64,000 bases of DNA from Natrarchaeobius chitinivorans. Its GTDB lineage: Archaea > Halobacteriota > Halobacteria > Halobacteriales > Natrialbaceae. The position numbers were made by a program, and so were the translations under genes. The notes beneath the pieces were generated by a model. It was not told where the DNA came from. It did not search any database and saw only the letters and a program-made list of their open reading frames with translations. Position 1 is the first letter of the stretch, and the number at the start of each line of letters is the position of its first letter. This document shows, piece by piece, positions 1 to 64,000 of the stretch. The stretch spans positions 186,001 through 250,000 of the forward strand of contig NZ_REGA01000001.1 in NCBI RefSeq assembly GCF_003841505.1, written 5' to 3'.

Positions 1-108
1 CCGGCATCCGACGACAGTGACGCCATTCCGGCATCCGACGACAGCGAGGCCCTTCCGACAACCAACGACAGCGACCCACTCCCGGCAGTCGACGACAACC
101 GTTCATGC
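1..108. repeat. 27-bp tandem repeat, about four copies
   Basis: Four consecutive 27-base units start at 1, 28, 55 and 82, each with a CCGGCA- or CCGACA-like start and an inner ACGACAG. Similarity decays from left to right. The period is a multiple of three, so the array encodes a nine-residue repeat if the frame is used. There are no spacers, so this is not a CRISPR array. Confidence 0.7.
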
Positions 109-186
109 GGAGTCGGTCGGTCCCTCCCCGTGGTCGATCGCCTCGCCAGGTTTCGGTCTCCGGTCGGCCGACGAACGGTCGGCTGA
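1..186 (+). CDS. Possible 3' end of a gene entering from the left
   Basis: Frame 1 is open from the window edge to a TGA at 184-186. Its first part encodes acidic nine-residue repeats of the type PASDDSDAI, PASDDSEAL, PTTNDSDPL and PAVDDN, which suits a haloarchaeal linker or tail. The last 28 or so residues are arginine-rich and unlike the repeat, and they overlap the converging mechanosensitive-channel gene by 84 bases. The true gene may therefore end earlier after a frameshift, or the frame may be fortuitous. No function can be assigned. Confidence 0.25.
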   Translation, partial: PASDDSDAIPASDDSEALPTTNDSDPLPAVDDNRSCGVGRSLPVVDRLARFRSPVGRRTVG

Positions 187-1125
187 CTCGGATTCGATTC
201 GGCGGTTGCGATCGAGCGCGTCGTCCCCGACTTCAGGCTCGAGCGATTCCCCGTCGGGCGAATCGAACGCAACTCGCGCCCGCCCGCTCGTCTCGTCGAA
301 GACGTGGTGGGTGTGCGGGTACGCGATTTCGACGTCGGCGTCCCGAAACGCGTTCCAGGCGTTGCGCTGGACCGCCGATCGAACTTTCAGCGGGAGGTAC
401 GGCTCCTCGAGCCAGAGTTTGAGATCGATCGAGATGCCGTGATCGGCGAACTCCCTGACGAACGCCGTCGGGCGCGCCGGAAACCGCGACTGGCCCACCC
501 TGATCGGCGGCCCGCCCTCGATGACGCCGTCGACCCGGCGAGCCGACCGCTCGAGGAGTTCGCAGGCCTGCTCGAGGTCGCCCTCGTAGGTGACACAGAC
601 CTCGATCGAGAGCCTGCTCCGTTCGTCCTCCGCCGAACAGTTACGGACGTCGCGCTCGCGCATCGTCTCGTTCGGAATCACGAGAAACGAGTTCTCGAGC
701 GTGAACACACGCGTATAGCCGAGCGTGATGTCGTCGACGTACCCCCGCTCTTCGCGGTCGGCGAGTTCGATCATATCGCCGACCTCGTAGGGTCGGTTGA
801 ACAGGATGAACAGCCCGCTGACGTAGCTGCGCCCGATCGGCGCGAGCACCGCACCGACGACGAGCGAGAGGACGGTAAACGAGAGCAGGACGTTCTGCGG
901 GCGAAAACCGAGGAGCCCGGCGAAGGGGACGAACGCGTAGCAGACGATCGCGATCCGGCCGGCCAACAACACCGCGTTGGCGGTCGTCGGTCGAAGGGCT
1001 CGCCGCTCGAGGCGCGGTCGAAGCCGATCGGCCAGCAGCTTCGAGCCGTACCACGCGACGAGGATCGCGATTCCGGCGAGCAGCCACGTCATCTCGAGCG
1101 TACCGACGAAATCCGTGACCGCCAT
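103..1125 (-). CDS. MscS-family small-conductance mechanosensitive channel
   Basis: Predicted membrane channel of the MscS family, which opens under membrane tension to release solutes during osmotic down-shock. The 340-residue product has hydrophobic segments near residues 12-28, 47-70 and 79-105. The last is the Gly/Ala-rich pore helix leading into LFNRPYEVGDMIEL, followed by the beta domain with GYVDDITLGYTRV and VIPNETM, and a polar acidic tail of about 45 residues. The frame stays open to 1275, but the extra 50 residues are polar and arginine-rich, so the Met codon at 1125 just before the first membrane segment is preferred. It is transcribed away from the AI-2E transporter gene. Confidence 0.88.
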   Translation of the reverse strand: MAVTDFVGTLEMTWLLAGIAILVAWYGSKLLADRLRPRLERRALRPTTANAVLLAGRIAIVCYAFVPFAGLLGFRPQNVLLSFTVLSLVVGAVLAPIGRSYVSGLFILFNRPYEVGDMIELADREERGYVDDITLGYTRVFTLENSFLVIPNETMRERDVRNCSAEDERSRLSIEVCVTYEGDLEQACELLERSARRVDGVIEGGPPIRVGQSRFPARPTAFVREFADHGISIDLKLWLEEPYLPLKVRSAVQRNAWNAFRDADVEIAYPHTHHVFDETSGRARVAFDSPDGESLEPEVGDDALDRNRRIESESADRSSADRRPKPGEAIDHGEGPTDSA

Positions 1126-1371
1126 CCGGGCGCTTCGGTCGGCGGAGACAGGTTCGAGCGACCGACCGCCGGCTACTGATTCGTGCGATCGGCCGCCGAC
1201 TCCCAGTCCGACGATTCGACCGACGAGTTCCGATTCGATGATTCTGGACGCGTAACGCGACGGGTAAACGGACACTGCCTGACCTTCCGTCGGCGAGCGA
1301 AAAAGGGCGGCCGTGGCAACAGCAGGGGACGGGTCCCGCCTTCGACAGCAGACCGTCCCGTGTGGTCCGAT

Positions 1372-1453
1372 ATACGGATTTCTGTAACTGTGTACCGGAG
1401 CGACCGCAAGACGGCGCCCAGTCGCTCCGGAGACGACGTACAGTATTCCGTAT
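1372..1453. repeat. Family A palindromic element (A1)
   Basis: Ends ATACGGATTTCTGT and ACAGTATTCCGTAT are inverted. They enclose a stem CCGGAGCGAC / GTCGCTCCGG with an internal GC-rich loop. It lies between the divergent channel and transporter genes. Confidence 0.75.
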
Positions 1454-1458
1454 AAAAG
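1449..1458 (+). promoter_or_regulatory. Candidate TATA box for the AI-2E transporter gene
   Basis: CCGTATAAAAG, formed by the right end of element A1 plus the following A-run, is the best TATA-like match upstream of the start at 1519. Initiation about 25 bases downstream would leave a leader of roughly 40 bases. Judged by eye only. Confidence 0.4.
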
Positions 1459-1518
1459 AGCCGTCTCAATTCACCGGAGTGTATTCATACTCGTACAGAC
1501 TAGGTAAGAAGTACGTCT

Positions 1519-2643
1519 ATGGATCGTGAAAAACTATTTCTCTACGTTTTACTGGCGATCGTCACGTTCTCGGTGTTCGTCATCGTTCGCCCGTTTCTCG
1601 AGTACGTTCTGCTGGCTCTCCTCCTCGCGTACGTCCTGTTTCCGTTACACCTCCAGCTACGCGAATCCGTACAGCGACGTCTGCCGTCCACTCGAGTCGC
1701 GGAGATCGTGTCCGCGGTCACGCTGATTCTCGCGAGTTTCGTGGTGTTGATAATCCCGATACTGTACATTCTGACGGCCTTTCTCGAGGACCTCCGGTTG
1801 ATCTCCCGGGGGGAAACCGACCTGCAGACTGCCCTGATCGAACGGAAACTCGCAGAGATCGCCGGCGTAGACGTCGACATTCAGGAGACGGCCGGACAGC
1901 TGACCGAATTCCTGTTCTCCGTGTTCTTCCACGACGTCTCACACCTGATCGAACTCTCGTTGCACGTCTCCCTCGGCGTCGCGCTCGTCCTCTTTCTGGT
2001 GTTTTACCTGTTGCTCGACGGGCCGGCGCTCGTCGCGTGGCTCACGGATGCGAGTCCGCTCTCCCCCGGGGTCAGCGCGACGCTGGTCGATCAGATCGAT
2101 CGAACGACGTGGGGGGCCGTCGTCGGTCACGCCTTCGCCGCCGTGGTCCAGGCGCTGGTTGCCGGTCTCGGCCTCTATTTGGCCGGTATTTCGAACGTCG
2201 TGTTCTGGACGATCGTGATGATGGTCCTCGCGTTCTTGCCGCTGATCGGCGTGTTCGTGATCTGGGCCCCTGCCGCGAGTTACCTGTTTCTCATCGACGA
2301 GACGGGGTCGGCGATTTTTCTCACCCTGTATGGCATCACGGTCGTGAGCTTCATCGATTACTACGTCAGGCCGATCGTGATCGACAAACGAGCGAGGCTG
2401 AACCCCGCGGTGATTCTCGTCGGCGTCTTCGGCGGCGTGTACACGCTCGGCTTCGTGGGGCTGTTCGTCGGCCCGATCCTGATCGGTATCGTCGTCGCGA
2501 TCCTCGAAACGTTCAGACAGGAGTACCGATCGTCAGCACAGCCGGAACTGGACACGAGTGGCGATTCTCCCGGCGTCGACGACGGGACCGCGACTCCGCG
2601 CTCGAGTGAGGTTTCACGGACGACTCGAGCCTCTCGAAAGTAG
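1519..2643 (+). CDS. AI-2E family transporter (TqsA/PerM-like permease)
   Basis: Polytopic membrane protein of 374 residues, within the usual range for the family (about 350). Hydrophobic stretches lie near residues 7-40, 65-90, 145-165, 205-260 and 265-335. The late segment contains the conserved pattern GVYTLGFVGLFVGPILIGIV, characteristic of AI-2E exporters. The C-terminal 35 residues are hydrophilic and rich in Ser, Asp and Arg. Family members export small molecules or act in sodium/proton exchange; the substrate here cannot be read from sequence. It stands alone, with a family A element on each side. Confidence 0.85.
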   Translation: MDREKLFLYVLLAIVTFSVFVIVRPFLEYVLLALLLAYVLFPLHLQLRESVQRRLPSTRVAEIVSAVTLILASFVVLIIPILYILTAFLEDLRLISRGETDLQTALIERKLAEIAGVDVDIQETAGQLTEFLFSVFFHDVSHLIELSLHVSLGVALVLFLVFYLLLDGPALVAWLTDASPLSPGVSATLVDQIDRTTWGAVVGHAFAAVVQALVAGLGLYLAGISNVVFWTIVMMVLAFLPLIGVFVIWAPAASYLFLIDETGSAIFLTLYGITVVSFIDYYVRPIVIDKRARLNPAVILVGVFGGVYTLGFVGLFVGPILIGIVVAILETFRQEYRSSAQPELDTSGDSPGVDDGTATPRSSEVSRTTRASRK

Positions 2644-2669
2644 CTGCTTGAACCCGTGATTCCGCGGCC

Positions 2670-2755
2670 TGATACGGTTTACTGTAAATCATTACCGGCG
2701 TACCCGCCGCCCGGGTCGCGGGTGCGCCGGTAAATCGTTACAGCAATCCGTATGA
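2670..2755. repeat. Family A palindromic element (A2)
   Basis: Typical copy with ends TGATACGGTTTACTGTAA and TTACAGCAATCCGTATGA. The stem CCGGCGTACCCGC / GCGGGTGCGCCGG contains one T-G pair, which would be a G-U wobble in RNA. Confidence 0.85.
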
Positions 2756-2756
2756 G

Positions 2757-2823
2757 ACGGACTATTGGCAGTCAACGTCAGTGGGACCGCAGTGAGGTCG
2801 CAGTCCCACCGGTACATCTACGG
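2757..2823. repeat. Degenerate family A-like element (A2b)
   Basis: Directly follows A2. GAGACGG and CTATTGG are followed by GTGGGACC and, after a GTGAGGTCGC loop, by GTCCCACCGG. The stem matches the GTCCCACCGG class seen at 12 kb, 42 kb, 45.7 kb and 47.5 kb. The outer ends are eroded. The 109 bases from here to the next gene at 2933 show no recognisable feature. Confidence 0.5.
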
Positions 2824-2932
2824 GAACCACTGCACGTCATTCCACACCTGCTCGTCAGACTGACCAGCGAGGAGTGTGTCAATCGGCGCAGTTGTTACCA
2901 GAGACCGTATGGATAGCTGTGGGCCGGCCCCG

Positions 2933-3484
2933 TTACATGAACCCGCGGTCGACTTCGTCCGTCTCGATCAAGTCCTCGAGTTCGGCGTTCAGCAGTTCGT
3001 CGGCCTCCTCGAACTGCTCGGAGAGGTGCTCGAGTTCGTCAGGCCGGTCGTACTGGTCGTACTCCACCGGGCCGAACGCCGGGCTCTCTACGGCCTCCAT
3101 CACGTCGTCGAAGAAGTCCTGCGGCCGCGTCGGCGCGTCGGCGTGGGTCTCGACGACGGTCTGAAGACGTTTGGCGACGCTCTCGGCGTGTTCCTCGTCT
3201 TCGGGCGGCGACTGGACGGCAAAGCGGCCGCCCGAATCCTCCCGCGGAAGGAAGCTGCCGATCTCGTCGTCGAGCTTTCGTGCGACGTGCGTCCCGACGC
3301 CGCGAACCTGGTACGGGTTTTTCGCGTACGTTTTCAGGAAGAAGACGCCGGCCCGTGGATGCGCGAGGTACATGTCCTCGCCGACGCCGCCAGCGCGGTC
3401 GCCGGCGACGGCTCGCCAACCCTCGGGATCGACGTCCCGGTCGGTGACGTCCTCGAGTACGTCCTGCCACTCGCGAATCCGCAT
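2933..3484 (-). CDS. Conserved hypothetical protein, haloarchaeal type
   Basis: A soluble, strongly acidic protein of 183 residues from MRIREWQDVLEDV. No catalytic motif or domain is recognised. It begins with a short segment rich in Asp and Trp. A moderately hydrophobic stretch follows (DMYLAHPRAGVFFLKTY, then NPYQVRGVGTHVARKLDDEIG), and it ends in a charged helical tail with many Glu and Leu. The open frame runs to 3667, but the added 61 residues are basic and unlike the rest, so the ATG at 3484 is chosen. It is divergent from the small membrane-protein gene at 3619. Confidence 0.75.
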   Translation of the reverse strand: MRIREWQDVLEDVTDRDVDPEGWRAVAGDRAGGVGEDMYLAHPRAGVFFLKTYAKNPYQVRGVGTHVARKLDDEIGSFLPREDSGGRFAVQSPPEDEEHAESVAKRLQTVVETHADAPTRPQDFFDDVMEAVESPAFGPVEYDQYDRPDELEHLSEQFEEADELLNAELEDLIETDEVDRGFM

Positions 3485-3618
3485 ACGTCGGGATTGGAAG
3501 TCGGGGAGAAAGAACGTATCGATCGAACGGAACGGAGAACGATCCGATTCGAACGGTCCGTATGAACCAAAAGGGATACGGTGACTCCCCCGACAGAACG
3601 TGTAACCCACTATTTCCC

Positions 3619-3897
3619 ATGCCCACCGGAGGAACGTTCTCGGTCGTCGAACTGTTTCGCGCCGCACCGGTCAAGAGTAGCCTGCTCGTACTCGGCCCCG
3701 TCGCTCTGGCGGCCGGACAACTGCTCAATAGCTACGTTAACGGCGTTTCACCCGCCGTAGCGATCGGTTTCGCCGCGGTAATGATCGGGTTTGCGGCCGT
3801 TGCGACCGGCCACCACGCCGCCGAACTTCGGCTCCGGCGCCTCGAGGCGACGATCGAGTCGGAGGCCGACGTCGAGACGCGGATCGGCGCGGAGTGA
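3619..3897 (+). CDS. Small two-helix membrane protein
   Basis: A 92-residue product starting at MPTGGTFSVVELFRAAP, with two hydrophobic segments near residues 18-35 and 43-63, followed by a charged helix (AELRLRRLEATIESEAD). The longer frame from 3562 adds polar residues with no apparent role. No family is recognised. The layout, two membrane helices and an acidic cytoplasmic tail, resembles many uncharacterised haloarchaeal small membrane proteins. It converges on the SPW-repeat-like gene. Confidence 0.6.
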   Translation: MPTGGTFSVVELFRAAPVKSSLLVLGPVALAAGQLLNSYVNGVSPAVAIGFAAVMIGFAAVATGHHAAELRLRRLEATIESEADVETRIGAE

Positions 3898-3913
3898 TCG
3901 AGCGACTGCGACG

Positions 3914-4474
3914 TTACGTCCCCGTCTCGGGTTCGGTTGCGACCGTCCGCGCCTCTCGAGCCTCGTAGGCGTTGTAGCCCGCGAGGCCGGCGACGAGAAG
4001 CCCGGAGGCGAGCGTGCTCCAGAACAGGCTGCCGAGCATTCCGAGCAGTGCAGCGGAGACGATCAACCAGATCCCCAGCACCGCGAGAAGCGAGGAGACG
4101 CCGACGCTTATCGGGATGTCGTTTTGAATTCGGTAGACGTTGTAGCCGGCGGCGAGGAAGACGATCGCACCGACGAGGACGTTGTTCCACAGTGACGCCT
4201 CGCCGACGTCGAAGAGCAACACCGAGATGGCGACCCACGCACCGATGGCGGCGATGACCGCGCTGATGATCGGCGTATCGCGGCGTCGTTCCTCGTTTGC
4301 GACCTGCGTGGAGGGATCACGCGGATCGTGGCCATCGTCGGGGCGGTCGCCGGCCCCTGTCCCGGAGTCGATCTCGTCGACGGCGTTTGGCCGCTCGTTC
4401 CCCGCGCCCGGGTCGCCCCCGGTGTCGGCGTCCGGGGCCCCTCGGTCGCGGCGATCGTCGTTCGAATCGTTCAT
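3914..4474 (-). CDS. SPW-repeat-like four-helix membrane protein
   Basis: The product has 186 residues. The first 65 are hydrophilic, rich in Asp, Gly and Pro and probably disordered. Four hydrophobic segments then form two similar halves: IISAVIAAIGAWVAISVLLF plus LWNNVLVGAIVFLAAGYNVYR, and SSLLAVLGIWLIVSAALLG plus FWSTLASGLLVAGLAGYNAY. The internal duplication, with a Trp before each second helix and a GYN motif after it, fits the SPW-repeat family, whose role is unknown. The ATG at 4472-4474 is the only sensible start. Confidence 0.75.
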   Translation of the reverse strand: MNDSNDDRRDRGAPDADTGGDPGAGNERPNAVDEIDSGTGAGDRPDDGHDPRDPSTQVANEERRRDTPIISAVIAAIGAWVAISVLLFDVGEASLWNNVLVGAIVFLAAGYNVYRIQNDIPISVGVSSLLAVLGIWLIVSAALLGMLGSLFWSTLASGLLVAGLAGYNAYEAREARTVATEPETGT

Positions 4475-4638
4475 AGTAACCGTCGGTTCATCTCGTTCAC
4501 TTTTAAGGGGCCGCGACCGTTTCGATCGTATCCGTGCGAAAACGGAGGAAATATGTGATTACTCGATCCGTGTTGCGGCGATCGCGCGGAGATCGCGACC
4601 GATAGCGTTTTTCACCGTCCGGTCCGTGACGGACAGGC

Positions 4639-7470
4639 GTGAACGTACGCGGAACCGTCGCGGGCGACATCGAGGTTCGGTCGGTATCGACGAGTTACGG
4701 CGAGAGCGACCTCGCGGAGGTACCGCTTCGACTCGACGACGAGGACGGCCGAGACCGTGGAAACGGTGGAAATACCGGAAACGGCCGAGACGTCGGAAGC
4801 GACGGAGACGGGAGGAACGTAACGACGGTAACGCTGTGGAACAAGTGGACCGAGTCCGCCCGACTCCTCGAGCCGGGGATGGAACTGCTGGTGACCGACG
4901 CCAAATCCGAGGAGTACCGCGGCGAGGTCCAGTACGCCACGACGGGCGACTCCTACGTCGTCGTCGAGCCGGGCTTTCTGGTGAACGTGACGTCGATCAG
5001 AAACTGGGTGGAGTGTCCACGTCTGTACTACCTGAACAAGCTCTCGGGGGTGCCGCTTAACTACCCGGTCGTGAAGGGGACGCTCGTCCACGAGGTGTTC
5101 GGCGACTTGCTCCGGGGACGGGACCTCGAGGAATCGATCGACGCCCGCGTCGAAGAGCGGGGGCTCGAACTCGGTTTGCTCGGTGAGACGCCCGAAAGCG
5201 TCGCCGAGGACGTCCGCGAGAACGCCGCCGCCATCGAGGGCTGGCTCGAACAGGGACGGTTGACCGAAGCGGACAGCTGGCGTTCGGAGCAACTGCTCAT
5301 CAGCGAGACGTTCGGCATCCGCGGGCGGGCGGACGCCGTTCGCCGGGGCGCACCGGTCGAGTTGAAGACGGGGAAGAACCTGAAGAAAGAACCCCGATTT
5401 AAGGACAAAGTCCAGGCCGCCTGCTACGCGCTCTTGCTCGAGGAACACGGCGGCGACGTCGACACCGGGACGCTGCTCTACACGAAGAACTCGGCGCTGG
5501 ATCGCAACGAGGAGACCGGCGACCTCACGCCGGCGAAGGACTTTGCGATGGGTGACGGTCTGTTGAAGTTCGTCGTCCGGCTGCGAAACGAAATCGCGGC
5601 GATGGAGCGTTCGGGGGACGTGCCGACGGGCTACGAGGCCGACGCGAAGTGTGAATACTGTTTCGAGCAGGACACCTGCATGGTGGTCTCGGGGCGACTC
5701 GACCAGGAGTCGAAAGCGGGACAGATCGGGCAGGCGCTCCCCGCCGAGGAACGCGAGTACTTCGATCGGTTCTACCGGGCGATCGAGGAGGAACGCCGGG
5801 AGGTCCACCGCGAGTACGCGAAGCTCTGGGAGCAAGACGCCGAGGAACGAGCCGACGACGACCGGGCGCTGATCGACCTCGAGTTCGTCGAGAAACGCCC
5901 CCTCGAGGGCGGCCGATGGGAACTCAGAGCGAGACGGACGGGTGGGGGGACCTCGAAGCTCCGGGAGGGTGACCTGGTGCTCGCGAGCGACGGGCATCCG
6001 GTTCGCGGGAACGCGGAACTGGCCCGAATCGAGCGAATCGGGGGCACGGAGCCACGCTCGGCGGACGCCTCGAGCGGGCAACGCCCGCGAGACGACGACG
6101 TCCTCCTGACCGCGGACGAGCCCGTCGAGGTCACCAGGCTGGACGTCTACCCCTCCGAACTGACGACCGATCGGCTGCTCGTCGCGCTTCACGACTGCCT
6201 GCTGAAAGGCGACGAGCGTCGCAAGGACGTGCTGTTTGGGCGCGCCGAACCCGAGTTCGACCTCTCGGACGAGGAGTTCATCGATAACAACGACGCACAG
6301 AACGAGGCGGTGCGGACGGCCGTCGGCGCGAACGACTGTGCGCTGATCCACGGCCCGCCGGGAACCGGAAAGACCTACACGATCGCTCGCGCGATCCGCG
6401 CGATGGTCGACCGCGGCGAACGCGTCCTGCTGTCTGCCTTTACCAACCGCGCCGTCGACAACGCGCTCGAGGCGCTGCTCGAGCAACTCGAGGACGGCGG
6501 CGAAGTCGGCGGTGCGTCCCAAACGAACCGAAACGGGGACGGCGAAGCCGTCGACGTCGTTCGCGTCGGTTCGGAAAGCGGCGTCCGTGAGGACATGGAA
6601 CCGTACCGCCTCGAGCGGGCGGGAGATCCGGCGGACCGGGTTGCCGAACTGGGCGACGCGCAGGTCGTCGCGGCGACGACGGCGACCTGCGGCTCGCGGG
6701 TGATGAAAGAGCAGGCGTTCGACGTCGCGCTGGTCGACGAGGCCGCACAGCTCACCGAGCCGGGGACGTACGCGGCGGCCAATCTCGCCGGCCGGTTCGT
6801 CCTCGTCGGCGATCACGAACAGCTTCCCCCGGTCGTCCGGGCGGAAAACGACCTCACGCGGTCGCTGTTCGAACGACTCGTCGACCGATACCCCGACGCC
6901 GGCGTCATGCTCGATCGCCAGTACCGGATGAACCAGCGCATCCAGGCGTTCGCCTCCCGGGAGTTCTACGACGGTCAGCTCCGGCCCGCGACGCCGGCGG
7001 TCGCCGGTCGAACGCTCGACGACCTCGCGGACGTCTCCCGCGACGCGCTCCCCGAATCGCTGCGGGACCCGGTGGCGTTCGTCGACGTCGAGGGTGACGA
7101 CGGCCAGTACACCGACGACGAGGAGGCCGAACGGATCGCGGACCTCGTCCAAACGTACGAGGACGCCGGCCTCGAGCGCTCGAAGATCGGCGTCATCGCG
7201 CCGTTCCGGGCGCAGGTGTCCACGATCTCGAATCGCGTTCCCGAGGACGTCACGGTCGACACCGTCGACCGCTTTCAGGGCTCGAGTCAGGAAGTCATCG
7301 TCGTCTCCTTTACCGCGACGGGATCGCTCGAGGGGCCGATCTTCGAGGACTACCGCCGGATCAACGTCGCGCTCACGCGGCCGAAGCGAGCGCTCGTCCT
7401 GGTCGGCGACTCGAACGCGCTCGAGTCAGACCCGGTCTACAGGCGGATGCTCGAGTGGGCGCGACGATAA
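4639..7470 (+). CDS. Dna2-like Fe-S nuclease / superfamily 1 helicase
   Basis: A 943-residue DNA-processing enzyme combining a RecB/Cas4-type nuclease with a Dna2/Upf1-like helicase. Cysteines C126, C338, C341 and C347 match the C...CX2CX5C iron-sulfur pattern. Between them lies the PD-(D/E)XK core with D232 and E241-L-K243. The helicase half has Walker A GPPGTGKT at 572-579, a DEAAQ motif near 700, RQYRMN, and C-terminal motifs DTVDRFQGSSQEVIVVSF and NVALTRPKRALVLVGD. Such proteins trim flaps and ends in replication and repair. The start is a GTG. Unlike the AddA-like protein at 32-36 kb, all active-site residues of both domains appear intact. Confidence 0.87.
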   Translation: MNVRGTVAGDIEVRSVSTSYGESDLAEVPLRLDDEDGRDRGNGGNTGNGRDVGSDGDGRNVTTVTLWNKWTESARLLEPGMELLVTDAKSEEYRGEVQYATTGDSYVVVEPGFLVNVTSIRNWVECPRLYYLNKLSGVPLNYPVVKGTLVHEVFGDLLRGRDLEESIDARVEERGLELGLLGETPESVAEDVRENAAAIEGWLEQGRLTEADSWRSEQLLISETFGIRGRADAVRRGAPVELKTGKNLKKEPRFKDKVQAACYALLLEEHGGDVDTGTLLYTKNSALDRNEETGDLTPAKDFAMGDGLLKFVVRLRNEIAAMERSGDVPTGYEADAKCEYCFEQDTCMVVSGRLDQESKAGQIGQALPAEEREYFDRFYRAIEEERREVHREYAKLWEQDAEERADDDRALIDLEFVEKRPLEGGRWELRARRTGGGTSKLREGDLVLASDGHPVRGNAELARIERIGGTEPRSADASSGQRPRDDDVLLTADEPVEVTRLDVYPSELTTDRLLVALHDCLLKGDERRKDVLFGRAEPEFDLSDEEFIDNNDAQNEAVRTAVGANDCALIHGPPGTGKTYTIARAIRAMVDRGERVLLSAFTNRAVDNALEALLEQLEDGGEVGGASQTNRNGDGEAVDVVRVGSESGVREDMEPYRLERAGDPADRVAELGDAQVVAATTATCGSRVMKEQAFDVALVDEAAQLTEPGTYAAANLAGRFVLVGDHEQLPPVVRAENDLTRSLFERLVDRYPDAGVMLDRQYRMNQRIQAFASREFYDGQLRPATPAVAGRTLDDLADVSRDALPESLRDPVAFVDVEGDDGQYTDDEEAERIADLVQTYEDAGLERSKIGVIAPFRAQVSTISNRVPEDVTVDTVDRFQGSSQEVIVVSFTATGSLEGPIFEDYRRINVALTRPKRALVLVGDSNALESDPVYRRMLEWARR

Positions 7471-7566
7471 CGCCACGGTCGGAGACAGCGCAGTGGCCAC
7501 TATCGTTGCAGTTGGTACTCGAACGAAACTGTTAGGAGGACCCCATCGAGACGAAGCTGACAACGA

Positions 7567-8403
7567 ATGCGTCTGGAAGACGAAAGCGCCGCCCTTCGCG
7601 AGGCGTTCCCTGCCGAGTACGCCGAACTGGTCCTGGCGGTGACCGAACTCGGCGGGACGACGGTTCCGATGGTCCTGCTCGCCGTCCTGTTCTGGCTCTC
7701 GAGTCGCCGGCGAAACGCGCTCGTGATCAGTTACGCGGTGGCCGGGATTGGATTCGTCGTTGCGGTCAAGGCGGCGTTGGGCCTGCCGCGGCCGCCGTCG
7801 GCCGCACTCCTCGTCCCGCTCGAGATCGACGGCTTCGGGTTCCCGAGCGGTCACGCGTTCGCGTCGGTCGTCGTCTACGGGGGGCTGGTCGCGGCGTACG
7901 ACCGGGTTCGCGACCCGCGGGCCGTACTCGCACTCGCCGTCGTCGTCGCGGCGGTGTCGCTCTCCCGGGTGTTTCTCGGTGTCCACTACCTCGGTGACGT
8001 CCTCGCGGGGATCGCACTCGGCGTCGGCTTCCTCGCCATCGTGGGCTATGCCACCCGCGACGATCCGCGGGTCGGGTTCGCGATCGCGCTCCCCCTCGGA
8101 GTCGTCGCCATCGTCGTGACTGGCGCGAGCGGCGACGCCCTCCTGGCGTTCGGTGGGTCGATCGGCGGGCTGGCCGCGACGGTCCGGGGCGTCGACAGGT
8201 CGCCGGTCCGCTCGCGATTCGAGGCCGGAGTCCTCGTCGCTATCGGTCTGTGCGGCCTCGTCGCCGTTCGGATGACCGAAGGGGTGGTTTCGTCTCCGTT
8301 CGTTCTCGTAGGGCTGTACGCACTCCTGTCCGCGTGGGTCCTGCTCGTTCCGGGTGTCGTCGGTCGGATCCCGCTCGAGCGACTGCCGGCGACGGCGACG
8401 TAA
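7567..8403 (+). CDS. PAP2-family phosphatase
   Basis: Integral membrane phosphatase of the PAP2 (phosphatidic acid phosphatase type 2) superfamily, 278 residues. The three signature motifs are complete: K68 with R75-P76 in KAALGLPRP, P93-S-G-H96 in FPSGHAF, and R134 with H140 and D144 in SRVFLGVHYLGD. At least six hydrophobic segments surround them. Family members dephosphorylate lipid phosphates or isoprenyl diphosphates on the outer face; the substrate here is unknown. It follows the Dna2-like gene by 96 bases, but there is no functional link visible. Confidence 0.85.
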   Translation: MRLEDESAALREAFPAEYAELVLAVTELGGTTVPMVLLAVLFWLSSRRRNALVISYAVAGIGFVVAVKAALGLPRPPSAALLVPLEIDGFGFPSGHAFASVVVYGGLVAAYDRVRDPRAVLALAVVVAAVSLSRVFLGVHYLGDVLAGIALGVGFLAIVGYATRDDPRVGFAIALPLGVVAIVVTGASGDALLAFGGSIGGLAATVRGVDRSPVRSRFEAGVLVAIGLCGLVAVRMTEGVVSSPFVLVGLYALLSAWVLLVPGVVGRIPLERLPATAT

Positions 8404-8444
8404 CGATCCGGGTCGGCTGGGTGGCGACGAATCCGCCGGCTGAT

Positions 8445-8837
8445 CTATTCCGGTTCGTCCTCGAGGAAGTCGATACACCACTCGACGTCCGATAGCGTCG
8501 CGGTGTCGCCGTTGCGCTCGATCGAGACGAGCAGTCCCGACTTCTGTCCGACCGAGTCGGGACAGGAGACGATCCACGCCTCCTCGAAGATACGCGCGAT
8601 CGCGTTCAACGTTCCCGCGTCGAACGCGTTTTCCTGTCGTCGATAGCTCAACTGATCGACGATCGTTCGGTCGACGAGCGCCTGCGTTTCGGTTCGGCTG
8701 TACTGCTCGCGGACGTCGTCGCGCATGACGGACCCCCAGTCCATCGGTTGATACCGGATTACGACGCGAAGATCCTCCCCGACCCGTTCGTAGACGGCGT
8801 CCCAGACGGTCTGTGCCCGGGAGCGTGCTGTAGACAT
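8445..8837 (-). CDS. Conserved haloarchaeal hypothetical protein
   Basis: A soluble 130-residue protein from MSTARSRAQTVWDAVYERVGEDLRVV. It looks like a compact alpha/beta domain ending in a beta-strand-rich half (WIVSCPDSVGQKSGLLVSIERNG), then WCIDFLEDEPE. No active-site motif is recognised. An upstream in-frame stretch to 8942 overlaps a family A element and is rejected as coding. It converges on the PAP2 gene. Confidence 0.65.
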   Translation of the reverse strand: MSTARSRAQTVWDAVYERVGEDLRVVIRYQPMDWGSVMRDDVREQYSRTETQALVDRTIVDQLSYRRQENAFDAGTLNAIARIFEEAWIVSCPDSVGQKSGLLVSIERNGDTATLSDVEWCIDFLEDEPE

Positions 8838-8908
8838 AACTCCTCCCGAGAGATTCTGTAATGCCAGTAGAAATATCCTTTGGTTGTAACGTGTGCGGAT
8901 TGTTGCTC

Positions 8909-8980
8909 TGATACGCTTTACGTGAAGACCACTTCGGCGCACCCGCCGCTCGAGTCGCGGGGTTGGCGGTTCACCGGGAC
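8909..8980. repeat. Degraded family A element (A3a)
   Basis: The left end TGATACGCTTTACGTG is followed by CGGCGCACCCGCCGCTCGAG and a decayed right stem. It lies upstream of the gene starting at 8837. Confidence 0.55.
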
Positions 8981-8993
8981 AGAAATCCAGATG

Positions 8994-9055
8994 ACTCCCG
9001 GTGGAACCGGGACGCGACTACAGTCACCGGTACTGACGGACAGCACACCGCCTCA
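8994..9055. repeat. Degraded family A element (A3b) ending on a stop codon
   Basis: The stem remnant CTCCCGGTGGAACCGGGACG is followed by the right end GACGGACAGCACACCGCCTCA, a decayed form of GACAGTAAACCGTATCA. The final TCA (9053-9055) is the stop codon of the AIR-synthase-like gene read on the minus strand. Confidence 0.5.
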
Positions 9056-10030
9056 CCCGTCTGCGTCCGCTGACTCCCACAGCGGGTAGAGGTCGTCCGC
9101 CACGGCATCGGCGATCACCTCCCCATCGAGGACGAGTTCGGGATCGCCTTCGTGGACGGTCCCGATCACGGCGGCCTCGAGCCCCACCTCCTCGAGCGCG
9201 TCGAGACACGCGTCGGACGTCCCGCCGGGAACGGTCGCGAGCAACGCGCCGGAGCCGAAGATCCGCAGCGGGTCGACGCCCGCCGCGGCACACAGCGTCT
9301 CGGTCTCCTCACGGATCGGGACCGCCTCGCGGTCGACCTCGAGTCGAACGCCGGAGGCACGCGCGAGTTCGACCAGTCCGGCCGCGACCCCGCCCTCGGT
9401 CGGATCGTGCATCGCGGTCGCGTACTCGCGGACGATCCGCGCGTCGGGGACGACGCTGATCTCCTCGAAATAGCGTTCGGCTCGCTCGCACACCGCGTCG
9501 TCGACGTCGAGATCCGCGCCGAAGTCCGTCGCGAGGATCGCCGTTCCCTCGATTCCGGCGGCTTTCGTCAGGACGACCTCGTCGCCGGGTTCCGCACCGC
9601 CGGTGGGGACGAACGACTCGGTCGCACCCATCGCCGTCAGCGAGACGAGCGGGCGCTCGAGTTGATCGACGTACTCGGAGTGGCCGCCGACGATCGTCGC
9701 GCCGACGTCCGCGGCGGCTTCGTCCAGATCGGCCGCGATCGTTTCGAACGACGCGTCTTCGCCGGGGAGCATCACTACGACCGTCAGCCACCGCGGATCG
9801 GCTCCCGACGCGGCGACGTCGTTACAGGCGACGGCGACCCCGAGGGTTCCGACCTGGGAGGCGGCCAGCGAGATCGGATCGGAACTGACGACGAGGTCGC
9901 CGCCGGGCCAGTCGATCGCGGCGGCGTCTTCCCCGTCGGCCGGTCCCTGTAAAACCGTCTCGTCGTCGATACGACCCGATCGATCGAATACGTGGGCGAG
10001 CAACTCCTCCGGAGACACCTTGCCGGGCAT
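9053..10030 (-). CDS. AIR synthase-like (PurM/HypE superfamily) protein
   Basis: A 325-residue protein with the two-domain AIR-synthase fold. The N-terminal half contains DAAAIDWPGGDLVVSSDPI and VACNDVAASGADPRW; the C-terminal half has EPGDEVVLTKAAGIEGTAIL and HDPTEGGVAAGLVELA, the Gly-rich region typical of PurM, HypE and ThiL relatives. These enzymes bind ATP and phosphorylate or activate an acyl group. No hydrogenase or thiamine genes are near, so HypE or ThiL is not asserted. The start is the ATG at 10028-10030, where similarity to the family begins. The stop codon lies inside a family A repeat end. Confidence 0.75.
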   Translation of the reverse strand: MPGKVSPEELLAHVFDRSGRIDDETVLQGPADGEDAAAIDWPGGDLVVSSDPISLAASQVGTLGVAVACNDVAASGADPRWLTVVVMLPGEDASFETIAADLDEAAADVGATIVGGHSEYVDQLERPLVSLTAMGATESFVPTGGAEPGDEVVLTKAAGIEGTAILATDFGADLDVDDAVCERAERYFEEISVVPDARIVREYATAMHDPTEGGVAAGLVELARASGVRLEVDREAVPIREETETLCAAAGVDPLRIFGSGALLATVPGGTSDACLDALEEVGLEAAVIGTVHEGDPELVLDGEVIADAVADDLYPLWESADADG

Positions 10031-10162
10031 ACACCGAACTGGGGCGATCGTCGGCTTGTAGCTGTCGGCGTTCGAGACGCTCGCGGGTTCGCTTCTCCCA
10101 GCGACGACTCGAGTCACGTCGAATCGCCGCGGATGGGTCCGACTATCGTCGTCCCCGACGCG

Positions 10163-11167
10163 TTACCCCTCGTCGGGTGCGAGCGCGTCCATCGTCTCCT
10201 CGATCTCCGCCTCGGTCGCGCCGCGGGGGAAACTGACCGCGACCGCGTCGACCCCGTCTATCTCCTCGAACGCTTCGAGGCGCTCGCGTGCCGTCTCGGG
10301 ATCGCCGGCAGCACAGAGGTCGTCGAGGAGATCCTCGGAGATCGTCTCGAGGGCGGCCTCGCGGTCGCCGGCCTGCCAGGCCTCGTGGATCCGTTCGGCC
10401 TCCTCGTACCCCTGTCGAACGAGCGAATCGCGGTAGAACGTGCCCATGCCGCCGACGTAGAAGGCCGTGTGCTGGCGAGCGAGTTCGCGCGCTCGCGCCG
10501 GATCCGAGAGCGCACAGCAGGTGACGCCGATCGTGACCCGCACCTCGTCCGGATCACGAGCGCCGAGGTCGGCACCGCGTTCGACGTCCTCGAGTCGGTC
10601 GCGGACGCCGTCGGGCGAGAACAGGATGCCGTGCCAGCCGTCGGCGAAGCGGCCGGCGAGTTCGACGGCCTTGGGCCCCATCCCGGTCACCTCGATCGGC
10701 GGCGTCGGTTCGGGCGGGTCACAGCGCAGTCGGAACCCGGACAGCGAGAACGTCTCCCCGTCGTACTCGACTGGGTCGCCGGAGAGGACGCGGCGGACGA
10801 CCTCGACGGTTTCGCGGGTTCGTCGGAGCGGATTGCCGTACTCGATCCCGTGCCAGTTCTCGACGACGGCGGGCCCGCTCGGACCGATCCCGAGGCGGAA
10901 CCGACCGTCCGAAACCTCCTGGAGGGTCGCCGCGGTTTGTCCCAGCAGGGCCGGCGACCGGGAGTAGGCGTTGAGAATGCTCGAGCCCAGATCGATGCCG
11001 TCGGTGCGTTCGGCCATCGCTGTCAGGACGGTAACCGCGTCGCGACCCCACGTCTCGGGGAGCCACGCGCAGCCGTACCCTCCGTCTTCGGCCCGTCGGG
11101 CGTACGAGACGAGCGAGTCGGTCGAGGGCTGGGCAGCGACGGGAAGGTGGATCTCTCTGTCGGTCAT
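10163..11167 (-). CDS. LLM-class (F420-dependent type) oxidoreductase
   Basis: A 334-residue TIM-barrel protein of the luciferase-like family, which in archaea typically uses coenzyme F420. Supporting motifs are the N-terminal LVSYARRAEDGGYGCAWLPE, GIDLGSSILNAYSRSP, and the conserved core RFRLGIGPSGPAVVENWHG and VEVVRRVLSGDPV. The GMGPKAVELAGRFADGWHG loop is typical of cofactor binding. Relatives include methylenetetrahydromethanopterin reductase; the substrate is unknown. It is divergent from a TetR-type regulator with 94 bases between the starts, so that regulator is a likely controller. The chosen start (11167) drops 50 unrelated upstream residues. Confidence 0.82.
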   Translation of the reverse strand: MTDREIHLPVAAQPSTDSLVSYARRAEDGGYGCAWLPETWGRDAVTVLTAMAERTDGIDLGSSILNAYSRSPALLGQTAATLQEVSDGRFRLGIGPSGPAVVENWHGIEYGNPLRRTRETVEVVRRVLSGDPVEYDGETFSLSGFRLRCDPPEPTPPIEVTGMGPKAVELAGRFADGWHGILFSPDGVRDRLEDVERGADLGARDPDEVRVTIGVTCCALSDPARARELARQHTAFYVGGMGTFYRDSLVRQGYEEAERIHEAWQAGDREAALETISEDLLDDLCAAGDPETARERLEAFEEIDGVDAVAVSFPRGATEAEIEETMDALAPDEG

Positions 11168-11261
11168 CGGTGAACGTCTGATACTGCCAGTCGGAGCTAT
11201 TTCAATGTCGACCAAACCGTATCCAAACGCTTTTGCCGGTATTTTACGAGAGACAGAGTGA

Positions 11262-11897
11262 ATGGTGACTGGAAGCGACGGGAGCGACGACACGCAGGAG
11301 GCGATCATGCGAGCCACCTACCGGGCGCTGTGTGAACACGGATACGCCAACCTGACGATGCAGTCGATCGCCGACGAACTCGACAAGACGAAAGGCGTCA
11401 TCCACTACCACTACGACACCAAGGATGCGCTTCTCGTCGCCTTCCTCGAGTACTTACTCGAGGCGTTCGAACGGAACATCGCCGTCGACGAGGACGCGCC
11501 ACCGGACGAGAGACTGCTGACCCTGATCGATACGTTGCTGTTCGGTCCCCCGGAACGCGGCGAGTTCGACCACTGGGAGCTGATGACCGCGCTGCTAGAG
11601 ATCCGTACTCAGGCCCCCTTCGACGAGGAGTTCCGCCGACAGCTCTCGCAAAACTACGAGACGGTCGAGGCGATGTTCGTCGCGACGGTCGAAGACGGAA
11701 TCGAGCAAGGCCTGTTCCGAGACGTCGACCCCGAACTGGCAGCACACCTGTTGTTCATCAGCCTCAACGGCGCACGGGTCTATCAGGTAACCCTCCAACG
11801 CGACGACATCGCGGAGGCGACCAAAGAGAGTCTCGAGGAAATCGTCTACGGCTGGCTCTGCCGGCCCGAGGCGGACGTCGACACATCGAGTGGATGA
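11262..11897 (+). CDS. TetR/AcrR-family transcriptional regulator
   Basis: A 211-residue one-component regulator. The N-terminal helix-turn-helix (about residues 10-55) reads AIMRATYRALCEHGYANLTMQS through KTKGVIHYHYDTKDALLVAF, the classic TetR pattern. The rest is an all-helical ligand-binding domain. It faces the LLM oxidoreductase gene, and the shared 94-base region is where its operator would be expected, although no clear palindrome was found there. On the other side it converges on an MFS transporter, a common regulator-efflux arrangement. Confidence 0.85.
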   Translation: MVTGSDGSDDTQEAIMRATYRALCEHGYANLTMQSIADELDKTKGVIHYHYDTKDALLVAFLEYLLEAFERNIAVDEDAPPDERLLTLIDTLLFGPPERGEFDHWELMTALLEIRTQAPFDEEFRRQLSQNYETVEAMFVATVEDGIEQGLFRDVDPELAAHLLFISLNGARVYQVTLQRDDIAEATKESLEEIVYGWLCRPEADVDTSSG

Positions 11898-11915
11898 TCG
11901 GATCGAACCGGGCGT

Positions 11916-12016
11916 AATACGGCGAATTGGAATGTAATATGGTCTCTCGTGCCGATTTCCTGCAGATCCGGTGTGGGTGTAGTCCCACCGGCAAATGATG
12001 ACAGCAATTCGTATCA
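11916..12016. repeat. Family A-like element (A4) ending on the MFS stop codon
   Basis: Left part AATACGGCGAATTGGAATG. The stem region has GGTGTGGG opposite GTCCCACC, and the right end is GACAGCAATTCGTATCA. The terminal TCA (12014-12016) is the stop codon of the MFS gene. Confidence 0.65.
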
Positions 12017-13351
12017 GTCGGCGTGGTCCGGCAGGCAATCGCCTCGTGATTCCTCCTCGCCGAAATCGACGTTCGGGAGGAACTGCCCCGTTTCTCGATG
12101 CACGCCGCCAAGCAGGATAACGCCGGCGAGGACCGGCAACGTCGCACAGGCGACGTAGATCGGACCGAACCCGACGAGTTCGATCAGCGGAAGCGAGACG
12201 AGCGGGCCGAGTCCGCCGCCGACGTCGCCGAGAACGTTGTTCGTTCCGACCGCCCGTCCCATCCGCTCGTCGGGAGTGAGATCGGCGAGCAGCGCCATCA
12301 GCGGACCGCTGGTCCCGCCCTGTCCGGCACCGATGAACAGACAGGCGACCGTGAGCGTGGCTACCGAGTCGGCCATCGCGAGCAGGACGAACCCCACGAA
12401 CGTCGTCCCCAGGAAGGTGACGAGCGTCGGAACGCGCGATCCCCGCCGATCGCTCACGTGCCCGCCGATGAACATGAACGCCCCGGCGGCGATCACGGTC
12501 ACCGCCATGAATATACCCGACGAAGCCTGCGGGCCGAAGCCGAAGACGCCGAGTTCGTTTCGATCGAGAAAGAGGACCAGCGTCGCGAACAGCGCACCGA
12601 TGTACGCGAACAACACGGCGAAGTTCACGAATCCGACCGTCAGCGCCGGAACGCTGACGTCGATGTCCCACGGGGTGACCGACCGGTGCTCGTCGCCGTC
12701 GACGTGCGTCTCCGGGATAGTCGCGTAAGCGACGACGCTTGCGACGGCCGCGAACACCGTCGCGACGACGAACGCTGCGACGGTTCCCGCGAATTCGCTT
12801 ATGAGCCCGCCGATGACGACACCGCTCGGGAAGCCAAAGAGGATTCCGCCCCTGATGAGCCCCATATTCGCACCCCTCGAGCCGCCGTCGCTGACGTCCG
12901 CGGCGATCGTGTACGCCGTCGCGAAGACGAACGCGCTCCCGACGCCCCAGATGAGCCTCGAGCCGAGAAACCACCCTTCTGGCAGGTTGGGGAGAAACCA
13001 CAGTTCCGGACGGGCGGCGACCACGGCGACGACGTAGCCGAACGTGGCGACGGTCTGGATGACCATACCGACGATGAACGGCGTTCTCGTTCCGATTCGA
13101 TCGACGATGACGCCGGCCGGGGCGTTCGCGAACAGCCGGGAGAAACGATTTGCGCTGAGGATCAGTCCCACGACGAACGGCGTAATTCCGAGCAACTCAC
13201 CCAGGTTCGGGAGAATCGGGAAGATCACGCCGCCGCCGAATCCGACGAAGAACGTACTCAGGATGACCGCACCGACGACCACGTACGTTCCCGGATCTCC
13301 GCCGCCCATCCGGGAGAGTCGACGGCCGACTGCAGCGAACCTCGAGCCCAT
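12014..13351 (-). CDS. Major facilitator superfamily transporter
   Basis: A 445-residue membrane transporter with about 12 hydrophobic segments. Loop 2-3 carries the MFS signature in the form NRFSRLFANAPAGVIVDRIGTR, and a related GGHVSDRRGSR occurs in the second half, marking the two six-helix repeats. The pattern GDVGGGLGPLVSLPLIE in the last third is typical of drug-efflux-like MFS proteins. The substrate is unknown. The ATG at 13351 is chosen; the upstream 43 residues are polar and lack homology features. It converges on the TetR-type gene, suggesting possible efflux regulated by it. Confidence 0.85.
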   Translation of the reverse strand: MGSRFAAVGRRLSRMGGGDPGTYVVVGAVILSTFFVGFGGGVIFPILPNLGELLGITPFVVGLILSANRFSRLFANAPAGVIVDRIGTRTPFIVGMVIQTVATFGYVVAVVAARPELWFLPNLPEGWFLGSRLIWGVGSAFVFATAYTIAADVSDGGSRGANMGLIRGGILFGFPSGVVIGGLISEFAGTVAAFVVATVFAAVASVVAYATIPETHVDGDEHRSVTPWDIDVSVPALTVGFVNFAVLFAYIGALFATLVLFLDRNELGVFGFGPQASSGIFMAVTVIAAGAFMFIGGHVSDRRGSRVPTLVTFLGTTFVGFVLLAMADSVATLTVACLFIGAGQGGTSGPLMALLADLTPDERMGRAVGTNNVLGDVGGGLGPLVSLPLIELVGFGPIYVACATLPVLAGVILLGGVHRETGQFLPNVDFGEEESRGDCLPDHAD

Positions 13352-13560
13352 GCTATCGCCCTCCTGCCAGGATGACCGACGGCTGTCGGGCCTGGCTCTG
13401 TGGGATCGGAGACGTGGCTGTCGTGGAAGGGGCGTCTCCGTTCGTGGCGGTGAAACGCATCTAGCTAACCAGTCAGTCAACTCCGGTGAAAAGGGTTTTG
13501 GATAGATGTATGCACGGATGGATGAATGGATGCTGGATGGACCGTCACGCAGAGCTGCTG

Positions 13561-13632
13561 AGACGGCTTACTGTACGCCAGTTCCGGCGCATCTGCGACC
13601 CAGGCGGCGAGTGTGCCGGGACCTCGGTACGG
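13561..13632. repeat. Family A element (A5), partly decayed
   Basis: The left arm GGCTTACTGTACGCCAGTT and stem CCGGCGCATCTGC / GCGAGTGTGCCGG are recognisable; the right end is eroded. It sits in the 348-base space between the MFS start and the next gene. The rest of that space holds only a short ATGGATG-like direct repeat at about 13510-13545. Confidence 0.65.
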
Positions 13633-13699
13633 AACTCCGGACGAGAAACGGCCGACACTGATCGGTGCTCGACCGGAATGGGAACCGCTCTGCGGGCGA

Positions 13700-14227
13700 C
13701 TATCGGTTTTCCGTGGCCGTCTCCCGCAGATCCTCGTAAATCTGTGGATCGGTCTGGAACTTGAGGACGTTGTGGACGACCGTGTTGCGAACGTTGGCGA
13801 TGACTTTGCCGTGGTCTTTGTAGTACTCGTGAATCCACCGCGAGATCTGTTCGTGGCTCCGAAACATCATCACGGCCTTCCACTGATACTCGCCGTCCGA
13901 GAGGAAGAAAAAGAGGGTGTGTTTGTCCTCCCGGATCGTCTCCATCGCGTCGCGCCAGTTGTCGGCGAAGTGCTCGGGATTGAACTTGAACTCGAAGAGC
14001 GCGAACGTGTAGTACTCCTCGTTCGGAATAATCGCCTCCCGGAACACGCCCTCGTCGCGCATCCGTCGGATCGACTCGCTGACGGTGACGTGCGAGACGT
14101 CGATGTCGTAGGTCTCCGCCAGAACGTCCGTCAACTCTCGAGAGGACAGCTGCGGATCGTTCGAGAGCTCACAGAGAATCGCGATATCCCGGTCTTTGAA
14201 CTCCCAGTTCGGTGCGTCGTCGTTCAT
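13700..14227 (-). CDS. Winged-helix (Lrp/AsnC-like) transcriptional regulator
   Basis: A 175-residue regulator from MNDDAPNWEFKDRDIAILCE. Residues 13-65 form an AsnC-type helix-turn-helix: LSSRELTDVLAETYDIDVS, then TVSESIRRMRDEGVFRE. The C-terminal part (AIIPNEEYYTFALFEFKFN, ending KVIANVRNTVVHNVLKF) is a distinct alpha/beta sensing domain seen in haloarchaeal proteins rather than a canonical RAM domain. Upstream in-frame residues come from a GC-rich non-coding stretch and are excluded. The target is unknown. The 606 bases upstream contain only repeats. Confidence 0.75.
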   Translation of the reverse strand: MNDDAPNWEFKDRDIAILCELSNDPQLSSRELTDVLAETYDIDVSHVTVSESIRRMRDEGVFREAIIPNEEYYTFALFEFKFNPEHFADNWRDAMETIREDKHTLFFFLSDGEYQWKAVMMFRSHEQISRWIHEYYKDHGKVIANVRNTVVHNVLKFQTDPQIYEDLRETATENR

Positions 14228-14458
14228 GTGTTCGAAACTGTCGTCGAGTGCATAATTACGCGTTCGGTTCGGCAGGCGGTACTCGAGGTAGCCGTTCGAG
14301 CTTGCGGCGAGACCCGAGGAAACCTTCGGGCGACGGACGACGGCTCGAGGCCCCCGAAGGAGCCCGTGAGACGGCCGTTCCCGCTCCCCGTCGTCTCGTG
14401 ATCGATCTCGAGTTTCTCGACCTACCCGCGGCCGTCCCCCGTCGCTTCGGTTCATTCG

Positions 14459-14536
14459 GGTTACTGTACGCCAGTTCCGGCGCATCCGCCGCCCGGGTCG
14501 CGGGTGCGCCGGGATATCGGTACAGCGATCCGCATC
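14459..14536. repeat. Family A element (A6)
   Basis: Left arm GGTTACTGTACGCCAGTT, stem CCGGCGCATCCGC / GCGGGTGCGCCGG with one T-G (wobble) pair, and right arm GGTACAGCGATCCGCATCA. Confidence 0.8.
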
Positions 14537-14683
14537 ACTCATCACCGCAGGCTTTCGGTATCGTCCCCCTCGTTTTCGATGCCGGTACTGTGTCTCTCGT
14601 TTCCACTATTAAGATCGTTTGGGGTATTTTTCGTCCACAGATGGGAGATCGGAAGCGTATGCGGGTGGGACGACGGTTTTTGC

Positions 14684-14791
14684 ACTGTCGGACAGCAGTC
14701 AGTGAGAAGTCGGCTGCGATTGGTGGCCGTCACCCACGGAGACGACCGCAGTAGCGTGATCGACCCTCACAGAGTTCTGTCCGGCAGTATC
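14684..14791. repeat. Family C element (C1)
   Basis: About 108 bases with imperfect inverted ends ACTGTCGGACAGCAGTCA and GTTCTGTCCGGCAGTAT. It shares the order of its internal blocks (GAGAAGTCGG, GGCCGTC, GGAGAC, CGACC) with the copy at 58896-58999. It lies in the gene-free region 14228-14833, which otherwise shows only A6. Confidence 0.6.
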
Positions 14792-14833
14792 AGAACCCGG
14801 CCTCGAGACGACGGTCGATACTCTCCGAGCGCC

Positions 14834-15292
14834 TCACCCAGCACGCTGGATGAGGAACTTCATGTCTCCCTCGAAGACGACGGTGTCGTCCTGATTCGTC
14901 ATCTCGGTGTCGAGGACGACGATTCCCGCGTCGTCGTGGTCCACGTCGTTCGTTTCGGTGACGGTCATCTCGAGTGAGAGCGTGTCGCCGATGTAAACCG
15001 GGTTCGGGAGGTCCATGTAGTTCATCCCGAGGAAGGCGTAGGCCGTGCGTTCGACGATGCCACAGCGGTAGACGAACCCCGTCGCGACGACGAAGGTCAT
15101 CGGACCGTGGGCGATCCGTTCGCCGAACGGGCCGTCCTCGGCGTACTCGGCGTTCGTGTGTAACTCCGTCCAGTCGCCGCTCAGCGCCGAGTGGGCGACG
15201 AAGTCGGCTTCGGTGACGGTACGCCCGACGCTCTCGAACTCCTGGCCGACCTCGAAGTCCTCGAAATGGTGTGGCTCGTAACTGTAGGCCAT
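14834..15292 (-). CDS. MaoC-family (R)-specific enoyl-CoA hydratase
   Basis: A 152-residue hot-dog-fold protein starting MAYSYEPHHFEDFEVGQEF. The hydratase-2 region reads SGDWTELHTNAEYAED then FGERIAHGPM, keeping the catalytic Asp and His five residues apart (GD....H), although the usual Asn-Pro between them is Thr-Glu. Members hydrate 2-enoyl-CoA thioesters. Its position beside the phenylacetyl-CoA epoxidase operon makes a role in that pathway plausible: the bacterial PaaZ hydrolase uses a MaoC-like domain to open oxepin-CoA. That role is inference. An upstream frame to 15463 is not used. Confidence 0.8.
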   Translation of the reverse strand: MAYSYEPHHFEDFEVGQEFESVGRTVTEADFVAHSALSGDWTELHTNAEYAEDGPFGERIAHGPMTFVVATGFVYRCGIVERTAYAFLGMNYMDLPNPVYIGDTLSLEMTVTETNDVDHDDAGIVVLDTEMTNQDDTVVFEGDMKFLIQRAG

Positions 15293-15428
15293 ACCGACGC
15301 ACCCAACGTGTGGGATAAATATACTATCGCCCCTCGTCGCCGCGAGAGGAACCCGAGGGGACGCACCGGCCGGTGACCGTCTCATACGGTTTGTACTGTC
15401 GGGCCCGAGCATCGCCGACGGCGAACCC

Positions 15429-16067
15429 CTACCGAAAAATCCGTTCAAACAGCACCTGTTCACCCCGACGCAACCGCTCGAGAAACGCAGACTTGCTGAT
15501 CCCCAGTTCGTCGGCGACCGCTTCGGACGTCGTCTCCCGCGGGATCGTGAAGTACCCCATCTCGAGGGCGGTTCGAAGACACTCCTCCTGGGCCGGCGTC
15601 AGATCCCACCGCTGGTTCGGTGGCTCTTCAGCGTCGGACTGGCGGGGATAGATCCGCTCGAGGGTCACTCCGACGGTCTCGCCGGCCGCTTCCATGACTC
15701 CCTCGAGAACGTCCCGCCCGACGACCGCGCCGGAGATCGTCGTCCCATCCGCCCGGTATCGAAGCGTCTCCACGATGAGTCCCCCGTCGATCAGCGTCCG
15801 GACGACGCACGGATGTTTCGAGAGACAGCGATACCGGGAGCGCTCGCCGGTCCGGGAGACGTACAGGTGCGAGATCCGATCGTCGTCGTCCAGTCGATCC
15901 GTGAGCGCCTCGGATCTGACCGACCGGAACTCCAGCAGATCGTAGCTGTCGCTTCGTCGCTGGGGTGGCTCCGCGTCGATCTCGACGCCGACCGCTCGAC
16001 TCGCCTGCGCGAGCGGGCAGTCGTCCTCGCGAACCCGGAACTCGACCGCGAGACACTCCTCGATCAT
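15429..16067 (-). CDS. Bat-type HTH_10 regulator, likely controlling the paa operon
   Basis: A 212-residue haloarchaeal regulator. The C-terminal HTH_10 domain reads LTPAQEECLRTALEMGYFTI then EAVADELGISKSAFLERLRRG. The N-terminal 150 residues form a small-molecule-sensing region starting MIEECLAVEFRVREDDCPLA. The ATG at 16067 is preferred over 16097 because a TATA-like CATTTAAAAC lies about 30 bases upstream, consistent with a leaderless transcript. It is divergent from paaA with 94 bases between, so it is the natural candidate regulator of phenylacetate catabolism, by context only. Confidence 0.82.
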   Translation of the reverse strand: MIEECLAVEFRVREDDCPLAQASRAVGVEIDAEPPQRRSDSYDLLEFRSVRSEALTDRLDDDDRISHLYVSRTGERSRYRCLSKHPCVVRTLIDGGLIVETLRYRADGTTISGAVVGRDVLEGVMEAAGETVGVTLERIYPRQSDAEEPPNQRWDLTPAQEECLRTALEMGYFTIPRETTSEAVADELGISKSAFLERLRRGEQVLFERIFR

Positions 16068-16095
16068 GAACCGACCGTTTCTGCCACGTAAAATC

Positions 16096-16116
16096 ATTTA
16101 AAACCCCGTTATATAG
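16096..16116. promoter_or_regulatory. Back-to-back TATA boxes between HTH_10 regulator and paaA
   Basis: CATTTAAAAC at 16096-16105 fits the minus-strand regulator about 30 bases before its start. GTTATATAG at 16108-16116 fits the plus-strand paaA promoter, leaving a short leader before 16162. The two boxes almost touch, so binding of one could affect the other. Confidence 0.5.
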
Positions 16117-16161
16117 CGGTCAACGGCTAAGGAACGCCCTGTGGACCGGTCGATTAGACGG

Positions 16162-17097
16162 ATGGATCTCGAAACAGTCAAAGATCGGGCCGGACCACGA
16201 GCGTTCAGTCCGGCGGACGACCTCCCCCAGGAGTACCGGGAAGCGGCAACGCGGATGATCGAGTTCCACGCCAACAGCGAAATTATGGGCGCGTATCTGG
16301 AACGGCCGTTCATCCGCCAGGCACCGAGTATCGATCGCAAACTGGCGTTCTCCGCGAAGGTACAGGACGAAATCGGCCACGGTCAGTTGCTCTACCGCGC
16401 CGCCGAGTCACTCGGCGTCAAGAGCCGCGAGCAGATGCTCGCGGATCTCGCAAACGGCGACGGAAAGTTCCTCAACTGCTTTCACTACCCGATGGAGTCG
16501 TGGGTCGAGACGCCGATGATCGCCTTTTTCGTCGACGGAGCGGCGATGCGCCGACAGGCGACGCTCCGGCGGACGAGTTGGGAGCCCTACGCCCACGCCA
16601 TGGACAAGGTCTGCTTCGAGGAGGGGTTCCACGTCAAACACGGCGAAGACATCCTCCAGGAACTCATGACCGGCTCGCGCAAGGAACGGCAGCTGACCCA
16701 GGAAGCCTTCGAGAAGTGGTGGCCGCGGATCATCCAGTTTTTCGGGCCGACGGACGACGACAGCACCCACCACGACTTCGCCGCCTCGGTCGGGCTCAAA
16801 CAGAAGTCGAACGACGAGCTTCGCAACGCGTTTCTCGACCAGTACATCCCGAAAGCGAGAAACTACGGCCTCGAGATTCCCGACGAACCCCGCATCCGCG
16901 AGCGCGACGACGGCACCTACGAGGTCGAAGAGGGTGATCTGGACTGGGACGAGTTCTTCGCCATCGCGAAAAACGAGTACGAACCCGGCCGGGACCAGAT
17001 CGGCGGACGGCGAGCCGCCCAGGAGGCTGTCCAGTGGGTTCGAGAGACGATCGACGAGACGATCGCACGCGGCCACGCGCCGCGGGCGGCGGACTGA
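16162..17097 (+). CDS. paaA: 1,2-phenylacetyl-CoA epoxidase, catalytic subunit A
   Basis: The catalytic di-iron subunit of the multicomponent oxygenase that converts phenylacetyl-CoA to its ring 1,2-epoxide. The 311-residue protein carries iron ligands in the ferritin-like pattern: E of EIMGAYLERP, E70-IG-H73 in VQDEIGHGQLLY, and E153/E154 with H157 in CFEEGFHVKHGED. Length and the early EYREAATRMIEFHANSEI match bacterial PaaA closely. The first in-frame start is a GTG at 16141; the ATG at 16162 fits the family better. It is the first gene of paaABCD, followed after two bases by paaB. Confidence 0.93.
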   Translation: MDLETVKDRAGPRAFSPADDLPQEYREAATRMIEFHANSEIMGAYLERPFIRQAPSIDRKLAFSAKVQDEIGHGQLLYRAAESLGVKSREQMLADLANGDGKFLNCFHYPMESWVETPMIAFFVDGAAMRRQATLRRTSWEPYAHAMDKVCFEEGFHVKHGEDILQELMTGSRKERQLTQEAFEKWWPRIIQFFGPTDDDSTHHDFAASVGLKQKSNDELRNAFLDQYIPKARNYGLEIPDEPRIRERDDGTYEVEEGDLDWDEFFAIAKNEYEPGRDQIGGRRAAQEAVQWVRETIDETIARGHAPRAAD

Positions 17098-17099
17098 CC

Positions 17100-17417
17100 A
17101 TGATCTGGGAAGTGTTTCGACAGGAGCAAGCGGGCGAGTATCACACCCACTGCGGAAACGTCCACGCACCCGACCGCGAGATGGCAAAGCAGTTCGCCGC
17201 CGTCCAGCACGGCCGGCGCAAGCCGACGAACAGCCTCTGGGTCGTCCCGCGAGACGAGGTCGGGGAGATCACCGGAGACGACGTCGCGTTCGGCGGGACG
17301 ACCGACAAGAGCTACCGGTGGGCGACCACCTACAGGACGACCGGGGCCGACGCCAGCGAAGTCGTCGAATCCGAGAGCGAACAGGCCGACGCCGAGCAAG
17401 GACGGGGTGACGACTGA
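17100..17417 (+). CDS. paaB: 1,2-phenylacetyl-CoA epoxidase subunit B
   Basis: A small non-catalytic subunit, 105 residues, that bridges PaaAC heterodimers in the epoxidase complex. It is recognised from MIWEVFRQEQAGEYHTHCGNVHAPD, MAKQFAAVQHGRRKPTNSLWVVPRDEV and the closing DKSYRWATTYR. The last 25 residues are an acidic tail without equivalent in bacteria. The ATG is two bases after the paaA stop, and the TGA stop overlaps the paaC ATG by one base, so translational coupling is likely. Confidence 0.92.
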   Translation: MIWEVFRQEQAGEYHTHCGNVHAPDREMAKQFAAVQHGRRKPTNSLWVVPRDEVGEITGDDVAFGGTTDKSYRWATTYRTTGADASEVVESESEQADAEQGRGDD

Positions 17418-18391
17418 TGAGTTCACCACTCGAGAACCCGACCGATTTCTCCGCCCGCGAACGCAGAGCGCTCGAGACGCTGGTGAAACGCCTCGGCGAC
17501 GACGAGTTCGTACTGGCCGAACGCTACACCGAGTGGCAGGTCCGCGCGCCCAGCCTCGAGTCCGATCTCGCGCTCGCGAACAACGCCCAGGACGAACTCG
17601 GCCACGCCCGACTGTGGTACGACGTCCTCGCGGACCTCGACGTCGACGAACGCGATCTGGTCTACGAGCGCGATCCGGCCGACTTTCGCCACAGCACGCT
17701 CGTCGAACTGCCGTTTGCGGAGGGCGACTGGGCCGACGCAGTCCTTCGGTCGTACCTCTACGACGCCGCCGAGGACCTCCGTCTCGAGGCCCTCGAGGAC
17801 TCCGCGTACCCGCCGATCGCCGACCGCGTCGGCAAGATCCGAAGCGAGGAGGAGTACCACCTCGAGCACGCACGGAACTGGCTCGAGCGACTCGCCGAGG
17901 GTGAGGAGGGCCGCGACCGGCTCCAGGACGCGCTCGACCGACTCTTCCCCCACGCGCTGACGCTGTTCGAGTCGGCCACACCTCCCGTCGAAACCGCCAT
18001 ACCGACACGGGAAGCAAGCGGCTCGAACGAGATCGAACGGAACACGGACGAGACGAGCGGCGATCGATCGGACGCCGACGCCGCCGCTGCCGTGGAAGGC
18101 GACATCGTCGACTTCGGTCTTCGAACCGCCACGCTCGAGGAACTCGGCGAGGAGTGGCTGTCAATCGTCGTTCCGTTCCTCGAGTCACTCGATCTGGACG
18201 TTCCGATCGACGAATCGACGATCGGCGAGGGTGTCGAGTACGCGGTCACCGTCGAATCGCTGCCGACCCAACTCGGTCGGGACGGTACGCACACCGACGC
18301 GTGGTTCGATCTCTACGACGACCTGACACACACCTACCGCGAACTCGAGCGCTCCGACGCGGCGAAAATCAGGGAGGACCCGGATCGATGA
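17417..18391 (+). CDS. paaC: 1,2-phenylacetyl-CoA epoxidase subunit C
   Basis: A ferritin-like structural partner of PaaA, 324 residues compared with about 250 in bacteria. Core motifs include RLGDDEFVLAERYTEWQVRAP, NNAQDELGHARLWY with an EXXH, and KIRSEEEYHLEHARNWLERLA. The extra length is an insertion of about 50 Ser/Asp/Glu/Thr-rich residues (roughly 195-240) before the last helices, likely a flexible halophilic loop. The stop overlaps paaD by four bases (ATGA). Confidence 0.92.
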   Translation: MSSPLENPTDFSARERRALETLVKRLGDDEFVLAERYTEWQVRAPSLESDLALANNAQDELGHARLWYDVLADLDVDERDLVYERDPADFRHSTLVELPFAEGDWADAVLRSYLYDAAEDLRLEALEDSAYPPIADRVGKIRSEEEYHLEHARNWLERLAEGEEGRDRLQDALDRLFPHALTLFESATPPVETAIPTREASGSNEIERNTDETSGDRSDADAAAAVEGDIVDFGLRTATLEELGEEWLSIVVPFLESLDLDVPIDESTIGEGVEYAVTVESLPTQLGRDGTHTDAWFDLYDDLTHTYRELERSDAAKIREDPDR

Positions 18392-18843
18392 CCCGGCGTT
18401 CGTCGGAGGCCGGAACCGACGGCGGCTCCGAGTCAGTTCGTGGGTCGGACCGAGAAACGACGCCGTGTGCCTACACCGAGTACCGCGAGGGCCGGGATAC
18501 CGAAGAGTGTCCCGCGACGGGCGACGGCGCGACCGGTCTCGAAGCCGACGTGTGGGACGCCCTCTCCAGCGTCGAGGACCCCGAGATGCCGATCAGCGTC
18601 GTCGACCTCGGACTGATCTACGGCGTCGACGTCGACGGCGGAGCCGCGACCGTCGAGATGACGCTGACGTACTCGGGCTGTCCCGCCCGGGAGATGCTCA
18701 CCGACGAGGTTGCGGAGTCCGTCGCGGCCGTCGAGGGCGTCGAGGACGTCGACGTCCGCCTCGTCTGGAGTCCCGAATGGACGGTCGAGATGGTCACCGA
18801 ATCGGGGAAAGCGGACCTGCGTGCGTTCGGATTGAGCGTATGA
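18388..18843 (+). CDS. paaD: PaaD-like Fe-S assembly factor, MIP18 domain only
   Basis: A 151-residue protein with a disordered first 50 residues and then the MIP18/DUF59 domain: VWDALSSVEDPEMPISVVDLGLIYGV, MTLTYSGCPAREMLTDEV and VRLVWSPEW. Bacterial PaaD serves maturation of the epoxidase system and carries a zinc-binding tail after this domain. Here the protein ends at RAFGLSV, and the tail appears as a separate 55-residue gene 13 bases downstream. The ATG at 18388 overlaps paaC by four bases. Confidence 0.88.
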   Translation: MTRRSSEAGTDGGSESVRGSDRETTPCAYTEYREGRDTEECPATGDGATGLEADVWDALSSVEDPEMPISVVDLGLIYGVDVDGGAATVEMTLTYSGCPAREMLTDEVAESVAAVEGVEDVDVRLVWSPEWTVEMVTESGKADLRAFGLSV

Positions 18844-18856
18844 AACGAACGAGCCG

Positions 18857-19024
18857 ATGAAACGAACCGATCCGAGCGTCGAAACCGGCGGCGAGGACGG
18901 CGGTGTGGAGTGTCCATACTGCGGATCGACGGACACCGTCCGCGAACACCCGAAAGGGCCGTCGCTCTGTCGCTCGATGCACTACTGCAACGGCTGTGAA
19001 CAACCGTTCGAACGGTTCGGGTGA
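18857..19024 (+). CDS. Stand-alone PaaD-type zinc ribbon protein
   Basis: A 55-residue ORF starting MKRTDPSVETGGEDGG. It contains VECPYCGSTDTVREHPKG, PSLCRSMHYCNGCEQPFERF and a terminal G. The four-cysteine CX2C...CX2C pattern plus a fifth Cys (LCRSMHYC) and EPF-like ending match the zinc-binding tail of bacterial PaaD. It is read in the same direction as paaABCD, directly after paaD, so it is most simply the second half of a split PaaD. A nearby six-codon frame at 18840 is ignored. Confidence 0.82.
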   Translation: MKRTDPSVETGGEDGGVECPYCGSTDTVREHPKGPSLCRSMHYCNGCEQPFERFG

Positions 19025-19062
19025 GCGACGATCCAACGCGTGGCAGGAGGCGAGGTCCCGCC

Positions 19063-19190
19063 GCTCGAGCGGTTGAACCGGAAACCACGTGCTCGAGTTG
19101 TCGGACCGGAAACCACGTGCTCGAGCGGTTGGACCGGAAACCACGTGCTCGAGCGGTTGGACCGGAAACCACATGCTCGAGCGATCGACC
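19063..19190. repeat. 28-bp tandem repeat, four copies plus a partial
   Basis: Units start at 19063, 19091, 19119 and 19147, with a 16-base remnant at 19175. Each begins with the palindrome GCTCGAGC, continues GGTTGGACCGG and ends AAACCACGT. Units 3 and 4 are almost identical; unit 2 differs most. The period is not a multiple of three and there are no spacers. It sits between the paa operon and the thioesterase gene. Confidence 0.9.
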
Positions 19191-19236
19191 CGGGACGCCC
19201 CACCGACTTTATCTCTGGCCGTAGAACCCGCCGCCC

Positions 19237-19626
19237 ATGGACGTCGAAGCCTTCTTCGAGGGAATGCCCTTCGCGTCGCTGCTCGGGATCGAGATCACCG
19301 AGTGTGCGGACGGACACGCCGAGGGTCACCTCGAGATGAGCGAGGAACTGTCCTGGAACGAGGAACGGCTGATGGCCCACGGCGGCGTCACGTTCACGCT
19401 CGCGGACACCGTCGGCGGCGCGGCGCTGGTTTCGCTCGTCGAGCAGCCGGTGCCGACGATCGACATGCGCATCGACTACCTCGACGCGGGGACCGGAGAC
19501 CTCTACGCCGAGGCTGACGTCGTTCGTCGGGGAAGCGACGTGGGCGTCGTCGACGTCGAGGTGTACGCCGCAGACGACGACGCGCTCGTCGCAGACGCTC
19601 GAGGGGTCTACAAGACCGGAGAGTGA
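19237..19626 (+). CDS. paaI: PaaI-type hot-dog thioesterase
   Basis: A 129-residue acyl-CoA thioesterase. Motifs are FASLLGIEITECADGHAEGH, LMAHGGVTFTLADTVGGAAL (the His-Gly-Gly and Asp of the PaaI active site) and PTIDMRIDYLD. PaaI relieves CoA sequestration by hydrolysing dead-end intermediates of phenylacetate degradation, and the position just after paaABCD supports that role. The 212 bases before it contain a 28-bp tandem repeat, so it may have its own promoter. Confidence 0.85.
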   Translation: MDVEAFFEGMPFASLLGIEITECADGHAEGHLEMSEELSWNEERLMAHGGVTFTLADTVGGAALVSLVEQPVPTIDMRIDYLDAGTGDLYAEADVVRRGSDVGVVDVEVYAADDDALVADARGVYKTGE

Positions 19627-19666
19627 CGGACGGTCCGTGAGCCGGCCGATCCGGTCGACGCGGTGA

Positions 19667-20671
19667 TCAGAGCGTCGGTGTGACGTCGTCGCCGAGTCGG
19701 TGAACGCAATCGACCATCTCGTCGGTCTCGAGGCCCGGATAGTAGGTGCGGAGGATAACGTGGACGTCGTCGCCGATCGCGTCGCGGTACTCCCGTAGCT
19801 GCTCGCTTACGTCCGAGGGGGTACCGAAGATCGCCTGCGATTTCAGCTCGCGTTTGCGCTCGGGCTCGAGTTCCTCGACGGTCTCGCCCGAGAAGATTTC
19901 GGCGTACCGGCGCTGGATGGAGAAATACCCCTCGCGCATCGTCTCCCAGGCCGCCTCGCGGGAGTCGCCGACCCAGCCGTGTTTGAGAACGTAGATCGAG
20001 AACTCGCCCTCGTGGTTCTCTCGATCGCGAACGGCCCGGATGTCTTCGACGCGTTTTCGGACGCCCTCGAGCGACAGCGACGAGGGCGCACACCAGCCGT
20101 CTGCGACGCGAGCCGCCCGCCGTACCGCCGGCTTCGCCGCGCCGCCGAGGACGATCGGAACCGAGCCGTCGACCGGCGTCGGCGTGATCGAGACGTCCGC
20201 TGGAACGTCGTGAAACGCCGACTCGTACTCGATCGGGCCGTCGCTCCAGGCTGCCCGGAGAAACGGGATCAGGTCCTCGAGTCGATCCGCTCGTTCGTCA
20301 CGGGGCACGCCGAAGACGTCGAACTCCCGGGGGTTCGAACCGATCGCGAGCCCGAGCGTGAGTCGGTCGCTCGAGAGCAGGTCGACCGTCGCCGCGTCCT
20401 CGGCGAGGTGGATCGGATCGTAAAGCGGCCCGAGTGCGACGCAGGGACCGATCTCGATATCGTCGGTCGCGGCGGCCATCGCACCCAGAGCAGGAAACGT
20501 TCCGGAGAGGTACTCGTCGTCCTCGAAGTGGTGCTCGGAGACCCACGCGCTGTCGAGACCGGCGGCCTCGATTTCGCGAGTCAGCGCCAGCAGTTCCTCG
20601 TACCGGGCGCTCGACTCGCGGTCGTCGTCGGGTCCTCGCTGGGCGGTGAACAGTCCCGTCCCGAGTCGCAT
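19667..20671 (-). CDS. LLM-class flavin/F420-dependent oxidoreductase
   Basis: A 334-residue luciferase-like TIM barrel starting MRLGTGLFTAQRGPDDDRES. Key features are LDSAWVSEHHFEDDEYLSGTFPAL (the EHH near the active site), IGPCVALGPLYDPIHLAEDAATVD, LTLGLAIGSNPREFDVFG and SVPIVLGGAAKPAVRRAARVADGW. It is more like the bacterial flavin monooxygenase group than the protein at 10.2 kb. The substrate is unknown. It converges on paaI with a 40-base gap. An in-frame extension to 20755 is rejected. Confidence 0.82.
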   Translation of the reverse strand: MRLGTGLFTAQRGPDDDRESSARYEELLALTREIEAAGLDSAWVSEHHFEDDEYLSGTFPALGAMAAATDDIEIGPCVALGPLYDPIHLAEDAATVDLLSSDRLTLGLAIGSNPREFDVFGVPRDERADRLEDLIPFLRAAWSDGPIEYESAFHDVPADVSITPTPVDGSVPIVLGGAAKPAVRRAARVADGWCAPSSLSLEGVRKRVEDIRAVRDRENHEGEFSIYVLKHGWVGDSREAAWETMREGYFSIQRRYAEIFSGETVEELEPERKRELKSQAIFGTPSDVSEQLREYRDAIGDDVHVILRTYYPGLETDEMVDCVHRLGDDVTPTL

Positions 20672-20772
20672 ACTCCCGACGTTCACGGTGACCGCCTTAG
20701 TTGTTGGTCCGTCTCGCTCGGCTCGCAGTCGCGGACTGCGATCGATATCACCCACGGCGTTAGCTGAAAAGA

Positions 20773-20787
20773 GGGCGCTACGCGCCC
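20773..20787. other. Small perfect hairpin between divergent genes
   Basis: GGGCGC-TAC-GCGCCC lies within a longer imperfect GAGGG...CCCTC, in the 270-base space between the LLM gene and the next plus-strand gene. No T-run follows. It could be part of a leader or an operator; nothing decides. Confidence 0.35.
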
Positions 20788-20941
20788 GCCCTCGAGGAGC
20801 AAACGTAGTGGAGGACGTAAGCGGGCAGGGTGGGACACAGCCTCCACACGACTGTTGCGTGGTGGTATACGGCTCTCGTATGGGTTGGCCGTGTCCCTGT
20901 AGGCGAAACCTTTGATACGGTATAGCACTTCACAGTGTTCG

Positions 20942-21382
20942 ATGAGTACAGAGACACACACAACGACGATCAGTGACGACGGAGCGTCCGGTCTCGTGAG
21001 TGCCGCACGCACCAGCCTCGGTGACACACTCCGAAGCGTCGTGTATTTTACGCCGTCGGCGTTCGACGTGCTCTACCTTCGCCAGAACCTCTACGAGTCG
21101 ATGGAGGCCGCCCGAACGGCCAAGGAGCAACTGGTCGAGCTCGAGCGGGTCGGATTCGCGGAGGTGCCCGTCAGGACCGCGATCGGTCACCAGGGGGACG
21201 AGACGGGAATCGGACCGTACGAGTTCACCGTCCGGTTTCATACGGACGGCTTCGTCGTGAGAGTGCTCGAAGGCGACGTGGGAACGATCATGACGACCGA
21301 CAGTATGGATCTGAACGCGTTCGAAGACGCTGCGACCGCCGTCAGGCGCCTGCTCGCGGACGAGTCGGTCGAGGGCGAGTGA
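20942..21382 (+). CDS. Haloarchaeal conserved protein of unknown function
   Basis: A 146-residue soluble acidic protein from MSTETHTTTISDDG. The segment GLVSAARTSLGDTLRSVVYFTPSAFDVLYLRQNLYESM is a pattern I recognise from a haloarchaea-wide family of uncharacterised proteins. The rest resembles an alpha/beta domain ending FTVRFHTDGFVVRVLEGDVGTIMTTDSM, where the moderately conserved second half would sense something. No catalytic residues are apparent. The ATG at 20942 is preferred over 20912. Confidence 0.7.
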   Translation: MSTETHTTTISDDGASGLVSAARTSLGDTLRSVVYFTPSAFDVLYLRQNLYESMEAARTAKEQLVELERVGFAEVPVRTAIGHQGDETGIGPYEFTVRFHTDGFVVRVLEGDVGTIMTTDSMDLNAFEDAATAVRRLLADESVEGE

Positions 21383-21557
21383 ACGCGATCTTTCGTCCGC
21401 AACGCAGCGGTCGGGAGACCCGTCGAACGCGGCCTCGACGCCGGTGCAGGCGCACGATACGGTCAGGTTCGCGTCCTTCCGAAAGATATCCGAGCAGACT
21501 GCGGCTGCTGTTGGCACTGTTCGGTGGCTGCAAGTCACGTCGTCGGAGGAGGGTAGT

Positions 21558-22835
21558 TCACTGGTACTCGAGGACGGTGATCTCCTCGACCGGCCACTGG
21601 CTCAGGATCTCGACGCCGTCTTCGCGGACGACGACCATCTCCTCGACGCGGACGCCCTGCCTTCCGGCCGGTTCCTGGGTCTCGACGGCCATCGTCATCC
21701 CCTCCTCGATCTCGATCGGGTGATCGAGCGAGAGCCCGCGCCAGACGAGCGGCACTTCGTACAACTGGAGGCCGAGGCCGTGGGCCCAATGGTTGGTCGT
21801 CAACTGCCAGTGTTCGTCGGCGTCGTAGTACTCCGCGTGCTCGCCGTCCATGTCGGGGAACCCGCGGGCGATCTCGTCGGTGGTCGCGCCGGGTTCGATC
21901 CGCTCGAGGACGTCGTAGAGGTTGTCACGGGCTGTCCGGTACGCCTCGCGTTGCTCCTCGGTCGGCTCTCCGACCGAAAACGTACGATAGTAACAGGATC
22001 GATACCCCAGGTAACCGACGTTGTAGAAATCGGCGTAGACGAGGTCGCCCGGTCGGATCACCCGGTCTGTACTGTTCGCCTGATGTTTCGGCCACGTGTT
22101 CGGTCCCGACGTCAGGTAGCCGCCGCCGACGAACGCGCCGTGTCGCCACAGCTCCGAAACCGCCTCGCCCCACACCTCGGTTTCCCGTTTCCCCGGCTTC
22201 GTCTCCTCGGCGATCCGCTGGAAGCCCGCCTCGCAGATCGCCGCGACCATCCGCAGACACTCGATCTCGTCGTCCGTCTTTATCGCCCGAGCCGATTCCA
22301 TCGCCGATCGGGCCGTCGAGACGTCGACCTCGAGTCCGCGCTCCTCGAGCGCGGCGACGAGCGCGGGACTGTCGACGTCGAGGCCGAGCGTTTCGTCGGC
22401 GACCCCGTACTCCTCGAGCGCCTCGTCGACGGTTTCGGCCATCGTCGAAAGCAGGAACTCGCGAGCGGACGCACTCCCCGACGCCCGCGGGACGTTTCCG
22501 AGCCCCGGACAGGCGTAGCGGACGTCCTCGAGCCACGGACAGTTCGCCCGCTGGTCGCTCGCGTGGTCGGCGGTATCCCAGTGGACGATATCTCCCTCCT
22601 CGGTGAGCACGGTGTAGTGGTCCGCGCCGCTGCCGCCCGTCATCGCCAGCCCCGTCACGTATCGGATGTTCGGATCGGAGACGAGCAACACCGCGCCGAG
22701 ATCCGTCTCCTCGAGACGCTCGAGCGCCCGTTCCGTGCGCTCCCGACGGAGCCGTCGGGTGTCGATTCGCTGTTCCCAGTCGACGGCCTGGGTGCCGCGG
22801 GTTCCCTCCATGAAGCCGCGCTCGTAACCCGTCAT
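21558..22835 (-). CDS. M24 (creatinase/aminopeptidase-fold) protein with an altered metal site
   Basis: A 425-residue pita-bread-fold protein. The N-terminal creatinase-type domain has LLVSDPNIRYVTGL; the catalytic domain includes VYADFYNVGYLGYRSCYYRT, NHWAHGLGLQLYEVP, MAVETQEP and VEEMVVV. Against the M24 consensus, the first Asp, the His and both Glu ligands are present, but the second Asp (usual form SDITRT) is Cys in SCYYRT. It may therefore be a hydrolase of the creatinase or ectoine-hydrolase sort rather than a true metallopeptidase. The start is the ATG at 22835, 15 bases inside the longest frame. Confidence 0.8.
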   Translation of the reverse strand: MTGYERGFMEGTRGTQAVDWEQRIDTRRLRRERTERALERLEETDLGAVLLVSDPNIRYVTGLAMTGGSGADHYTVLTEEGDIVHWDTADHASDQRANCPWLEDVRYACPGLGNVPRASGSASAREFLLSTMAETVDEALEEYGVADETLGLDVDSPALVAALEERGLEVDVSTARSAMESARAIKTDDEIECLRMVAAICEAGFQRIAEETKPGKRETEVWGEAVSELWRHGAFVGGGYLTSGPNTWPKHQANSTDRVIRPGDLVYADFYNVGYLGYRSCYYRTFSVGEPTEEQREAYRTARDNLYDVLERIEPGATTDEIARGFPDMDGEHAEYYDADEHWQLTTNHWAHGLGLQLYEVPLVWRGLSLDHPIEIEEGMTMAVETQEPAGRQGVRVEEMVVVREDGVEILSQWPVEEITVLEYQ

Positions 22836-22902
22836 GGTCGTGTCGACCACGGCCGGCCGAATAAAAGGTAGCGCCGCTCGAGGGCGACGAGAGCGGACCG
22901 TT

Positions 22903-22987
22903 CACACGGATTGCTGTACCGACGTACCGGCGCACCCGCGACCCGGGCGGCGGGTGCGCCGGAACTGACGGACAGTAAACCGTATCA
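22903..22987. repeat. Family A element (A7) ending on the epimerase stop codon
   Basis: Left arm CACACGGATTGCTGTACC, perfect 13-bp stem CCGGCGCACCCGC / GCGGGTGCGCCGG, and right arm GACAGTAAACCGTATCA. The last TCA (22985-22987) is the stop codon of the minus-strand epimerase gene. Confidence 0.9.
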
Positions 22988-23950
22988 GACGGGCTCGAGG
23001 CCCGCGTCCCTCCGAAGCACGTTTATGTACGATCGAAAGCCGGACTCGAGGTCGTACTCGGGTTCGTAACCGAGATCAGCGTTGGCCGTCGTCATGTCGA
23101 GGTTCTGGGTCCACGGGAGTTCGCCCTCGTCGGAGACGTCGATCTCGGCGTCGGGGACGATCCGCTCGACGGTTTCGGCGGCCTCCCGGACCGTCGCGAG
23201 CACGCCACGGACGTTGTAGACGCGCCGGCTCAGATCGCTCGTGGGGGTAAACGCCGCTTTCCGAAACGCCTGGGCGATATCCTCGACGTGTTGCCAGTCG
23301 ATCGCCTGGTCGCCGTACTCGACGCGATAGGGTTCGCCGAGGGCGGGTTTCTCGACGACGTTCGCGAGAAACGCCGAACCGCCGGTTTCCCGATACGGGC
23401 CGTAGGCGACCGTCGGCCGAAGCCCGACGTGATCGACGTCGTACTCCTCGTGGTAGACGCGCGCCTGATGCTCGTTGTACTCCTTGGTCGCGCCGTAGAG
23501 CGTCTCCGGGTAGACGAGGCCGTCCTCGTCTATCCACTCGGCGTCGTAGTTCGCCGGCGGCGCGTACACCGCCGCCGAGGAGGCCCAGGCGACGCGTTCG
23601 ACCTGATCGTCGAGGATTCGGGCCGCCTCGAAGACCGCGTTCGTCCCCATCACGTTCACGTCCGCCGCCGCCCGCGGGTTCTCGCGTGCGCTCGTCGTCA
23701 GCAGTGCGGCGAGGTGGACGACGCGGGTCGCGCCGGTCTCCCTGATCGCCCGGATCACGTCCGTCGGCTCCGAGACGTCGCCGCGTCGAACCTCGACGCC
23801 GTCGGCGACGCCCAGTTTCTCGAGGATGCTCGTCTCCGTCGAGCGGTCGTAGGCCACGACGTCGTGGCCGGACTCGAGCAAGTCGCGTACGACGTAGGAG
23901 CCGATGAACCCGGTTCCGCCGGTTACCAGTACGGTCGTCTCGTCGCTCAT
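22985..23950 (-). CDS. NAD-dependent epimerase/dehydratase (extended SDR)
   Basis: A 321-residue nucleotide-sugar epimerase-like enzyme. The Rossmann motif VTGGTGFIGSYVV is at residues 9-21. RVVHLAALLTTSARENP, SSAAVYAPP, the catalytic YGATKEYNE (YXXXK) and LRPTVAYGPYRETGG follow in order. It resembles UDP-glucose 4-epimerase relatives and L-threonine dehydrogenase-like haloarchaeal proteins; the substrate is unresolved. No other sugar genes are adjacent. The stop codon forms the end of repeat A7. Confidence 0.85.
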   Translation of the reverse strand: MSDETTVLVTGGTGFIGSYVVRDLLESGHDVVAYDRSTETSILEKLGVADGVEVRRGDVSEPTDVIRAIRETGATRVVHLAALLTTSARENPRAAADVNVMGTNAVFEAARILDDQVERVAWASSAAVYAPPANYDAEWIDEDGLVYPETLYGATKEYNEHQARVYHEEYDVDHVGLRPTVAYGPYRETGGSAFLANVVEKPALGEPYRVEYGDQAIDWQHVEDIAQAFRKAAFTPTSDLSRRVYNVRGVLATVREAAETVERIVPDAEIDVSDEGELPWTQNLDMTTANADLGYEPEYDLESGFRSYINVLRRDAGLEPV

Positions 23951-24019
23951 GAGCCGTCCTACATCGGCCGGTCACGTATACGTCCGTGGTCGTTCTCCCC
24001 TCGCGAACGTCCCTCACGA

Positions 24020-24025
24020 TTTATT
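24020..24025 (+). promoter_or_regulatory. TATA box giving a leaderless start for the EthD gene
   Basis: TTTATT lies centred about 28 bases before the ATG at 24051. That spacing fits a leaderless archaeal transcript and supports 24051 over the upstream ATG at 24033. Confidence 0.5.
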
Positions 24026-24050
24026 GGGACGGATGAAGTACGACGCTCGT

Positions 24051-24764
24051 ATGTACAAGCACGTGGCTCCCCTCGTCCGACGGGAGGGGATGTCCCACGA
24101 GGAGTTCCTCGAGCACTGGCAGACCCAGCACGCGCCCATCGCTCGCGAAATCGAGGGTGTCGTCCGGTACGAGCAGGTAGTGCCGACCGATCCCGGCAAC
24201 GCCGAGTTCGACGGCGTCGCCGAACTCTCCTTCGAGGACCTCGAGTCACTTCACGATGCACTCGGGAGCCCGGGATCACGGGATTACGATCCCGAGAGAG
24301 GGAAGGCCAGGGAAGCGAGGCGGGACGTCGACGACTTCCTCGCGGTCGACGAACGCCCGCGGTTCATCGGCGAAGAGGTCGTTCAACGCGACGACGTCGA
24401 CGGAGAGACCGACGGCCTGTACAAGCATTCGGCGTTTCTCGTCCGTCAGGATGGGATGTCTCACGAGGAGTTTCTCGACTACTGGCAGAACCACCACACC
24501 CCGATCGCCCGGGAAATCGAGGGTGTCGTCCGGTACACCACCGTTCTCCCGACGGATCCCGACGCCGCGGAGTTCGACGGCGTCGCCGAACTCTACTTCG
24601 AGGACCTCGAGAAACTGTACGACGCGCTCGGGAGCGAGGGATCTCGGGATTACGACCCCGAGAAAGGCAAAGCCAGGGAAGCGAGACGGGACGTCGACAA
24701 TTTCCTCGCGGTCGACGACCGACCGCGATTCATCGGCCGAACGCACCTCATCGAAGGCGGATAG
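24051..24764 (+). CDS. Tandem EthD-domain protein
   Basis: The 237-residue protein consists of two copies of an EthD-like dimeric alpha/beta barrel unit, about 115 residues each. Each has LVR.(E/D)GMSHEEFL, then W...H.PIAREIEGVVRY, AEFDGVAEL and YDPE.GKAREARRDVD. The two halves are strongly alike, so the duplication is recent or kept by selection. EthD domains occur with cytochrome P450 ether degradation and in small decarboxylating or ring-cleaving enzymes. A single chain with two units may form the barrel internally. No P450 is nearby. Confidence 0.82.
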   Translation: MYKHVAPLVRREGMSHEEFLEHWQTQHAPIAREIEGVVRYEQVVPTDPGNAEFDGVAELSFEDLESLHDALGSPGSRDYDPERGKAREARRDVDDFLAVDERPRFIGEEVVQRDDVDGETDGLYKHSAFLVRQDGMSHEEFLDYWQNHHTPIAREIEGVVRYTTVLPTDPDAAEFDGVAELYFEDLEKLYDALGSEGSRDYDPEKGKAREARRDVDNFLAVDDRPRFIGRTHLIEGG

Positions 24765-24970
24765 ACGGACGCGGTCGATCGCTCGAGAAGGGTGACACTC
24801 TCTTCGCCGTATTCGGGCGGATTCCGTCACTTCACAGACAGGTACCACTCGATCGATGCCTAGCGAAGAGCCGCGGAAAGGCTGTACAGATACTTCCGAC
24901 CGAGAACTAACGCATATATTGAAAGTGCTAATAGTCCGTCGGTCACAATTCTCAGCTACTTCGATCAGCT

Positions 24971-25906
24971 ATGGTCGAGACAACTCGCGGAAAGAGGGGG
25001 TCCCGCGTTTCGCGTCGTCGACTCACGTTTCACGGTGAGACCCGATTGCTCCTCGCATTTCTCGTCCTCGGAAGTGTCCTCGTAATCGCAGACCGGTACG
25101 CCGATTACGTCTGGGAGTTCGGACCGGCGATTCCGGTGGTGGACGTCCACGCCGGTTCAGTCGTCCTCTCGCTCGTACTGTTCGGTCTGGCCGTCGCGAC
25201 GCTTCGTCTCGAGGGTGTGTCCCTCGCACGCATCGGTCTCGAGCCTCGGCTGTTGGTTCCGGCTACCGTCCTCGTTGGGGGGTACTTTCTCGCGCTCAAC
25301 GTGGCCGGTATCGGAATCGCCATCGCTTCGGGAGCGCCGGAAACGCTCGGCTATCAGTGGACTGTTTCACCGGTAGGAGCGGTCTTCACGTTCGCCTTTA
25401 TGCTCGTCGTCGCCGGCCTCGTCGAGGAAGTCGTCTTCCGCGGTTATCTCCAGAACAGGCTGATCGCTCTGTGTCCCGGTGATCCCCGGATTCGAGCCAT
25501 CGCCGGCATCGTCGGTGCGAGCGTACTTTTCTCGGCGTATCACGTTCCACGCGTGCTAACTGACGGCCCGCCAGGAACCATGAGCGGCTCGGGATACCTC
25601 CTGTTGCTCTTCGTCAACGGCATCGGCTTCGGCCTTCTCTACGAGTTTACCCAAAATCTCTCCGTTCCCATCATCGTCCACGCCGCTGGAAACATGCCGG
25701 GCACGGCGGGAATTCTCTTTTTCGACGTTGCTGGGTGGCCACGGTGGGCGATGGCACTGTATGTTGTGAGCTATCTCGGTCTCATCGCCCTTGCCGTTCT
25801 GGTGTATCGTCGGTGGGCGTTCGAGACCGACGCGATGCCCGTCTGGACCGAACGTAGGACGGACGGCAACGACGACACACGTGGGGTCAGTTATGATAGC
25901 CACTGA
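24971..25906 (+). CDS. CPBP-family intramembrane metalloprotease
   Basis: A 311-residue membrane protein of the CAAX protease/bacteriocin-processing (Abi, CPBP) family. Around eight hydrophobic segments are present. Motif 1 is EEVVFRGYLQNRL (EExxxR), followed by FSAYHVPRVL with the second-motif His, and FTQNLSVPIIVHAAGN with the third. Relatives cleave within or near membranes; substrates in archaea are unknown. The last residues and the TGA stop lie inside a family B repeat, so the C-terminus may have been replaced by the element. Confidence 0.85.
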   Translation: MVETTRGKRGSRVSRRRLTFHGETRLLLAFLVLGSVLVIADRYADYVWEFGPAIPVVDVHAGSVVLSLVLFGLAVATLRLEGVSLARIGLEPRLLVPATVLVGGYFLALNVAGIGIAIASGAPETLGYQWTVSPVGAVFTFAFMLVVAGLVEEVVFRGYLQNRLIALCPGDPRIRAIAGIVGASVLFSAYHVPRVLTDGPPGTMSGSGYLLLLFVNGIGFGLLYEFTQNLSVPIIVHAAGNMPGTAGILFFDVAGWPRWAMALYVVSYLGLIALAVLVYRRWAFETDAMPVWTERRTDGNDDTRGVSYDSH

Positions 25907-25973
25907 ACGTCACTGCACACCCGATCGCGGGACGGATCGGCGATGGGTGTGTAATCGGTGCAGTCGGTACTAT
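25894..25973. repeat. Family B element (B1) overlapping a stop codon
   Basis: Starts TGATAGCCACTGAACGTCAC and ends CGGTGCAGTCGGTACTAT, around CACACCCGATCGCGGGACGG and its inverse GGTGTGTAA. The TGA inside GCCACTGA (25904-25906) ends the CPBP protease gene. Confidence 0.85.
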
Positions 25974-26015
25974 GCCGAACGGACGACGGCCATCCGTTCG
26001 GACGCGCATCGTCGT

Positions 26016-27326
26016 TCACCGACCACTTTCGATGACGTATTCCGCTGCCATCTCGTCGGGACCGATCACCTCGAGTTCGTCGCTTCCGTCTAGATACTCC
26101 GCGGTCGCCTCGAGCGCGGACAGCGACTCTGCGTCGAGTTCGTAGAAGACGATCGCGGTGATGCCGCCCCACTCGGACGTCGTTTCGAGCGCCGCTCGAG
26201 CCTCGTCGGCGTCGGGGTTTATCACCCGGGAACAGAGGGCAGGGTTGGCGGCGTACCCTTGCGAGGGGAAGCGGCCAGCGAATCCGAGTTCGTGGTGTTC
26301 CTCGACGAGTTCGAGCGTCTCGCCGTTGTACTTGTTCTGGGGGTACGAGAAGTAGTCGGCTCCGTCCTCGTAGCCGTTGTCCTCGAGCCACGCTCTCGCG
26401 TCGCTGATCTCGTCTTCCTGCTCCCGATCCTCGGGCGGACTCGCGAGGTTGCTCCCGTGAGCCGAGTGGCTGGCGATCGTCCAGCCGGCGTCGTCGAGTT
26501 CCGCAAGCTGGTCGTGGGTGAGTCGATCGCCGTCGTGGTCTTCCTCCTCGCGGAGTCGGCCCGTAGTGACGAACGAGGTCGCCTGGTAGTCGTACTCCTC
26601 GAGGACGGGCAGAGCGTCCGTGTAATCGGTTTCGTGGCCGCCGTCGAACTGGAGCAAGACCGTGCCCTGCTCGGGTGCGGGAACGAAGTGGAGGTCGTCG
26701 ACCCAGAGCTGGGTTTCGTACTCCTCGCCGGTCCACCGAATGATCTGGATTTCGGTGATGTCGGTCAGGTTAGGGTCGCCGTCGACGTTCGCGATTCCGA
26801 ACGAACTTCGGGTCAGTGGCGTATCCGAATGGACCTGCTGGCGGAAGTCGATCCGATCGCCGTCGCTGTCGGCGAGCTGGATGATCGGTGCCGCTGTCGC
26901 CGACGACGCCATCGCTACGCCGGGTCGCATCTCCGAGAAGTCGCGGGGCTCGTCGAGTTCCCTAACGATCCTCACGCCTTCCTCTTCGGCTTCGGCCTCG
27001 AGAAGGGCGGACTGGGATCCGGTGTAAGATCGCTCTTCGTCCGCGGTGAGCGAGCCGACGACGACCTCCCACCGGTCGAGGTCTTCGAAGTCGTCGACCT
27101 GTTCGATCTCCTCGTCCTCGTCTTCGTCTTCGTCTTCCGTTTCTTCCTCGGGTTCGGTGTCGTCCGCGTCGTCTTCGGGGTCGTCGTCCGCGTCGTCTTC
27201 GGGGTCGTCGTCCGCGTCGTCTTCGGGGTCGTCGTCCGTCGGTTCGGTATCGCTCTCGTCGCCGCCCAGACAGCCGGCGAGTGCCGCAGTCGCCGCGGCC
27301 GCAGCGAGGTACTTTCGTCGGTTCAT
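26016..27326 (-). CDS. Secreted polysaccharide deacetylase-like lipoprotein
   Basis: The 436-residue protein starts MNRRKYLAAAAATAALAGC, a Tat-type signal with lipobox, so it is probably exported folded and lipid-anchored. Residues 24-70 are an acidic linker with three DDDPEDDA units. A carbohydrate-binding-like beta domain follows, then a NodB-type deacetylase domain with QFDGGHETDY and SHSAHGSNL. The usual FDDG is FDGG here, so the first metal-binding Asp is Gly while the HSAH motif is intact. It may be inactive or altered. The stop is 43 bases from element B1. Confidence 0.8.
   Translation of the reverse strand: MNRRKYLAAAAATAALAGCLGGDESDTEPTDDDPEDDADDDPEDDADDDPEDDADDTEPEEETEDEDEDEDEEIEQVDDFEDLDRWEVVVGSLTADEERSYTGSQSALLEAEAEEEGVRIVRELDEPRDFSEMRPGVAMASSATAAPIIQLADSDGDRIDFRQQVHSDTPLTRSSFGIANVDGDPNLTDITEIQIIRWTGEEYETQLWVDDLHFVPAPEQGTVLLQFDGGHETDYTDALPVLEEYDYQATSFVTTGRLREEEDHDGDRLTHDQLAELDDAGWTIASHSAHGSNLASPPEDREQEDEISDARAWLEDNGYEDGADYFSYPQNKYNGETLELVEEHHELGFAGRFPSQGYAANPALCSRVINPDADEARAALETTSEWGGITAIVFYELDAESLSALEATAEYLDGSDELEVIGPDEMAAEYVIESGR
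27157..27228. repeat. 24-bp in-frame tandem repeat in the deacetylase gene
   Basis: Three 24-base units at 27157, 27181 and 27205 encode DDDPEDDA in the acidic linker; the last two are identical. Copy number could vary without frameshift. Confidence 0.9.
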
Positions 27327-27614
27327 TGCGGGTGTACGGTCTACCGTCACGGCCATTGTAATTCGACGCCGTACTCGCGAAATCAACCGTTGCCCTCCGG
27401 GTCGGTCAGATGGGCGAACTGCGGTGGCCGTGACAACCGGCCCATACCTCCACACTCCCGCGATCCGCCACCGAGACGCGAGCATAAATCTCCCACAACT
27501 GACGGTATACTGGGTGTACACGTGGGTTTACTCCACGACTTCCAGTCGTCCGACGATGGACTCGAGAGGGGAGACGATATCGATTGGACGAGCGAAAAAC
27601 GGACACGGAGTCCG

Positions 27615-27968
27615 CTATCGCGAGGAACGCTCGTGGCTCGCTCGCGATCCGTCGTCCGGAGACGCCTCGAGCCACGACGCCAGCCGTTCGACGGCGGCTT
27701 CGGCGATGGCGTCGGCGATCCGCTCCGGGGACTCGGTGAGATCCCAGACGTACTCGCCGGTTCGCGTGACCGTCACCCACTCGACGTAGCCGCGGCGGTC
27801 CAGTTCGACGAGCAGTTCCTCGAGTTCGTCGTCGGCGAGTCGACAGTCGAGTGCCCGCTCGAGGCTCGTCGTGAGCTGTTCGGTCGTCGCGACGACGCGG
27901 TCGTCGTCCGTCGGTTCGGTCGGAATCACAGGAGAGACGGAGGGCGGTGATGGCGGCCGATCGGTCAT
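27615..27968 (-). CDS. Small haloarchaeal protein with winged-helix-like region
   Basis: A 117-residue acidic protein from MTDRPPSPPSVSPVIPTEP. The middle (VATTEQLTTSLERALDCRLA, DDELEELLVELDRRGYVEWVTVTRTGEYVWDLT) reads like a winged helix: two helices, a recognition-like helix and a short beta wing. The tail AIAEAAVERLASWLEA is one helix. No family name is recalled. It is flanked by the deacetylase (downstream, 288 bases away without a visible gene) and a CBS protein. Confidence 0.6.
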   Translation of the reverse strand: MTDRPPSPPSVSPVIPTEPTDDDRVVATTEQLTTSLERALDCRLADDELEELLVELDRRGYVEWVTVTRTGEYVWDLTESPERIADAIAEAAVERLASWLEASPDDGSRASHERSSR

Positions 27969-28155
27969 ACTCGAGTCGGTCGTAGCGACCTGATTACCAT
28001 GACCGTCAGCGTTCAGTACGACACCAGTGAAAAGGGGGCCGAATCGCACCAGACGCGTTGTGCGGGTTGAGACGGACTCCTGTCCCGATCTGTCGGTGGG
28101 TAGGGACGGGGCGCGATCCTGCCGGAACGACTCACAACAGTCCGTACAAATCGGC

Positions 28156-28563
28156 TCACTCCTCGGGGCTCGGCGTCTGAACTCGGGAGAGATACGATGC
28201 GAGATCGGTCGTCGAGATGATCCCGATCACGCCCTCCTCGTCGTCGACGACGGGAACGTGTTTGAATCCGTGGTCGATCATCAGGTCGGCGACGTCTCGG
28301 AGGCTGTCCTGGGCGGACGCCGTGATGACGTCTGTGGTCATATACCGCGATACGGTCGTCTCGGCTTTGGGCTCACTCTGGGCGACGATGTTGACGAAGT
28401 CGGTCGTCGTCAGGATACCTTCGAGGTGACCGTCGCCGTCGACGACGATCACCGATCCGACGTTGTTTTCGAGCATCAACTGTCCCGCGTCTTCGACCAG
28501 CGTATCCGGGGTGACCGTCTGCAGGGACGTCGACATGATCCGTGCGACGAAAATATCTTGCAT
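28156..28563 (-). CDS. Two-CBS-domain protein
   Basis: A 135-residue protein made of two CBS motifs: MSTSLQTVTPDTLVEDAGQL through GILTTTDFVNIV, and YMTTDVITASAQDSLRDVAD through GIISTTDLASYL. CBS pairs bind adenosine nucleotides and act as energy sensors or regulators of partner enzymes; there is no fused catalytic domain. The TATA-like CTTATACTG lies about 26 bases before the start on the minus strand. It is divergent from the helicase-like operon. Confidence 0.88.
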   Translation of the reverse strand: MQDIFVARIMSTSLQTVTPDTLVEDAGQLMLENNVGSVIVVDGDGHLEGILTTTDFVNIVAQSEPKAETTVSRYMTTDVITASAQDSLRDVADLMIDHGFKHVPVVDDEEGVIGIISTTDLASYLSRVQTPSPEE

Positions 28564-28651
28564 ACAGTATTATTTCACTTGCACAGTATAAGGATTGTCG
28601 AACCGGCCGAATCTGGTTACAGTCCTGACAGGGCTGGAGACCGTCCGGCCA

Positions 28652-28661
28652 CATTTAAATA
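28652..28661 (+). promoter_or_regulatory. TATA box of the AddAB-like operon
   Basis: CATTTAAATAG lies about 36 bases before the ATG at 28693, suggesting a very short leader. The divergent CBS gene has its own box at about 28585-28593. Confidence 0.5.
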
Positions 28662-28692
28662 GTAATTCGGACATACAGGTGACGTATCATCG

Positions 28693-30888
28693 ATGCCCGC
28701 CACCCCCGCCCTCGAGGGGACGTGCAAACTCCTCCCGGGACCGAGTGCCGCCCGCTTCGAGACGGTAGCCACCGAGTACGCTGCGCTCGCGTCGGCGTAC
28801 GGTCCACGAAACGTGCTCGTGGTAAAACGCCATCCCACCGGACTCGAGCGCATCGCCGCCCGAGTCGCCGACAGCAGCGAAACGACCGAGACGCCACGCT
28901 CTCCGCGGGTGGAATCGGTGCCCGAACACGCCTCGAAGGTCCTCGAGGAGTTCGACCCGACGCTCGATCGCCTCGAATACGAAGAACGGATCGAACTCAT
29001 CTCGCTCGTAATCGAGGGGATGAGCCGAGAAGTTCCCCCGTACCTCGAGCGCGCAGCGGCCCACGAGAGCTTCGTCCGCGACGTCGGACAGCTGCTGCTC
29101 GAGGCCACGCGCCAGCGGATTACTCTCGCCGACCTCGAGGATCTGGGGGAGTCGCCACACGAGTGTCTCGCCTTTCTGTACGCGATCAACGACCGGTTTC
29201 ACGAGGAACTCGCGAGTCGCGGATACGTCGAGCGGGCGGACGTAATTCCGCGGGCGGTCGAGTTGCTCGAGGACGACGCGGACGGCCTCCGAACGCGCGT
29301 GACCGACTCCATCGACGCCGTCCTCGCGATCGAGTTCGAGGAGTACAGACGGCTCGACCGCCGGTATCTCGCGGCGATCTCCGACGGCGCGGAACTGGTG
29401 TGTCTCGGCGAGCGCCACGCAAGCGTCGAACGGACCCGGGTCGAACCTGGACGAATCGAAAACCTCGTGGGCCCGGGGCTCACGATCGAGACGCTCGAGG
29501 GAAACGCCGGAGAGCGTGACCGACCCGCCGCCGATCGACCCCACGGCGGGATCGTCCGATTTCTCGCGACCGGCGAGGGACCGACTGCGGGGACGAGTCA
29601 CGCGAAGCGAATACGAACGCGGACCGCACGGGAGCAGGCGAAAGCGGTGGCGACGGAAATTCAGGCGCTCCGTGACCGCCACGGCTGGCGGTACGACGAG
29701 TTCGCGATCGGCCTTCCGCGGATCGAACGCGTCCCCGAGACGCGGCGACTCCTTCGCGAGGCCGGCATTCCGACCGCGACGATCGGGACGCCGTCGCTGG
29801 CCGAAGATCCGGCGGTAAACGAGCTCTACGCGTTCGTGACGGTCCAGTGTGACCGGGAGCGAAGCGGCCCGAGCCACGGCGAGCACGGATCGGACCGGGA
29901 CCGGGACGCGGCGATCGAGCGCCTACGCGCCCGCGTCGAGGAATTCTCGCCGGCGCTGCTCGAGGAGTGTGCCGGCGCGAGCGTCTCCCGCTCGATCGCG
30001 CGGTGGATCCGTCTGACCGATCTCAAAGGCCGAATCGCCGCGAGCGAGGAGTGGGTCGACGCCCGCGAACAGTACGACGGGATTCGGCGGGTGCTCGAGA
30101 TCGCTCGCTTCGTCGAGGAGACGGACCTCGTCGGACCGGACTGGCAGGGGCTTCGCCGGATGCTCCGGCGAACGATCCAGTACGACGCGCCGTACGTCCA
30201 CGCGGTCGAAACACGTACGCCGACCGGCGGCGTGGCAGTCCGTTCCGTCGACGACCTCAAAGACGACTCGCGGGAGGCGGTGTTCGTGCTCGATCTGATC
30301 GACGAAGCGTATCCGGGCGAACAGTTTCTCACCCAGCTGTTCCCGTCCGCGTGGCTGCGGGAGATGGCGACGTACCCGGCGGTCACTGACCCCGAACCGT
30401 CTGCGGTCGCGTCGACGTTCGCACCGGTCGATCCGGGAGACGATCTCGCCTCCCCCTTCGAGACGTATCACGCACAGCGATCCAGACGACGGCTCGCGCT
30501 CGCGGCCCGAGCGGCCCGGAGCGCCCTCTATTGCTGTTCGTACGAACGAGGATCCGGCGGCCTCCGGCGAACCTACGACGAGTCGCGGTTCCTGAAACTG
30601 ATCGACTCGACGCCAGGCCTCGTCCTCGAGGACGTCGACAATCGGACCGGTGCGGCCATCCACGGGGAGACGAACGCCATCGAGGCGTTACTGGACCAAC
30701 CCCGCGGCGAACTCGAGCGCGTGATCCGCGAGGCGAGTACCGGTGGCGAGGCGGATCTCGCCGAGACCGAAGCGCTGTTCGAGGAGATCGCGCTCGTCCT
30801 CGAGGAGGGTGATCTCGACCCCGCCCTCGCGGAGGCGATCCGATCGCAGTTCGAGTTCGCCGCCGGCGAGGTGATTCGGCGTGACTGA
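28693..30888 (+). CDS. AddB-like inactivated UvrD-type helicase subunit
   Basis: The 731-residue protein starts MPATPALEGTCKLLPGPS. It resembles the helicase-derived part of AddB/RexB. The order of segments fits an SF1 fold: an N-terminal region with VLVVKR, ELISLVIEGMSREVPPYLERA, then AIEFEEYRRLDRRYLAAIS and a middle part with RTAREQAKAVATEIQALRD, PRIERVPETRRLLREAGIP and VFVLDLIDEAYPGEQF. There is no Walker A GxGKT at the expected place (LLPGPSAARFE) and no DExx box, so it should not hydrolyse ATP. The C-terminal nuclease of AddB is missing and appears to be the next gene, which overlaps by 8 bases. Confidence 0.65.
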   Translation: MPATPALEGTCKLLPGPSAARFETVATEYAALASAYGPRNVLVVKRHPTGLERIAARVADSSETTETPRSPRVESVPEHASKVLEEFDPTLDRLEYEERIELISLVIEGMSREVPPYLERAAAHESFVRDVGQLLLEATRQRITLADLEDLGESPHECLAFLYAINDRFHEELASRGYVERADVIPRAVELLEDDADGLRTRVTDSIDAVLAIEFEEYRRLDRRYLAAISDGAELVCLGERHASVERTRVEPGRIENLVGPGLTIETLEGNAGERDRPAADRPHGGIVRFLATGEGPTAGTSHAKRIRTRTAREQAKAVATEIQALRDRHGWRYDEFAIGLPRIERVPETRRLLREAGIPTATIGTPSLAEDPAVNELYAFVTVQCDRERSGPSHGEHGSDRDRDAAIERLRARVEEFSPALLEECAGASVSRSIARWIRLTDLKGRIAASEEWVDAREQYDGIRRVLEIARFVEETDLVGPDWQGLRRMLRRTIQYDAPYVHAVETRTPTGGVAVRSVDDLKDDSREAVFVLDLIDEAYPGEQFLTQLFPSAWLREMATYPAVTDPEPSAVASTFAPVDPGDDLASPFETYHAQRSRRRLALAARAARSALYCCSYERGSGGLRRTYDESRFLKLIDSTPGLVLEDVDNRTGAAIHGETNAIEALLDQPRGELERVIREASTGGEADLAETEALFEEIALVLEEGDLDPALAEAIRSQFEFAAGEVIRRD

Positions 30889-32002
30889 CCGCGGACGCGA
30901 CGGACCGGGAACCGGCCGACGGCTCGACGAAGCCGACGGGGGCGACGCGATCGAGCTCACTCATAACGGAATCGAGACGTACCTTCGCTGTCCGCGCCGG
31001 TACGAGTTCGCTTCGGTCTACGCCCTCGATGGGAGCGACGACGGGCCGACCGACGACCGGGTCGACCTCCTCAGACGCGCCATCTGTACGGCGTTGGCGA
31101 GTGGAGAGACCGACCGTGATGGACTCCTCGAGACGGCGCTGTCGACGCTGTCGTCGCTGTGGGACGATCACGACGAGCGATTTCACTCTCGGGCCCAGCG
31201 ACGACACGAACGCCAGGTCCTCGAGGCGACGCTTCGGGCGTACGTCGACCGCGTCGGACTCGACCACGCAGGCGGTATCGAGCGAACGACTTCGGGGAGT
31301 CTACCTGTCGACGAGATCGTCGGACCGTCGCTTCCGGTGTCGAGGACGGTGACCGTTCCGCAGTCGGGAGAGAAACGGGGAGTCGAACCGGGGCCGTCGA
31401 ACCGGGTGCTCGCTCCCGAATCCGTCACGGTCGAAGCCGAGGTCGACTACGTATTCCGCGACGGGCCGTCGGTCGTCGGGGTCCGGTTCGTTCCCACCCT
31501 CGCCCCGCTCGGCCCACTCCGGTATCGATCCGAGTGGGACGGCGACGTCGCCGAACGCTTTACGGACCACTTCGATCCCGCGGCCGACGTCTACGATCCC
31601 GCCCCCGTCGCGGCGCTGCTCGAGACGGCGGTCGTCCTCGACGGCCTTCGAACGCTTCGGGATCGGCTCGACCTCGGAGGGAAGACGTGTCGGTACGTGC
31701 AGGTTCCGCTCGCGGATCGGTCGAAGACGTCGGTCAACTGGGTGAGCGAATCCGTCGAGACGAGCCTCGAGATCGCCGACCTCACCGACGTCTACGTCGA
31801 CCACCACACGTACGGGCTGACCCACGAGCACCGAAACGAGACGGTCGACAGCCGCCTCGAGGCGGTCGTTGGCCGCCTCGTGGAGGGTGCGTTCGATCCG
31901 GGCGATCGGTGGGAACAGATCAGGGGGGAGGCCTGTCCCGAGTGTGCGTACGCGGTCTGCTGTGAGGAGCGAATCGCGGCGGAGGTGCGATTCGATGGGT
32001 GA
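30881..32002 (+). CDS. AddB-like Fe-S nuclease-fold protein, probably catalytically dead
   Basis: A 373-residue protein with a GTG start overlapping the previous gene by 8 bases. C37 in YLRCPRRYEF and C352, C355 and C361 in CPECAYAVCC form the C...CX2CX5C iron-sulfur pattern of AddB/Cas4-type nucleases. The PD-(D/E)XK core would be EAEVDYVF followed by VVGVRFVP: the first Asp is present, but the (D/E)XK is replaced by GVR. The domain therefore probably binds DNA or stabilises the complex without cutting. It overlaps the AddA-like gene by 8 bases. Confidence 0.65.
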   Translation: MTDRGRDGPGTGRRLDEADGGDAIELTHNGIETYLRCPRRYEFASVYALDGSDDGPTDDRVDLLRRAICTALASGETDRDGLLETALSTLSSLWDDHDERFHSRAQRRHERQVLEATLRAYVDRVGLDHAGGIERTTSGSLPVDEIVGPSLPVSRTVTVPQSGEKRGVEPGPSNRVLAPESVTVEAEVDYVFRDGPSVVGVRFVPTLAPLGPLRYRSEWDGDVAERFTDHFDPAADVYDPAPVAALLETAVVLDGLRTLRDRLDLGGKTCRYVQVPLADRSKTSVNWVSESVETSLEIADLTDVYVDHHTYGLTHEHRNETVDSRLEAVVGRLVEGAFDPGDRWEQIRGEACPECAYAVCCEERIAAEVRFDG

Positions 32003-35000
32003 AGATCGGCGGAACGATTCGACGGGTGAAGATCGTCAAAACGGTTCGACGGGCACGGACCGGCGGGACGATTCGACGGGTGAAAGCCAGAACGGAAGTT
32101 CGGCGAACGGCGAGCGGACGCCGCTCGAGCCGAAGGGGAGCCAGAGAGACGTCATCGACAGCCGGGCGGCCTGTCTCTCCGTCGACGCCGGCGCGGGAAC
32201 CGGAAAGACGACGACGATGCTCATGCGCATCGAGCGGACGATCGAACGCGGGGACGTCGATCCGGACGACGTGCTCGTCCTGACGTTCGCGAACGAGGCC
32301 GCCGGAAGCATCCGGGACGCGGTGGCCGAGCGGCTCGATCCCGAGACGGCGGCGGCGATCGACGTACACACGTACCACTCGTTTTGCTACCGGCTGGTCC
32401 GCGAGTACGCCTACTACCTCGGGTACTCACCGGAGTTCGAGGTGGTCACCGAGCGAAACCGGCGGCGGCTGGTCGGCCGGCTCCTCGCCGAAAACGAGTA
32501 CGACTTCGCCTCCGCCACCCACGGCGACGGGTCGTCGACCGACGTCGTCGAGTCGGTCGATCGGTTCATCCGGGCGATGAGCCAGGAGGACATCGCGCCC
32601 GAGACGCTTCGCGAGACGCTCCCGGACGTCCGGACGCTCGAGTTGTTGACCGAGTTCGTCCTCTGGCTCGAGCGCCGGGCCGAGGAGGAACTCACCTTCG
32701 ACAACGAGGCGCTCCGGTACTTCAACGAGGAGGTCCACCTCGAGGCCGCCCGCGAATCGCTGGTCGAGTACGGCAAACTCATCTCGTTCTGTCGCGAGAA
32801 AATCGCCGAAGCGCCGGCGGAGTTTCGCGACGACGACGTCGTTCGCGACGTGGACCGCTACCTCCGGGTGCTCCAGCGGTGTGTGACAAACACGATCGAG
32901 ACGCTATCGCTCGAGGAACCCACGACGAAACAGCTCCCCCGTGCGCTGTTCGCCAACGAGATCTGGCGGACGGCGACCGGCCGCCTCGAGCAGAGTCCGT
33001 TCGGGCGGCTGAAACACTACGTGGAGTTTCTCCGACTCGCCCGCCACTACGCGGACGTCTACGCGGACTATCACGAACTGCTGGCGGCGGAACGGGCGCT
33101 CGATTTCGACGAACTGGTGCGGACCGCGACCGCACTGGTCGGCGGCGAAACCGGCCCCGGAACCGCGTTTGTCGGGTCCGAGGACGACCCAACGCAGGAG
33201 GCGGTCGCCGCGGAGATCACCGGCCAGTGGGAGCAGGTGTACTGCGACGAGTTTCAGGATACGGACGAGACCCAGTTCTCGCTGATCGCCGCGCTCACGG
33301 ACGGGCCGGACCGACCCGATCTGCTCGCGATCGGCGATAAGGATCAGGCCATCTACGGCTGGCGCGGGACCGACCGCGAGGGCCTCGATCGCCTCGCAGG
33401 GGTCTACGACGACCACGAGTCGATCGAACTGGAACTCAACTTCCGCTCGCGCCAGGAGATCCTCGATCTGACGAATCACTGTTCGTACGGCCCCCAGTCC
33501 TCGAAGACGCTCCGCGAGGACGGTCGAGAGCCCGGCACGTACGCCGAGGTCGGATCCGATCACGTCGGCGAGACGCCAGCCGACCGGGTCGTCAAAGTCG
33601 AGAGCGACGAACTCGAGCACTCGACCGCCGAACAGGTATCGACGACGGTCTCCCGGCTTCTCAACGGCGAAAGCGCCACCGTCCCGCAACGATCGCTGGC
33701 TGACCTCGCGGTGATCGTCCGAACGAACCGTCAGGCACAGGCCGTCGCCGACGCGCTCGGGGACCGACAGATCCCCTACGAGATTTCGGGATCGCCCCGC
33801 GGCGAGATCCCCCCCGGAGTACGGACGGTGCTGTCGTATCTCAGGGTTCTCGTCGACCCTGACGCCGACGCGCACCTCCGGCGGGTGTTGGTGTACCGGT
33901 ACCGGCTCTCCGAGGACGACCTCGCGACGGTACAGCGCGCGGAGACGACGCTTTACGACGCCGTCTTCGAGGTCGACCTCGAGGCGCTCGAGCGGCCGGC
34001 GCGTCTCGAACGGGCCCGCGAGCACCTGGCCGAACTCGAGCGAACCAGAAGCGTCTATCCGCTGTCGGGGTTCGTCCGCCGGTTTCGGGAACTGACCCGA
34101 CTCGAGTGGTTCCTGACCGACGAGGAGCGGACGGAGTTCGACCGGCTGGAACGCTTCGCGGAGCGGACGGAAGCCGACGCCGCGATCCATTCGCTGTCCG
34201 AAGCGTTCGTCGACGCGCTCGAGCGAACGCTGCGCGGGGGCGAATCCGACCGGACCCGCGGCACCCGATCGAGCGATCGCGTCGACGTGATGACGGTCCA
34301 TCAGGCCAAGGGGCTCGAGTTCGACACCGTCCTCGTCCCGTTTCTCTCGGACGAGGAGTGGTGCGTCGAAACCGACCACGCCCGCCGCGCTCGCTACCGA
34401 CTGCTCGCCGCCGCCCTCGAAGGAGAGGAGTCGCCGCTTTTGGCCGATCTCACCGCGGATACCGTCGCCGAGGAGTGGCGGGTGGTCCACGTCGCGCTCA
34501 CCCGCGCCGAGAACCACCTGTTCGTCTTCGGCTCCGGCTACGACTACGACGGAAGCGAGGACGAACTCGGCGTCTCGACGGCCCAGCAGTGTCTCGCCGA
34601 CGACGTCGAGTGGTCCGTCGCCGGGAAGCGAATGGACCTCTGGTCGACGCTGATCGACAGCTTCGAGCGAGTTCGCGAGACGTATCCCGACACCGTCGCC
34701 GATCGCACCGAGGAAATCGCCCGATCGGCCGACGCGACGCCAGGGACGATTACCTACTACGCCGACCGGCCGATCGAACCCCTCGAGACGTCGGACGCGA
34801 TCGAAACGGTCCACCGCCTCGGGGGGCTGGTACGGGACGGAACGCTGTTGCCCGCGGCGGACGCTGCGGACGCGATCGCGCTCGAGGGAGACGATTCCGA
34901 CCGGGCGATTCGAACGCCGGTCGGACGCCACCTCTCGGCGCTGACGACGGAGACGACCAGATTCCCGGTCCAGTCGCTTTCGACCCCGAACCAGCTTCCC

Positions 35001-35852
35001 GCCGCGTTACGTCACAGCTACACCGCGATGGAGACCCACGACACCTGTTCTCGAAAACACTACCTCGATCACGTCGTGCGGGCGATCGACGATCCGCTCG
35101 AGGCAACGGGGCCGAATCGGTCGGAACCGCCCTCGGTGGACGAGCCGGACCGACCGGATTCGCTCGAGGGGGGCGAGACGAGCCAGCGCCTCGTCGGGAC
35201 GATCTTCCACGCCGTCGCGGAGGAGGCGTTCTACAGGGGCTATCGCGGCCGCGAGGAGTGGCGCGAAGCGGCGATCCGACAGCTCACGGCCCGCGGCCTC
35301 ACGGGCCACCGTGAGCCGATCCTCGCCTGTATCGACCGGTTTTTCGAAGCGAGCGTCTCCGGAATCGATCGACCGATCGCCGACTGGGAGGCGGTCGCCG
35401 CCGAGTATCCGTTCTCGCTCGCGGACGTCTCCGAGGTCGCCGGCGACGTGGTCGGCTACGTCGACTCGATCCGCCGGCTCCCACCGGACGGCGGCGTGAT
35501 CGGGGATGACGCGGCTATCGGTGGCTCCGCCGGCGACCTCGTCGTCCTCGATTACAAAACGAGCGCCGAACGGATCGGCGTCGACGACGCGACCCAGCTG
35601 ACGCTGTACGCGCGAGCCTGCAACGCCCGGTTCGAGCGGCCGATAGCGGCTGCGGGCTACGTCCACGTCGGCGACCCCGGCCCCGCCGTCGACCTCTTCG
35701 ATCCCGACGATCTGCCGCCGTGGTCGACCGTCCGCGAGACGCTCGAGGGAGTGGACGATCCGTCCTACGAGGACACCTCGCCCGGCGAGCACTGCCGGTT
35801 CTGTCCCCACCGGTCGCTTGGCTGTGGGCCAGCGGAGTACAGTAGCCACTGA
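31995..35852 (+). CDS. AddA/RecB-like helicase-nuclease
   Basis: A 1285-residue motor of the predicted complex. Walker A GAGTGKT is at 66-72, with DEFQDTDETQF, IYGWRGT, ELNFRSR, TVHQAKGLEFDTVLVP and VALTRAENHLFVFG following as in UvrD-type 3'-5' helicases. The C-terminal nuclease has D1186-Y-K1188 in VVLDYKTS. Cysteines C1018, C1267, C1270 and C1277 suggest an iron-sulfur cluster, with CX2CX6C spacing. The first 36 residues are four nine-residue repeats (GEDRRNDST type). The start overlaps the upstream gene. AddAB-type complexes process double-strand ends for homologous recombination. Confidence 0.82.
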   Translation: MGEDRRNDSTGEDRQNGSTGTDRRDDSTGESQNGSSANGERTPLEPKGSQRDVIDSRAACLSVDAGAGTGKTTTMLMRIERTIERGDVDPDDVLVLTFANEAAGSIRDAVAERLDPETAAAIDVHTYHSFCYRLVREYAYYLGYSPEFEVVTERNRRRLVGRLLAENEYDFASATHGDGSSTDVVESVDRFIRAMSQEDIAPETLRETLPDVRTLELLTEFVLWLERRAEEELTFDNEALRYFNEEVHLEAARESLVEYGKLISFCREKIAEAPAEFRDDDVVRDVDRYLRVLQRCVTNTIETLSLEEPTTKQLPRALFANEIWRTATGRLEQSPFGRLKHYVEFLRLARHYADVYADYHELLAAERALDFDELVRTATALVGGETGPGTAFVGSEDDPTQEAVAAEITGQWEQVYCDEFQDTDETQFSLIAALTDGPDRPDLLAIGDKDQAIYGWRGTDREGLDRLAGVYDDHESIELELNFRSRQEILDLTNHCSYGPQSSKTLREDGREPGTYAEVGSDHVGETPADRVVKVESDELEHSTAEQVSTTVSRLLNGESATVPQRSLADLAVIVRTNRQAQAVADALGDRQIPYEISGSPRGEIPPGVRTVLSYLRVLVDPDADAHLRRVLVYRYRLSEDDLATVQRAETTLYDAVFEVDLEALERPARLERAREHLAELERTRSVYPLSGFVRRFRELTRLEWFLTDEERTEFDRLERFAERTEADAAIHSLSEAFVDALERTLRGGESDRTRGTRSSDRVDVMTVHQAKGLEFDTVLVPFLSDEEWCVETDHARRARYRLLAAALEGEESPLLADLTADTVAEEWRVVHVALTRAENHLFVFGSGYDYDGSEDELGVSTAQQCLADDVEWSVAGKRMDLWSTLIDSFERVRETYPDTVADRTEEIARSADATPGTITYYADRPIEPLETSDAIETVHRLGGLVRDGTLLPAADAADAIALEGDDSDRAIRTPVGRHLSALTTETTRFPVQSLSTPNQLPAALRHSYTAMETHDTCSRKHYLDHVVRAIDDPLEATGPNRSEPPSVDEPDRPDSLEGGETSQRLVGTIFHAVAEEAFYRGYRGREEWREAAIRQLTARGLTGHREPILACIDRFFEASVSGIDRPIADWEAVAAEYPFSLADVSEVAGDVVGYVDSIRRLPPDGGVIGDDAAIGGSAGDLVVLDYKTSAERIGVDDATQLTLYARACNARFERPIAAAGYVHVGDPGPAVDLFDPDDLPPWSTVRETLEGVDDPSYEDTSPGEHCRFCPHRSLGCGPAEYSSH
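31998..32105. repeat. 27-bp tandem repeat at the 5' end of the AddA-like gene
   Basis: Four 27-base units at 31998, 32025, 32052 and 32079 encode GEDRRNDST, GEDRQNGST, GTDRRDDST and GESQNGSSA. The 15-base junction GATTCGATGGGTGAA at the overlap of the two genes matches the unit border GATTCGACGGGTGAA, so the array likely grew from the gene junction. Confidence 0.85.
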
Positions 35853-35929
35853 CCCCATCGCGAAGCTGATCGCCAGAGGGGGTGTCGCCCCGATCGGTCG
35901 GCTCTCGTCGGAATCGATCTCGAGGTGCA

Positions 35930-35935
35930 TTTATC
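35930..35935 (+). promoter_or_regulatory. TATA box of the Nudix gene
   Basis: TTTATC lies 27 bases before the ATG at 35959, as expected for a leaderless transcript separate from the AddA-like gene. Confidence 0.5.
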
Positions 35936-35958
35936 CGGGAGGGGACGAACGGATCCGT

Positions 35959-36504
35959 ATGATCGAGGCGACGCTGTGTTTTCCGCTCCGCGACGGAGCC
36001 GACACCGGCGACGAGCGGGCCGGCTCACGCGATGGAGGGACGTCCCCGACAGAGGTGCTCCTGATCGAGAAACGCCGCGGGCTCGGCGAGGGGTGGTACA
36101 ACGGACCCGGCGGCAAACTCGAGGACGGCGAGACGCCCCGTGAGTGTGCGATCAGGGAGACACGAGAGGAAGTCGGCCTCGAAATTCAGCCGGCCGACCT
36201 CGAGAAAGCGGGCGAGTTGACCTTCCTGCTCGACGGCGAGGGTCACACGTTCTGTCACGTCTACCGGACCGCGACGTTCGAGGGCGAGCCGAGACCGTCC
36301 CCCGAGGCCCGCCCCGAGTGGGTTCCGATCGACGACGTTCCGTACGACCGGATGTGGGACGACGACCGCCTCTGGCTCCCCGGCGTCCTCGAGGGCCGGA
36401 CGGTCGCCGGCGAGTTCCGATTCGAAGGCGGCGAGCCGCTGGACGAAGCCGCGTTCGTCGACCACGACCTCGAGTGGGACGTCGAGGTCGTACGCGAGCG
36501 GTAA
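35959..36504 (+). CDS. Nudix hydrolase, MutT/8-oxo-dGTP type
   Basis: A 181-residue nucleotide pyrophosphatase. The Nudix box is complete: GGKLEDGETPRECAIRETRE followed at once by EVGLE, matching GX5EX7REUXEEXGU. Flanking RRGLGEGWYNGPGGK, and HTFCHVYRTATFEG with PEWVPIDDVPYDRMWDDD, match MTH1-like enzymes that clean oxidised nucleotides. A 15-residue acidic loop is inserted after the first strand. It follows the helicase-nuclease by 106 bases and could add to genome maintenance, although it has its own TATA box. Confidence 0.87.
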   Translation: MIEATLCFPLRDGADTGDERAGSRDGGTSPTEVLLIEKRRGLGEGWYNGPGGKLEDGETPRECAIRETREEVGLEIQPADLEKAGELTFLLDGEGHTFCHVYRTATFEGEPRPSPEARPEWVPIDDVPYDRMWDDDRLWLPGVLEGRTVAGEFRFEGGEPLDEAAFVDHDLEWDVEVVRER

Positions 36505-36578
36505 CCGGGCGATTCGTCCGCACTCTCTCGAAACCTCAGGTTCTACCCGTCGGTATCGGTTGAGCCGGGGACTCGAGG

Positions 36579-36616
36579 GGGAAGACGGCACTCGAAAGGG
36601 AAGACGGCACTCGAGG
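36579..36616. repeat. Short direct repeat GGAAGACGGCACTCGA x2
   Basis: Two near-adjacent copies lie in the 333-base space between the Nudix gene and scpA. The rest of the space holds family A element A8 and a solo family A arm (GGACAGTAAACCGTCTCA at 36740-36757). Confidence 0.6.
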
Positions 36617-36754
36617 AGAAAGCCGGGAAACCGTCCGGTGCGTTGCCACCACACCCATTACTTCGAAAATCGAAGTATAGGGGGATAGACTCAGTGGGCC
36701 CGCTCTGGATGGGTTTCACACGGCCTTATCTACCAAGGCGGACAGTAAACCGTC

Positions 36755-36840
36755 TCATACGGTTTACTGGAAGTCGTTACCGGAGCGACCGCGGGACAGC
36801 GCCCGGTCGCTCCGGTACACAGTTACAGTAATCCGTATCA
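36755..36840. repeat. Family A element (A8) ending on the scpA stop codon
   Basis: Left arm TCATACGGTTTACTGG, 12-bp stem CCGGAGCGACCG / CGGTCGCTCCGG (the same stem class as A1), and right arm TTACAGTAATCCGTATCA. The final TCA (36838-36840) is the scpA stop codon. Confidence 0.9.
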
Positions 36841-37908
36841 GTCCGCGACCGCCTCTTCGGGCTCCGCCTCGAGTGTCGCCCGTTGAATCCAGAGGTCGCC
36901 GAACAGTTCGTCCTGCTCGAGTTCGATCCGGCCGCGGTGGGCGAGAAACAACAACGCGAGGTAGGTCATCACGCGCGAGCCGCCGATCTCGTCGATTTCG
37001 GCGTACAGAACCTCCGATCGGCCGTTCTCGTATTGCTCCTCGAGGACGGCCTCGACGTCGTCGATCACCGTCTCGATGTCCTCCTCGTGGGTCGTGTGCG
37101 TCACGTCGTCGCTGGTCGGTTCGTCGTCGACCCGGAACTGGTCTTCGGCGTGGTACGAAAGCTCCTGGACGCCCCGGTCGTACCCTCGCGGCGAGTCGCT
37201 CGTATCGTAACTCCGGGATTCCTTCCACCAGGTACCACGCTCGGCGCTTCTGAGTTCGCGCACCAGTTCGTCGAGCGTCTCCGGCTTCCCGCGGGCCTGC
37301 TTTCGCTCGAGGCGGCGTTCCATCTCCGTCTCGAGGCTCTCGATGGGGTCGAATCCCGGCGGGTGGTCGCCCCCGTCGTCGGCCATCGAGTCGTCGTCGG
37401 CGAACGGGGCCTCCCACGGCGGCAGCTCCTCCTCGTCGGGCTCGTCGGGCGCGAACAGCTCGTCGCTTTTCATCCGCAAGAGGACGCTCGCGTAGAACAG
37501 CGCCCGACCCGACGTCCGCAGATCCGCGTCGTCTAACGCCTCGAGGAACTTGTCCGTCACCCGGACGACGTCGATATCCCACGGATCGATCTCGCCGTCT
37601 TTGGCGAGTTGAACCAGCAGTTCGACCGGCTCGACCTCCTCGTCCTCCTCCGCCTCCACTTCGCTCGTCTCGTCTACAGTCGCGTCGGCCTCGTCCCCGA
37701 CAGGGGATTCCGAGAACTCGAGGACGGTCCCATCGTCGTCGCTCGACTTCTCGGAGCCGCCGTCAGGGGGCTCCCTGTCCTCGTGACCGGCGATATTCAA
37801 CGGGATGTCGTCACCGCCGTCGGTTCGAACCTCGCGATAGAATTCCTCGCGTGACCGATCGGGTTCTCCGCTCGAGCGTTCGGACTCGTGTGGTGACTCC
37901 CTAGTCAT
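36838..37908 (-). CDS. scpA: Segregation and condensation protein A (kleisin)
   Basis: The kleisin partner that closes the SMC ring in chromosome organisation. At 356 residues it is longer than bacterial ScpA because of an acidic N-terminal 95 residues and an acidic middle linker. The N-terminal kleisin part is VEPVELLVQLAKDGEIDPWDIDVVRVTDKFLEAL, then LFYASVLLRMKSDELF. The C-terminal winged helix ends SRVMTYLALLFLAHRGRIELEQDELFGDLWIQ. The ATG overlaps the smc stop by 8 bases, so the two are co-translated. The stop codon is the end of a family A repeat. Confidence 0.88.
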   Translation of the reverse strand: MTRESPHESERSSGEPDRSREEFYREVRTDGGDDIPLNIAGHEDREPPDGGSEKSSDDDGTVLEFSESPVGDEADATVDETSEVEAEEDEEVEPVELLVQLAKDGEIDPWDIDVVRVTDKFLEALDDADLRTSGRALFYASVLLRMKSDELFAPDEPDEEELPPWEAPFADDDSMADDGGDHPPGFDPIESLETEMERRLERKQARGKPETLDELVRELRSAERGTWWKESRSYDTSDSPRGYDRGVQELSYHAEDQFRVDDEPTSDDVTHTTHEEDIETVIDDVEAVLEEQYENGRSEVLYAEIDEIGGSRVMTYLALLFLAHRGRIELEQDELFGDLWIQRATLEAEPEEAVAD

Positions 37909-40900
37909 CAGCAGGCACCTCCTCGCTACTCAGATCGATTCCGGTCACCGCGCTCACGTTGTCCTGTTGCATCGTCACACCGATCGCCCGCTGGGATCGA
38001 TCGAGCATCGCCGAGCGGTGTGAGACGACGACGAACTGCGCCTCGTCGGCCAACTCTTCGACCATCTCGCCGATTCGCTCGGCGTTGACCGCGTCGAGGA
38101 ACGCGTCGACCTCGTCGAGCGCGTAGAACGGAGCCGGGTTGTGCCGCTGGATCGCGAAGATAAAGGCGAGCGCGGTCAACGACTTCTCTCCGCCGGACAT
38201 CGCGTCGAGACGCTGGATCGGCTTGTCCCCGGGCTGGGCTTTCATCGTCAGCCCACCCTCGAAGGGATCCGCCTCGTCTTCTAAGTGGAGGGTTCCGGTC
38301 CCCTCCGAGAGCTTCTCGAAGATCTCCGTGAAGTGACTCGAGATCGCCTCGTAGGCGTCCATGAACGTCCGTTTCTTCTGTGATTCGTACTGCTCGATCC
38401 GGTCGCGGATCCCCTCGGCCTCCTCGACCAAGGTGTCCCGTCCCTCCTCGAGGTCCTCGAGATCCGAGCGAACCTCGTCGTACTCGTCGATCGCGAGCAT
38501 GTTGACCGGCTCCATCGCCTCCATATCCGCCTCGAGCAACTCGATCATCTCGAGGACGGTGTCGTGATCCGGCACGTCCTCGGGGTCGTACTCGCTGACC
38601 TCCGCTTCGAGGCTTTCGATCTCCCACTCGAGGCTCTCGACGCGCTCGCGTTTGTCCTCGAGTTTGCTCTCGAGTGTGTTCACCCGCTCTTGCTGGGCGT
38701 CGCGGGCCGTCCTGGCCTCGGCGAGATCTTCCTTCAGATCGCTCCGTGTGGCCTTCAACTCGGTGAGTTCCTCCTCGAGGTCCGCGACCGCTTCGTGTTT
38801 GTCCTCGAGCGTCTCGCGTTTCTCCGCGATCGTCGCTTCACACTCCTCGATGCGCTCTTCGTGTTCGGCGGTGCGGTTCTGGGCCGCCTCGATGTCGTCG
38901 TGGAGGTCGTCGATCGCGTCCTCGGCGTACTCCTTCTCGAGGCCGAGTTCGTTGAGTTTCGCGTCGATGTCGTCGATTCGCTGCTCGCGCTCGTCGATCT
39001 CGGAGGCGAGTCGTTCGATCTCGGCGGTCAACTCCGGAATCTTCGAGTCCGCGAGTTCCGCCTCGAGGTCCGCGATGTCGGCTTCGATCTCCTCGATCGC
39101 CGCCGTCCGGTCGTCGATTCGCCCGGAAATCTCGTTCATCCGCTCGTCGACGGACTCACGCTCCTCGCGGAGCTCCTCGAGTTCCGACTCGAGGTCCTCG
39201 ATCTCGCCTTCGACCGACTCGCGGCGGTCGTCGAGTTTCTCGATCTCGGTTTCGATCGATCGAACCTCGTCGGCGGCGTCGGTCTTTCGATCGCGAGCGT
39301 CGTCGAGGCGTCCGTCGACGTCCCGTAGCTCCTCGCGCACGGACGCACGTTCGTCCTGTAACTCGGTGATCTGTGTGGCGACGCGCTCGAGTTGTCCCTC
39401 GCCCCCGCCGGTAAAGGAGTACCGGGAGCCGCTGCCGGAGCCGCCGGTCATCGCGCCGCTTTTCTCGACGAGGTCGCCGTCGAGCGTGACCATCCGGTAC
39501 TCACCCATGTACGCCCGGGCGGTCTCCAGGTCCTCGACGACCAGGGTGTCACCGAGAACGTACGAGAAGACGCCGGCGTACTGATCGTCGAAGTCGACGA
39601 GGTCGTACGCGAAGCCGACGACGCCCTGATCCGTCGGCGCGTTCGGCAATCCGCGTTCGCGCATGTCCGTAAGCGGCAGAAACGTCGCCCGGCCCGCGTT
39701 GCGCGATTTGAGGTGGTCGATACACTGCTGGCCGATGACGTCGTCGTCGACGACGACGTTCGCGAGACGACCGCCCGCGGCGGTTTCACAGGCGATCGCG
39801 TACTCGCCCGACACCGTCCCGAGCTGGGCGACCGCGCCGTGGACGCCGTCGATCCCCGAGTTGAGAATCGTCGTCACCGCCCGCCCGAACGAGGAGTCCC
39901 CGCTCTCGCCGGCGTTCGCCTCGAGTTCGGCGTACTCCTGTTGTTTCGCCTGGATCTCGTCGTCGAGGTCGTCGACGTCGGACTGCAGTCGGCGCTTCTC
40001 GTCTTTCAGGTCGTCGACGACGTCCGCGATGCTCCGGCGGTTCTTCTCTGCCTTTTCGAGTTCCCGTTCGAGATCACCTCGCTCGCTCTCGAGTTCGGGA
40101 ATCTCCTCGCGGCGACGCTCGATGGTGTCTTCGTTCTCGCTGATGGCGTTCGAGCGACGGCGAGCCTCGTCCAGCAGCCGATCCTGCTCGCGCTGGAGGT
40201 CGTTCTTCGCGGTTTTGGCCTCCTCGAGGTCGTCCTTTCGGTCCGCGAGTTCGGCCTTGAGTTCGTCGAACTCGGTGTCGACGGAGTCGATCTCGGCTTC
40301 CAGATCGTCGCGTTCGGCCTCCCGTTTTTGTATCTCGGTTTTGATCGAGGCTTTCTCGAGTTTGTGTTCGCGGATCTCCTCGTCGAGGTCGGCGATCTCC
40401 TCCTGTTTCCGGTCGATCTGGACGAACGCCTCGCGGCGGTTGGCCTCGGCCTCCTCGATCTGCTCCTCGCTGGCCTCGATCCGATCCTCGAGCCGGGAGA
40501 TCTCGCCTTTGATCTCCTCGATCTCGCTTTTGATCCGAAGCTGCTCGTCCTCGCCTTTCCGTTCGATCTCCGCGTTCAGGTCCTCGAGGTCCTCCTGCAG
40601 GCGGACGAGTTTTCCCTGCCGTTCGTCGAGTTCCCGCCTGCGCTCGGCGAGGTCGTCCTCGAGGCTCTCGACCCGATCGGTCGCAGCCGTGAGGTCCTCG
40701 CGTTTCTCCTCGAGTTCGCTGGCCTTCCGGTAGCCCTCGTACTCCTCTTTCTCGCGGCGAAGCCTGCGGTATCGCATCGCAGTTCGGCGCTCGTCCTCGA
40801 GTTGACCGAGCCGATCGCGTTTCTCCCCGATCCGGAGTTCGGCCTCGTCGATTCGTTCCTCGACGACCTCGAGTTCCTCGAATGCGTCTTCTTTTTTCGC

Positions 40901-41473
40901 GTCGAATTCGGCGACGCCCGCGATCTCGTCGATGATCCCCCGCCGGGCGTGGGGCGTCATGTTGATGATCTCGGTGACGTCGCCCTGCATGACGACGTTG
41001 TACCCCTCGGGCGTGACACCGGCCTGTGCGAGCAGGTCCTGGATGTCCGAGAGGTTCACCGATCGGTCGTTCAGATAGTAGTAGGAGTAGTAGTTGTCCT
41101 CGGTCTCTTTGACCCGGCGACGGATCCGAATCTCCTCGACGTCGCCGACATCGTCGCTGCCCGCGGCGTTGACGACCTGCGAGCGGTCGAGCGTGCCGTC
41201 TTCGTTGTCCAGAACGACTTCGACGACCGCCTCCCGCGGACCGCCGGTCGACGAGCCGTCCTCGTGTCCGGGGTTGTAGATGAGGTCGGTCAGTTTCTCG
41301 GCGCGGATGCCACGCGTTCTGGCCAGTCCGAGCGCGAAGAGGACGGCGTCGATGATGTTCGACTTCCCGGAGCCGTTCGGGCCGGTGACGACCGTAAAGT
41401 CCTCGTAGAACGGAATCTTGGTCTTCCGGCCGAAGCTCTTGAAGTTGTCCAGAACGACTGCTTTGATGTACAT
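37901..41473 (-). CDS. smc: Chromosome segregation protein SMC
   Basis: A 1190-residue ATPase that forms a ring with ScpA. It starts MYIKAVVLDNFKSFGRKTKI; the Walker A is GPNGSGKSNI near residues 32-41. Two long coiled coils flank a hinge around residues 510-680 (VHGAVAQLGTVSGEYAIACE; MTGGSGSGSRY at its end). The C-terminal head has LDAMSGGEKSLTALAFIFAI and PFYALDEVDAFLD. The length is standard. Thirty in-frame upstream residues to 41563 are not conserved-looking. It is the middle gene of a coiled-coil protein, smc, scpA series. Confidence 0.95.
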   Translation of the reverse strand: MYIKAVVLDNFKSFGRKTKIPFYEDFTVVTGPNGSGKSNIIDAVLFALGLARTRGIRAEKLTDLIYNPGHEDGSSTGGPREAVVEVVLDNEDGTLDRSQVVNAAGSDDVGDVEEIRIRRRVKETEDNYYSYYYLNDRSVNLSDIQDLLAQAGVTPEGYNVVMQGDVTEIINMTPHARRGIIDEIAGVAEFDAKKEDAFEELEVVEERIDEAELRIGEKRDRLGQLEDERRTAMRYRRLRREKEEYEGYRKASELEEKREDLTAATDRVESLEDDLAERRRELDERQGKLVRLQEDLEDLNAEIERKGEDEQLRIKSEIEEIKGEISRLEDRIEASEEQIEEAEANRREAFVQIDRKQEEIADLDEEIREHKLEKASIKTEIQKREAERDDLEAEIDSVDTEFDELKAELADRKDDLEEAKTAKNDLQREQDRLLDEARRRSNAISENEDTIERRREEIPELESERGDLERELEKAEKNRRSIADVVDDLKDEKRRLQSDVDDLDDEIQAKQQEYAELEANAGESGDSSFGRAVTTILNSGIDGVHGAVAQLGTVSGEYAIACETAAGGRLANVVVDDDVIGQQCIDHLKSRNAGRATFLPLTDMRERGLPNAPTDQGVVGFAYDLVDFDDQYAGVFSYVLGDTLVVEDLETARAYMGEYRMVTLDGDLVEKSGAMTGGSGSGSRYSFTGGGEGQLERVATQITELQDERASVREELRDVDGRLDDARDRKTDAADEVRSIETEIEKLDDRRESVEGEIEDLESELEELREERESVDERMNEISGRIDDRTAAIEEIEADIADLEAELADSKIPELTAEIERLASEIDEREQRIDDIDAKLNELGLEKEYAEDAIDDLHDDIEAAQNRTAEHEERIEECEATIAEKRETLEDKHEAVADLEEELTELKATRSDLKEDLAEARTARDAQQERVNTLESKLEDKRERVESLEWEIESLEAEVSEYDPEDVPDHDTVLEMIELLEADMEAMEPVNMLAIDEYDEVRSDLEDLEEGRDTLVEEAEGIRDRIEQYESQKKRTFMDAYEAISSHFTEIFEKLSEGTGTLHLEDEADPFEGGLTMKAQPGDKPIQRLDAMSGGEKSLTALAFIFAIQRHNPAPFYALDEVDAFLDAVNAERIGEMVEELADEAQFVVVSHRSAMLDRSQRAIGVTMQQDNVSAVTGIDLSSEEVPADD

Positions 41474-41636
41474 TCTCTTCTCGAGGCCTCCGTCGGGACG
41501 TCCGTGGCGTGTCGGCGGTCGCGAAACCGGCTGGCGGTGACCGTGTGGAATCGCTTGGGACACCGAACGGCTGGCGGTGACCGTACGAATCGATTGGCAT
41601 ACCGGACTGGTGTCGGTTCGCGCCGCGACGGTCCAG

Positions 41637-41945
41637 TTATGCGACGATTATGTCGTCGCTACCTGAGTCTTCCGCTTCGTCACCGGCCACTCCGTCGGCG
41701 TCCGCCTCGGCCGTCGCCTCCGCGACGTCGTCGGGTTCGGCCTCGCTGGTACCCGCCCCGTCGTCGGACTCGCCCGACTCGTCGCCTCGTCGGTTCGGAA
41801 CGCGAGTCGGCGTCTCCGTATCGAGTTCCGCCTCGAGAACGCGAATGCGCTCTTTCGCCTCGATGAGTTCGCTCGTCAGTCCGTCCACCGTCGACTCGAG
41901 TTCCGCGACCGTCGATTCGAGTTGCTCGACACGGTTGTTCGACAT
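41637..41945 (-). CDS. Small coiled-coil protein upstream of smc
   Basis: A 102-residue protein starting MSNNRVEQLESTVAELESTV. Residues 1-45 form a leucine-rich coiled coil with heptad spacing (VEQLESTVAELESTV, ELIEAKERIRVLEAELD). The remainder is a disordered acidic tail ending DDIIVA. It lies 163 bases upstream of smc in the same direction, with no clear promoter between, so an operon is plausible. Whether it binds SMC is unknown; similar small coiled-coil genes beside haloarchaeal smc are familiar to me. Confidence 0.7.
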   Translation of the reverse strand: MSNNRVEQLESTVAELESTVDGLTSELIEAKERIRVLEAELDTETPTRVPNRRGDESGESDDGAGTSEAEPDDVAEATAEADADGVAGDEAEDSGSDDIIVA

Positions 41946-41999
41946 ATTCCCTAGGGACGTAGCCTGACACATAAACGTACGTCAGACACAGCTAGCTGT

Positions 42000-42066
42000 A
42001 CTGGCAAATCGGGCGGGAGCGATCGGATATGGGTAGTCACAGTGGCGACGGCCAGCAGTCCCACCG
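42000..42066. repeat. Family A-like element, GTCCCACCGG stem class (A12)
   Basis: Starts TGTACTGGCAAATCGGGCGG. The region GGTAGTCACAGTGGC precedes CAGCAGTCCCACCGG. Ends are decayed. Located upstream of the coiled-coil gene, between it and the SRPBCC gene. Confidence 0.4.
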
Positions 42067-42112
42067 GAAAATCGACCTCGTGACGACGACGCGATCACGG
42101 AGACGCGTTCGG

Positions 42113-42634
42113 TTACGGGACTTCGTGGACCGTCAACTCCACGTCGCGGCGCTGTCCCTCGATATCCTCGACCAGTCGCTCGACGACGAGTTCGGCTTCC
42201 GAGAGCAATCGCGGCGTGACCCGGTCGACCACCCAGTCCAGCGAGACGAACCGCGGGAGCGAAATCGCGTTTTTGTCCGCCGAGTACGGGTCGTAGACGG
42301 CCTCGAAGAAGATTCGACTGGCCGTCTCCTCGCCGGCCGGGGCGGCCTCCGGTTCGGGTTCGACGCGCCACTCGCCCCGAGCGTCGACGTCTTCGACCAA
42401 TCGCCACTCGAGTGAGTTCGGCGGCGTGATCGACGTCACCTTCGAGTTGGCCGTGTAGGTGAGCTTCCACCAGGCGAGATGCAGATCGTAAACCGAGCCG
42501 ACGTCGCCGTCCCCGTCGACCCGAACGTCGGTCAGGTGGTCCGTGTAGCGGGGGTAGTCCGTAAACGACCGAACGTACGGAAAGACCTCCTCCGGCGGGC
42601 GGTGAGCGACGGTACTGAGGAGAATTCTGTCCAC
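42113..42634 (-). CDS. SRPBCC (START/Bet v1-like) family protein
   Basis: A 173-residue ligand-binding fold protein. It reads VDRILLSTVAHRPPEEVFPY, FTDYPRYTDHLTDVRVDGDG and WWKLTYTANSKVTSITPPNS, matching the haloarchaeal polyketide-cyclase-like SRPBCC group. The ligand is unknown. The GTG codon at 42634 is chosen, since similarity begins exactly there. The longer frame to 42682 starts inside a family B repeat and adds hydrophobic residues without pattern. It is divergent from the histidine kinase gene. Confidence 0.75.
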   Translation of the reverse strand: MDRILLSTVAHRPPEEVFPYVRSFTDYPRYTDHLTDVRVDGDGDVGSVYDLHLAWWKLTYTANSKVTSITPPNSLEWRLVEDVDARGEWRVEPEPEAAPAGEETASRIFFEAVYDPYSADKNAISLPRFVSLDWVVDRVTPRLLSEAELVVERLVEDIEGQRRDVELTVHEVP

Positions 42635-42669
42635 GTCGGTCGTAAGGAAATCGGCGAAAGTAAGGGTTG

Positions 42670-42722
42670 CTATCGGAGGCACTGGACGTCAGTGTGTGAA
42701 TCGTATCAGTTGTTACTATAGA
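42670..42722. repeat. Internally deleted family B element (B5)
   Basis: The left end CTATCGGAGGCACTGGACGTCA is joined directly to GTGTGTGAATCGTATCAG and the right end TTGTTACTATAG. The CGATCGCGGGACGG core is missing. A second partial right end, CAGTCGGTACTA, follows at 42729-42740. Confidence 0.6.
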
Positions 42723-42939
42723 TAGTGGCAGTCGGTACTACCTCGTCGCCGTGACGGCTTTCGACGGCGGAGGGAACGAGTTTCGAGGACAGTCCGCTCG
42801 AATTGCCCTCCCTTACAGCCGTCGGAAAACACCGCTGGCAGCACTTCTATCCCCAATACACGGATTCGAATCCGATGAACTACCGAAGAAGTCTATAGGG
42901 TCGAACCGGAATGGGGAACAACGCGCCGAATTTATCGAG

Positions 42940-45690
42940 ATGATAGACTCCGTTTCCATTTTACACGTCGACACCGATTCGGAGTCTGCAGTCCAGACGG
43001 CGACGCACATCGCCCGGGAAAACGACCGATTCGCCGTCGAGACGGCGACGAGCGCGACCGAGGGACTTGACTCCCTCGAGGACGACGACGTGGACTGCGT
43101 CGTCTCCAGTTACGAGATCGGCGACCGAAACGGGATCGACTTTCTCGAGGACGTTCGCGACCGATATCCGGATCTCCCGTTTATCCTCTTTCCCACTCGC
43201 GGAAGCGAGACGGTCGCCAGCAAGGCGGTCTCCCACGGAGCGACCGATTACCTCCGGCGGACGGGCGACAGCGACCAGTACGAACTGCTCGCGAACAGAA
43301 TCGCGAACGCGGCCGAACAGTTTCGGGCGAAACGATCCGAACGGTGGCTGGCCGAACTGGCCGAGACCACCGATCGAATTCTGTTCGTCTTCTCGTCGGA
43401 CTGGGAGGAACTCGAGTTCATCAACTCCGCGTACGCTGATCTCTGGGGCCGGCCCGTCGAGGCCCTTCGGGAGAACCCCGCCGACTTCCTGAACGGGATT
43501 CACCCCGACGACCGCGACGACGTTCGGGAGGCGATGGCGGCGATTTCGGGCGGTGAACCAGTCGAAATCGAGTTCCGAGTCGACGAAACGCAGGCGTTCG
43601 ATCGGTGGGTCAGGGTCCGCGGCGAACCGATGTTCGACGACGACGGAACCGTCGTCCGCGTCGCCGGGTTCGTGACCGACGTCACCGAGCAGAAACGACG
43701 GGAACGGACGCTTCGGGAGGCGAAAATCCAGTTAGAGACCGCAACGGAGGCCGGAGCCGTCGGGACGTGGGAGTGGAACATCCCGGAAAACAGGCTCGTC
43801 GCCGGACCGGAGTTCGCACGGACGTTCGACGTCGATCCCGACGCCATGCAGGAGGGCGTCCCGGTCGAACGCGCCGTCTCGTCGATCCACGACGACGACC
43901 GCGAACGAATCGAGACGGCGATCGAGGCGACAGTCGACGCCTGCGGGGAGTACGAACAGGAGTACCGCGTTCGAAACACCGACGACGAGTACCGATGGAT
44001 GCTCGCGAGAGGACACGTCGACTGCGACGCCGACGGAAATCCGATCACGTTCACGGGTGCGCTGACCGACATCACCGATCGAAAACGGACCGAACGCGAG
44101 TTACAACGCCACCAGGCGTTTCTCGAGGAGTCGACGGACGTCGTCACGGTGGTCGACGTCGACGGGACGATCGAGTATCACAGCCCGTCGGTCGATCGGA
44201 CGCTTGGATACGACCGAGGGGACCTGATCGGCGCGGATGCGTTCGGCAAGGTCCATCCCGACGACCGGCCGAATCTGCTCGCGGCGTTCGAAGCGCTCCT
44301 CGAAGAACCGGGTGCCTCCGAACGCGAGGAAGCGCGGTTTCGAACCGCCGACGGGGAGTGGCGCTGGCTCGAGGTTCACGGAACCAATCAGCTCGCCGAT
44401 CCGGTCGTCGATGGAATCGTCATCAACAGCCGGGACATCACCGAACGAAAACGACAGCAACGAGACCGAAAAACGCTGCTCGAGTTCCTCCACCAGTTGT
44501 ACGACGTGACGACCGACGTGGAGCTATCGCTCGAGGGGAAAATCTCGCGACTGCTCGGGCGGGGAAGCGAGCACCTCGATCTCCCGTACGCCTTTCTCGC
44601 GGAGATCGACCGGGACGCCGGGGAGGGAGGAACCCAGACGATCGTCGAAGCACGCGATCCACACGACCGCCTCAAGCCGGGCGAATCGAGGCCGCTCTCG
44701 CAGGCGTTCTGTCGCGCGACGATCGACGCGGACGATACGATGGTGGTTGCGGACGCGACTGCAAACGGGTCCAGCGGCGAACCGACGGACGAACCGTTCG
44801 AACTGGGCTGTTACATCGGTGGACGGGTACAGGTGGACGGCGACCTGTACGGAACGCTGTGTTTCGGGGCGGAAGACTCCCGCGAGGAGTTTACGGACGG
44901 CGAGCAGATGATCGTCCGTCTGATGAACAAGTGGATGAGCTACGAACTCGAGCGCAAGCGGGCGACGCGCGAACTCGAGCAGTCGAACGACCGGCTGGCG
45001 TCGTTCGCGAGCGTGGTTTCTCACGACCTGCGAAATCCGTTGAACGTCGCGGAGGGCCACCTCGAACTCGCCAGAACGAACCGCGATAGCAAACACCTCG
45101 AAGAGGCGGCTGCCGCCCTTGACCGGATCGAAACGCTGGTCGACGATCTGCTCACGCTGGCGCGGGAAGGGAGTACCGCGATCGAACCCGAACCGATCCG
45201 CCTCTCGACGGTGATCAACCGCTGCTGGGAGACGGTCGAAACGCCGAACGCGACGTTGAACGTCGAGACGAACCGCACCGTCAGCGCCGACCGGACTCGT
45301 CTCAAACAGATACTCGAAAACCTCGTCCGGAATTCGGTCGATCACGTCGGTGGCGACGTGTCGGTGACGATCAGAGACGTCGACGGTGGGTTCGCCGTCG
45401 AAGACGACGGACCTGGGATCCCGTCCGAAAAGCGCGATCGGGTGTTCGAAACCGGGTACACGACCGCCCAGACGGGAACCGGCCTCGGACTACAGATAGT
45501 CGAGCAAGCCGCGACCGATCACGGCTGGTCGCTTCGTCTCACCGAGGGACCGGACGGCGGCGCACGGTTCGAGTTCACCGACGTCGACGTTCTCGGAGCG
45601 TCTTCCGAGGGGAACGCACACGAGAGCCCCTCGAGTCGAGCCGACACCGCAGCATCCGACGGACGCCACTCGACCAGTTCCGACGAATAA
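42940..45690 (+). CDS. PAS-PAS-PAS-GAF sensor histidine kinase with pseudo-receiver
   Basis: A 916-residue sensor kinase, predicted cytosolic (no membrane segments). A receiver-like domain (residues 5-120) starts ILHVDTDSES; its phosphoacceptor site is CVVSSYEIG, with Ser57 where Asp is expected, so it should not be phosphorylated. Three PAS domains (about 140-505) follow, then GAF (about 520-660; LPYAFLAEIDRD ... CYIGGRVQVDGDLYGTLCFG). The HisKA His is H695 in VVSHDLRNPLN; ATPase motifs are LENLVRNSVDHVG, VEDDGPGIP and TGTGLGLQIVEQ. The stimulus and partner are unknown. The frame extends to 42751, but ATG 42940 begins the domain. Confidence 0.88.
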   Translation: MIDSVSILHVDTDSESAVQTATHIARENDRFAVETATSATEGLDSLEDDDVDCVVSSYEIGDRNGIDFLEDVRDRYPDLPFILFPTRGSETVASKAVSHGATDYLRRTGDSDQYELLANRIANAAEQFRAKRSERWLAELAETTDRILFVFSSDWEELEFINSAYADLWGRPVEALRENPADFLNGIHPDDRDDVREAMAAISGGEPVEIEFRVDETQAFDRWVRVRGEPMFDDDGTVVRVAGFVTDVTEQKRRERTLREAKIQLETATEAGAVGTWEWNIPENRLVAGPEFARTFDVDPDAMQEGVPVERAVSSIHDDDRERIETAIEATVDACGEYEQEYRVRNTDDEYRWMLARGHVDCDADGNPITFTGALTDITDRKRTERELQRHQAFLEESTDVVTVVDVDGTIEYHSPSVDRTLGYDRGDLIGADAFGKVHPDDRPNLLAAFEALLEEPGASEREEARFRTADGEWRWLEVHGTNQLADPVVDGIVINSRDITERKRQQRDRKTLLEFLHQLYDVTTDVELSLEGKISRLLGRGSEHLDLPYAFLAEIDRDAGEGGTQTIVEARDPHDRLKPGESRPLSQAFCRATIDADDTMVVADATANGSSGEPTDEPFELGCYIGGRVQVDGDLYGTLCFGAEDSREEFTDGEQMIVRLMNKWMSYELERKRATRELEQSNDRLASFASVVSHDLRNPLNVAEGHLELARTNRDSKHLEEAAAALDRIETLVDDLLTLAREGSTAIEPEPIRLSTVINRCWETVETPNATLNVETNRTVSADRTRLKQILENLVRNSVDHVGGDVSVTIRDVDGGFAVEDDGPGIPSEKRDRVFETGYTTAQTGTGLGLQIVEQAATDHGWSLRLTEGPDGGARFEFTDVDVLGASSEGNAHESPSSRADTAASDGRHSTSSDE

Positions 45691-45716
45691 GCGAGACGAC
45701 TCCGGTCCGAGCGCCC

Positions 45717-45799
45717 GATGCAGTTTGCTGTGATGATGTACCGCGGGACCACTTTCGGGTCACAGTCCCACCGGAAATGACTGACAGCAGACTGTCTGA
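45717..45799. repeat. Family A-like element, GTCCCACCGG stem class (A13)
   Basis: Left arm CGATGCAGTTTGCTGTGATG, stem GCGGGACCA ... AGTCCCACCGG, right arm GACTGACAGCAGACTGTCTGA. Lies between the kinase and carS. Confidence 0.55.
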
Positions 45800-45837
45800 C
45801 GAGGAACTGACCGTACGGCTCCGGTCTCGAGAACTCG

Positions 45838-46383
45838 CTACCAGGGTTCGTTCTTCAACCCGAGTTTGTACGCGGCGACGTTCGTCGTGACGTGCAGAAT
45901 CGGCGTGAGGACGACGACGACGGCGATCACGCCCCAGGTGAACACCTCGAAGAACCACTCGGTGGCCAGCAGGGCGGTCAGCGGAAGCGAGACGACGACG
46001 AAGTCGAGTTGATCGAGACCGGGAAACATCGCACCGCGCTGGCGACCCGTCCGTCGCTTGAGAAACGACGCGAGGATGTCGCCGAGCATCGCCCCGGCGG
46101 CGAGACCGATCGCCGCACCGGGGACGAACGTCGGAACGTCGATTCCGGTTGCGGAACTCACTTCCGGGGCGAGAACCGTCAGGACGCCAGCGAGTGCGAC
46201 TCCAGCGAGAATTCCCGCCGCCGTCCCGCGCCAGGTCTTCCCGTCGCCGAGTATCCGTTTGTCACCCCAGTTTCGACCGCCGTCGATCGGCCGCCCCCCG
46301 CCAGCGAGCACCGCGGCGTTGTTCGGAACGTACGCCGGCAACATCGCCCAGAACGCGATCACGACTGTCTCGAGCACTGCCAT
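45838..46383 (-). CDS. carS: CDP-archaeol synthase
   Basis: An integral membrane enzyme that activates unsaturated archaetidic acid with CTP, giving CDP-archaeol for phospholipid head-group attachment. The 181-residue protein starts MAVLETVVIAFWAMLPAYVPNNAAVLAGGG and contains the diagnostic RILGDGKTWRGTAAG and GDILASFLKRRTGRQRGAMFPGLDQLD. Five hydrophobic segments are visible, as usual. The upstream frame to 46707 is open but not protein-like. The 317 bases before the gene hold no other feature I can support. Confidence 0.92.
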   Translation of the reverse strand: MAVLETVVIAFWAMLPAYVPNNAAVLAGGGRPIDGGRNWGDKRILGDGKTWRGTAAGILAGVALAGVLTVLAPEVSSATGIDVPTFVPGAAIGLAAGAMLGDILASFLKRRTGRQRGAMFPGLDQLDFVVVSLPLTALLATEWFFEVFTWGVIAVVVVLTPILHVTTNVAAYKLGLKNEPW

Positions 46384-46664
46384 ATTCGTCGGAACGAACC
46401 GGCGCGTCTTAACCGAAGGTGGTTTCCATCGGTCACCTCCATCCCCGTCTCGGGGAAGACGAGTCGCGGTGAATCGCTTCGATCGCTCGAGATTCGTCGT
46501 CATCGATCCTCGTTCCAGGTGCGACATATCCATTGCTACGGGTGACAAATCCGGATGGTGGCTGGTGACCAAATCCGGAGCAAGGGAGCACTCGAGGCGT
46601 ATTTCGGCGTCTGTTCTGCAACCGGCCCCACATAGAGGGTATGTGACATATTTGGAATAGGAAG

Positions 46665-46670
46665 TTTTAT
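46665..46670 (+). promoter_or_regulatory. TATA box of the small zinc protein gene
   Basis: TTTTAT lies about 33 bases before the ATG at 46701. Confidence 0.4.
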
Positions 46671-46700
46671 TCGGAGTTGATTCCGTTAACTCGGTTAGGC

Positions 46701-46895
46701 ATGGCAAACAGGGACGACGTTAGTAGAGTGCTAGCGAAATGCGTAACCTGCGGTTCTGTGTATGCAGCCCGACAGTGGCCGTCTGGAGACGTCCAGCCGA
46801 TCGGGAGCGATAATTGCAGTTGTGGATCGACCGACTTCTGTTCTATCGACGAATCCGGCACAGATCCAGCGGCCAACGATCGGAACAAAGAGTGA
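46701..46895 (+). CDS. Small CxxC zinc-ribbon-like protein
   Basis: A 64-residue protein, MANRDDVSRVLAKCVTCGSV at the start. CVTCG and CSCG with a later Cys give a probable zinc knuckle, and the tail is acidic and disordered. Small proteins of this type are abundant in haloarchaea and largely of unknown role. It opens the accessory pocket 46.7-49.4 kb, where base composition is more AT-rich and genes are short. The 293 bases after it contain nothing I recognise. Confidence 0.65.
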   Translation: MANRDDVSRVLAKCVTCGSVYAARQWPSGDVQPIGSDNCSCGSTDFCSIDESGTDPAANDRNKE

Positions 46896-47188
46896 CCACC
46901 TCGAACAGGAGAATCATCGCTCTCGTTTCGCGCTTTTCGCCCGGTCGGATCCGTTGTCCGTGATTTTCCGGCACTGATCAGTTGATTCCGGCAGGCCACG
47001 GTCGCCTCGTTCGACATCCGTCGGTCTGTCCGTCTGCGTATTCAGCGTACCAGCCCGGGTGATTCGTCGAGCCCGGAATGCGACCGGCGATGACGCCGTT
47101 CTCCCGGCCACGTATCAATTCAAAAATAAATCACCAATGGATCTTTCCGATGGATATATGGTGGTGTTCGATAATTCTGAGGTACGCT

Positions 47189-47395
47189 ATGACAGGTACC
47201 GACAATATTGATATGGACCGAATGATGAAAGAATTGGTCGAGGAGTACCTCGAGCGCGATCTCGTTACTCCCGAGGGAAAACTGCTGGCACAGTTCCTGC
47301 TCGTCAAAGACGACCCAGCCGAAGCTCTCGACGTCGTCCTCGAGAACCGAAAGTCGTCGACGAACTCGTGTAAACTCTCTGGAGCCGCCGATTGA
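47189..47395 (+). CDS. Small acidic orphan protein
   Basis: A 68-residue product, MTGTDNIDMDRMMKELVEEY at the start, then LERDLVTPEGKLLAQFLLVKD and a helix ending VLENRKSS. It looks like two or three amphipathic helices. No family is recognised. The AT-rich tract CAAAAATAAATC at 47118-47132 and GATATATGG upstream could hold a promoter. The gene is followed directly by a pair of family A elements. Confidence 0.45.
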   Translation: MTGTDNIDMDRMMKELVEEYLERDLVTPEGKLLAQFLLVKDDPAEALDVVLENRKSSTNSCKLSGAAD

Positions 47396-47399
47396 CGTG

Positions 47400-47478
47400 G
47401 AGTACTGGAACTGTGGCCCGGTGCACCCGCCGCCAGGGTCGCGGGTGCGCCGGAAATGACGTACAGTAAACCGTATGA
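47400..47478. repeat. Family A element (A9)
   Basis: Left arm AGTACTGGAACTGTGG, stem CCGGTGCACCCGC / GCGGGTGCGCCGG with one T-G (wobble) pair, right arm GTACAGTAAACCGTATGA. A second element follows directly. Confidence 0.85.
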
Positions 47479-47560
47479 GACGGTCTATTGGACCGATTTA
47501 CCGGCGGTCACAGGCGGCTCTCGTTCCCACCGGAAGGACGTACGACAGTCCGTACGATAC
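47476..47560. repeat. Family A-like element, GTTCCCACCGG stem class (A9b)
   Basis: Left arm TGAGACGGTCTATTGG, a stem half TTCCCACCGG, and right arm GTACGACAGTCCGTACGATA. It begins inside the right end of A9 and matches A2b, which also directly follows a full element. Confidence 0.55.
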
Positions 47561-47642
47561 GGTTAGCGATGACTGATTGTCGGTCGAACGGCCCGCGTCG
47601 AGCGCCACACCCGTTATGATCCGGGCGAACACACGAATCACC

Positions 47643-47900
47643 ATGGACTGTCCGTCCGATCGAGACATTCAGGCGAAACGTGACGAGATCGAGGAGTTGT
47701 CGCCGTCCAAAACCGAGGAACTGCGTCACCGAAAAACGACCGAGATGGAACTCCTGGTGAACCAGCGATTGATCTGCGAACTCGAGGACCTGCGAGAGAG
47801 TATCGATATCTTCCGGACGTGGTCGCGGCGACTCACCGGGGTCCTCGTGATCTTCGCGTTTTTGCAGGTGATTCTCGCGGTGCTTTCCCTGGCGTTGTAG
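47643..47900 (+). CDS. Small single-helix membrane protein
   Basis: An 85-residue protein starting MDCPSDRDIQAKRDEIEELS. It has a charged coiled-coil-like first 55 residues and a C-terminal membrane segment LTGVLVIFAFLQVILAVLSLAL. It is an orphan by eye. The shape (helical domain, tail anchor) is reminiscent of small accessory membrane proteins. The upstream frame from 47577 is ignored. The 236 bases after it, up to 48136, contain only a doubtful minus-strand frame with several cysteines. Confidence 0.5.
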   Translation: MDCPSDRDIQAKRDEIEELSPSKTEELRHRKTTEMELLVNQRLICELEDLRESIDIFRTWSRRLTGVLVIFAFLQVILAVLSLAL

Positions 47901-48136
47901 CGGTGCTGGCGCTGATATGGCCTGGCGGTGTCCGATGTGTCATAGTCTCCCGCCGACGCTGTTGCGTCGGATTCACAGATTCGTGAGACAGTCACGCTCT
48001 GAGTCGATCGCGGCATTTCTGACAGGAACCGGGTTGTTCGTCAAGTGTGTGCTGAACTCGAGACGCGAAAGTGGCACAGACTGAGAGGCCATCTTCTTGG
48101 GCAGTGATCGACAAGTACAGGTCAAGTTCTGAACGG

Positions 48137-48343
48137 TTAGGACTGATATGCGAGTTCCTCTACTGCAACAACCAGTCTGTATACAAGATACAGCAGCCAC
48201 AGATTGACGAGCAAGAGTAGAACCATCAGAACCACACTAACTCCGGGAAGGAAAACGGCAAAACTGACGCCTGTCAGTGCGATCAACAGTGCGACCAGCC
48301 CTGATGGTGTTGTAATATGCTCTTGGAATTGTGTAGTGGTCAT
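48137..48343 (-). CDS. Small two-helix membrane protein
   Basis: A 68-residue protein, MTTTQFQEHITTPSGLVALL at the start, with two hydrophobic helices (LVALLIALTGVSFAVFLPG and SVVLMVLLLLVNLWLLYLVYRL). No family is recalled. Codon usage is less GC-biased than in the flanking core genes, consistent with the accessory pocket. The T-rich TGTTTTTAGTAC upstream could supply a promoter. Confidence 0.5.
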   Translation of the reverse strand: MTTTQFQEHITTPSGLVALLIALTGVSFAVFLPGVSVVLMVLLLLVNLWLLYLVYRLVVAVEELAYQS

Positions 48344-48449
48344 AGATCCACGTATCCCTGTTGTTTTTAGTACATTTCGAAAGCAAGTAGAAGCAACTTC
48401 ATAAGAAGGCGGTCAAAAATACGCGTGTAGCGTACCCCCGAGATTCTCC

Positions 48450-48532
48450 TATAGTAGCCACTGAAAGTCATTACACCCGATCGCGGGACGGATCGGCGAT
48501 CGGTGTGTAACTCGTTTCAGTTGTTACTATAG
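48450..48532. repeat. Family B element (B2)
   Basis: Left end CTATAGTAGCCACTGAAAG, core ACACCCGATCGCGGGACGG with CGATCGGTGTGT, right end GTTTCAGTTGTTACTATAG. A partial second right end (GTTTCAGTTATACTATTGG) lies at 48649-48667, beyond hairpin D. Confidence 0.85.
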
Positions 48533-48538
48533 TGGCGT

Positions 48539-48606
48539 CCCAAGCCTGAACTGATGAGCGAAATCCTGCGGTGTGGTCCGATTTCGCTCGTCAGTCGACG
48601 CTTGGG
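48539..48606. repeat. Long imperfect palindrome (hairpin D)
   Basis: The left arm CCAAGCCTGAACTGATGAGC continues into GAAATC. The right arm begins GATTTCGCTCGTCAGTCGAC and ends GCTTGGG. The 26-bp arms pair with four mismatches around a 16-base loop. It lies between a full family B element and a partial B right end. Confidence 0.8.
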
Positions 48607-48753
48607 AGGGTACTAGTGCGGACTTCTAATTTGCCGGTCAGTACACCGTTTCAGTTATACTATTGGCGTCATCAATTCGTTGGGTGCAGGGACGGTAGTT
48701 CCGGGCGGCTCAGTGTCCCGCGTAACCGCTGGACGATGCCATTCGATCGAAAA

Positions 48754-48903
48754 TCAATCACATATTCGCTCACGGACGTCGCGGAGCGCCGTGACGGACC
48801 CTGCATCGACGTCTCCTGCCAGCCCCTCGAGCACGTCACCGAGTGAACCCCGTCGTCGGGCACACACCCATAACTCGGCGAAGTCGTCGGTCGTGAGACT
48901 CAT
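48754..48903 (-). CDS. Very short orphan ORF at the 3' side of a decayed gene
   Basis: A 49-residue frame starting MSLTTDDFAELWVCARRRGS and ending VRERICD. Its ATG overlaps, by four bases (ATGA), the TGA of the decayed frame upstream, an arrangement expected of a genuine two-gene operon. No family is recognised; it may be the second gene of a dead operon. Confidence 0.3.
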   Translation of the reverse strand: MSLTTDDFAELWVCARRRGSLGDVLEGLAGDVDAGSVTALRDVRERICD

Positions 48904-49182
48904 ACTCGACCAGACAGGTGCTGATTCGAAAAGCCCGCTGGTGACGCCAATAGGACGCTATTCGTCGTCAGCGTGACCGTGAGCGAGGTGTCGATGTCGA
49001 AGGTACCGACTCGGGTCGCGATCGCGTCGAACACCGTTTGCGAACCTCGTCTTTGTCGTAGGACGCCCCGCTGAACGGCAGATATTCGGGTCCCGCCACC
49101 GGATTATCGTTCCGTCGGCGATTTCCAATCGGGCAACAAACAAATGTCCGAAAGAACCAGTCGAGGACGTCGATTTCGACAC
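48900..49182 (-). pseudogene. Frameshifted remnant of an unknown gene
   Basis: Protein-like stretches occur successively in three frames of the minus strand: STGSFGHLFVARLEIADGTI, then PVAGPEYLPFSGASYDKDEV, then TVFDAIATRVGTFDIDTSLT and onward to SGRV-stop. The frame changes fall at a CC run near 49100 and an A run (AAA) near 49037, each explained by loss of one base. I do not recognise the family. Sequencing error is the main alternative. Confidence 0.35.
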
Positions 49183-49206
49183 CCTCGAGGCTGGCTTTGT
49201 CTCGAA

Positions 49207-49260
49207 TGGACTCGCCGGGATTGAGCAAACGCGAAGCGTTTGCGATGTTCGGCGAGTCCA
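49207..49260. repeat. Hairpin copying the tRNA-Ala acceptor end
   Basis: TGGACTCGCCG at 49207-49217 and its exact inverse CGGCGAGTCCA at 49250-49260 enclose a second stem CAAACGC-GAA-GCGTTTG. The first 16 bases (TGGACTCGCCGGGATT) repeat the 3' end of the tRNA-Ala gene at 49291-49306. Confidence 0.75.
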
Positions 49261-49290
49261 CGGCTGAACGAGCGAAGCGACGTGAAGAAG

Positions 49291-49362
49291 TGGACTCGCC
49301 GGGATTTGAACCCGGGGCCTCTTCCTTGCGAAGGAAGCGATCTACCACTGATCTACGAGCCC
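49291..49362 (-). tRNA. tRNA-Ala (anticodon CGC)
   Basis: The 72-base cloverleaf reads on the minus strand. The acceptor GGGCTCG pairs with CGAGTCC, including the G3-U70 pair that identifies alanine tRNAs. The D stem is GATC/GATC around AGTGGTA. The anticodon stem CTTCC/GGAAG has loop TTCGCAA (anticodon CGC, reading GCG codons). The T stem CCGGG/CCCGG has loop TTCAAAT. The discriminator is A; CCA is not encoded. No intron is present. It marks the right border of the accessory pocket. Confidence 0.95.
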
Positions 49363-49417
49363 TCGACCGTTTCTAACCCGGGTTTCTATTTGTAGCTTGT
49401 GTTTCGACAACGGTGTG

Positions 49418-49503
49418 TGATACGGATTACTGTACCACTGTCCCGGCGCACTCGCCGCCCGGGTCGCGAGTGCGCCGGCAATGACGGACAGTAAACCGTA
49501 TGA
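49418..49503. repeat. Family A element (A10) with a compensatory stem change
   Basis: Left arm TGATACGGATTACTGTACC, stem CCGGCGCACTCGC / GCGAGTGCGCCGG, right arm GACAGTAAACCGTATGA. Relative to A7, both sides of one base pair changed (C-G to T-A), so pairing is kept. Confidence 0.9.
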
Positions 49504-49575
49504 ACCCCTCGAGACCGCGTCCGACCGGGGGCAAGTGACTCGAGGTCGACCGATCGAACAGCGACTGCGTCGAGA

Positions 49576-50238
49576 TCACGGGCCGACGTTCAACACTCGA
49601 GTGCGTCCCGCGATCAGCCCGACGAGAAACCCGGTGAAGTGTGCGACGAGGGCGACCCCCGGTGCGGCGGTCGCGATCGTGACCGCGGCTGCGAGTGCGA
49701 CGAAAACGAGGATCACAAGCCAGCGCGGAACGTCGACGAACGAGGCCAGCCCGGCCGACAGCCGGTTGGAGGCGATCAGGTAGCCAAGCAGTGCGAACAC
49801 GGCGCCGCTGGCTCCGAGGACGCCGGGCGAGGCGGCCACCGGTATTCCGGGAGCGGACGCCGCGAACCCCGTCAGAACGATCTGGGAGACGCCGGCGAGA
49901 GCCCCGGTAAACAGAAAGAACGTGTGAAATCGGAGTCGCGTCGTCGCTCGAGCGATCGGCCAGCCGAAGACGATCAACGCGAGACTGTTCGAGAGGAGGT
50001 GCCAGACCCCGGCGTGGGCGTAGACGCTCGTGACGATGGTCCAGGGGTTGGTCGCAAGCGGCGGCGTGAGGACGAACAGCCCGGTCATCACGCCCGCGAG
50101 TGCGAAGATCCCCTGGAGTACGTAGACGACGACGAAGACGACCAGAATCTCGAAGAGCGGGCTGGTGGAGCCGTCGTCGTCGGACCTCGACCCCGGCTCT
50201 GCTCCAGCACCCGATTCCGACCACGACCGATTCGACAT
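49576..50238 (-). CDS. Rhomboid-family intramembrane serine protease
   Basis: A 220-residue membrane protease with six to seven hydrophobic segments after a 25-residue polar start (MSNRSWSESG). The catalytic serine is in GASGAVFALLGYL, the catalytic histidine in VAHFTGFLVGLIAG, and the oxyanion-side HLLSNSLALIVFG lies in the second helix. Rhomboids cut membrane-anchored proteins; haloarchaeal members influence surface glycoprotein processing. The ATG at 50238 is preferred to 50346, whose extra residues are basic. It stands between tRNA-Ala/A10 and the uS10 gene. Confidence 0.88.
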   Translation of the reverse strand: MSNRSWSESGAGAEPGSRSDDDGSTSPLFEILVVFVVVYVLQGIFALAGVMTGLFVLTPPLATNPWTIVTSVYAHAGVWHLLSNSLALIVFGWPIARATTRLRFHTFFLFTGALAGVSQIVLTGFAASAPGIPVAASPGVLGASGAVFALLGYLIASNRLSAGLASFVDVPRWLVILVFVALAAAVTIATAAPGVALVAHFTGFLVGLIAGRTRVLNVGP

Positions 50239-50352
50239 ACGGGACACTCCGATGCCGAGCGCAAAAAGTCTGCGCCGTCGGCTCACCGCGTGATAGGCCC
50301 TCGAGGCGCGCGCACGGCCGGGACCCGCAACGATCGGTGTCGTCACTGACCG

Positions 50353-50402
50353 ACGATTACCGTACCGGGTCGGTACGCACCGGCAATTCTGGACAGCGGT
50401 TG
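50353..50402. repeat. Family A fragment (A11)
   Basis: GATTACCGTACCGGGTCGG, then GCACCGGCAATTCTGGACAG, a much decayed family A copy just downstream of the uS10 gene, where a terminator would lie. Confidence 0.4.
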
Positions 50403-50440
50403 GTTCGAAACGGCGTCGAGAAAATCGAGAAAACCGGAAT

Positions 50441-50752
50441 CTAGTTGTCCTCGAGAACGATCTCGATGGAAACGTCGTTGGGCACCTGTATGCGCATGAG
50501 CTGTCGGAGTGCGCGTTCGTCGGCGTCCAGATCGATCAGGCGTTTGTGGACGCGCATCTCCCAGTGCTCCCACGTGGCGGTACCCTCGCCATCGGGCGAC
50601 TTCCGGGTCGGGACCTCGAGGGTCTTCGTCGGCAGCGGGATCGGACCGCTGAGGTTGACGCCGGTGTTGTTCGCGATCTCGCGGACGTCGTCGCAGATGT
50701 CGTCTAGGTCGTCTGGACTCGTGCCCGCGAGTCGAACGCGTGCTTGCTGCAT
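50441..50752 (-). CDS. rpsJ: 30S ribosomal protein uS10 (S10)
   Basis: A 103-residue small-subunit protein, [20 protein letters not shown] at the start, with [20 protein letters not shown] and [20 protein letters not shown]. These are the archaeal S10 features. It follows the EF-1alpha gene with no spacing: the TAA stop is at 50753-50755 and the ATG at 50750-50752, so the two are co-transcribed, the usual archaeal order. Confidence 0.97.
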
Positions 50753-52015
50753 TTATTTCTCGTCGACGCTGAGGACCTTGCCGGCCGCGATGGTCTGACC
50801 CATGTCGCGGATGGCGAAGCTCCCGAGTTCTGGGATCTCGCTGGACGGCTCGATGCTGAGTGGCTTTTGCGGTCGGATGGTGACCACAGCAGCGTCACCC
50901 GACTGGATGAAGTCGGGGTTCTCCTCTGCAACCTCGCCGCTTGCGGGATCCATCTTCTTGTCGATGGACTCGATCGTACAGGCGACCTGTGCCGTGTGGG
51001 CGTGGAAAACCGGGGTGTATCCGGCCGTGATCACGGACGGGTGCTGCATGACGACGACCTGTGCCTGGAACGTCTCGGCGACGCTCGGTGGGTCGTCCGC
51101 CGGACCACAGACGTCACCGCGGCGGATGTCGTCCTTGCCGATGCCGCGGACGTTGAATCCGACGTTGTCGCCGGGTTCGGCTTTCGGCACTTCCTCGTGG
51201 TGCATCTCGATCGTCTTCACTTCGCCGCCCACGTCGCTGGGCTGGAAGGAGACGTTGTCGCCGACGTTCATGATACCGGTCTCGATACGTCCGACGGGGA
51301 CGGTACCGATACCGGAGATGGTGTACACGTCCTGGATCGGGAGCCGAAGCGGCGCGTCCGTCGGCGGCTCGGGCTCGGGAAGCGCGTTGAGCGCGTCGAG
51401 CAGGATGTTGCCGTCGTACCAGGGGGTGTTGTCGGAGGCCTCGGCGATGTTGTCGCCTTCGAACGCGGAGATCGGGATGAACTCGGCGTCGTCCGTGTTG
51501 AACTGGACCTGGTTGAGCAGCTGGGTGACTTCGTCGACGACGTCGTTGTAGGTGTCTTCCTTGTAGTCGACGACGTCCATCTTGTTGATGCCGATGATGA
51601 GTTCGTCGATACCCAGGGTGCGGGCCAGGAAAACGTGTTCCTGGGTCTGGGGTGCGACGCCGTCGTCTGCGGCGACGACGAGGACGGCGTTGTCGGCCTG
51701 GCTCGCGCCAGTGATCATGTTCTTGACGAAGTCACGGTGGCCAGGACAGTCGACGATGGTGAAGTCGTACTCGTCGGTGGAGAACTCCTGGTGGGCGATG
51801 TCGATGGTGACACCACGCTCTCGCTCTTCGGCGAGGTTGTCCATGACGTAGGCGAACTCGAAGCCACCTTTGCCCTTCTCCTCGGCTTCTTCGCGGTGCT
51901 GTTCGATGACGTGCTCTGGTACGCTCCCCGTCTCGTAGAGGAGGCGTCCCACGAGCGTACTCTTCCCGTGGTCGACGTGGCCGATAATGGCCAGGTTCTG
52001 GTGTTGGTCGCTCAT
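50753..52015 (-). CDS. tef1a: Translation elongation factor EF-1alpha
   Basis: The GTPase that delivers aminoacyl-tRNA to the ribosome, 420 residues. G1 is [10 protein letters not shown]3 [10 protein letters not shown]4 NKMD, and the effector region [15 protein letters not shown] is intact. The C-terminal beta domains contain [20 protein letters not shown]. The family length is typical for Halobacteria. Its codon choice is the most uniform in the window, as expected for a highly expressed gene. It has its own promoter region upstream and is transcribed with uS10. Confidence 0.97.
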
Positions 52016-52039
52016 TGTTGTAGCTCACGCGCAGAGGCG

Positions 52040-52085
52040 CTTATATCGGTCTTGTTCGCCCGTTGCGGTTAAAACCATTTCGAAA
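52040..52085 (-). promoter_or_regulatory. EF-1alpha promoter region
   Basis: On the minus strand, CGAAATGGTTTTAACC (BRE-like plus TATA) lies 55-70 bases before the start, and CCGATATAAG lies about 30 bases before it. Either could serve: the distal one leaves a short leader, the proximal one a leaderless mRNA. The rest of the 312-base gap holds family B element B3. Confidence 0.55.
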
Positions 52086-52164
52086 GCGTATTCAGTCGAA
52101 CCCGACGCCTGCTTGCGGTTTGTGTCTCATGCACACGCTTTCGTCGGGCGCTCGCTTCGGTCCG

Positions 52165-52249
52165 CTATAGTAGCTACTGAACGTCATTGCACACCCGATC
52201 GCGGGACAGTTCGGCGACCGGTGTGTAAATCGGTGCAGTTGGTACTATC
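52165..52249. repeat. Family B element (B3)
   Basis: Left end CTATAGTAGCTACTGAACG, core GCACACCCGATCGCGGGAC, right part CGGTGCAGTTGGTACTATC. It lies between the homoserine dehydrogenase stop and the EF-1alpha promoter. Confidence 0.85.
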
Positions 52250-52327
52250 GCTACGAGCGCCTCGAGCGGAAGAAGCGTCGTCGAGTCTCCGGCGAACTGC
52301 GACCGGAGCGAAATCAGTTGGGATACG

Positions 52328-53275
52328 TTACAGTTCGGGCAGCCGGCCGACGTCGGACAGCACCGCCGTCGCGGTTTCGGGACCGCCCGCACCGCGCCCG
52401 CTCGAGGCGAGCGACCCGGCGTGGCGGGTCTCGATCTGGACGATGTTTCGGGTGCCGGTGACCGCGAGCGCGCCGTTTTCGGGGACGAGACGCGGACTGA
52501 CGCGGACGCTCTCGCGAGTGGCCTCGCCGATGAGACGGATCGTTCGGCCGTCCTCGGCGGCCAGATCGAGCGCGCTGCCGGGGATGTCCTGAATGCCTTC
52601 GACCGTCGCGTCCGAAAGCGAGAATCCGCCGTCTGCGAGGACGTTCGCGAGGATGACGAACTTGAGCGCGGCGTCGGTACCGTCGACGTCGAACGTGGGG
52701 TCGGCCTCCGCGACGCCCAGATCCTGGGCCTCCGCCAGCACGTGTTCGTAGTCGAGACCCTCCGCGGCCATCCGGGTGAGGATGAAGTTTGCGGTTCCGT
52801 TCAACACGCCGCGGACGGCCGTCACGGCCTGCGGTGTCGCGTCTTCGATAGTCGAAAGCACCGGGATCGCGCCACCGACGGTCGCCTCGAACCGCACCGA
52901 GCCCCGACTATCGGCCTCGAGCGCTCGCAGTTCGTCGTACCGTTCGGCGACGGGACCCTTGTTCGCCAGGACGACGTGGCGGTCGTCCTCGAGTGCGCGT
53001 TCGACGTGCGTGAATCCGGGTTCTGCGTCCCCGAGCGTCGTCGGCGTCGCCTCGACGAGGACGTCGTAGTCGCTCTCGAAGACGTCGTCGACTCCGTCGG
53101 TGCCGACAGGGTCGCCGCCGGCTTTTCGCTCGAGCGTTCGTTCGACGTCGATTCCGTCCGGATCGACGGCCGCACCGCTCGAGTCGGAGATCGCGACGAC
53201 TTCGTGGCCGTACTCGCCGGCGAGGTCGGCGACCGACTGGCCGACGGCACCGGCACCGAGGATAGCGAGTTTCAC
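52328..53275 (-). CDS. hom: Homoserine dehydrogenase
   Basis: Reduces aspartate semialdehyde to homoserine for threonine and methionine synthesis. The 315-residue protein has a Rossmann start MKLAILGAGAVGQSVADLA, ATVGGAIPVLSTIEDATPQA, the family signature GVLNGTANFILTRM and DLGVAEADPTFDVDGTDAALK. It lacks the C-terminal ACT domain of many homologues. Instead, a separate gene of ACT type lies directly upstream, overlapping by four bases (ATGA), so regulation in trans is plausible. It is followed by 312 bases with element B3 before EF-1alpha. Confidence 0.92.
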   Translation of the reverse strand: MKLAILGAGAVGQSVADLAGEYGHEVVAISDSSGAAVDPDGIDVERTLERKAGGDPVGTDGVDDVFESDYDVLVEATPTTLGDAEPGFTHVERALEDDRHVVLANKGPVAERYDELRALEADSRGSVRFEATVGGAIPVLSTIEDATPQAVTAVRGVLNGTANFILTRMAAEGLDYEHVLAEAQDLGVAEADPTFDVDGTDAALKFVILANVLADGGFSLSDATVEGIQDIPGSALDLAAEDGRTIRLIGEATRESVRVSPRLVPENGALAVTGTRNIVQIETRHAGSLASSGRGAGGPETATAVLSDVGRLPEL

Positions 53276-53859
53276 GCCGTCTCACCTCCCAGCAGCGGTT
53301 CGACGACGGTGAGGTCCTTGTCCGAACCGATCGTCCGGATCGTCTCGAGGGCCTCCTCGGATCGACCGGAGTCGACCGCGAGTCGAACCCGGGCGCTCGA
53401 GATCGCTTCGGTCCCGTCGGGAGCGGTAAGCGAGAGATCGCGGACGGCGGCTCCGACCTCGGTTTCGATCCGCGAGAGCGTATTCGAGAGGTCGTTTCGG
53501 ACGAGCTGGCCGACCAGAACGACGCTGATCTCCTCGCCGTAGTGGTCGGCACCGGCCTGGATGACGTTGACGCCCGCATCGCGGAGTGCGCCGACGATGT
53601 CGTCGAGTCGATCCGGCGGACTCTCGAGGTCCACCTCGACCGGGATGTGTCCGCGGGGCGTCTTGTTGCCGCGCTCGTGGTGGATGCTGAGGAGGTTACC
53701 ACCGTTGTTCGAGATCGGGTCGAGGGCTCTGAGTAGCTCCCCGGGTTCGTCGACGAGTTCGAGGCGGACGGTGTAGGCACGGACGCCACCGTCCGTCTCC
53801 GGCTCGTTCTCGTCGCTTTCGGCCGACTCACCGACGGTCTGTTCGGGGTCGTCAACCAT
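53272..53859 (-). CDS. ACT-domain amino-acid-binding regulatory protein
   Basis: A 195-residue protein with two ACT-like parts. The first is RAYTVRLELVDEPGELLRAL, NLLSIHHERGNKTPRGHIPV and VGALRDAGVNVIQAG; the second half has ISVVLVGQLVRNDLSNTLSR and ALETIRTIGSDKDLTVVEPL. ACT domains bind amino acids and tune enzymes of their synthesis. Its coupling to hom (ATGA overlap) suggests that it senses threonine or a related amino acid for homoserine dehydrogenase. That is inference. The ATG at 53859 is chosen; a GTG four codons earlier is possible. Confidence 0.82.
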   Translation of the reverse strand: MVDDPEQTVGESAESDENEPETDGGVRAYTVRLELVDEPGELLRALDPISNNGGNLLSIHHERGNKTPRGHIPVEVDLESPPDRLDDIVGALRDAGVNVIQAGADHYGEEISVVLVGQLVRNDLSNTLSRIETEVGAAVRDLSLTAPDGTEAISSARVRLAVDSGRSEEALETIRTIGSDKDLTVVEPLLGGETA

Positions 53860-54131
53860 CGTCGTCACCACCTTCGCTCGGGCGTCTACGCGTCGTCATT
53901 GTGTACGACTCCGCAATTGACGCGTAAAAGCATATAGGCGTTCCCAAAACTGTCCGCCCGTGTCAACGCCCAGCACACCGGATCGCGTCTCCCGGGACGG
54001 ACCACGGCCGAGACGATGGGACTCGAAATCGGGAGTCGTGGTGGTCTCCTTCAGCCAGCCTGCCGTCCGTCGGTGCCGGACGAGTGCGAACCGGTCCCGG
54101 TCCCGCCGGGAGGGCGGGAGGGAAATCCGCA

Positions 54132-54497
54132 TCAAAGGTGATCTTTGCCCGGGTTCGACGACCCCCAGTCGCCGCGACCGCCTTCGGTGCGGTCGATACC
54201 CATGATCGATTCCGCCTGGTCCGGGCCGCCGAGGCTCTCGCGGGCGTCGGGAACGCGAACGGTGACGTCGTCCACCTCCGACCACGTGAGCAGTTCCGCT
54301 TCGATGTTGCTCGTCGTGATGTCGCTGACCGAACACCCCTTGCAGCCGCCACCGAGTTCGATGATCACCTCGCCGGTGTCCGGATCTGCCTCGCGAACCG
54401 CACTCGTCCCCCCGTGCATCTGGATGATCGGCATCTCCCGACTGAGCCACGTTTCGACCCGCTCTCGGAGCGTCCGATCGGCGTCGGTTTCGGTCAT
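54132..54497 (-). CDS. NifU C-terminal-like Fe-S scaffold protein
   Basis: A 121-residue protein of the NifU/Nfu family that assembles or carries iron-sulfur clusters. The CX2C motif lies in GGGCKGCSVSDITTSNIEAEL. The preceding PIIQMHGGTSAVREADPDTGEVIIEL is the usual Nfu beta region. The C-terminal 30 residues (DQAESIMGIDRTEGGRGDWG) are an extra acidic tail. It is a single gene. The 272 bases downstream, to the ACT gene start at 53859, contain nothing I can support. Confidence 0.88.
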   Translation of the reverse strand: MTETDADRTLRERVETWLSREMPIIQMHGGTSAVREADPDTGEVIIELGGGCKGCSVSDITTSNIEAELLTWSEVDDVTVRVPDARESLGGPDQAESIMGIDRTEGGRGDWGSSNPGKDHL

Positions 54498-54551
54498 TGG
54501 TCGCCCTAGGGACTCGAGCGGGGAATAGGTTCCGTCGTTCGGCCGAAATCA

Positions 54552-56177
54552 TCAGGAACGATCCTGATCGTCGCTGATCTCTCCCCCGTCGGTTTCGCGT
54601 GTCTTCCGACGCCGGCGAACTCCCTCGAGGAGGGCGACGCCACCGCCGACGCCCGCCGCCCCGGCGGGTGCGGTGAACCCAGGGATGGGGTCGACCGCGC
54701 TCGAGCCGTCGTCGCTGGACGCGGAAGACGTGCCGTCGGCAGATCCGTCGTCACGTTCGGATCCGTTCGGTTCGCCGTCCGCGGTCTCGTCGTCGTCCTC
54801 GGCGTCGTCGTCTCCCGCGTCGTCGTTCTCGTCGGTTTCCCGTGCGGGCTCGAGGTCGAGTTCTGCGAGGTCGGTGAGCGACGGCTGATCCGGCTGCTCG
54901 CCGGCTCGGATCGGGAACGTGTAGAGTGCCCCGTCGGTCTCGCCGTGTGGGATGGCCTCCGTACTGCTCGCGACGAAGACCTCGCCGGGGTCGGCGACGC
55001 GGGCGGTCCAGAAGCCCGCCGTCTCGGGGTCGCGCCACGAGGCGAGTTCGACCGGCTCGGACGGCTCGCTCACGTCGTGGATCGTGACCCCGCCCTGGTA
55101 CCACGCCGCGTACAGTTCCCCGTCGCGAAGCTCGAAATTGTGCGCCGTCGTCCACAGCGGCCCGTAGTATCGCTCGTCCGCCGCCCGCGGAGCCGCGATG
55201 GACGCCCGAAACGCGGGATCGGCCGGGTCGCTCACGTCGTAGAGGTCGATGCCGCCCGGACCGTCCGGCTCGTCACCGCCGGTCGCCCACGCTTCCCTGC
55301 CGACGGCGAGCAGGTCGCCCGTCTCGTCGACAGCCGCGTAGTGGTCGTTGCCGGGCAATCCGAGTCGCGCGTCCTCGTCGTCGATCCCCCGCTGTTCCTC
55401 GAGGTCGGTGTCGGCGACGTGCGAGATGTACTCGGGATCGGATGGGTCGCTCACGTCGAGCAGGTAGGTGCCGGCGTTCCAGTGAGCGAGGTACGCGACG
55501 TCGTCGTGGACGTAAACGTCGTGGAGGTATCGCGCCAGCCAGTCGACGTCAGCCCAGCCGGGTTCGTGATCGAGCAGCGACCAGCGACCGATCTCGGCGG
55601 CGTCGTCGCCACCGACGTCGAAGACGACGAGGGGATTCTCCTCGGGATCGTTCTGGACGACGTACAGCAGATCGCCATCGAGGTAGCAGTTGTGGATGTG
55701 ATATCCCGTCTCGTATGGCTCGCCGACGAGTTCGGGATCGGCGGGATCGCTCACGTCGTACCGGAGGAATCCGTGAAAGAGCGAGTCGGAACTCCGGTTT
55801 GCCGGACCGGGGACGATCAACAGATCGCCGTCGACTTTGACGTCGAGGATCTGGAGCAGTGACTCGCCGTCGACGGAGAGGCCGTGTTCGTCGGCGAGAA
55901 CCGTCGGATCGGTGGGATCGCTCACGTCGACGGTCGCGAAACCGGTCGTCGCAGCGACGTAGACGGTGTCACCATCGTCGCCGACGACGGCTTCGGCCGC
56001 CCCCTCGAGCGGGACGCGGCCGAGCGGTTCGTACTCCTCCGAATCGGGGTGACGTGTGGCTGGAAAGGAAGGTGACGCGGACGAGGAAGGTGACGCGGAC
56101 GACGCCGAGGCGGACTGCGGGACCGACAGGGCGACCGGGAGTACGAAACCCCGTTTCAGGAACTGTCTCCGCTGCAT
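54552..56177 (-). CDS. Exported LVIVD-repeat protein with PGF-CTERM-like tail
   Basis: A 541-residue cell-surface protein. The twin-arginine signal is MQRRQFLKRGFVLPVALSV. Multiple beta-propeller LVIVD repeats follow, each with a DVSDPxDP motif (FATVDVSDPTDPTVL, LLDVSDPSDPEYI, IHDVSEPSEPVEL). A Ser/Thr/Asp-rich linker near residues 440-500 precedes IPGFTAPAGAAGVGGGVALL and a short basic end (EGVRRRRKTRE), the layout of PGF-CTERM archaeosortase substrates. Its binding partner is unknown. It converges on no gene and lies 55 bases from the NifU-like gene. Confidence 0.82.
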   Translation of the reverse strand: MQRRQFLKRGFVLPVALSVPQSASASSASPSSSASPSFPATRHPDSEEYEPLGRVPLEGAAEAVVGDDGDTVYVAATTGFATVDVSDPTDPTVLADEHGLSVDGESLLQILDVKVDGDLLIVPGPANRSSDSLFHGFLRYDVSDPADPELVGEPYETGYHIHNCYLDGDLLYVVQNDPEENPLVVFDVGGDDAAEIGRWSLLDHEPGWADVDWLARYLHDVYVHDDVAYLAHWNAGTYLLDVSDPSDPEYISHVADTDLEEQRGIDDEDARLGLPGNDHYAAVDETGDLLAVGREAWATGGDEPDGPGGIDLYDVSDPADPAFRASIAAPRAADERYYGPLWTTAHNFELRDGELYAAWYQGGVTIHDVSEPSEPVELASWRDPETAGFWTARVADPGEVFVASSTEAIPHGETDGALYTFPIRAGEQPDQPSLTDLAELDLEPARETDENDDAGDDDAEDDDETADGEPNGSERDDGSADGTSSASSDDGSSAVDPIPGFTAPAGAAGVGGGVALLEGVRRRRKTRETDGGEISDDQDRS

Positions 56178-56262
56178 ACATCACCAACGGACCGAACGGC
56201 CAAATACCGTTGGGACCTCGCCACCGAGTGCACCTCGAGACGAGAGAGTCGAGCGAGACCGA

Positions 56263-57240
56263 TTAGCCGTCGAATCGCCGGCGGTCACCGGTCCCTTCCG
56301 TCATGGCGCTGGCGAGTGCACCCTCGAGGACGACGTCGTCGCCCTGGTCGGTGACGCGGATTTCCGGAACGTTCGCCATGATCATCTCCGGAATGCGCTC
56401 GCGCAAGGGTTCGACGACGAGTTCCTCGTTGTACAGGGCAACGGCTCCGCCGAAAGAGATCACGATCGGGGCGAACGAGTGGATCACGTTGGCGACGCCG
56501 ATGGCGTTCCAGTGGGCCAACTGGTCGATCACGTAATCCGCGAGATCGTCCTCGCCGGCCAGTTCGAAGACGTCTTTCGCGGTGAACTCGGGTTCCTCGA
56601 GCGGGAGCTGGGTCGAAATCGTCGGATCGTCCTCGGCGAGGAGCCGGGTGTATCCGGGGATTCCGTTCCCCGAACAGTAGGCTTCCCAGTGGCCGTCCCG
56701 ACCGCAGCCACAGGTCAGCCGTCCGCGGGGGTCGACGACGCAGTGACCGACCTCGCCGACGTTGCCGTCCCAGCCGTCCATGATGTGGCCGTCACAGCAG
56801 ACGCCCGCGCCGATTCCCGAGGAGATCGTGATGTAGACCATGTCGTCCGGGTTGCGCTTCGCGTGAAAGCGCTCGCCGATGACGCCCGCGTTCGTATCGT
56901 TGTGGAGGTAGACCTCGTCGTCGTCGATCAGTTTCTCGACTGGGCCGGTAAGCGGAATCCGATCGATCGAATCCGGGAGGTTCGCGGGATCGACCACGGC
57001 CCCCTCCGCGAGGTCGAGCGGGCCGACCGATCCGATCCCCGCGGCGTCGATTTCTTCGGGGTCGACGTCGGCCTCGAGACACGCCGCGCGAATCGTCTCG
57101 AGGACACCTTCGGTTACGTCGATTCCCGTCGGACCACGGGGCGTCGCGCCGTGGCTCGTTCCGATCGTCGTCCCGTCGCGTTTCGCGATGGCGGCCCGAA
57201 CGTTGGTCGCACCGAGATCGACGCCGGCGTAGTAGACCAT
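56263..57240 (-). CDS. glk: ROK-family sugar kinase (glucokinase-like)
   Basis: A 325-residue ATP-dependent sugar kinase. The phosphate motif is GVDLGATNVRAAIAKRDG, the catalytic Asp lies in VYLHNDTNAGVIGE, and SSGIGAGVCCDG with GNVGEVGH is the hexose-binding region. The zinc motif reads CGCGRDGHWEAYCSG, with His in place of the usual third Cys. The family fits glucokinase, which feeds the semi-phosphorylated Entner-Doudoroff route or gluconeogenesis reversal; sugar specificity is not proven. The start is the ATG at 57240. Confidence 0.85.
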   Translation of the reverse strand: MVYYAGVDLGATNVRAAIAKRDGTTIGTSHGATPRGPTGIDVTEGVLETIRAACLEADVDPEEIDAAGIGSVGPLDLAEGAVVDPANLPDSIDRIPLTGPVEKLIDDDEVYLHNDTNAGVIGERFHAKRNPDDMVYITISSGIGAGVCCDGHIMDGWDGNVGEVGHCVVDPRGRLTCGCGRDGHWEAYCSGNGIPGYTRLLAEDDPTISTQLPLEEPEFTAKDVFELAGEDDLADYVIDQLAHWNAIGVANVIHSFAPIVISFGGAVALYNEELVVEPLRERIPEMIMANVPEIRVTDQGDDVVLEGALASAMTEGTGDRRRFDG

Positions 57241-57366
57241 GCTATCTGAAACAGGGCCGCCAGCGCACTTAACTACACATATCGGACCTACGAACGCGAT
57301 GGGGGTCGGATACGAGTTCGACCTTCGCCCTGCCAGTCGAAACGAACCGCTGTCGACGGAATCCGG

Positions 57367-57825
57367 CTACGATTCGTCTCCCCGGACGAAGGTCACCGGA
57401 CACGGTGCCGAAAGCAGTACCTCCTGTGCGGTCGATCCGAAGACTGCCTTCCCGGTCGGGGATCGTCGCCGCCCGCCGACGACGACGCGGTCTGCACCGA
57501 CGTCGGTCGCGGTGTCGACGATCGCCGGCCCGTGTTCGCCGACCGCCCCCTGAATCCGGTATTCGACGTCGTGTTCGTCGAGGACGCTCCGGAGGTCGCG
57601 AATCGTCGAGTGACGCGCTGCGACTTCGTCCGGATCGATCTCGTCGTGGCCGACGTCGAACTCGAGGCGAGAGAGGACGTCGTCGTACTCCGATTGCGTG
57701 AACACGTGGGTGAGGACGACCGTCGCATCTGCCGGTTTCGCGACTTCGACGACGGCTTCGGCCAGTTCGTCGCTTCGCTCCGTATCGCCGGGCCCGACCG
57801 CGAGCAGCACTGTCTCGAGTGTCAT
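57367..57825 (-). CDS. Universal stress protein (UspA family)
   Basis: A 152-residue single-domain Usp protein: [20 protein letters not shown] at the start, TVVLTHVF in the second strand, and the ATP-binding pattern [20 protein letters not shown] before SAPCPVTFV. The GX2GX9GS motif is complete, so it belongs to the ATP-binding subgroup. It is located on the minus strand upstream of the ROK kinase; 126 bases separate them, so co-transcription is possible but not required. Confidence 0.9.
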
Positions 57826-58061
57826 ACCTCGGGTATCGCCGGGGATCTACTTAAATTCCGGACTTTTTTCGACGGGATACAGAGATCAGTCCCGCGAACG
57901 GACGGTGAAAACCAGGGCCGGTACAATCAAACCCGACTGGGACGACCCGACCAGGCCGGGTCAACGTGACCCGTCCCCGGACGTACCGGCAAATCGGACC
58001 GACAGCGCGTATCGATTGCTCGTTTCGAGCGATTTTTCCACGCGGTCTCTAACGGAGGGGT

Positions 58062-58802
58062 ATGGACGGACCCGACCTCGACGGACGGACGGTACTCGTT
58101 ACCGGGAGCGCGAGGGGTATCGGTCGCGAATTCCTGCTGGCGACGGCCGATTGCGGAGCGAAGACGGCCGTCCACTACCACACGAGCGCCGAGGAGGCCC
58201 GCGAGGTCGCCGCCGAGGCGAGCGCGCGCGGTGCGACCGAGACGACGACGGTTCAGGGCGACGTGACCGATCCCGACAGCGTCGACGAAATCTTCGCTGC
58301 CGTGGAATCGGAACTGGGTTCGGTCGACGTGCTCGTGAACAACGTCGGCGATTTCGCACCGGAGCGCTGGGACGACCTCGAGTTCGAACGGTGGAATCGG
58401 GTGCTCGAGACGAACTTCAACGGGACGTACCTCTGTTCGAAGCGGGCACTGGGAGGGATGCGCGAAGCGGAGTACGCCCGGATCGTCAACGTCGGGTACG
58501 CGTCCTCGGAGAAAGGGCTGGTCAGCCCCAAGAACTTCCCCTATTTCGTCGCGAAAGCCGGGGTCTTGATGTTCACCCGGATGCTCGCGGCCGATACGAG
58601 CGACGACGGCATCACTGTCAACGCGATTTCGCCGTACGTCGTCGAGAACTCGGCGGCGTTTCCGGCGGAGTTACCACGCGGTCGGCCCGCGAACTACGAC
58701 GACCTGATCCGACCGCTGTTTTTCTTCCTCGATCCCGAAAACGAGTACGTAAGCGGCGAAAACATCGACGTCGACGGTGGATGGCTTCCGGAGAAAGTCT
58801 GA
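58062..58802 (+). CDS. Short-chain dehydrogenase/reductase (SDR)
   Basis: A 246-residue classical SDR. The cofactor motif is VTGSARGIGREFLL (TGxxxGIG), with VLVNNVGDFAPE and the catalytic YFVAKAG (YxxxK) after NVGYAS. The ending YVSGENIDVDGGWLPE is typical of 3-oxoacyl-ACP reductase or glucose dehydrogenase relatives. The substrate is unknown. The stop codon TGA at 58800-58802 begins TGATACGGGTTG, a family A-type end, which passes directly into family B element B4. Confidence 0.85.
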   Translation: MDGPDLDGRTVLVTGSARGIGREFLLATADCGAKTAVHYHTSAEEAREVAAEASARGATETTTVQGDVTDPDSVDEIFAAVESELGSVDVLVNNVGDFAPERWDDLEFERWNRVLETNFNGTYLCSKRALGGMREAEYARIVNVGYASSEKGLVSPKNFPYFVAKAGVLMFTRMLAADTSDDGITVNAISPYVVENSAAFPAELPRGRPANYDDLIRPLFFFLDPENEYVSGENIDVDGGWLPEKV

Positions 58803-58811
58803 TACGGGTTG

Positions 58812-58897
58812 CTATAGTAGCCACTGAACGTCATTGCACACCCGATCGCGGGACGGATCGGCGATCGGTGTGTACATCGTTTCAGTTGTCACTATAG
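58812..58897. repeat. Family B element (B4)
   Basis: The most regular copy, with exact CTATAGT ends: left CTATAGTAGCCACTGAACG, right CGTTTCAGTTGTCACTATAG. The core CACACCCGATCGCGGGACGG pairs with CGATCGGTGTGT. It abuts family C element C2. Confidence 0.9.
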
Positions 58898-58999
58898 TCG
58901 GACAGCAGTCAATGAGACGTCGGTCGCGAATTCGCGGCCGTCGCCTGGAGACAGCCCCAGGAGGGCGACCGATCGTCGAATAGTTCTGTCTGACAGTAT
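58896..58999. repeat. Family C element (C2)
   Basis: Begins AGTCGGACAGCAGTCAATGA and ends GTTCTGTCTGACAGTATA; internal blocks match copy C1 at 14.7 kb in order. It starts within the last bases of B4. Together with B4 it fills most of the 425-base gap up to 59228. Confidence 0.65.
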
Positions 59000-59227
59000 A
59001 TCCCCCTGACCGGACACCTTCGTCTCGAGCCCTCGGCGGCGAAAGGCAACTGCAAAGAAAACCTAATCATACCCCGGTTCGAATAGCAACTAACACGCAA
59101 TGACTGGCCCCGGACACTACGCAGTATTCGATCGTAAGCGTCCACGTCGGTGGGTTCTCCCCACGAACGCCCCGAAGGTGGGTTCGGTGAAGGGGCGCGA
59201 TCGGATGGCTCGCCCTTCTCGAGAGCG

Positions 59228-59824
59228 ATGACCGGAGTGAAGACCGGTTTCGATCCGGATCCGAGGCTCGAAACCGCCGCATTGGTCCTGATCGACTTCC
59301 AGTGTGGGTTCGACGATCAGTCGTGGGGGACGCGAAACAACCCTGACGCCGAGCGGCGGGCCGCGACGGTACTCTCGCGCTGGCGTGAAACCGATCGACC
59401 CGTCGTCCACGTCCGCCACGACTCGACAGAGCCGGGATCGCCGCTTCGAAGCGACAGACCTGGATTCGCGTTCAAATCGGAGTTCGAACCGCTCGAGGAC
59501 GAACCGGTGTTCGTCAAGTCGGTCAACGGCGCGTTCGTCGACACCGACCTCGAGGCGTGGCTCCGCGATCGAAACTACGAAACGGTGGTTCTCGTGGGGT
59601 TGACGACCGACCACTGCGTCTCGACGACCGCCCGCATGGCGGAGAACCGGGGGTTCGACGTGATCGTCGTCGCCGACGCGACCGCGACGTTCGACCGACG
59701 CTACGACGGGGAACGGTTCGACGCCGAGACGATCCACCGAACGGCACTCGCCCAGCTCGAGGGGGAGTTCGCGACGATCAAGCGGGCGGCCGAGATCCTC
59801 GATACGCAACCGAACGGAGGTTAA
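59228..59824 (+). CDS. Isochorismatase-family cysteine hydrolase
   Basis: A 198-residue Rossmann-like hydrolase. The catalytic Asp is in [13 protein letters not shown], the Lys in [12 protein letters not shown], and the nucleophilic Cys in [21 protein letters not shown], completing the Asp-Lys-Cys triad of the isochorismatase/nicotinamidase group. Substrate assignment (nicotinamide, biuret, N-carbamoyl compounds) is not possible. The ATG at 59228 is chosen over 59150. Its TAA stop overlaps the stop of the converging reductase gene in TTAA. Confidence 0.85.
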
Positions 59825-61065
59825 TCCAATCCGCCCAGTCCGAGTTCCCAGCGGGCGAGACGCGAAAGCAACGGCAGATCGCCCAACTCGAGAATTTTCG
59901 CGATGGAGAGGAAATCGCCCCGGTTGGCCTTCGCCAGCGTGTCGTCGTCAGCGCGGTTCAGATCCTGCATGAGCCGGTCGTACCGGTCGTTCTCCGCGAG
60001 GTAGAGGAGCTTCGTCATCCACAGCCGCTTTTTGACGTTCGGCGCGACCTCGCGATGCCAGAGGGTGTCGTACACCTCGAGATTCTCGGCGGTCGGCTCG
60101 AGATCACCGTGTTTCAGACAGCTGTCGGCCGCCGCGGCCGCCATCCGACCCGACTGCATACACTTGTTGATCCCTTCGCCCCAGAGCGGGTCGACCGTCG
60201 GGACGGTGTCGCCGATGGCCATGAATCGGTCGGTGTGCATCCGTCCCGGTAACTGGATGTGTGCCGAACCGCGGTGTTGTTTCCCCTCGAGTCGCCGTGC
60301 GTCCCGGAGTCGGGGATCGGTCTCGAGCCAGTGCTCGAGGTAGTCGTCGATGGTGAAACTCTCGCGGGCGTATCGCGTGTGGATGTCGTTTTGAATGTAA
60401 CAGAGGCCGACCTTGGCGGTGTCTTCTCCCGTATGGAAGATCCACGAGTAGCCGCCGGGTGCGATTTCGTGGTCCAGCCGAAGCATCATCGCATCGCGCA
60501 GATCGGCGAATCCCGGCCGGTCGATGTCGATCCCTTCGAACTCGTACTCGATGCCGATGGCGTGATTTTCGCGTTTCAGATCGACGACGCCGAGTTTCTT
60601 CGCCAGCGGAGCGGCCGGCCCCGTCGCGTCGATAACGATCTCGCCGTACACTTCCTCGTCGCCGTTGTACCTGACGCCGACGATCTCGCCACCCTCGGTG
60701 ATCGGCGCGGTCACGCGCGAATCGAACCGATACTCCGCGCCGTCTTCCGTCCCGTCCGCGACCAGAAACCGTTTGAAATCGGCGAACTCGAGTACCGCAC
60801 CCGGCTGTTCGCGCACGTAGTAGTCGGTCGGCGACTCGAGGACGACGCTGTCCGTGTACTGCATGACGACGTCGTCGGGAATCCCGAACGAAGCCATCAT
60901 CGACGGGAACGTCCCTGCGGTCGATTTGTTGCTCTGTCGCGGGAACTCGTCTTCGGACTCCGTCTCGAGGACGACGACGTCGTACCCTCTAGCCGCGAGG
61001 TCACGCGCACACTGGGCACCTGCCGGCCCCGCCCCGGCGATCACCACGTCGTAGCGGTCGTTCAT
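59821..61065 (-). CDS. Geranylgeranyl reductase-family flavoprotein
   Basis: A 414-residue FAD protein, probably reducing double bonds of isoprenoid chains in lipids or quinones. The FAD motif is [20 protein letters not shown] at residues 7-26; the second motif [19 protein letters not shown] is the GD box near residue 290. The order [20 protein letters not shown] with [16 protein letters not shown] matches the archaeal digeranylgeranylglycerophospholipid reductase relatives. Whether archaeol saturation is its own role cannot be told. The start at 61065 excludes 39 non-conserved residues. Confidence 0.82.
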
Positions 61066-61301
61066 AAACTCGAGACTGTATCGAACCCTAATGAGTTTGT
61101 TCAGTCGTCGTCGCGAATTGGATACTATTCTTACACGTGTCGCGTTGTTTCCGCCCTGTCCCAGACCCAACCAACCGAGCACACCCTCGGCCGCGCGATA
61201 TCGGATCGAACGGCCGGCCGACCCATGATTCTTTGCGTTGCCTTCCGCCGGGGCGCGTTCGACCGGATACCTTTTTGCCCCCGTCGTGAAAACGTGGGGG
61301 T

Positions 61302-62081
61302 ATGGTCGACGTCCTCGACAACAAGCGGGCTGCGACGCGATTTCGGATTCTCGTCCAGATCGCCGAGCGCCAGCCCGCCGTCAGCCAGGGGGAGATCGCC
61401 GAGGAAGTCGGCGTCACGAGCCAGGCGGTCAGCGAGTACATCCGCGAACTCGTCGACGAGGGGCTCGTCGAGAAGGAAGGGCGGTCGCGATACCGCGTCA
61501 CTCGAGAGGGCGTCGACTGGCTCTTTCGGGCCGCCGACGACGTCCGCCGGTTCGCCGATCACGTCACCGGTGACGTCCTCGACGCGATGAGCGAGGACGC
61601 CTACATCGCGACCGACGATCTCGAGGAGGGAGAGACCGTCTCGCTCTCCGTCGAGAACGGACTCCTGCACGCGACACCCGGCGAAGCGGGGCCCGCGACG
61701 GGGATCGCGACGACGGACGCCGAGGCCGGCACCGACGTCGGCGTCACCAGCTTCGAGGGCGTCATGGAACTCGAGCCGGGAACGGTCACCGTTTTCCAGG
61801 TGCCAAGCGTTCGAACCGGCGGCAGTCGGGCGATCGCCGACGACGTCGTCGCGGAGGCCTGTTCCGGCGCGGACCTCGTCGCCGCGACGGGCGTCGAGGC
61901 AATCGTCGCCTGCAGGCGGGCCGAGACGGAACCCGACGTCAGATTCGCCGTCGGAGAAGTCGCCGCCGACGCCGCCGAACACGGTCTCGAGGTGACCGCG
62001 GTCGTCACGACCGACGCCGTCGGGCGCGTCACCGACGTGCTTCGCGACGCCGACGTCCCCTACGAAGTACTCGAGGGGTAG
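61302..62081 (+). CDS. MarR-like helix-turn-helix regulator with C-terminal sensing domain
   Basis: A 259-residue regulator: residues 1-70 form a winged helix (MVDVLDNKRAATRFRILVQI, QGEIAEEVGVTSQAVSEYIR, VDEGLVEKEGRSRYRVTREG). The remaining 185 residues are a haloarchaeal/methanogen-type domain with VFQVPSVRTGGSRAIADDVV and ATGVEAIVACRRAETEPDVR, possibly binding a metabolite. Its target is unknown; it is divergent from the reductase gene, separated by 236 bases that may carry the operator. A TATA-like box is not obvious by eye. Confidence 0.78.
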   Translation: MVDVLDNKRAATRFRILVQIAERQPAVSQGEIAEEVGVTSQAVSEYIRELVDEGLVEKEGRSRYRVTREGVDWLFRAADDVRRFADHVTGDVLDAMSEDAYIATDDLEEGETVSLSVENGLLHATPGEAGPATGIATTDAEAGTDVGVTSFEGVMELEPGTVTVFQVPSVRTGGSRAIADDVVAEACSGADLVAATGVEAIVACRRAETEPDVRFAVGEVAADAAEHGLEVTAVVTTDAVGRVTDVLRDADVPYEVLEG

Positions 62082-62215
62082 GCCGAACTCGGAGTTCGGC
62101 AGGGCGGCCGCTGTCTACTGGACCGTAGCGGTTCGATGTGAACTACCCGACGGACGCCAACCGAGCGGAAAAGGGCGCAGGAATGCCGGGGAAAACGTCG
62201 AACTGAAAGTGCTTT

Positions 62216-62992
62216 TTACCCGATGTACCGCAGGTCGTCGTCGGTCGGCACGTCCATCTGCTGTTGCTGTTGTTGCTGTTCCATCTCCTGGATCTTGCCG
62301 ATGACGTCTTCCATCTCGCCGGCGCGTTCGTCGAGTGACTCGTAGTCGAGTTCGAACTCGAGGAGCGCCTCGAGTACCTCGAGTACCGCGCGGGCGCTTT
62401 TCGGGTCGACGAGATAGCCGCTGGTCTCGCCCATCAGGCAGGCCGCGTCGAAGCCGCGACGTTCGCCGAGTCCGAGCAGGAGTCCGGAGACGCCGACGAT
62501 GCCGCCGGCCGGTTCGTCCTCGCGGAACTCGACGCCGGCGTCCTCGAGCGGTTCGAGGAGCGACTCGTGGTTGACCGCGCCGACGACGGCGTACTCGTCG
62601 ATCAGTTCCCCGGTCGGGACGCCCCCCAGAGCGTACAACTCCGATGCGCCGAACTCCTCGGCGATGTCGAGAAAGGCGTCGGTCAACACGTAGTGTCCGC
62701 CGTTCGTCTGCGCCTGGTGGTCGCCCGTCAACAGGAGCAGATCGCGCCCCTCGGGGACGGAAACGGCGTATATCTCCGTACAGGTTAGTTCGGAGACGCC
62801 CTCCTCGATGCTCACCTGCGGCGGAAATTCCCGGGAATAGACGCGACGAACGAGCGCGCTCTCGGCCTCGAGTTCCTCGAGGACGTGATCGACCGCGAGT
62901 TTTCCGACGTGGCCGACACCCGGTAGTCCTTCGATGAGTACGGGGTCGTCCAGGTCGACCTCGGCGACTACGTCGATCTCGAGTTCGTCCAT
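62216..62992 (-). CDS. PAC2-family proteasome assembly chaperone
   Basis: A 258-residue protein of the PAC2 family. It includes PVLIEGLPGVGHVGKLAVDH, LLLLTGDHQAQTNGGHYVLT, LGGVPTGELIDEYAVVGAVN and GVSGLLLGLGERRGFDAACL. Archaeal members (PbaA-like) help proteasome assembly. The C-terminus contains seven successive Gln residues, then MDVPTDDDLRYIG. The gene follows nop10 by six bases, and nop10 follows the aIF2-alpha gene, the standard archaeal cluster. Confidence 0.88.
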   Translation of the reverse strand: MDELEIDVVAEVDLDDPVLIEGLPGVGHVGKLAVDHVLEELEAESALVRRVYSREFPPQVSIEEGVSELTCTEIYAVSVPEGRDLLLLTGDHQAQTNGGHYVLTDAFLDIAEEFGASELYALGGVPTGELIDEYAVVGAVNHESLLEPLEDAGVEFREDEPAGGIVGVSGLLLGLGERRGFDAACLMGETSGYLVDPKSARAVLEVLEALLEFELDYESLDERAGEMEDVIGKIQEMEQQQQQQQMDVPTDDDLRYIG

Positions 62993-62998
62993 ACCGTA

Positions 62999-63178
62999 TC
63001 AGCGACTGCGACGTTTAAGAGCGCGTCGGTACTCGCCGTACGGATCGTTCGGGTCGAACGGGGCCGGAGCGCTGTTTTCGGTCTCGCTACCGCAGTCCGG
63101 ACACTCCGAAGAAAGACTGTAGACCGGGCGGTCGTGATGCTCGCGCCATGCCGAACACACCCGGATGTCGGATTTCAT
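62999..63178 (-). CDS. nop10: H/ACA ribonucleoprotein protein Nop10
   Basis: A 59-residue component of archaeal H/ACA guide RNPs, which modify rRNA uridines to pseudouridine. MKSDIRVCSAWREHHDRPVY, then SSECPDCGSETENSAPAPFD, then PNDPYGEYRRALK match Nop10. The first zinc pair is incomplete: C8 is followed by S-A-W where a second Cys would stand, while the second CPDC pair is intact. The gene is too short for the usual minimum length and is recognised by motif and by its position between aIF2-alpha and PAC2. Confidence 0.93.
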   Translation of the reverse strand: MKSDIRVCSAWREHHDRPVYSLSSECPDCGSETENSAPAPFDPNDPYGEYRRALKRRSR

Positions 63179-63201
63179 TGCTCGAGAGTCGATGTCGGAC
63201 G

Positions 63202-64000
63202 TTACTCGTCGTCGGTTCGTCGTTCGCGGTGGAACTCGCCGTCGCCGTCGTGACCTTCGATGGCGACGACCGCTCGCCGGGCGCTCTCCTCTAACTGGGC
63301 TTCGGCGGTCTTGTAGTTCGGTGCTTTGACCTTGATCCGGTACTCGGGCGCGCCGACGTAGCTGACCTCGAGGTCGACTTCGTCGGGGATGTCGCCGTTT
63401 CCTTCCGCAGCCTCGAGTGCCTCGCGGATGCCGTCGACGCCGGACGGGGAGGGGTTCTCGAGGTCGACGTAGCCCGTGACGTTGACGTACGGCACTGAGA
63501 CGTTCTCGCGGGCGGTTTCGACGATCGCGTCGATCTCGTCGTCCGAGAGGTTGGTGTCCGAAAGCGCCTCCTCGCCGTGGATCGCGGACTGCTTGAAGCC
63601 GTCGTAGAGACTTCCGTGTACGCCGATCAGTTCGTTTGCGATCGCGGTGTAGTCTTCGTCGTCGATCTCCTCGCCGACGGCAAGATCCATCCAGTTGTCG
63701 GCCTTTTGCTCGTTTTTCCACTGCTGGATCTTCTCCGAGCGCTGGTGGTCGTTGACGTCTTTGAGCGAGAGGTCGATCTGTTCGTGGCTTTCATCGACGT
63801 CTAACACCTTGCAGACGGCGATCTGGCCCTCACGGACGTGATCGCGGACGTTCTTGATCCAGCCGCTCGCGACTTCGGAGATGTGGATCAGACCACGTTT
63901 GTCTTCGTACTCCTCGAGATCGACGAAGACGCCGAAGTCCTCGATCTCGTCGATCTTGCCGACGACGAGTTCGCCGGGATCGGGCCAGCCGCTGTATTTC
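63202..64000 (-). CDS. eif2a: Translation initiation factor aIF2 subunit alpha, 5' end cut
   Basis: A 266-residue subunit of the archaeal initiator-tRNA-binding factor. It begins [20 protein letters not shown], an S1 domain with [20 protein letters not shown] and [19 protein letters not shown] helical domain ([20 protein letters not shown]) and the C-terminal alpha/beta domain ([20 protein letters not shown]) follow. Only the first two bases of the ATG are outside the window; base 64000 is its G on the minus strand. The TAA is 23 bases from nop10, so this gene heads the aIF2-alpha, nop10, PAC2 operon. Confidence 0.95.

Follow-up and report, generated by a model that had tools for sequence, protein, structure and literature searches.

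The locus analysed here raises the question of whether three overlapping genes of the haloarchaeon Natrarchaeobius chitinivorans encode a DNA end-processing enzyme of the AddAB/RecBC type, and of which of its subunits could still be catalytic. The genes lie, with CBS and NUDIX genes as neighbours, in a 64,000-nucleotide stretch of DNA (the window); their features are collected in Table 1. In the database records inspected they are named only 'DNA helicase UvrD', 'PD-(D/E)XK nuclease family protein' and 'ATP-dependent DNA helicase', and an AddAB-type machine in haloarchaea finds no mention in the reviews consulted.

Table 1. Features of the three-gene operon, in window coordinates
Feature	Position	Strand	Remark
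TATA-like TTTAAATA	28654..28661	+	~35 bp 5' of ORF1 ATG; putative, by eye
ORF1, 731 aa: AddB helicase-like half, non-catalytic SF1 fold	28693..30888	+	profile and AlphaFold model
ORF1 P-loop equivalent PGPSAAR, without GK[ST]	28735..28755	+	beta1-loop-alpha1 of model, motif comparison
ORF1 motif II equivalent EFEEYRRLDR (ORF3 has DEFQDTD there)	29332..29361	+	
ORF1 domain-2A strand motif EAVFVLDLIDEAYP	30274..30315	+	
GGTGA, Shine-Dalgarno-like, 5' of ORF2 GTG	30870..30874	+	putative, by eye
ORF2, 373 aa, GTG start: separate AddB nuclease domain, PD-(D/E)XK fold, Fe-S, predicted catalytically dead	30881..32002	+	
ORF2 Cys37, first Fe-S ligand (predicted)	30989..30991	+	
ORF2 Arg65, where the active clade has the catalytic His	31073..31075	+	
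ORF2 Asp189, retained first Asp (83/83)	31445..31447	+	
ORF2 R202-F203-V204 replacing D-Y-K	31484..31492	+	
ORF2 C352/C355/C361, CX2CX5C, predicted Fe-S ligands	31934..31963	+	
GGAGGTG, Shine-Dalgarno-like, 7 nt 5' of ORF3 ATG	31981..31987	+	putative, by eye
ORF3, 1285 aa: AddA/RecB-like SF1A helicase fused to Fe-S PD-(D/E)XK nuclease, motifs all intact	31995..35852	+	
ORF3 Walker A AGAGTGKT	32187..32210	+	
ORF3 motif II DEFQDTD	33246..33266	+	
ORF3 nuclease motif LDYK (D1186, K1188)	35547..35558	+	
ORF3 C-terminal Fe-S cysteines	35793..35825	+	together with C1018 at 35046

The extents of the genes and the 8-bp overlaps at both junctions, as given in an earlier sequence-only reading, were confirmed, with the ATG at 31995 as the start of ORF3. 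That reading had proposed a survey of synteny, and both the order of the three genes and the split between ORF1 and ORF2 are kept in 48/48 anonymous operons and 75/75 named loci, the two sets overlapping in part and the counts being of operons with enough sequence. A trio that recurs this consistently in a fixed arrangement lies far beyond chance. The ORF overlaps are also conserved across both sets, the genes of relatives overlapping by either 4 bp (offset 2) or 8 bp (offset 1), always with a start codon where they meet, and purifying selection acts on all three ORFs. Within the family, 20 genomes were sampled, of which 17 carry the operon and 3 lack it; it is therefore not essential everywhere.

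Searched as single sequences against Pfam, NCBIfam, PADLOC and the PDB, ORF1 and ORF2 returned nothing, or a weak PDDEXK_1 match, and their assignment needed family profiles and structural models. AddB (3u44_B) is the best PDB match of the ORF1 family profile (E 2.7e-8), which also matches the helicase part of ORF3 (E 3e-14), and the AlphaFold model of ORF1 (pLDDT 82) aligns to AddB 2-767 with a Z score of 22.5 over 627 residues. The domain-2A strand motif is one that we take to be AddB-like. As had been claimed from the sequence, ORF1 has neither a Walker A motif, which was found in 0/83 relatives, nor a DExx box, motif II reading E[F/Y]EE instead in nearly all of the 83. In AddB and RecC a helicase-dead half is the rule.

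The ORF2 profile gave only chance matches in the PDB (a potassium channel and the glucocorticoid receptor) and matched the nuclease part of ORF3 (E 2.5e-6); the AlphaFold model of ORF2 (pLDDT 88.6) aligns to AddB 782-1138 with a Z score of 15.0, the top rank, tied with AdnA (14.8). The two models therefore tile AddB end to end, with the split at the helicase/nuclease linker. Taken with the sequence profile and hints from Pfam, they support the earlier proposal that ORF1 and ORF2 represent an AddB cut in two, and they place ORF1 on an SF1 helicase fold and ORF2 on a nuclease fold, as that proposal required. The ORF2 cysteines C37, C352, C355 and C361 are invariant (49/49 and 83/83), adding one more Cys upstream, C37, to the CX2CX5C motif already recognized. 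A GVR had been read in place of (D/E)XK; the loss of the motif holds, but the register was out by one or two residues, the position being that of R202-F203-V204. The rest of the active site has gone as well (H to R65, Q to E, Y to V). ORF3 is the intact AddA/RecB-like helicase-nuclease that it had been taken for, with its SF1 motifs, H1072, D1157, D1186, K1188, Q1201, Y1205 and four cysteines kept in 49/49; by sequence its score against AdnB exceeds that against AddA.

The dead ORF2 is confined to one clade, made up of Natrialbaceae and some relatives. Each of its 57 sequences lacks the catalytic His, Lys, Gln and Tyr, and 54 lack the acidic residue as well; the first Asp, a second conserved His and the four Fe-S cysteines are still invariant. 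In a sister clade whose operon is split likewise, the ORF2 active site is complete (26/26), so the notion of two dead subunits is right for the window clade and wrong for the sister clade, whose ORF2 has a full catalytic centre. A rooted tree requires a single loss of the ORF2 nuclease (SH-aLRT 99). Purifying selection continues to act on dead ORF2 (dN/dS 0.16-0.33), with constraint relaxed relative to the active clade. The window clade follows family taxonomy and occupies a fixed chromosomal site adjoining a CBS gene (36/41), and the active clade is patchy in distribution and sometimes plasmid-borne. Linkage to SMC-ScpA is not conserved (0/42 loci with at least 4.5 kb downstream). Both states are extant, in related genomes and at times within a single genome, with partial states between them, and the loss step is therefore testable by experiment.

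In our view the operon probably specifies one end processor of the AddAB/RecBC type, with a single motor and nuclease and a separately evolved, RecC-like dead subunit. ORF3 would be the sole motor and the sole nuclease, and ORF1 a non-motor, DNA-guiding subunit, possibly a sequence-scanning one; the positions that align by profile with some Chi-site residues of Bacillus AddB are not conserved, so Chi recognition is unsupported. Given that ORF2 has lost its catalytic centre and kept its fold and its Fe-S cysteines, which presumably hold a loaded cluster, it would likely serve as a structural and DNA-path element, like the dead nuclease domain of RecC. The overlapping start and stop codons suggest that the three proteins are made together, and they probably bind one another in a complex that would unwind and trim DNA ends; its purpose would most likely be recombinational repair or the clearance of linear DNA. 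With the AddB nuclease gone, the ORF3 nuclease is predicted to cleave both strands in the manner of RecB, failing which the 3' strand alone would be trimmed.

Of the other explanations, one accepts an AddAB-type machine and gives it a defence role in Natrialbaceae, the destruction or processing of invading DNA, a task that the active sister clade may perform together with Argonaute and PLD proteins. Genes for Argonaute (Ago) or the Argonaute-associated PLD (APAP; AgaP-like) lie near 10/23 active-clade loci, agaP ending ~8 bp upstream of ORF1 at several, and the active copies, which can be plasmid-borne, also adjoin BREX-5 pglZ; APAP (long-A pAgo-PLD) immunity has been demonstrated in haloarchaea, in work that also noted a helicase gene close to certain ago-agaP operons (PMC11442185). 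We nevertheless think this role rather unlikely for the window clade, with Ago or AgaP near 0/47 dead-clade loci, no Piwi match in the window genome, and a fixed chromosomal site and distribution that tracks family taxonomy. Separate action of the proteins, with ORF3 a one-protein UvrD-Cas4-like helicase-nuclease, ORF2 a Cas4-like remnant and ORF1 a relic, has its precedents in the one-protein UvrD-nuclease relatives of other Halobacteriota (L256-L259, L263) and in described UvrD-Cas4 fusions (PMC5704561). It is made improbable by the coupled overlaps, by purifying selection that extends to all three ORFs, by AddB being the top-ranked structural match of ORF2, and by neither ORF1 nor ORF2 being missing from any operon with enough sequence, albeit in ORF1-seeded searches.

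Two further alternatives concern ORF2 itself. The superfamily is known for active-site migration (PMC1185551), and the invariant first Asp and second conserved His could be taken to mark a relocated active site in a window-clade ORF2 that is still a nuclease; the replacement of the four other catalytic residues throughout the clade and of the acidic residue in nearly all members, along with the relaxed constraint, makes this very improbable. Few-base gene overlaps might also suggest a programmed frameshift yielding a single AddB polypeptide, or an assembly error. This is hardly credible, as relatives include both frame relations and every such junction carries a start codon, Shine-Dalgarno-like sites stand 5' of ORF2 and ORF3, and many independent assemblies show the same split.

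Within the preferred reading, of one AddAB/RecBC-type end processor, the cellular role is likely one of two. The sequence-only reading had proposed an end-resection machine and had contrasted it with a reliance of archaea on HerA-NurA. End resection stands as one of two live roles rather than the only one, given the frequent tie of the active sister clade to Argonaute defence. The contrast is weak: NurA is present in 129/146 Halobacteriales genomes, and the window genome has a HerA-like gene ~1.6 kb from NurA, a pair that could itself do resection. The presence of HerA and NurA here weakens the operon's tie to haloarchaeal resection, and a substitution of the operon for missing HerA-NurA was rejected on the same counts. 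A Rad50 zinc-hook search gave no match in the genome and is uninformative, a Haloferax volcanii control having likewise been without a match.

More broadly, we propose, tentatively and a little short of calling it probable, that haloarchaea made an AddAB-type enzyme RecBC-like independently of bacteria, AddB having been split and its nuclease having died once; that the mobile catalytic sister is an end-processing partner of Argonaute-PLD immunity (ago-agaP-addB1-addB2-addA); and that the dead-clade nuclease serves both strands without RecD. The operon would also add an AddAB-type machine to the archaeal repertoire, and the proximity to Argonaute genes points to a helicase-nuclease that may act ahead of haloarchaeal pAgo, by feeding it, or after it.

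Comparison with AddAB (RexAB) of Bacillus reveals, in adjacent genes, a helicase-like AddB fold without motor motifs (ORF1), a C-terminal nuclease-fold domain with a four-Cys Fe-S site and predicted cluster (ORF2), and an AddA-like subunit combining an SF1A helicase and a PD-(D/E)XK nuclease with all motifs (ORF3). Unlike Bacillus AddB, the archaeal AddB is two polypeptides in every operon with enough sequence, Walker A is missing from ORF1, and the AddB nuclease of this clade is dead, as predicted from its residues in 57/57. With that nuclease lost, the window system is an AddAB-type variant, not standard AddAB. AdnAB of mycobacteria is alike in the preference of ORF3 for AdnB and in the alignment of ORF2 to AdnA; however, AdnA is a single chain whose nuclease residue D934 is mutated in solved forms (PDB titles), implying an active centre, which ORF2 lacks. 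Both AdnAB subunits carry motor and nuclease modules in one chain, whereas ORF1 has neither Walker A nor a nuclease domain. In methanogen-type Halobacteriota the ORF1 profile matches an AddB of ~1040 aa with AddA next door, in which Walker A is absent from its usual place, but this AddB is unsplit and its DYKTG intact.

UvrD-Cas4 fusion defence proteins (PMC5704561) are single-protein helicase-nucleases near restriction-modification genes; ORF3 by itself has the domain order, and its neighbours are ORF1, ORF2, CBS and NUDIX genes. As for APAP systems, the trio can directly follow ago-agaP at some loci of the active sister clade, the window clade differing in having neither gene. RecBCD of E. 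coli is alike in that one subunit (RecB) has both activities and its partner (RecC) has dead helicase and nuclease domains, here present as two proteins; unlike RecC, the dead subunit is split, its Fe-S cysteines are kept and a sister lineage is still active. No RecD is encoded in the operon, and the genome has no RecD2 match above the cut-off. RecBCD has been proposed to have gone through an AddAB-like stage before the RecC nuclease was lost (PMC1185551), and a nuclease loss of this kind, from AddAB-like to RecC-type, seems to have occurred separately here.

The operon is real and conserved, and is well explained as a split helicase-nuclease of the AddAB type in which one lineage has lost the AddB nuclease. 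The gene positions and 8-bp overlaps at both junctions (ORF1/ORF2 and ORF2/ORF3) given by the sequence-only reading were all confirmed on the sequence. By eye, a TATA-like TTTAAATA lies ~35 bp upstream of ORF1; GGTGA ahead of ORF2 and GGAGGTG ahead of ORF3, both within the preceding genes, resemble Shine-Dalgarno sites. The G+C content of ORF1-ORF3 (0.67-0.68) is near the window value of 0.64. Convergent ScpA and SMC genes (window 36838-41563, - strand) lie immediately downstream, a neighbourhood not conserved at other loci; the ORF at window 26016-27521 (- strand) has, by eye, a polysaccharide deacetylase-like lipoprotein look, with a repeated acidic DDDPEDDA tract.

Genes of the operon (window positions)
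Gene	Position	Strand	Product
ORF1 (AddB helicase-like half)	28693-30888	+	731 aa
ORF2 (AddB nuclease-domain protein)	30881-32002	+	373 aa, GTG start
ORF3 (AddA/RecB-like helicase-nuclease)	31995-35852	+	1285 aa

Single-sequence searches with ORF1 returned no match. The top PDB match of its 49-row family profile is Bacillus AddB (E 2.7e-8), with UvrD1 and AdnA ranking lower; Pfam UvrD_C is matched by 21 members and ADDB_N, weakly, by 8. The AlphaFold model of ORF1 (pLDDT 82, pTM 0.82) aligns best to UvrD (residues 8-650, Z 26.9), and its residues 8-724 align to AddB 2-767 (Z 22.5, 627 aligned), consistent with the proposed SF1 helicase fold. The claim that ORF1 lacks Walker A and DExx motifs extends to its family, in that none of 83 members checked has a Walker A and motif II is E[F/Y]EE in nearly all. 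PDDEXK_1 is matched by 47/49 ORF2 members (best E 3.2e-25), and the ORF2 model (pLDDT 88.6) aligns to AddB 782-1138 (Z 15.0, 279 aligned), tied with AdnA (Z 14.8) and followed by Cas4-family ACE1 (Z 13.7), which supports the predicted nuclease fold. Since ORF1 ends at AddB 767 and ORF2 starts at AddB 782, the split falls within the linker that joins the helicase-like part of AddB to its nuclease part. ORF3 has UvrD-helicase, UvrD_C and PDDEXK_1 Pfam domains, its nearest solved structures by sequence being, in order, PcrA/UvrD, AdnB and AddA. Its motifs had been read as intact, and a column-by-column check of 49 sequences bears this out: the Walker A, DExx, motif III and motif VI residues, nuclease residues H1072, D1157, D1186, K1188, Q1201 and Y1205, and four Cys are invariant. 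In a 49-sequence database, the ORF1 profile matches the ORF3 helicase part (E 3e-14) and the ORF2 profile its nuclease part (E 2.5e-6), as expected of AddA/AddB-type paralogues.

The three genes occur in the same order and on one strand in 50 Halobacteriales loci retrieved (48 besides the window, after removal of one duplicate and one cut off). Among 77 named loci, a set sharing many genomes with these, such that the counts are not summed, ORF2 follows ORF1 in 77/77 and ORF3 is next in 75/77, the other two being contig ends. Junctions are mostly 4- or 8-bp overlaps; the presence of both frame relations, and of a junction start codon in nearly all cases, argues for coupled re-initiation and disfavours programmed frameshifting. 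Other, methanogen-type Halobacteriota have an unsplit, catalytic-looking AddB (~1040 aa) adjoining AddA (loci L260-L262, L264-L267), and further Halobacteriota a one-protein UvrD-nuclease instead.

The ORF2 nuclease had been read as dead, which holds for the window clade (57 sequences; Natrialbaceae and some relatives), but not for its sister clade, where 26/26 have the full catalytic set. Of 83 ORF2 sequences compared (window, 70 named, 12 anonymous; L206 and L130 are one sequence counted twice), these 26 retain D-Y-K, all with the motif-I His, Q and Y. The other 57 have RFV (35), QFV, RYV, RLT, NFV, SFV, DYR, EYR and similar at the D-Y-K position; His is R/K, and Q, Y and Lys are replaced, in all, and the acidic residue survives in only three rows (DYR twice, EYR). 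The first Asp and four Cys are kept in 83/83. When an ORF3 tree is rooted on methanogen-type sequences, active and dead types fall into sister clades (SH-aLRT 100 and 99) and a single state change, i.e. one loss of the nuclease, suffices; the tree is quick and has long branches, thus the two clades are better assured than the exact place of its root. Dead ORF2 has a pairwise dN/dS of 0.16-0.33 and is therefore no pseudogene; the values are 0.10-0.25 for the ORF3 genes that accompany it and 0.06-0.13 where ORF2 is active.

ORF1 is present in 17/20 sampled Natrialbaceae genomes (one of the 17 of intermediate type), and the location of the window-clade operon is fixed, a CBS-domain gene lying upstream of it in divergent orientation at 36/41 loci. 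The active clade is patchy across several families and plasmid-borne in several cases; four genomes (G017, G019, G023, G119) carry both types. In the sequence around each locus, an Ago-, AgaP- or related gene is found at 10/23 active-clade but 0/47 dead-clade loci (Fisher p 3e-6, uncorrected for relatedness). At L230 a Piwi-domain Argonaute (5096-7780, E 2.6e-20) lies near the operon, and at L215, L230 and L233 a PLD-like protein gene stops ~8 bp upstream of ORF1. The apparent five-gene run ago-agaP(PLD)-ORF1-ORF2-ORF3, with catalytic ORF2 (L230:5096-16391; also L215, L233, L069, L138, L144), suggests an extended APAP (ago-agaP) defence operon. Cheng et al. (2024, PMC11442185) showed that such APAP operons confer immunity and that some are adjoined by a 'helicase-encoding gene', which may be the ORF1-ORF2-ORF3 operon. 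Elsewhere, a protein of ~380 aa whose gene converges on ORF3 (L208:16378-17529, - strand; likewise L211, L213, L218, L068, L139, L140) is weakly similar to the L230 Argonaute (E about 1e-37), and is possibly an Ago-related fragment. A BREX-5 phosphatase gene, pglZ (L271:3482-5635), lies upstream of the active-clade copy on a Halorarius halobius plasmid, a defence-island setting.

In the established picture of AddAB and RecBCD, AddA/RecB moves along the 3' strand, and the nuclease that cuts the 5' strand is that of AddB. The helicase-like fold of AddB/RecC guides and scans the 3' strand (PMC4824097), and the dead nuclease domain of RecC is a hoop for single-stranded DNA (PMC1185551). By analogy, ORF3 would be the sole motor and sole nuclease, ORF1 a guide for the DNA strand and ORF2 a structural Fe-S domain; such an enzyme would either cut both strands with the ORF3 nuclease, as RecB does, or trim one strand only. 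We infer ORF1-ORF2-ORF3 complex formation, Fe-S cluster loading and the cellular role of the operon.

Reviews state that H. volcanii lacks HerA and NurA, or that neither is apparent among haloarchaea (PMC7776575, PMC12977600). Contrary to this, the NurA Pfam model has matches above the curated threshold both in H. volcanii and in 129/146 Halobacteriales; the window genome has a NurA-domain gene (G000:C1:477205-478155) with a HerA-like gene (L269:11817-13712) ~1.6 kb away. Database records name the operon genes 'DNA helicase UvrD', 'PD-(D/E)XK nuclease family protein' and 'ATP-dependent DNA helicase', and our searches of open-licence papers found no description of archaeal AddAB. For an old evolutionary proposal, the active and dead ORF2 clades show the states before and after with unusual clarity. 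The operon is of the AddAB type in composition and fold, although the window-clade form lacks two usual AddAB features, a single-chain AddB and an active AddB nuclease; in its state, with a dead nuclease, it is like RecBC, but without RecD.
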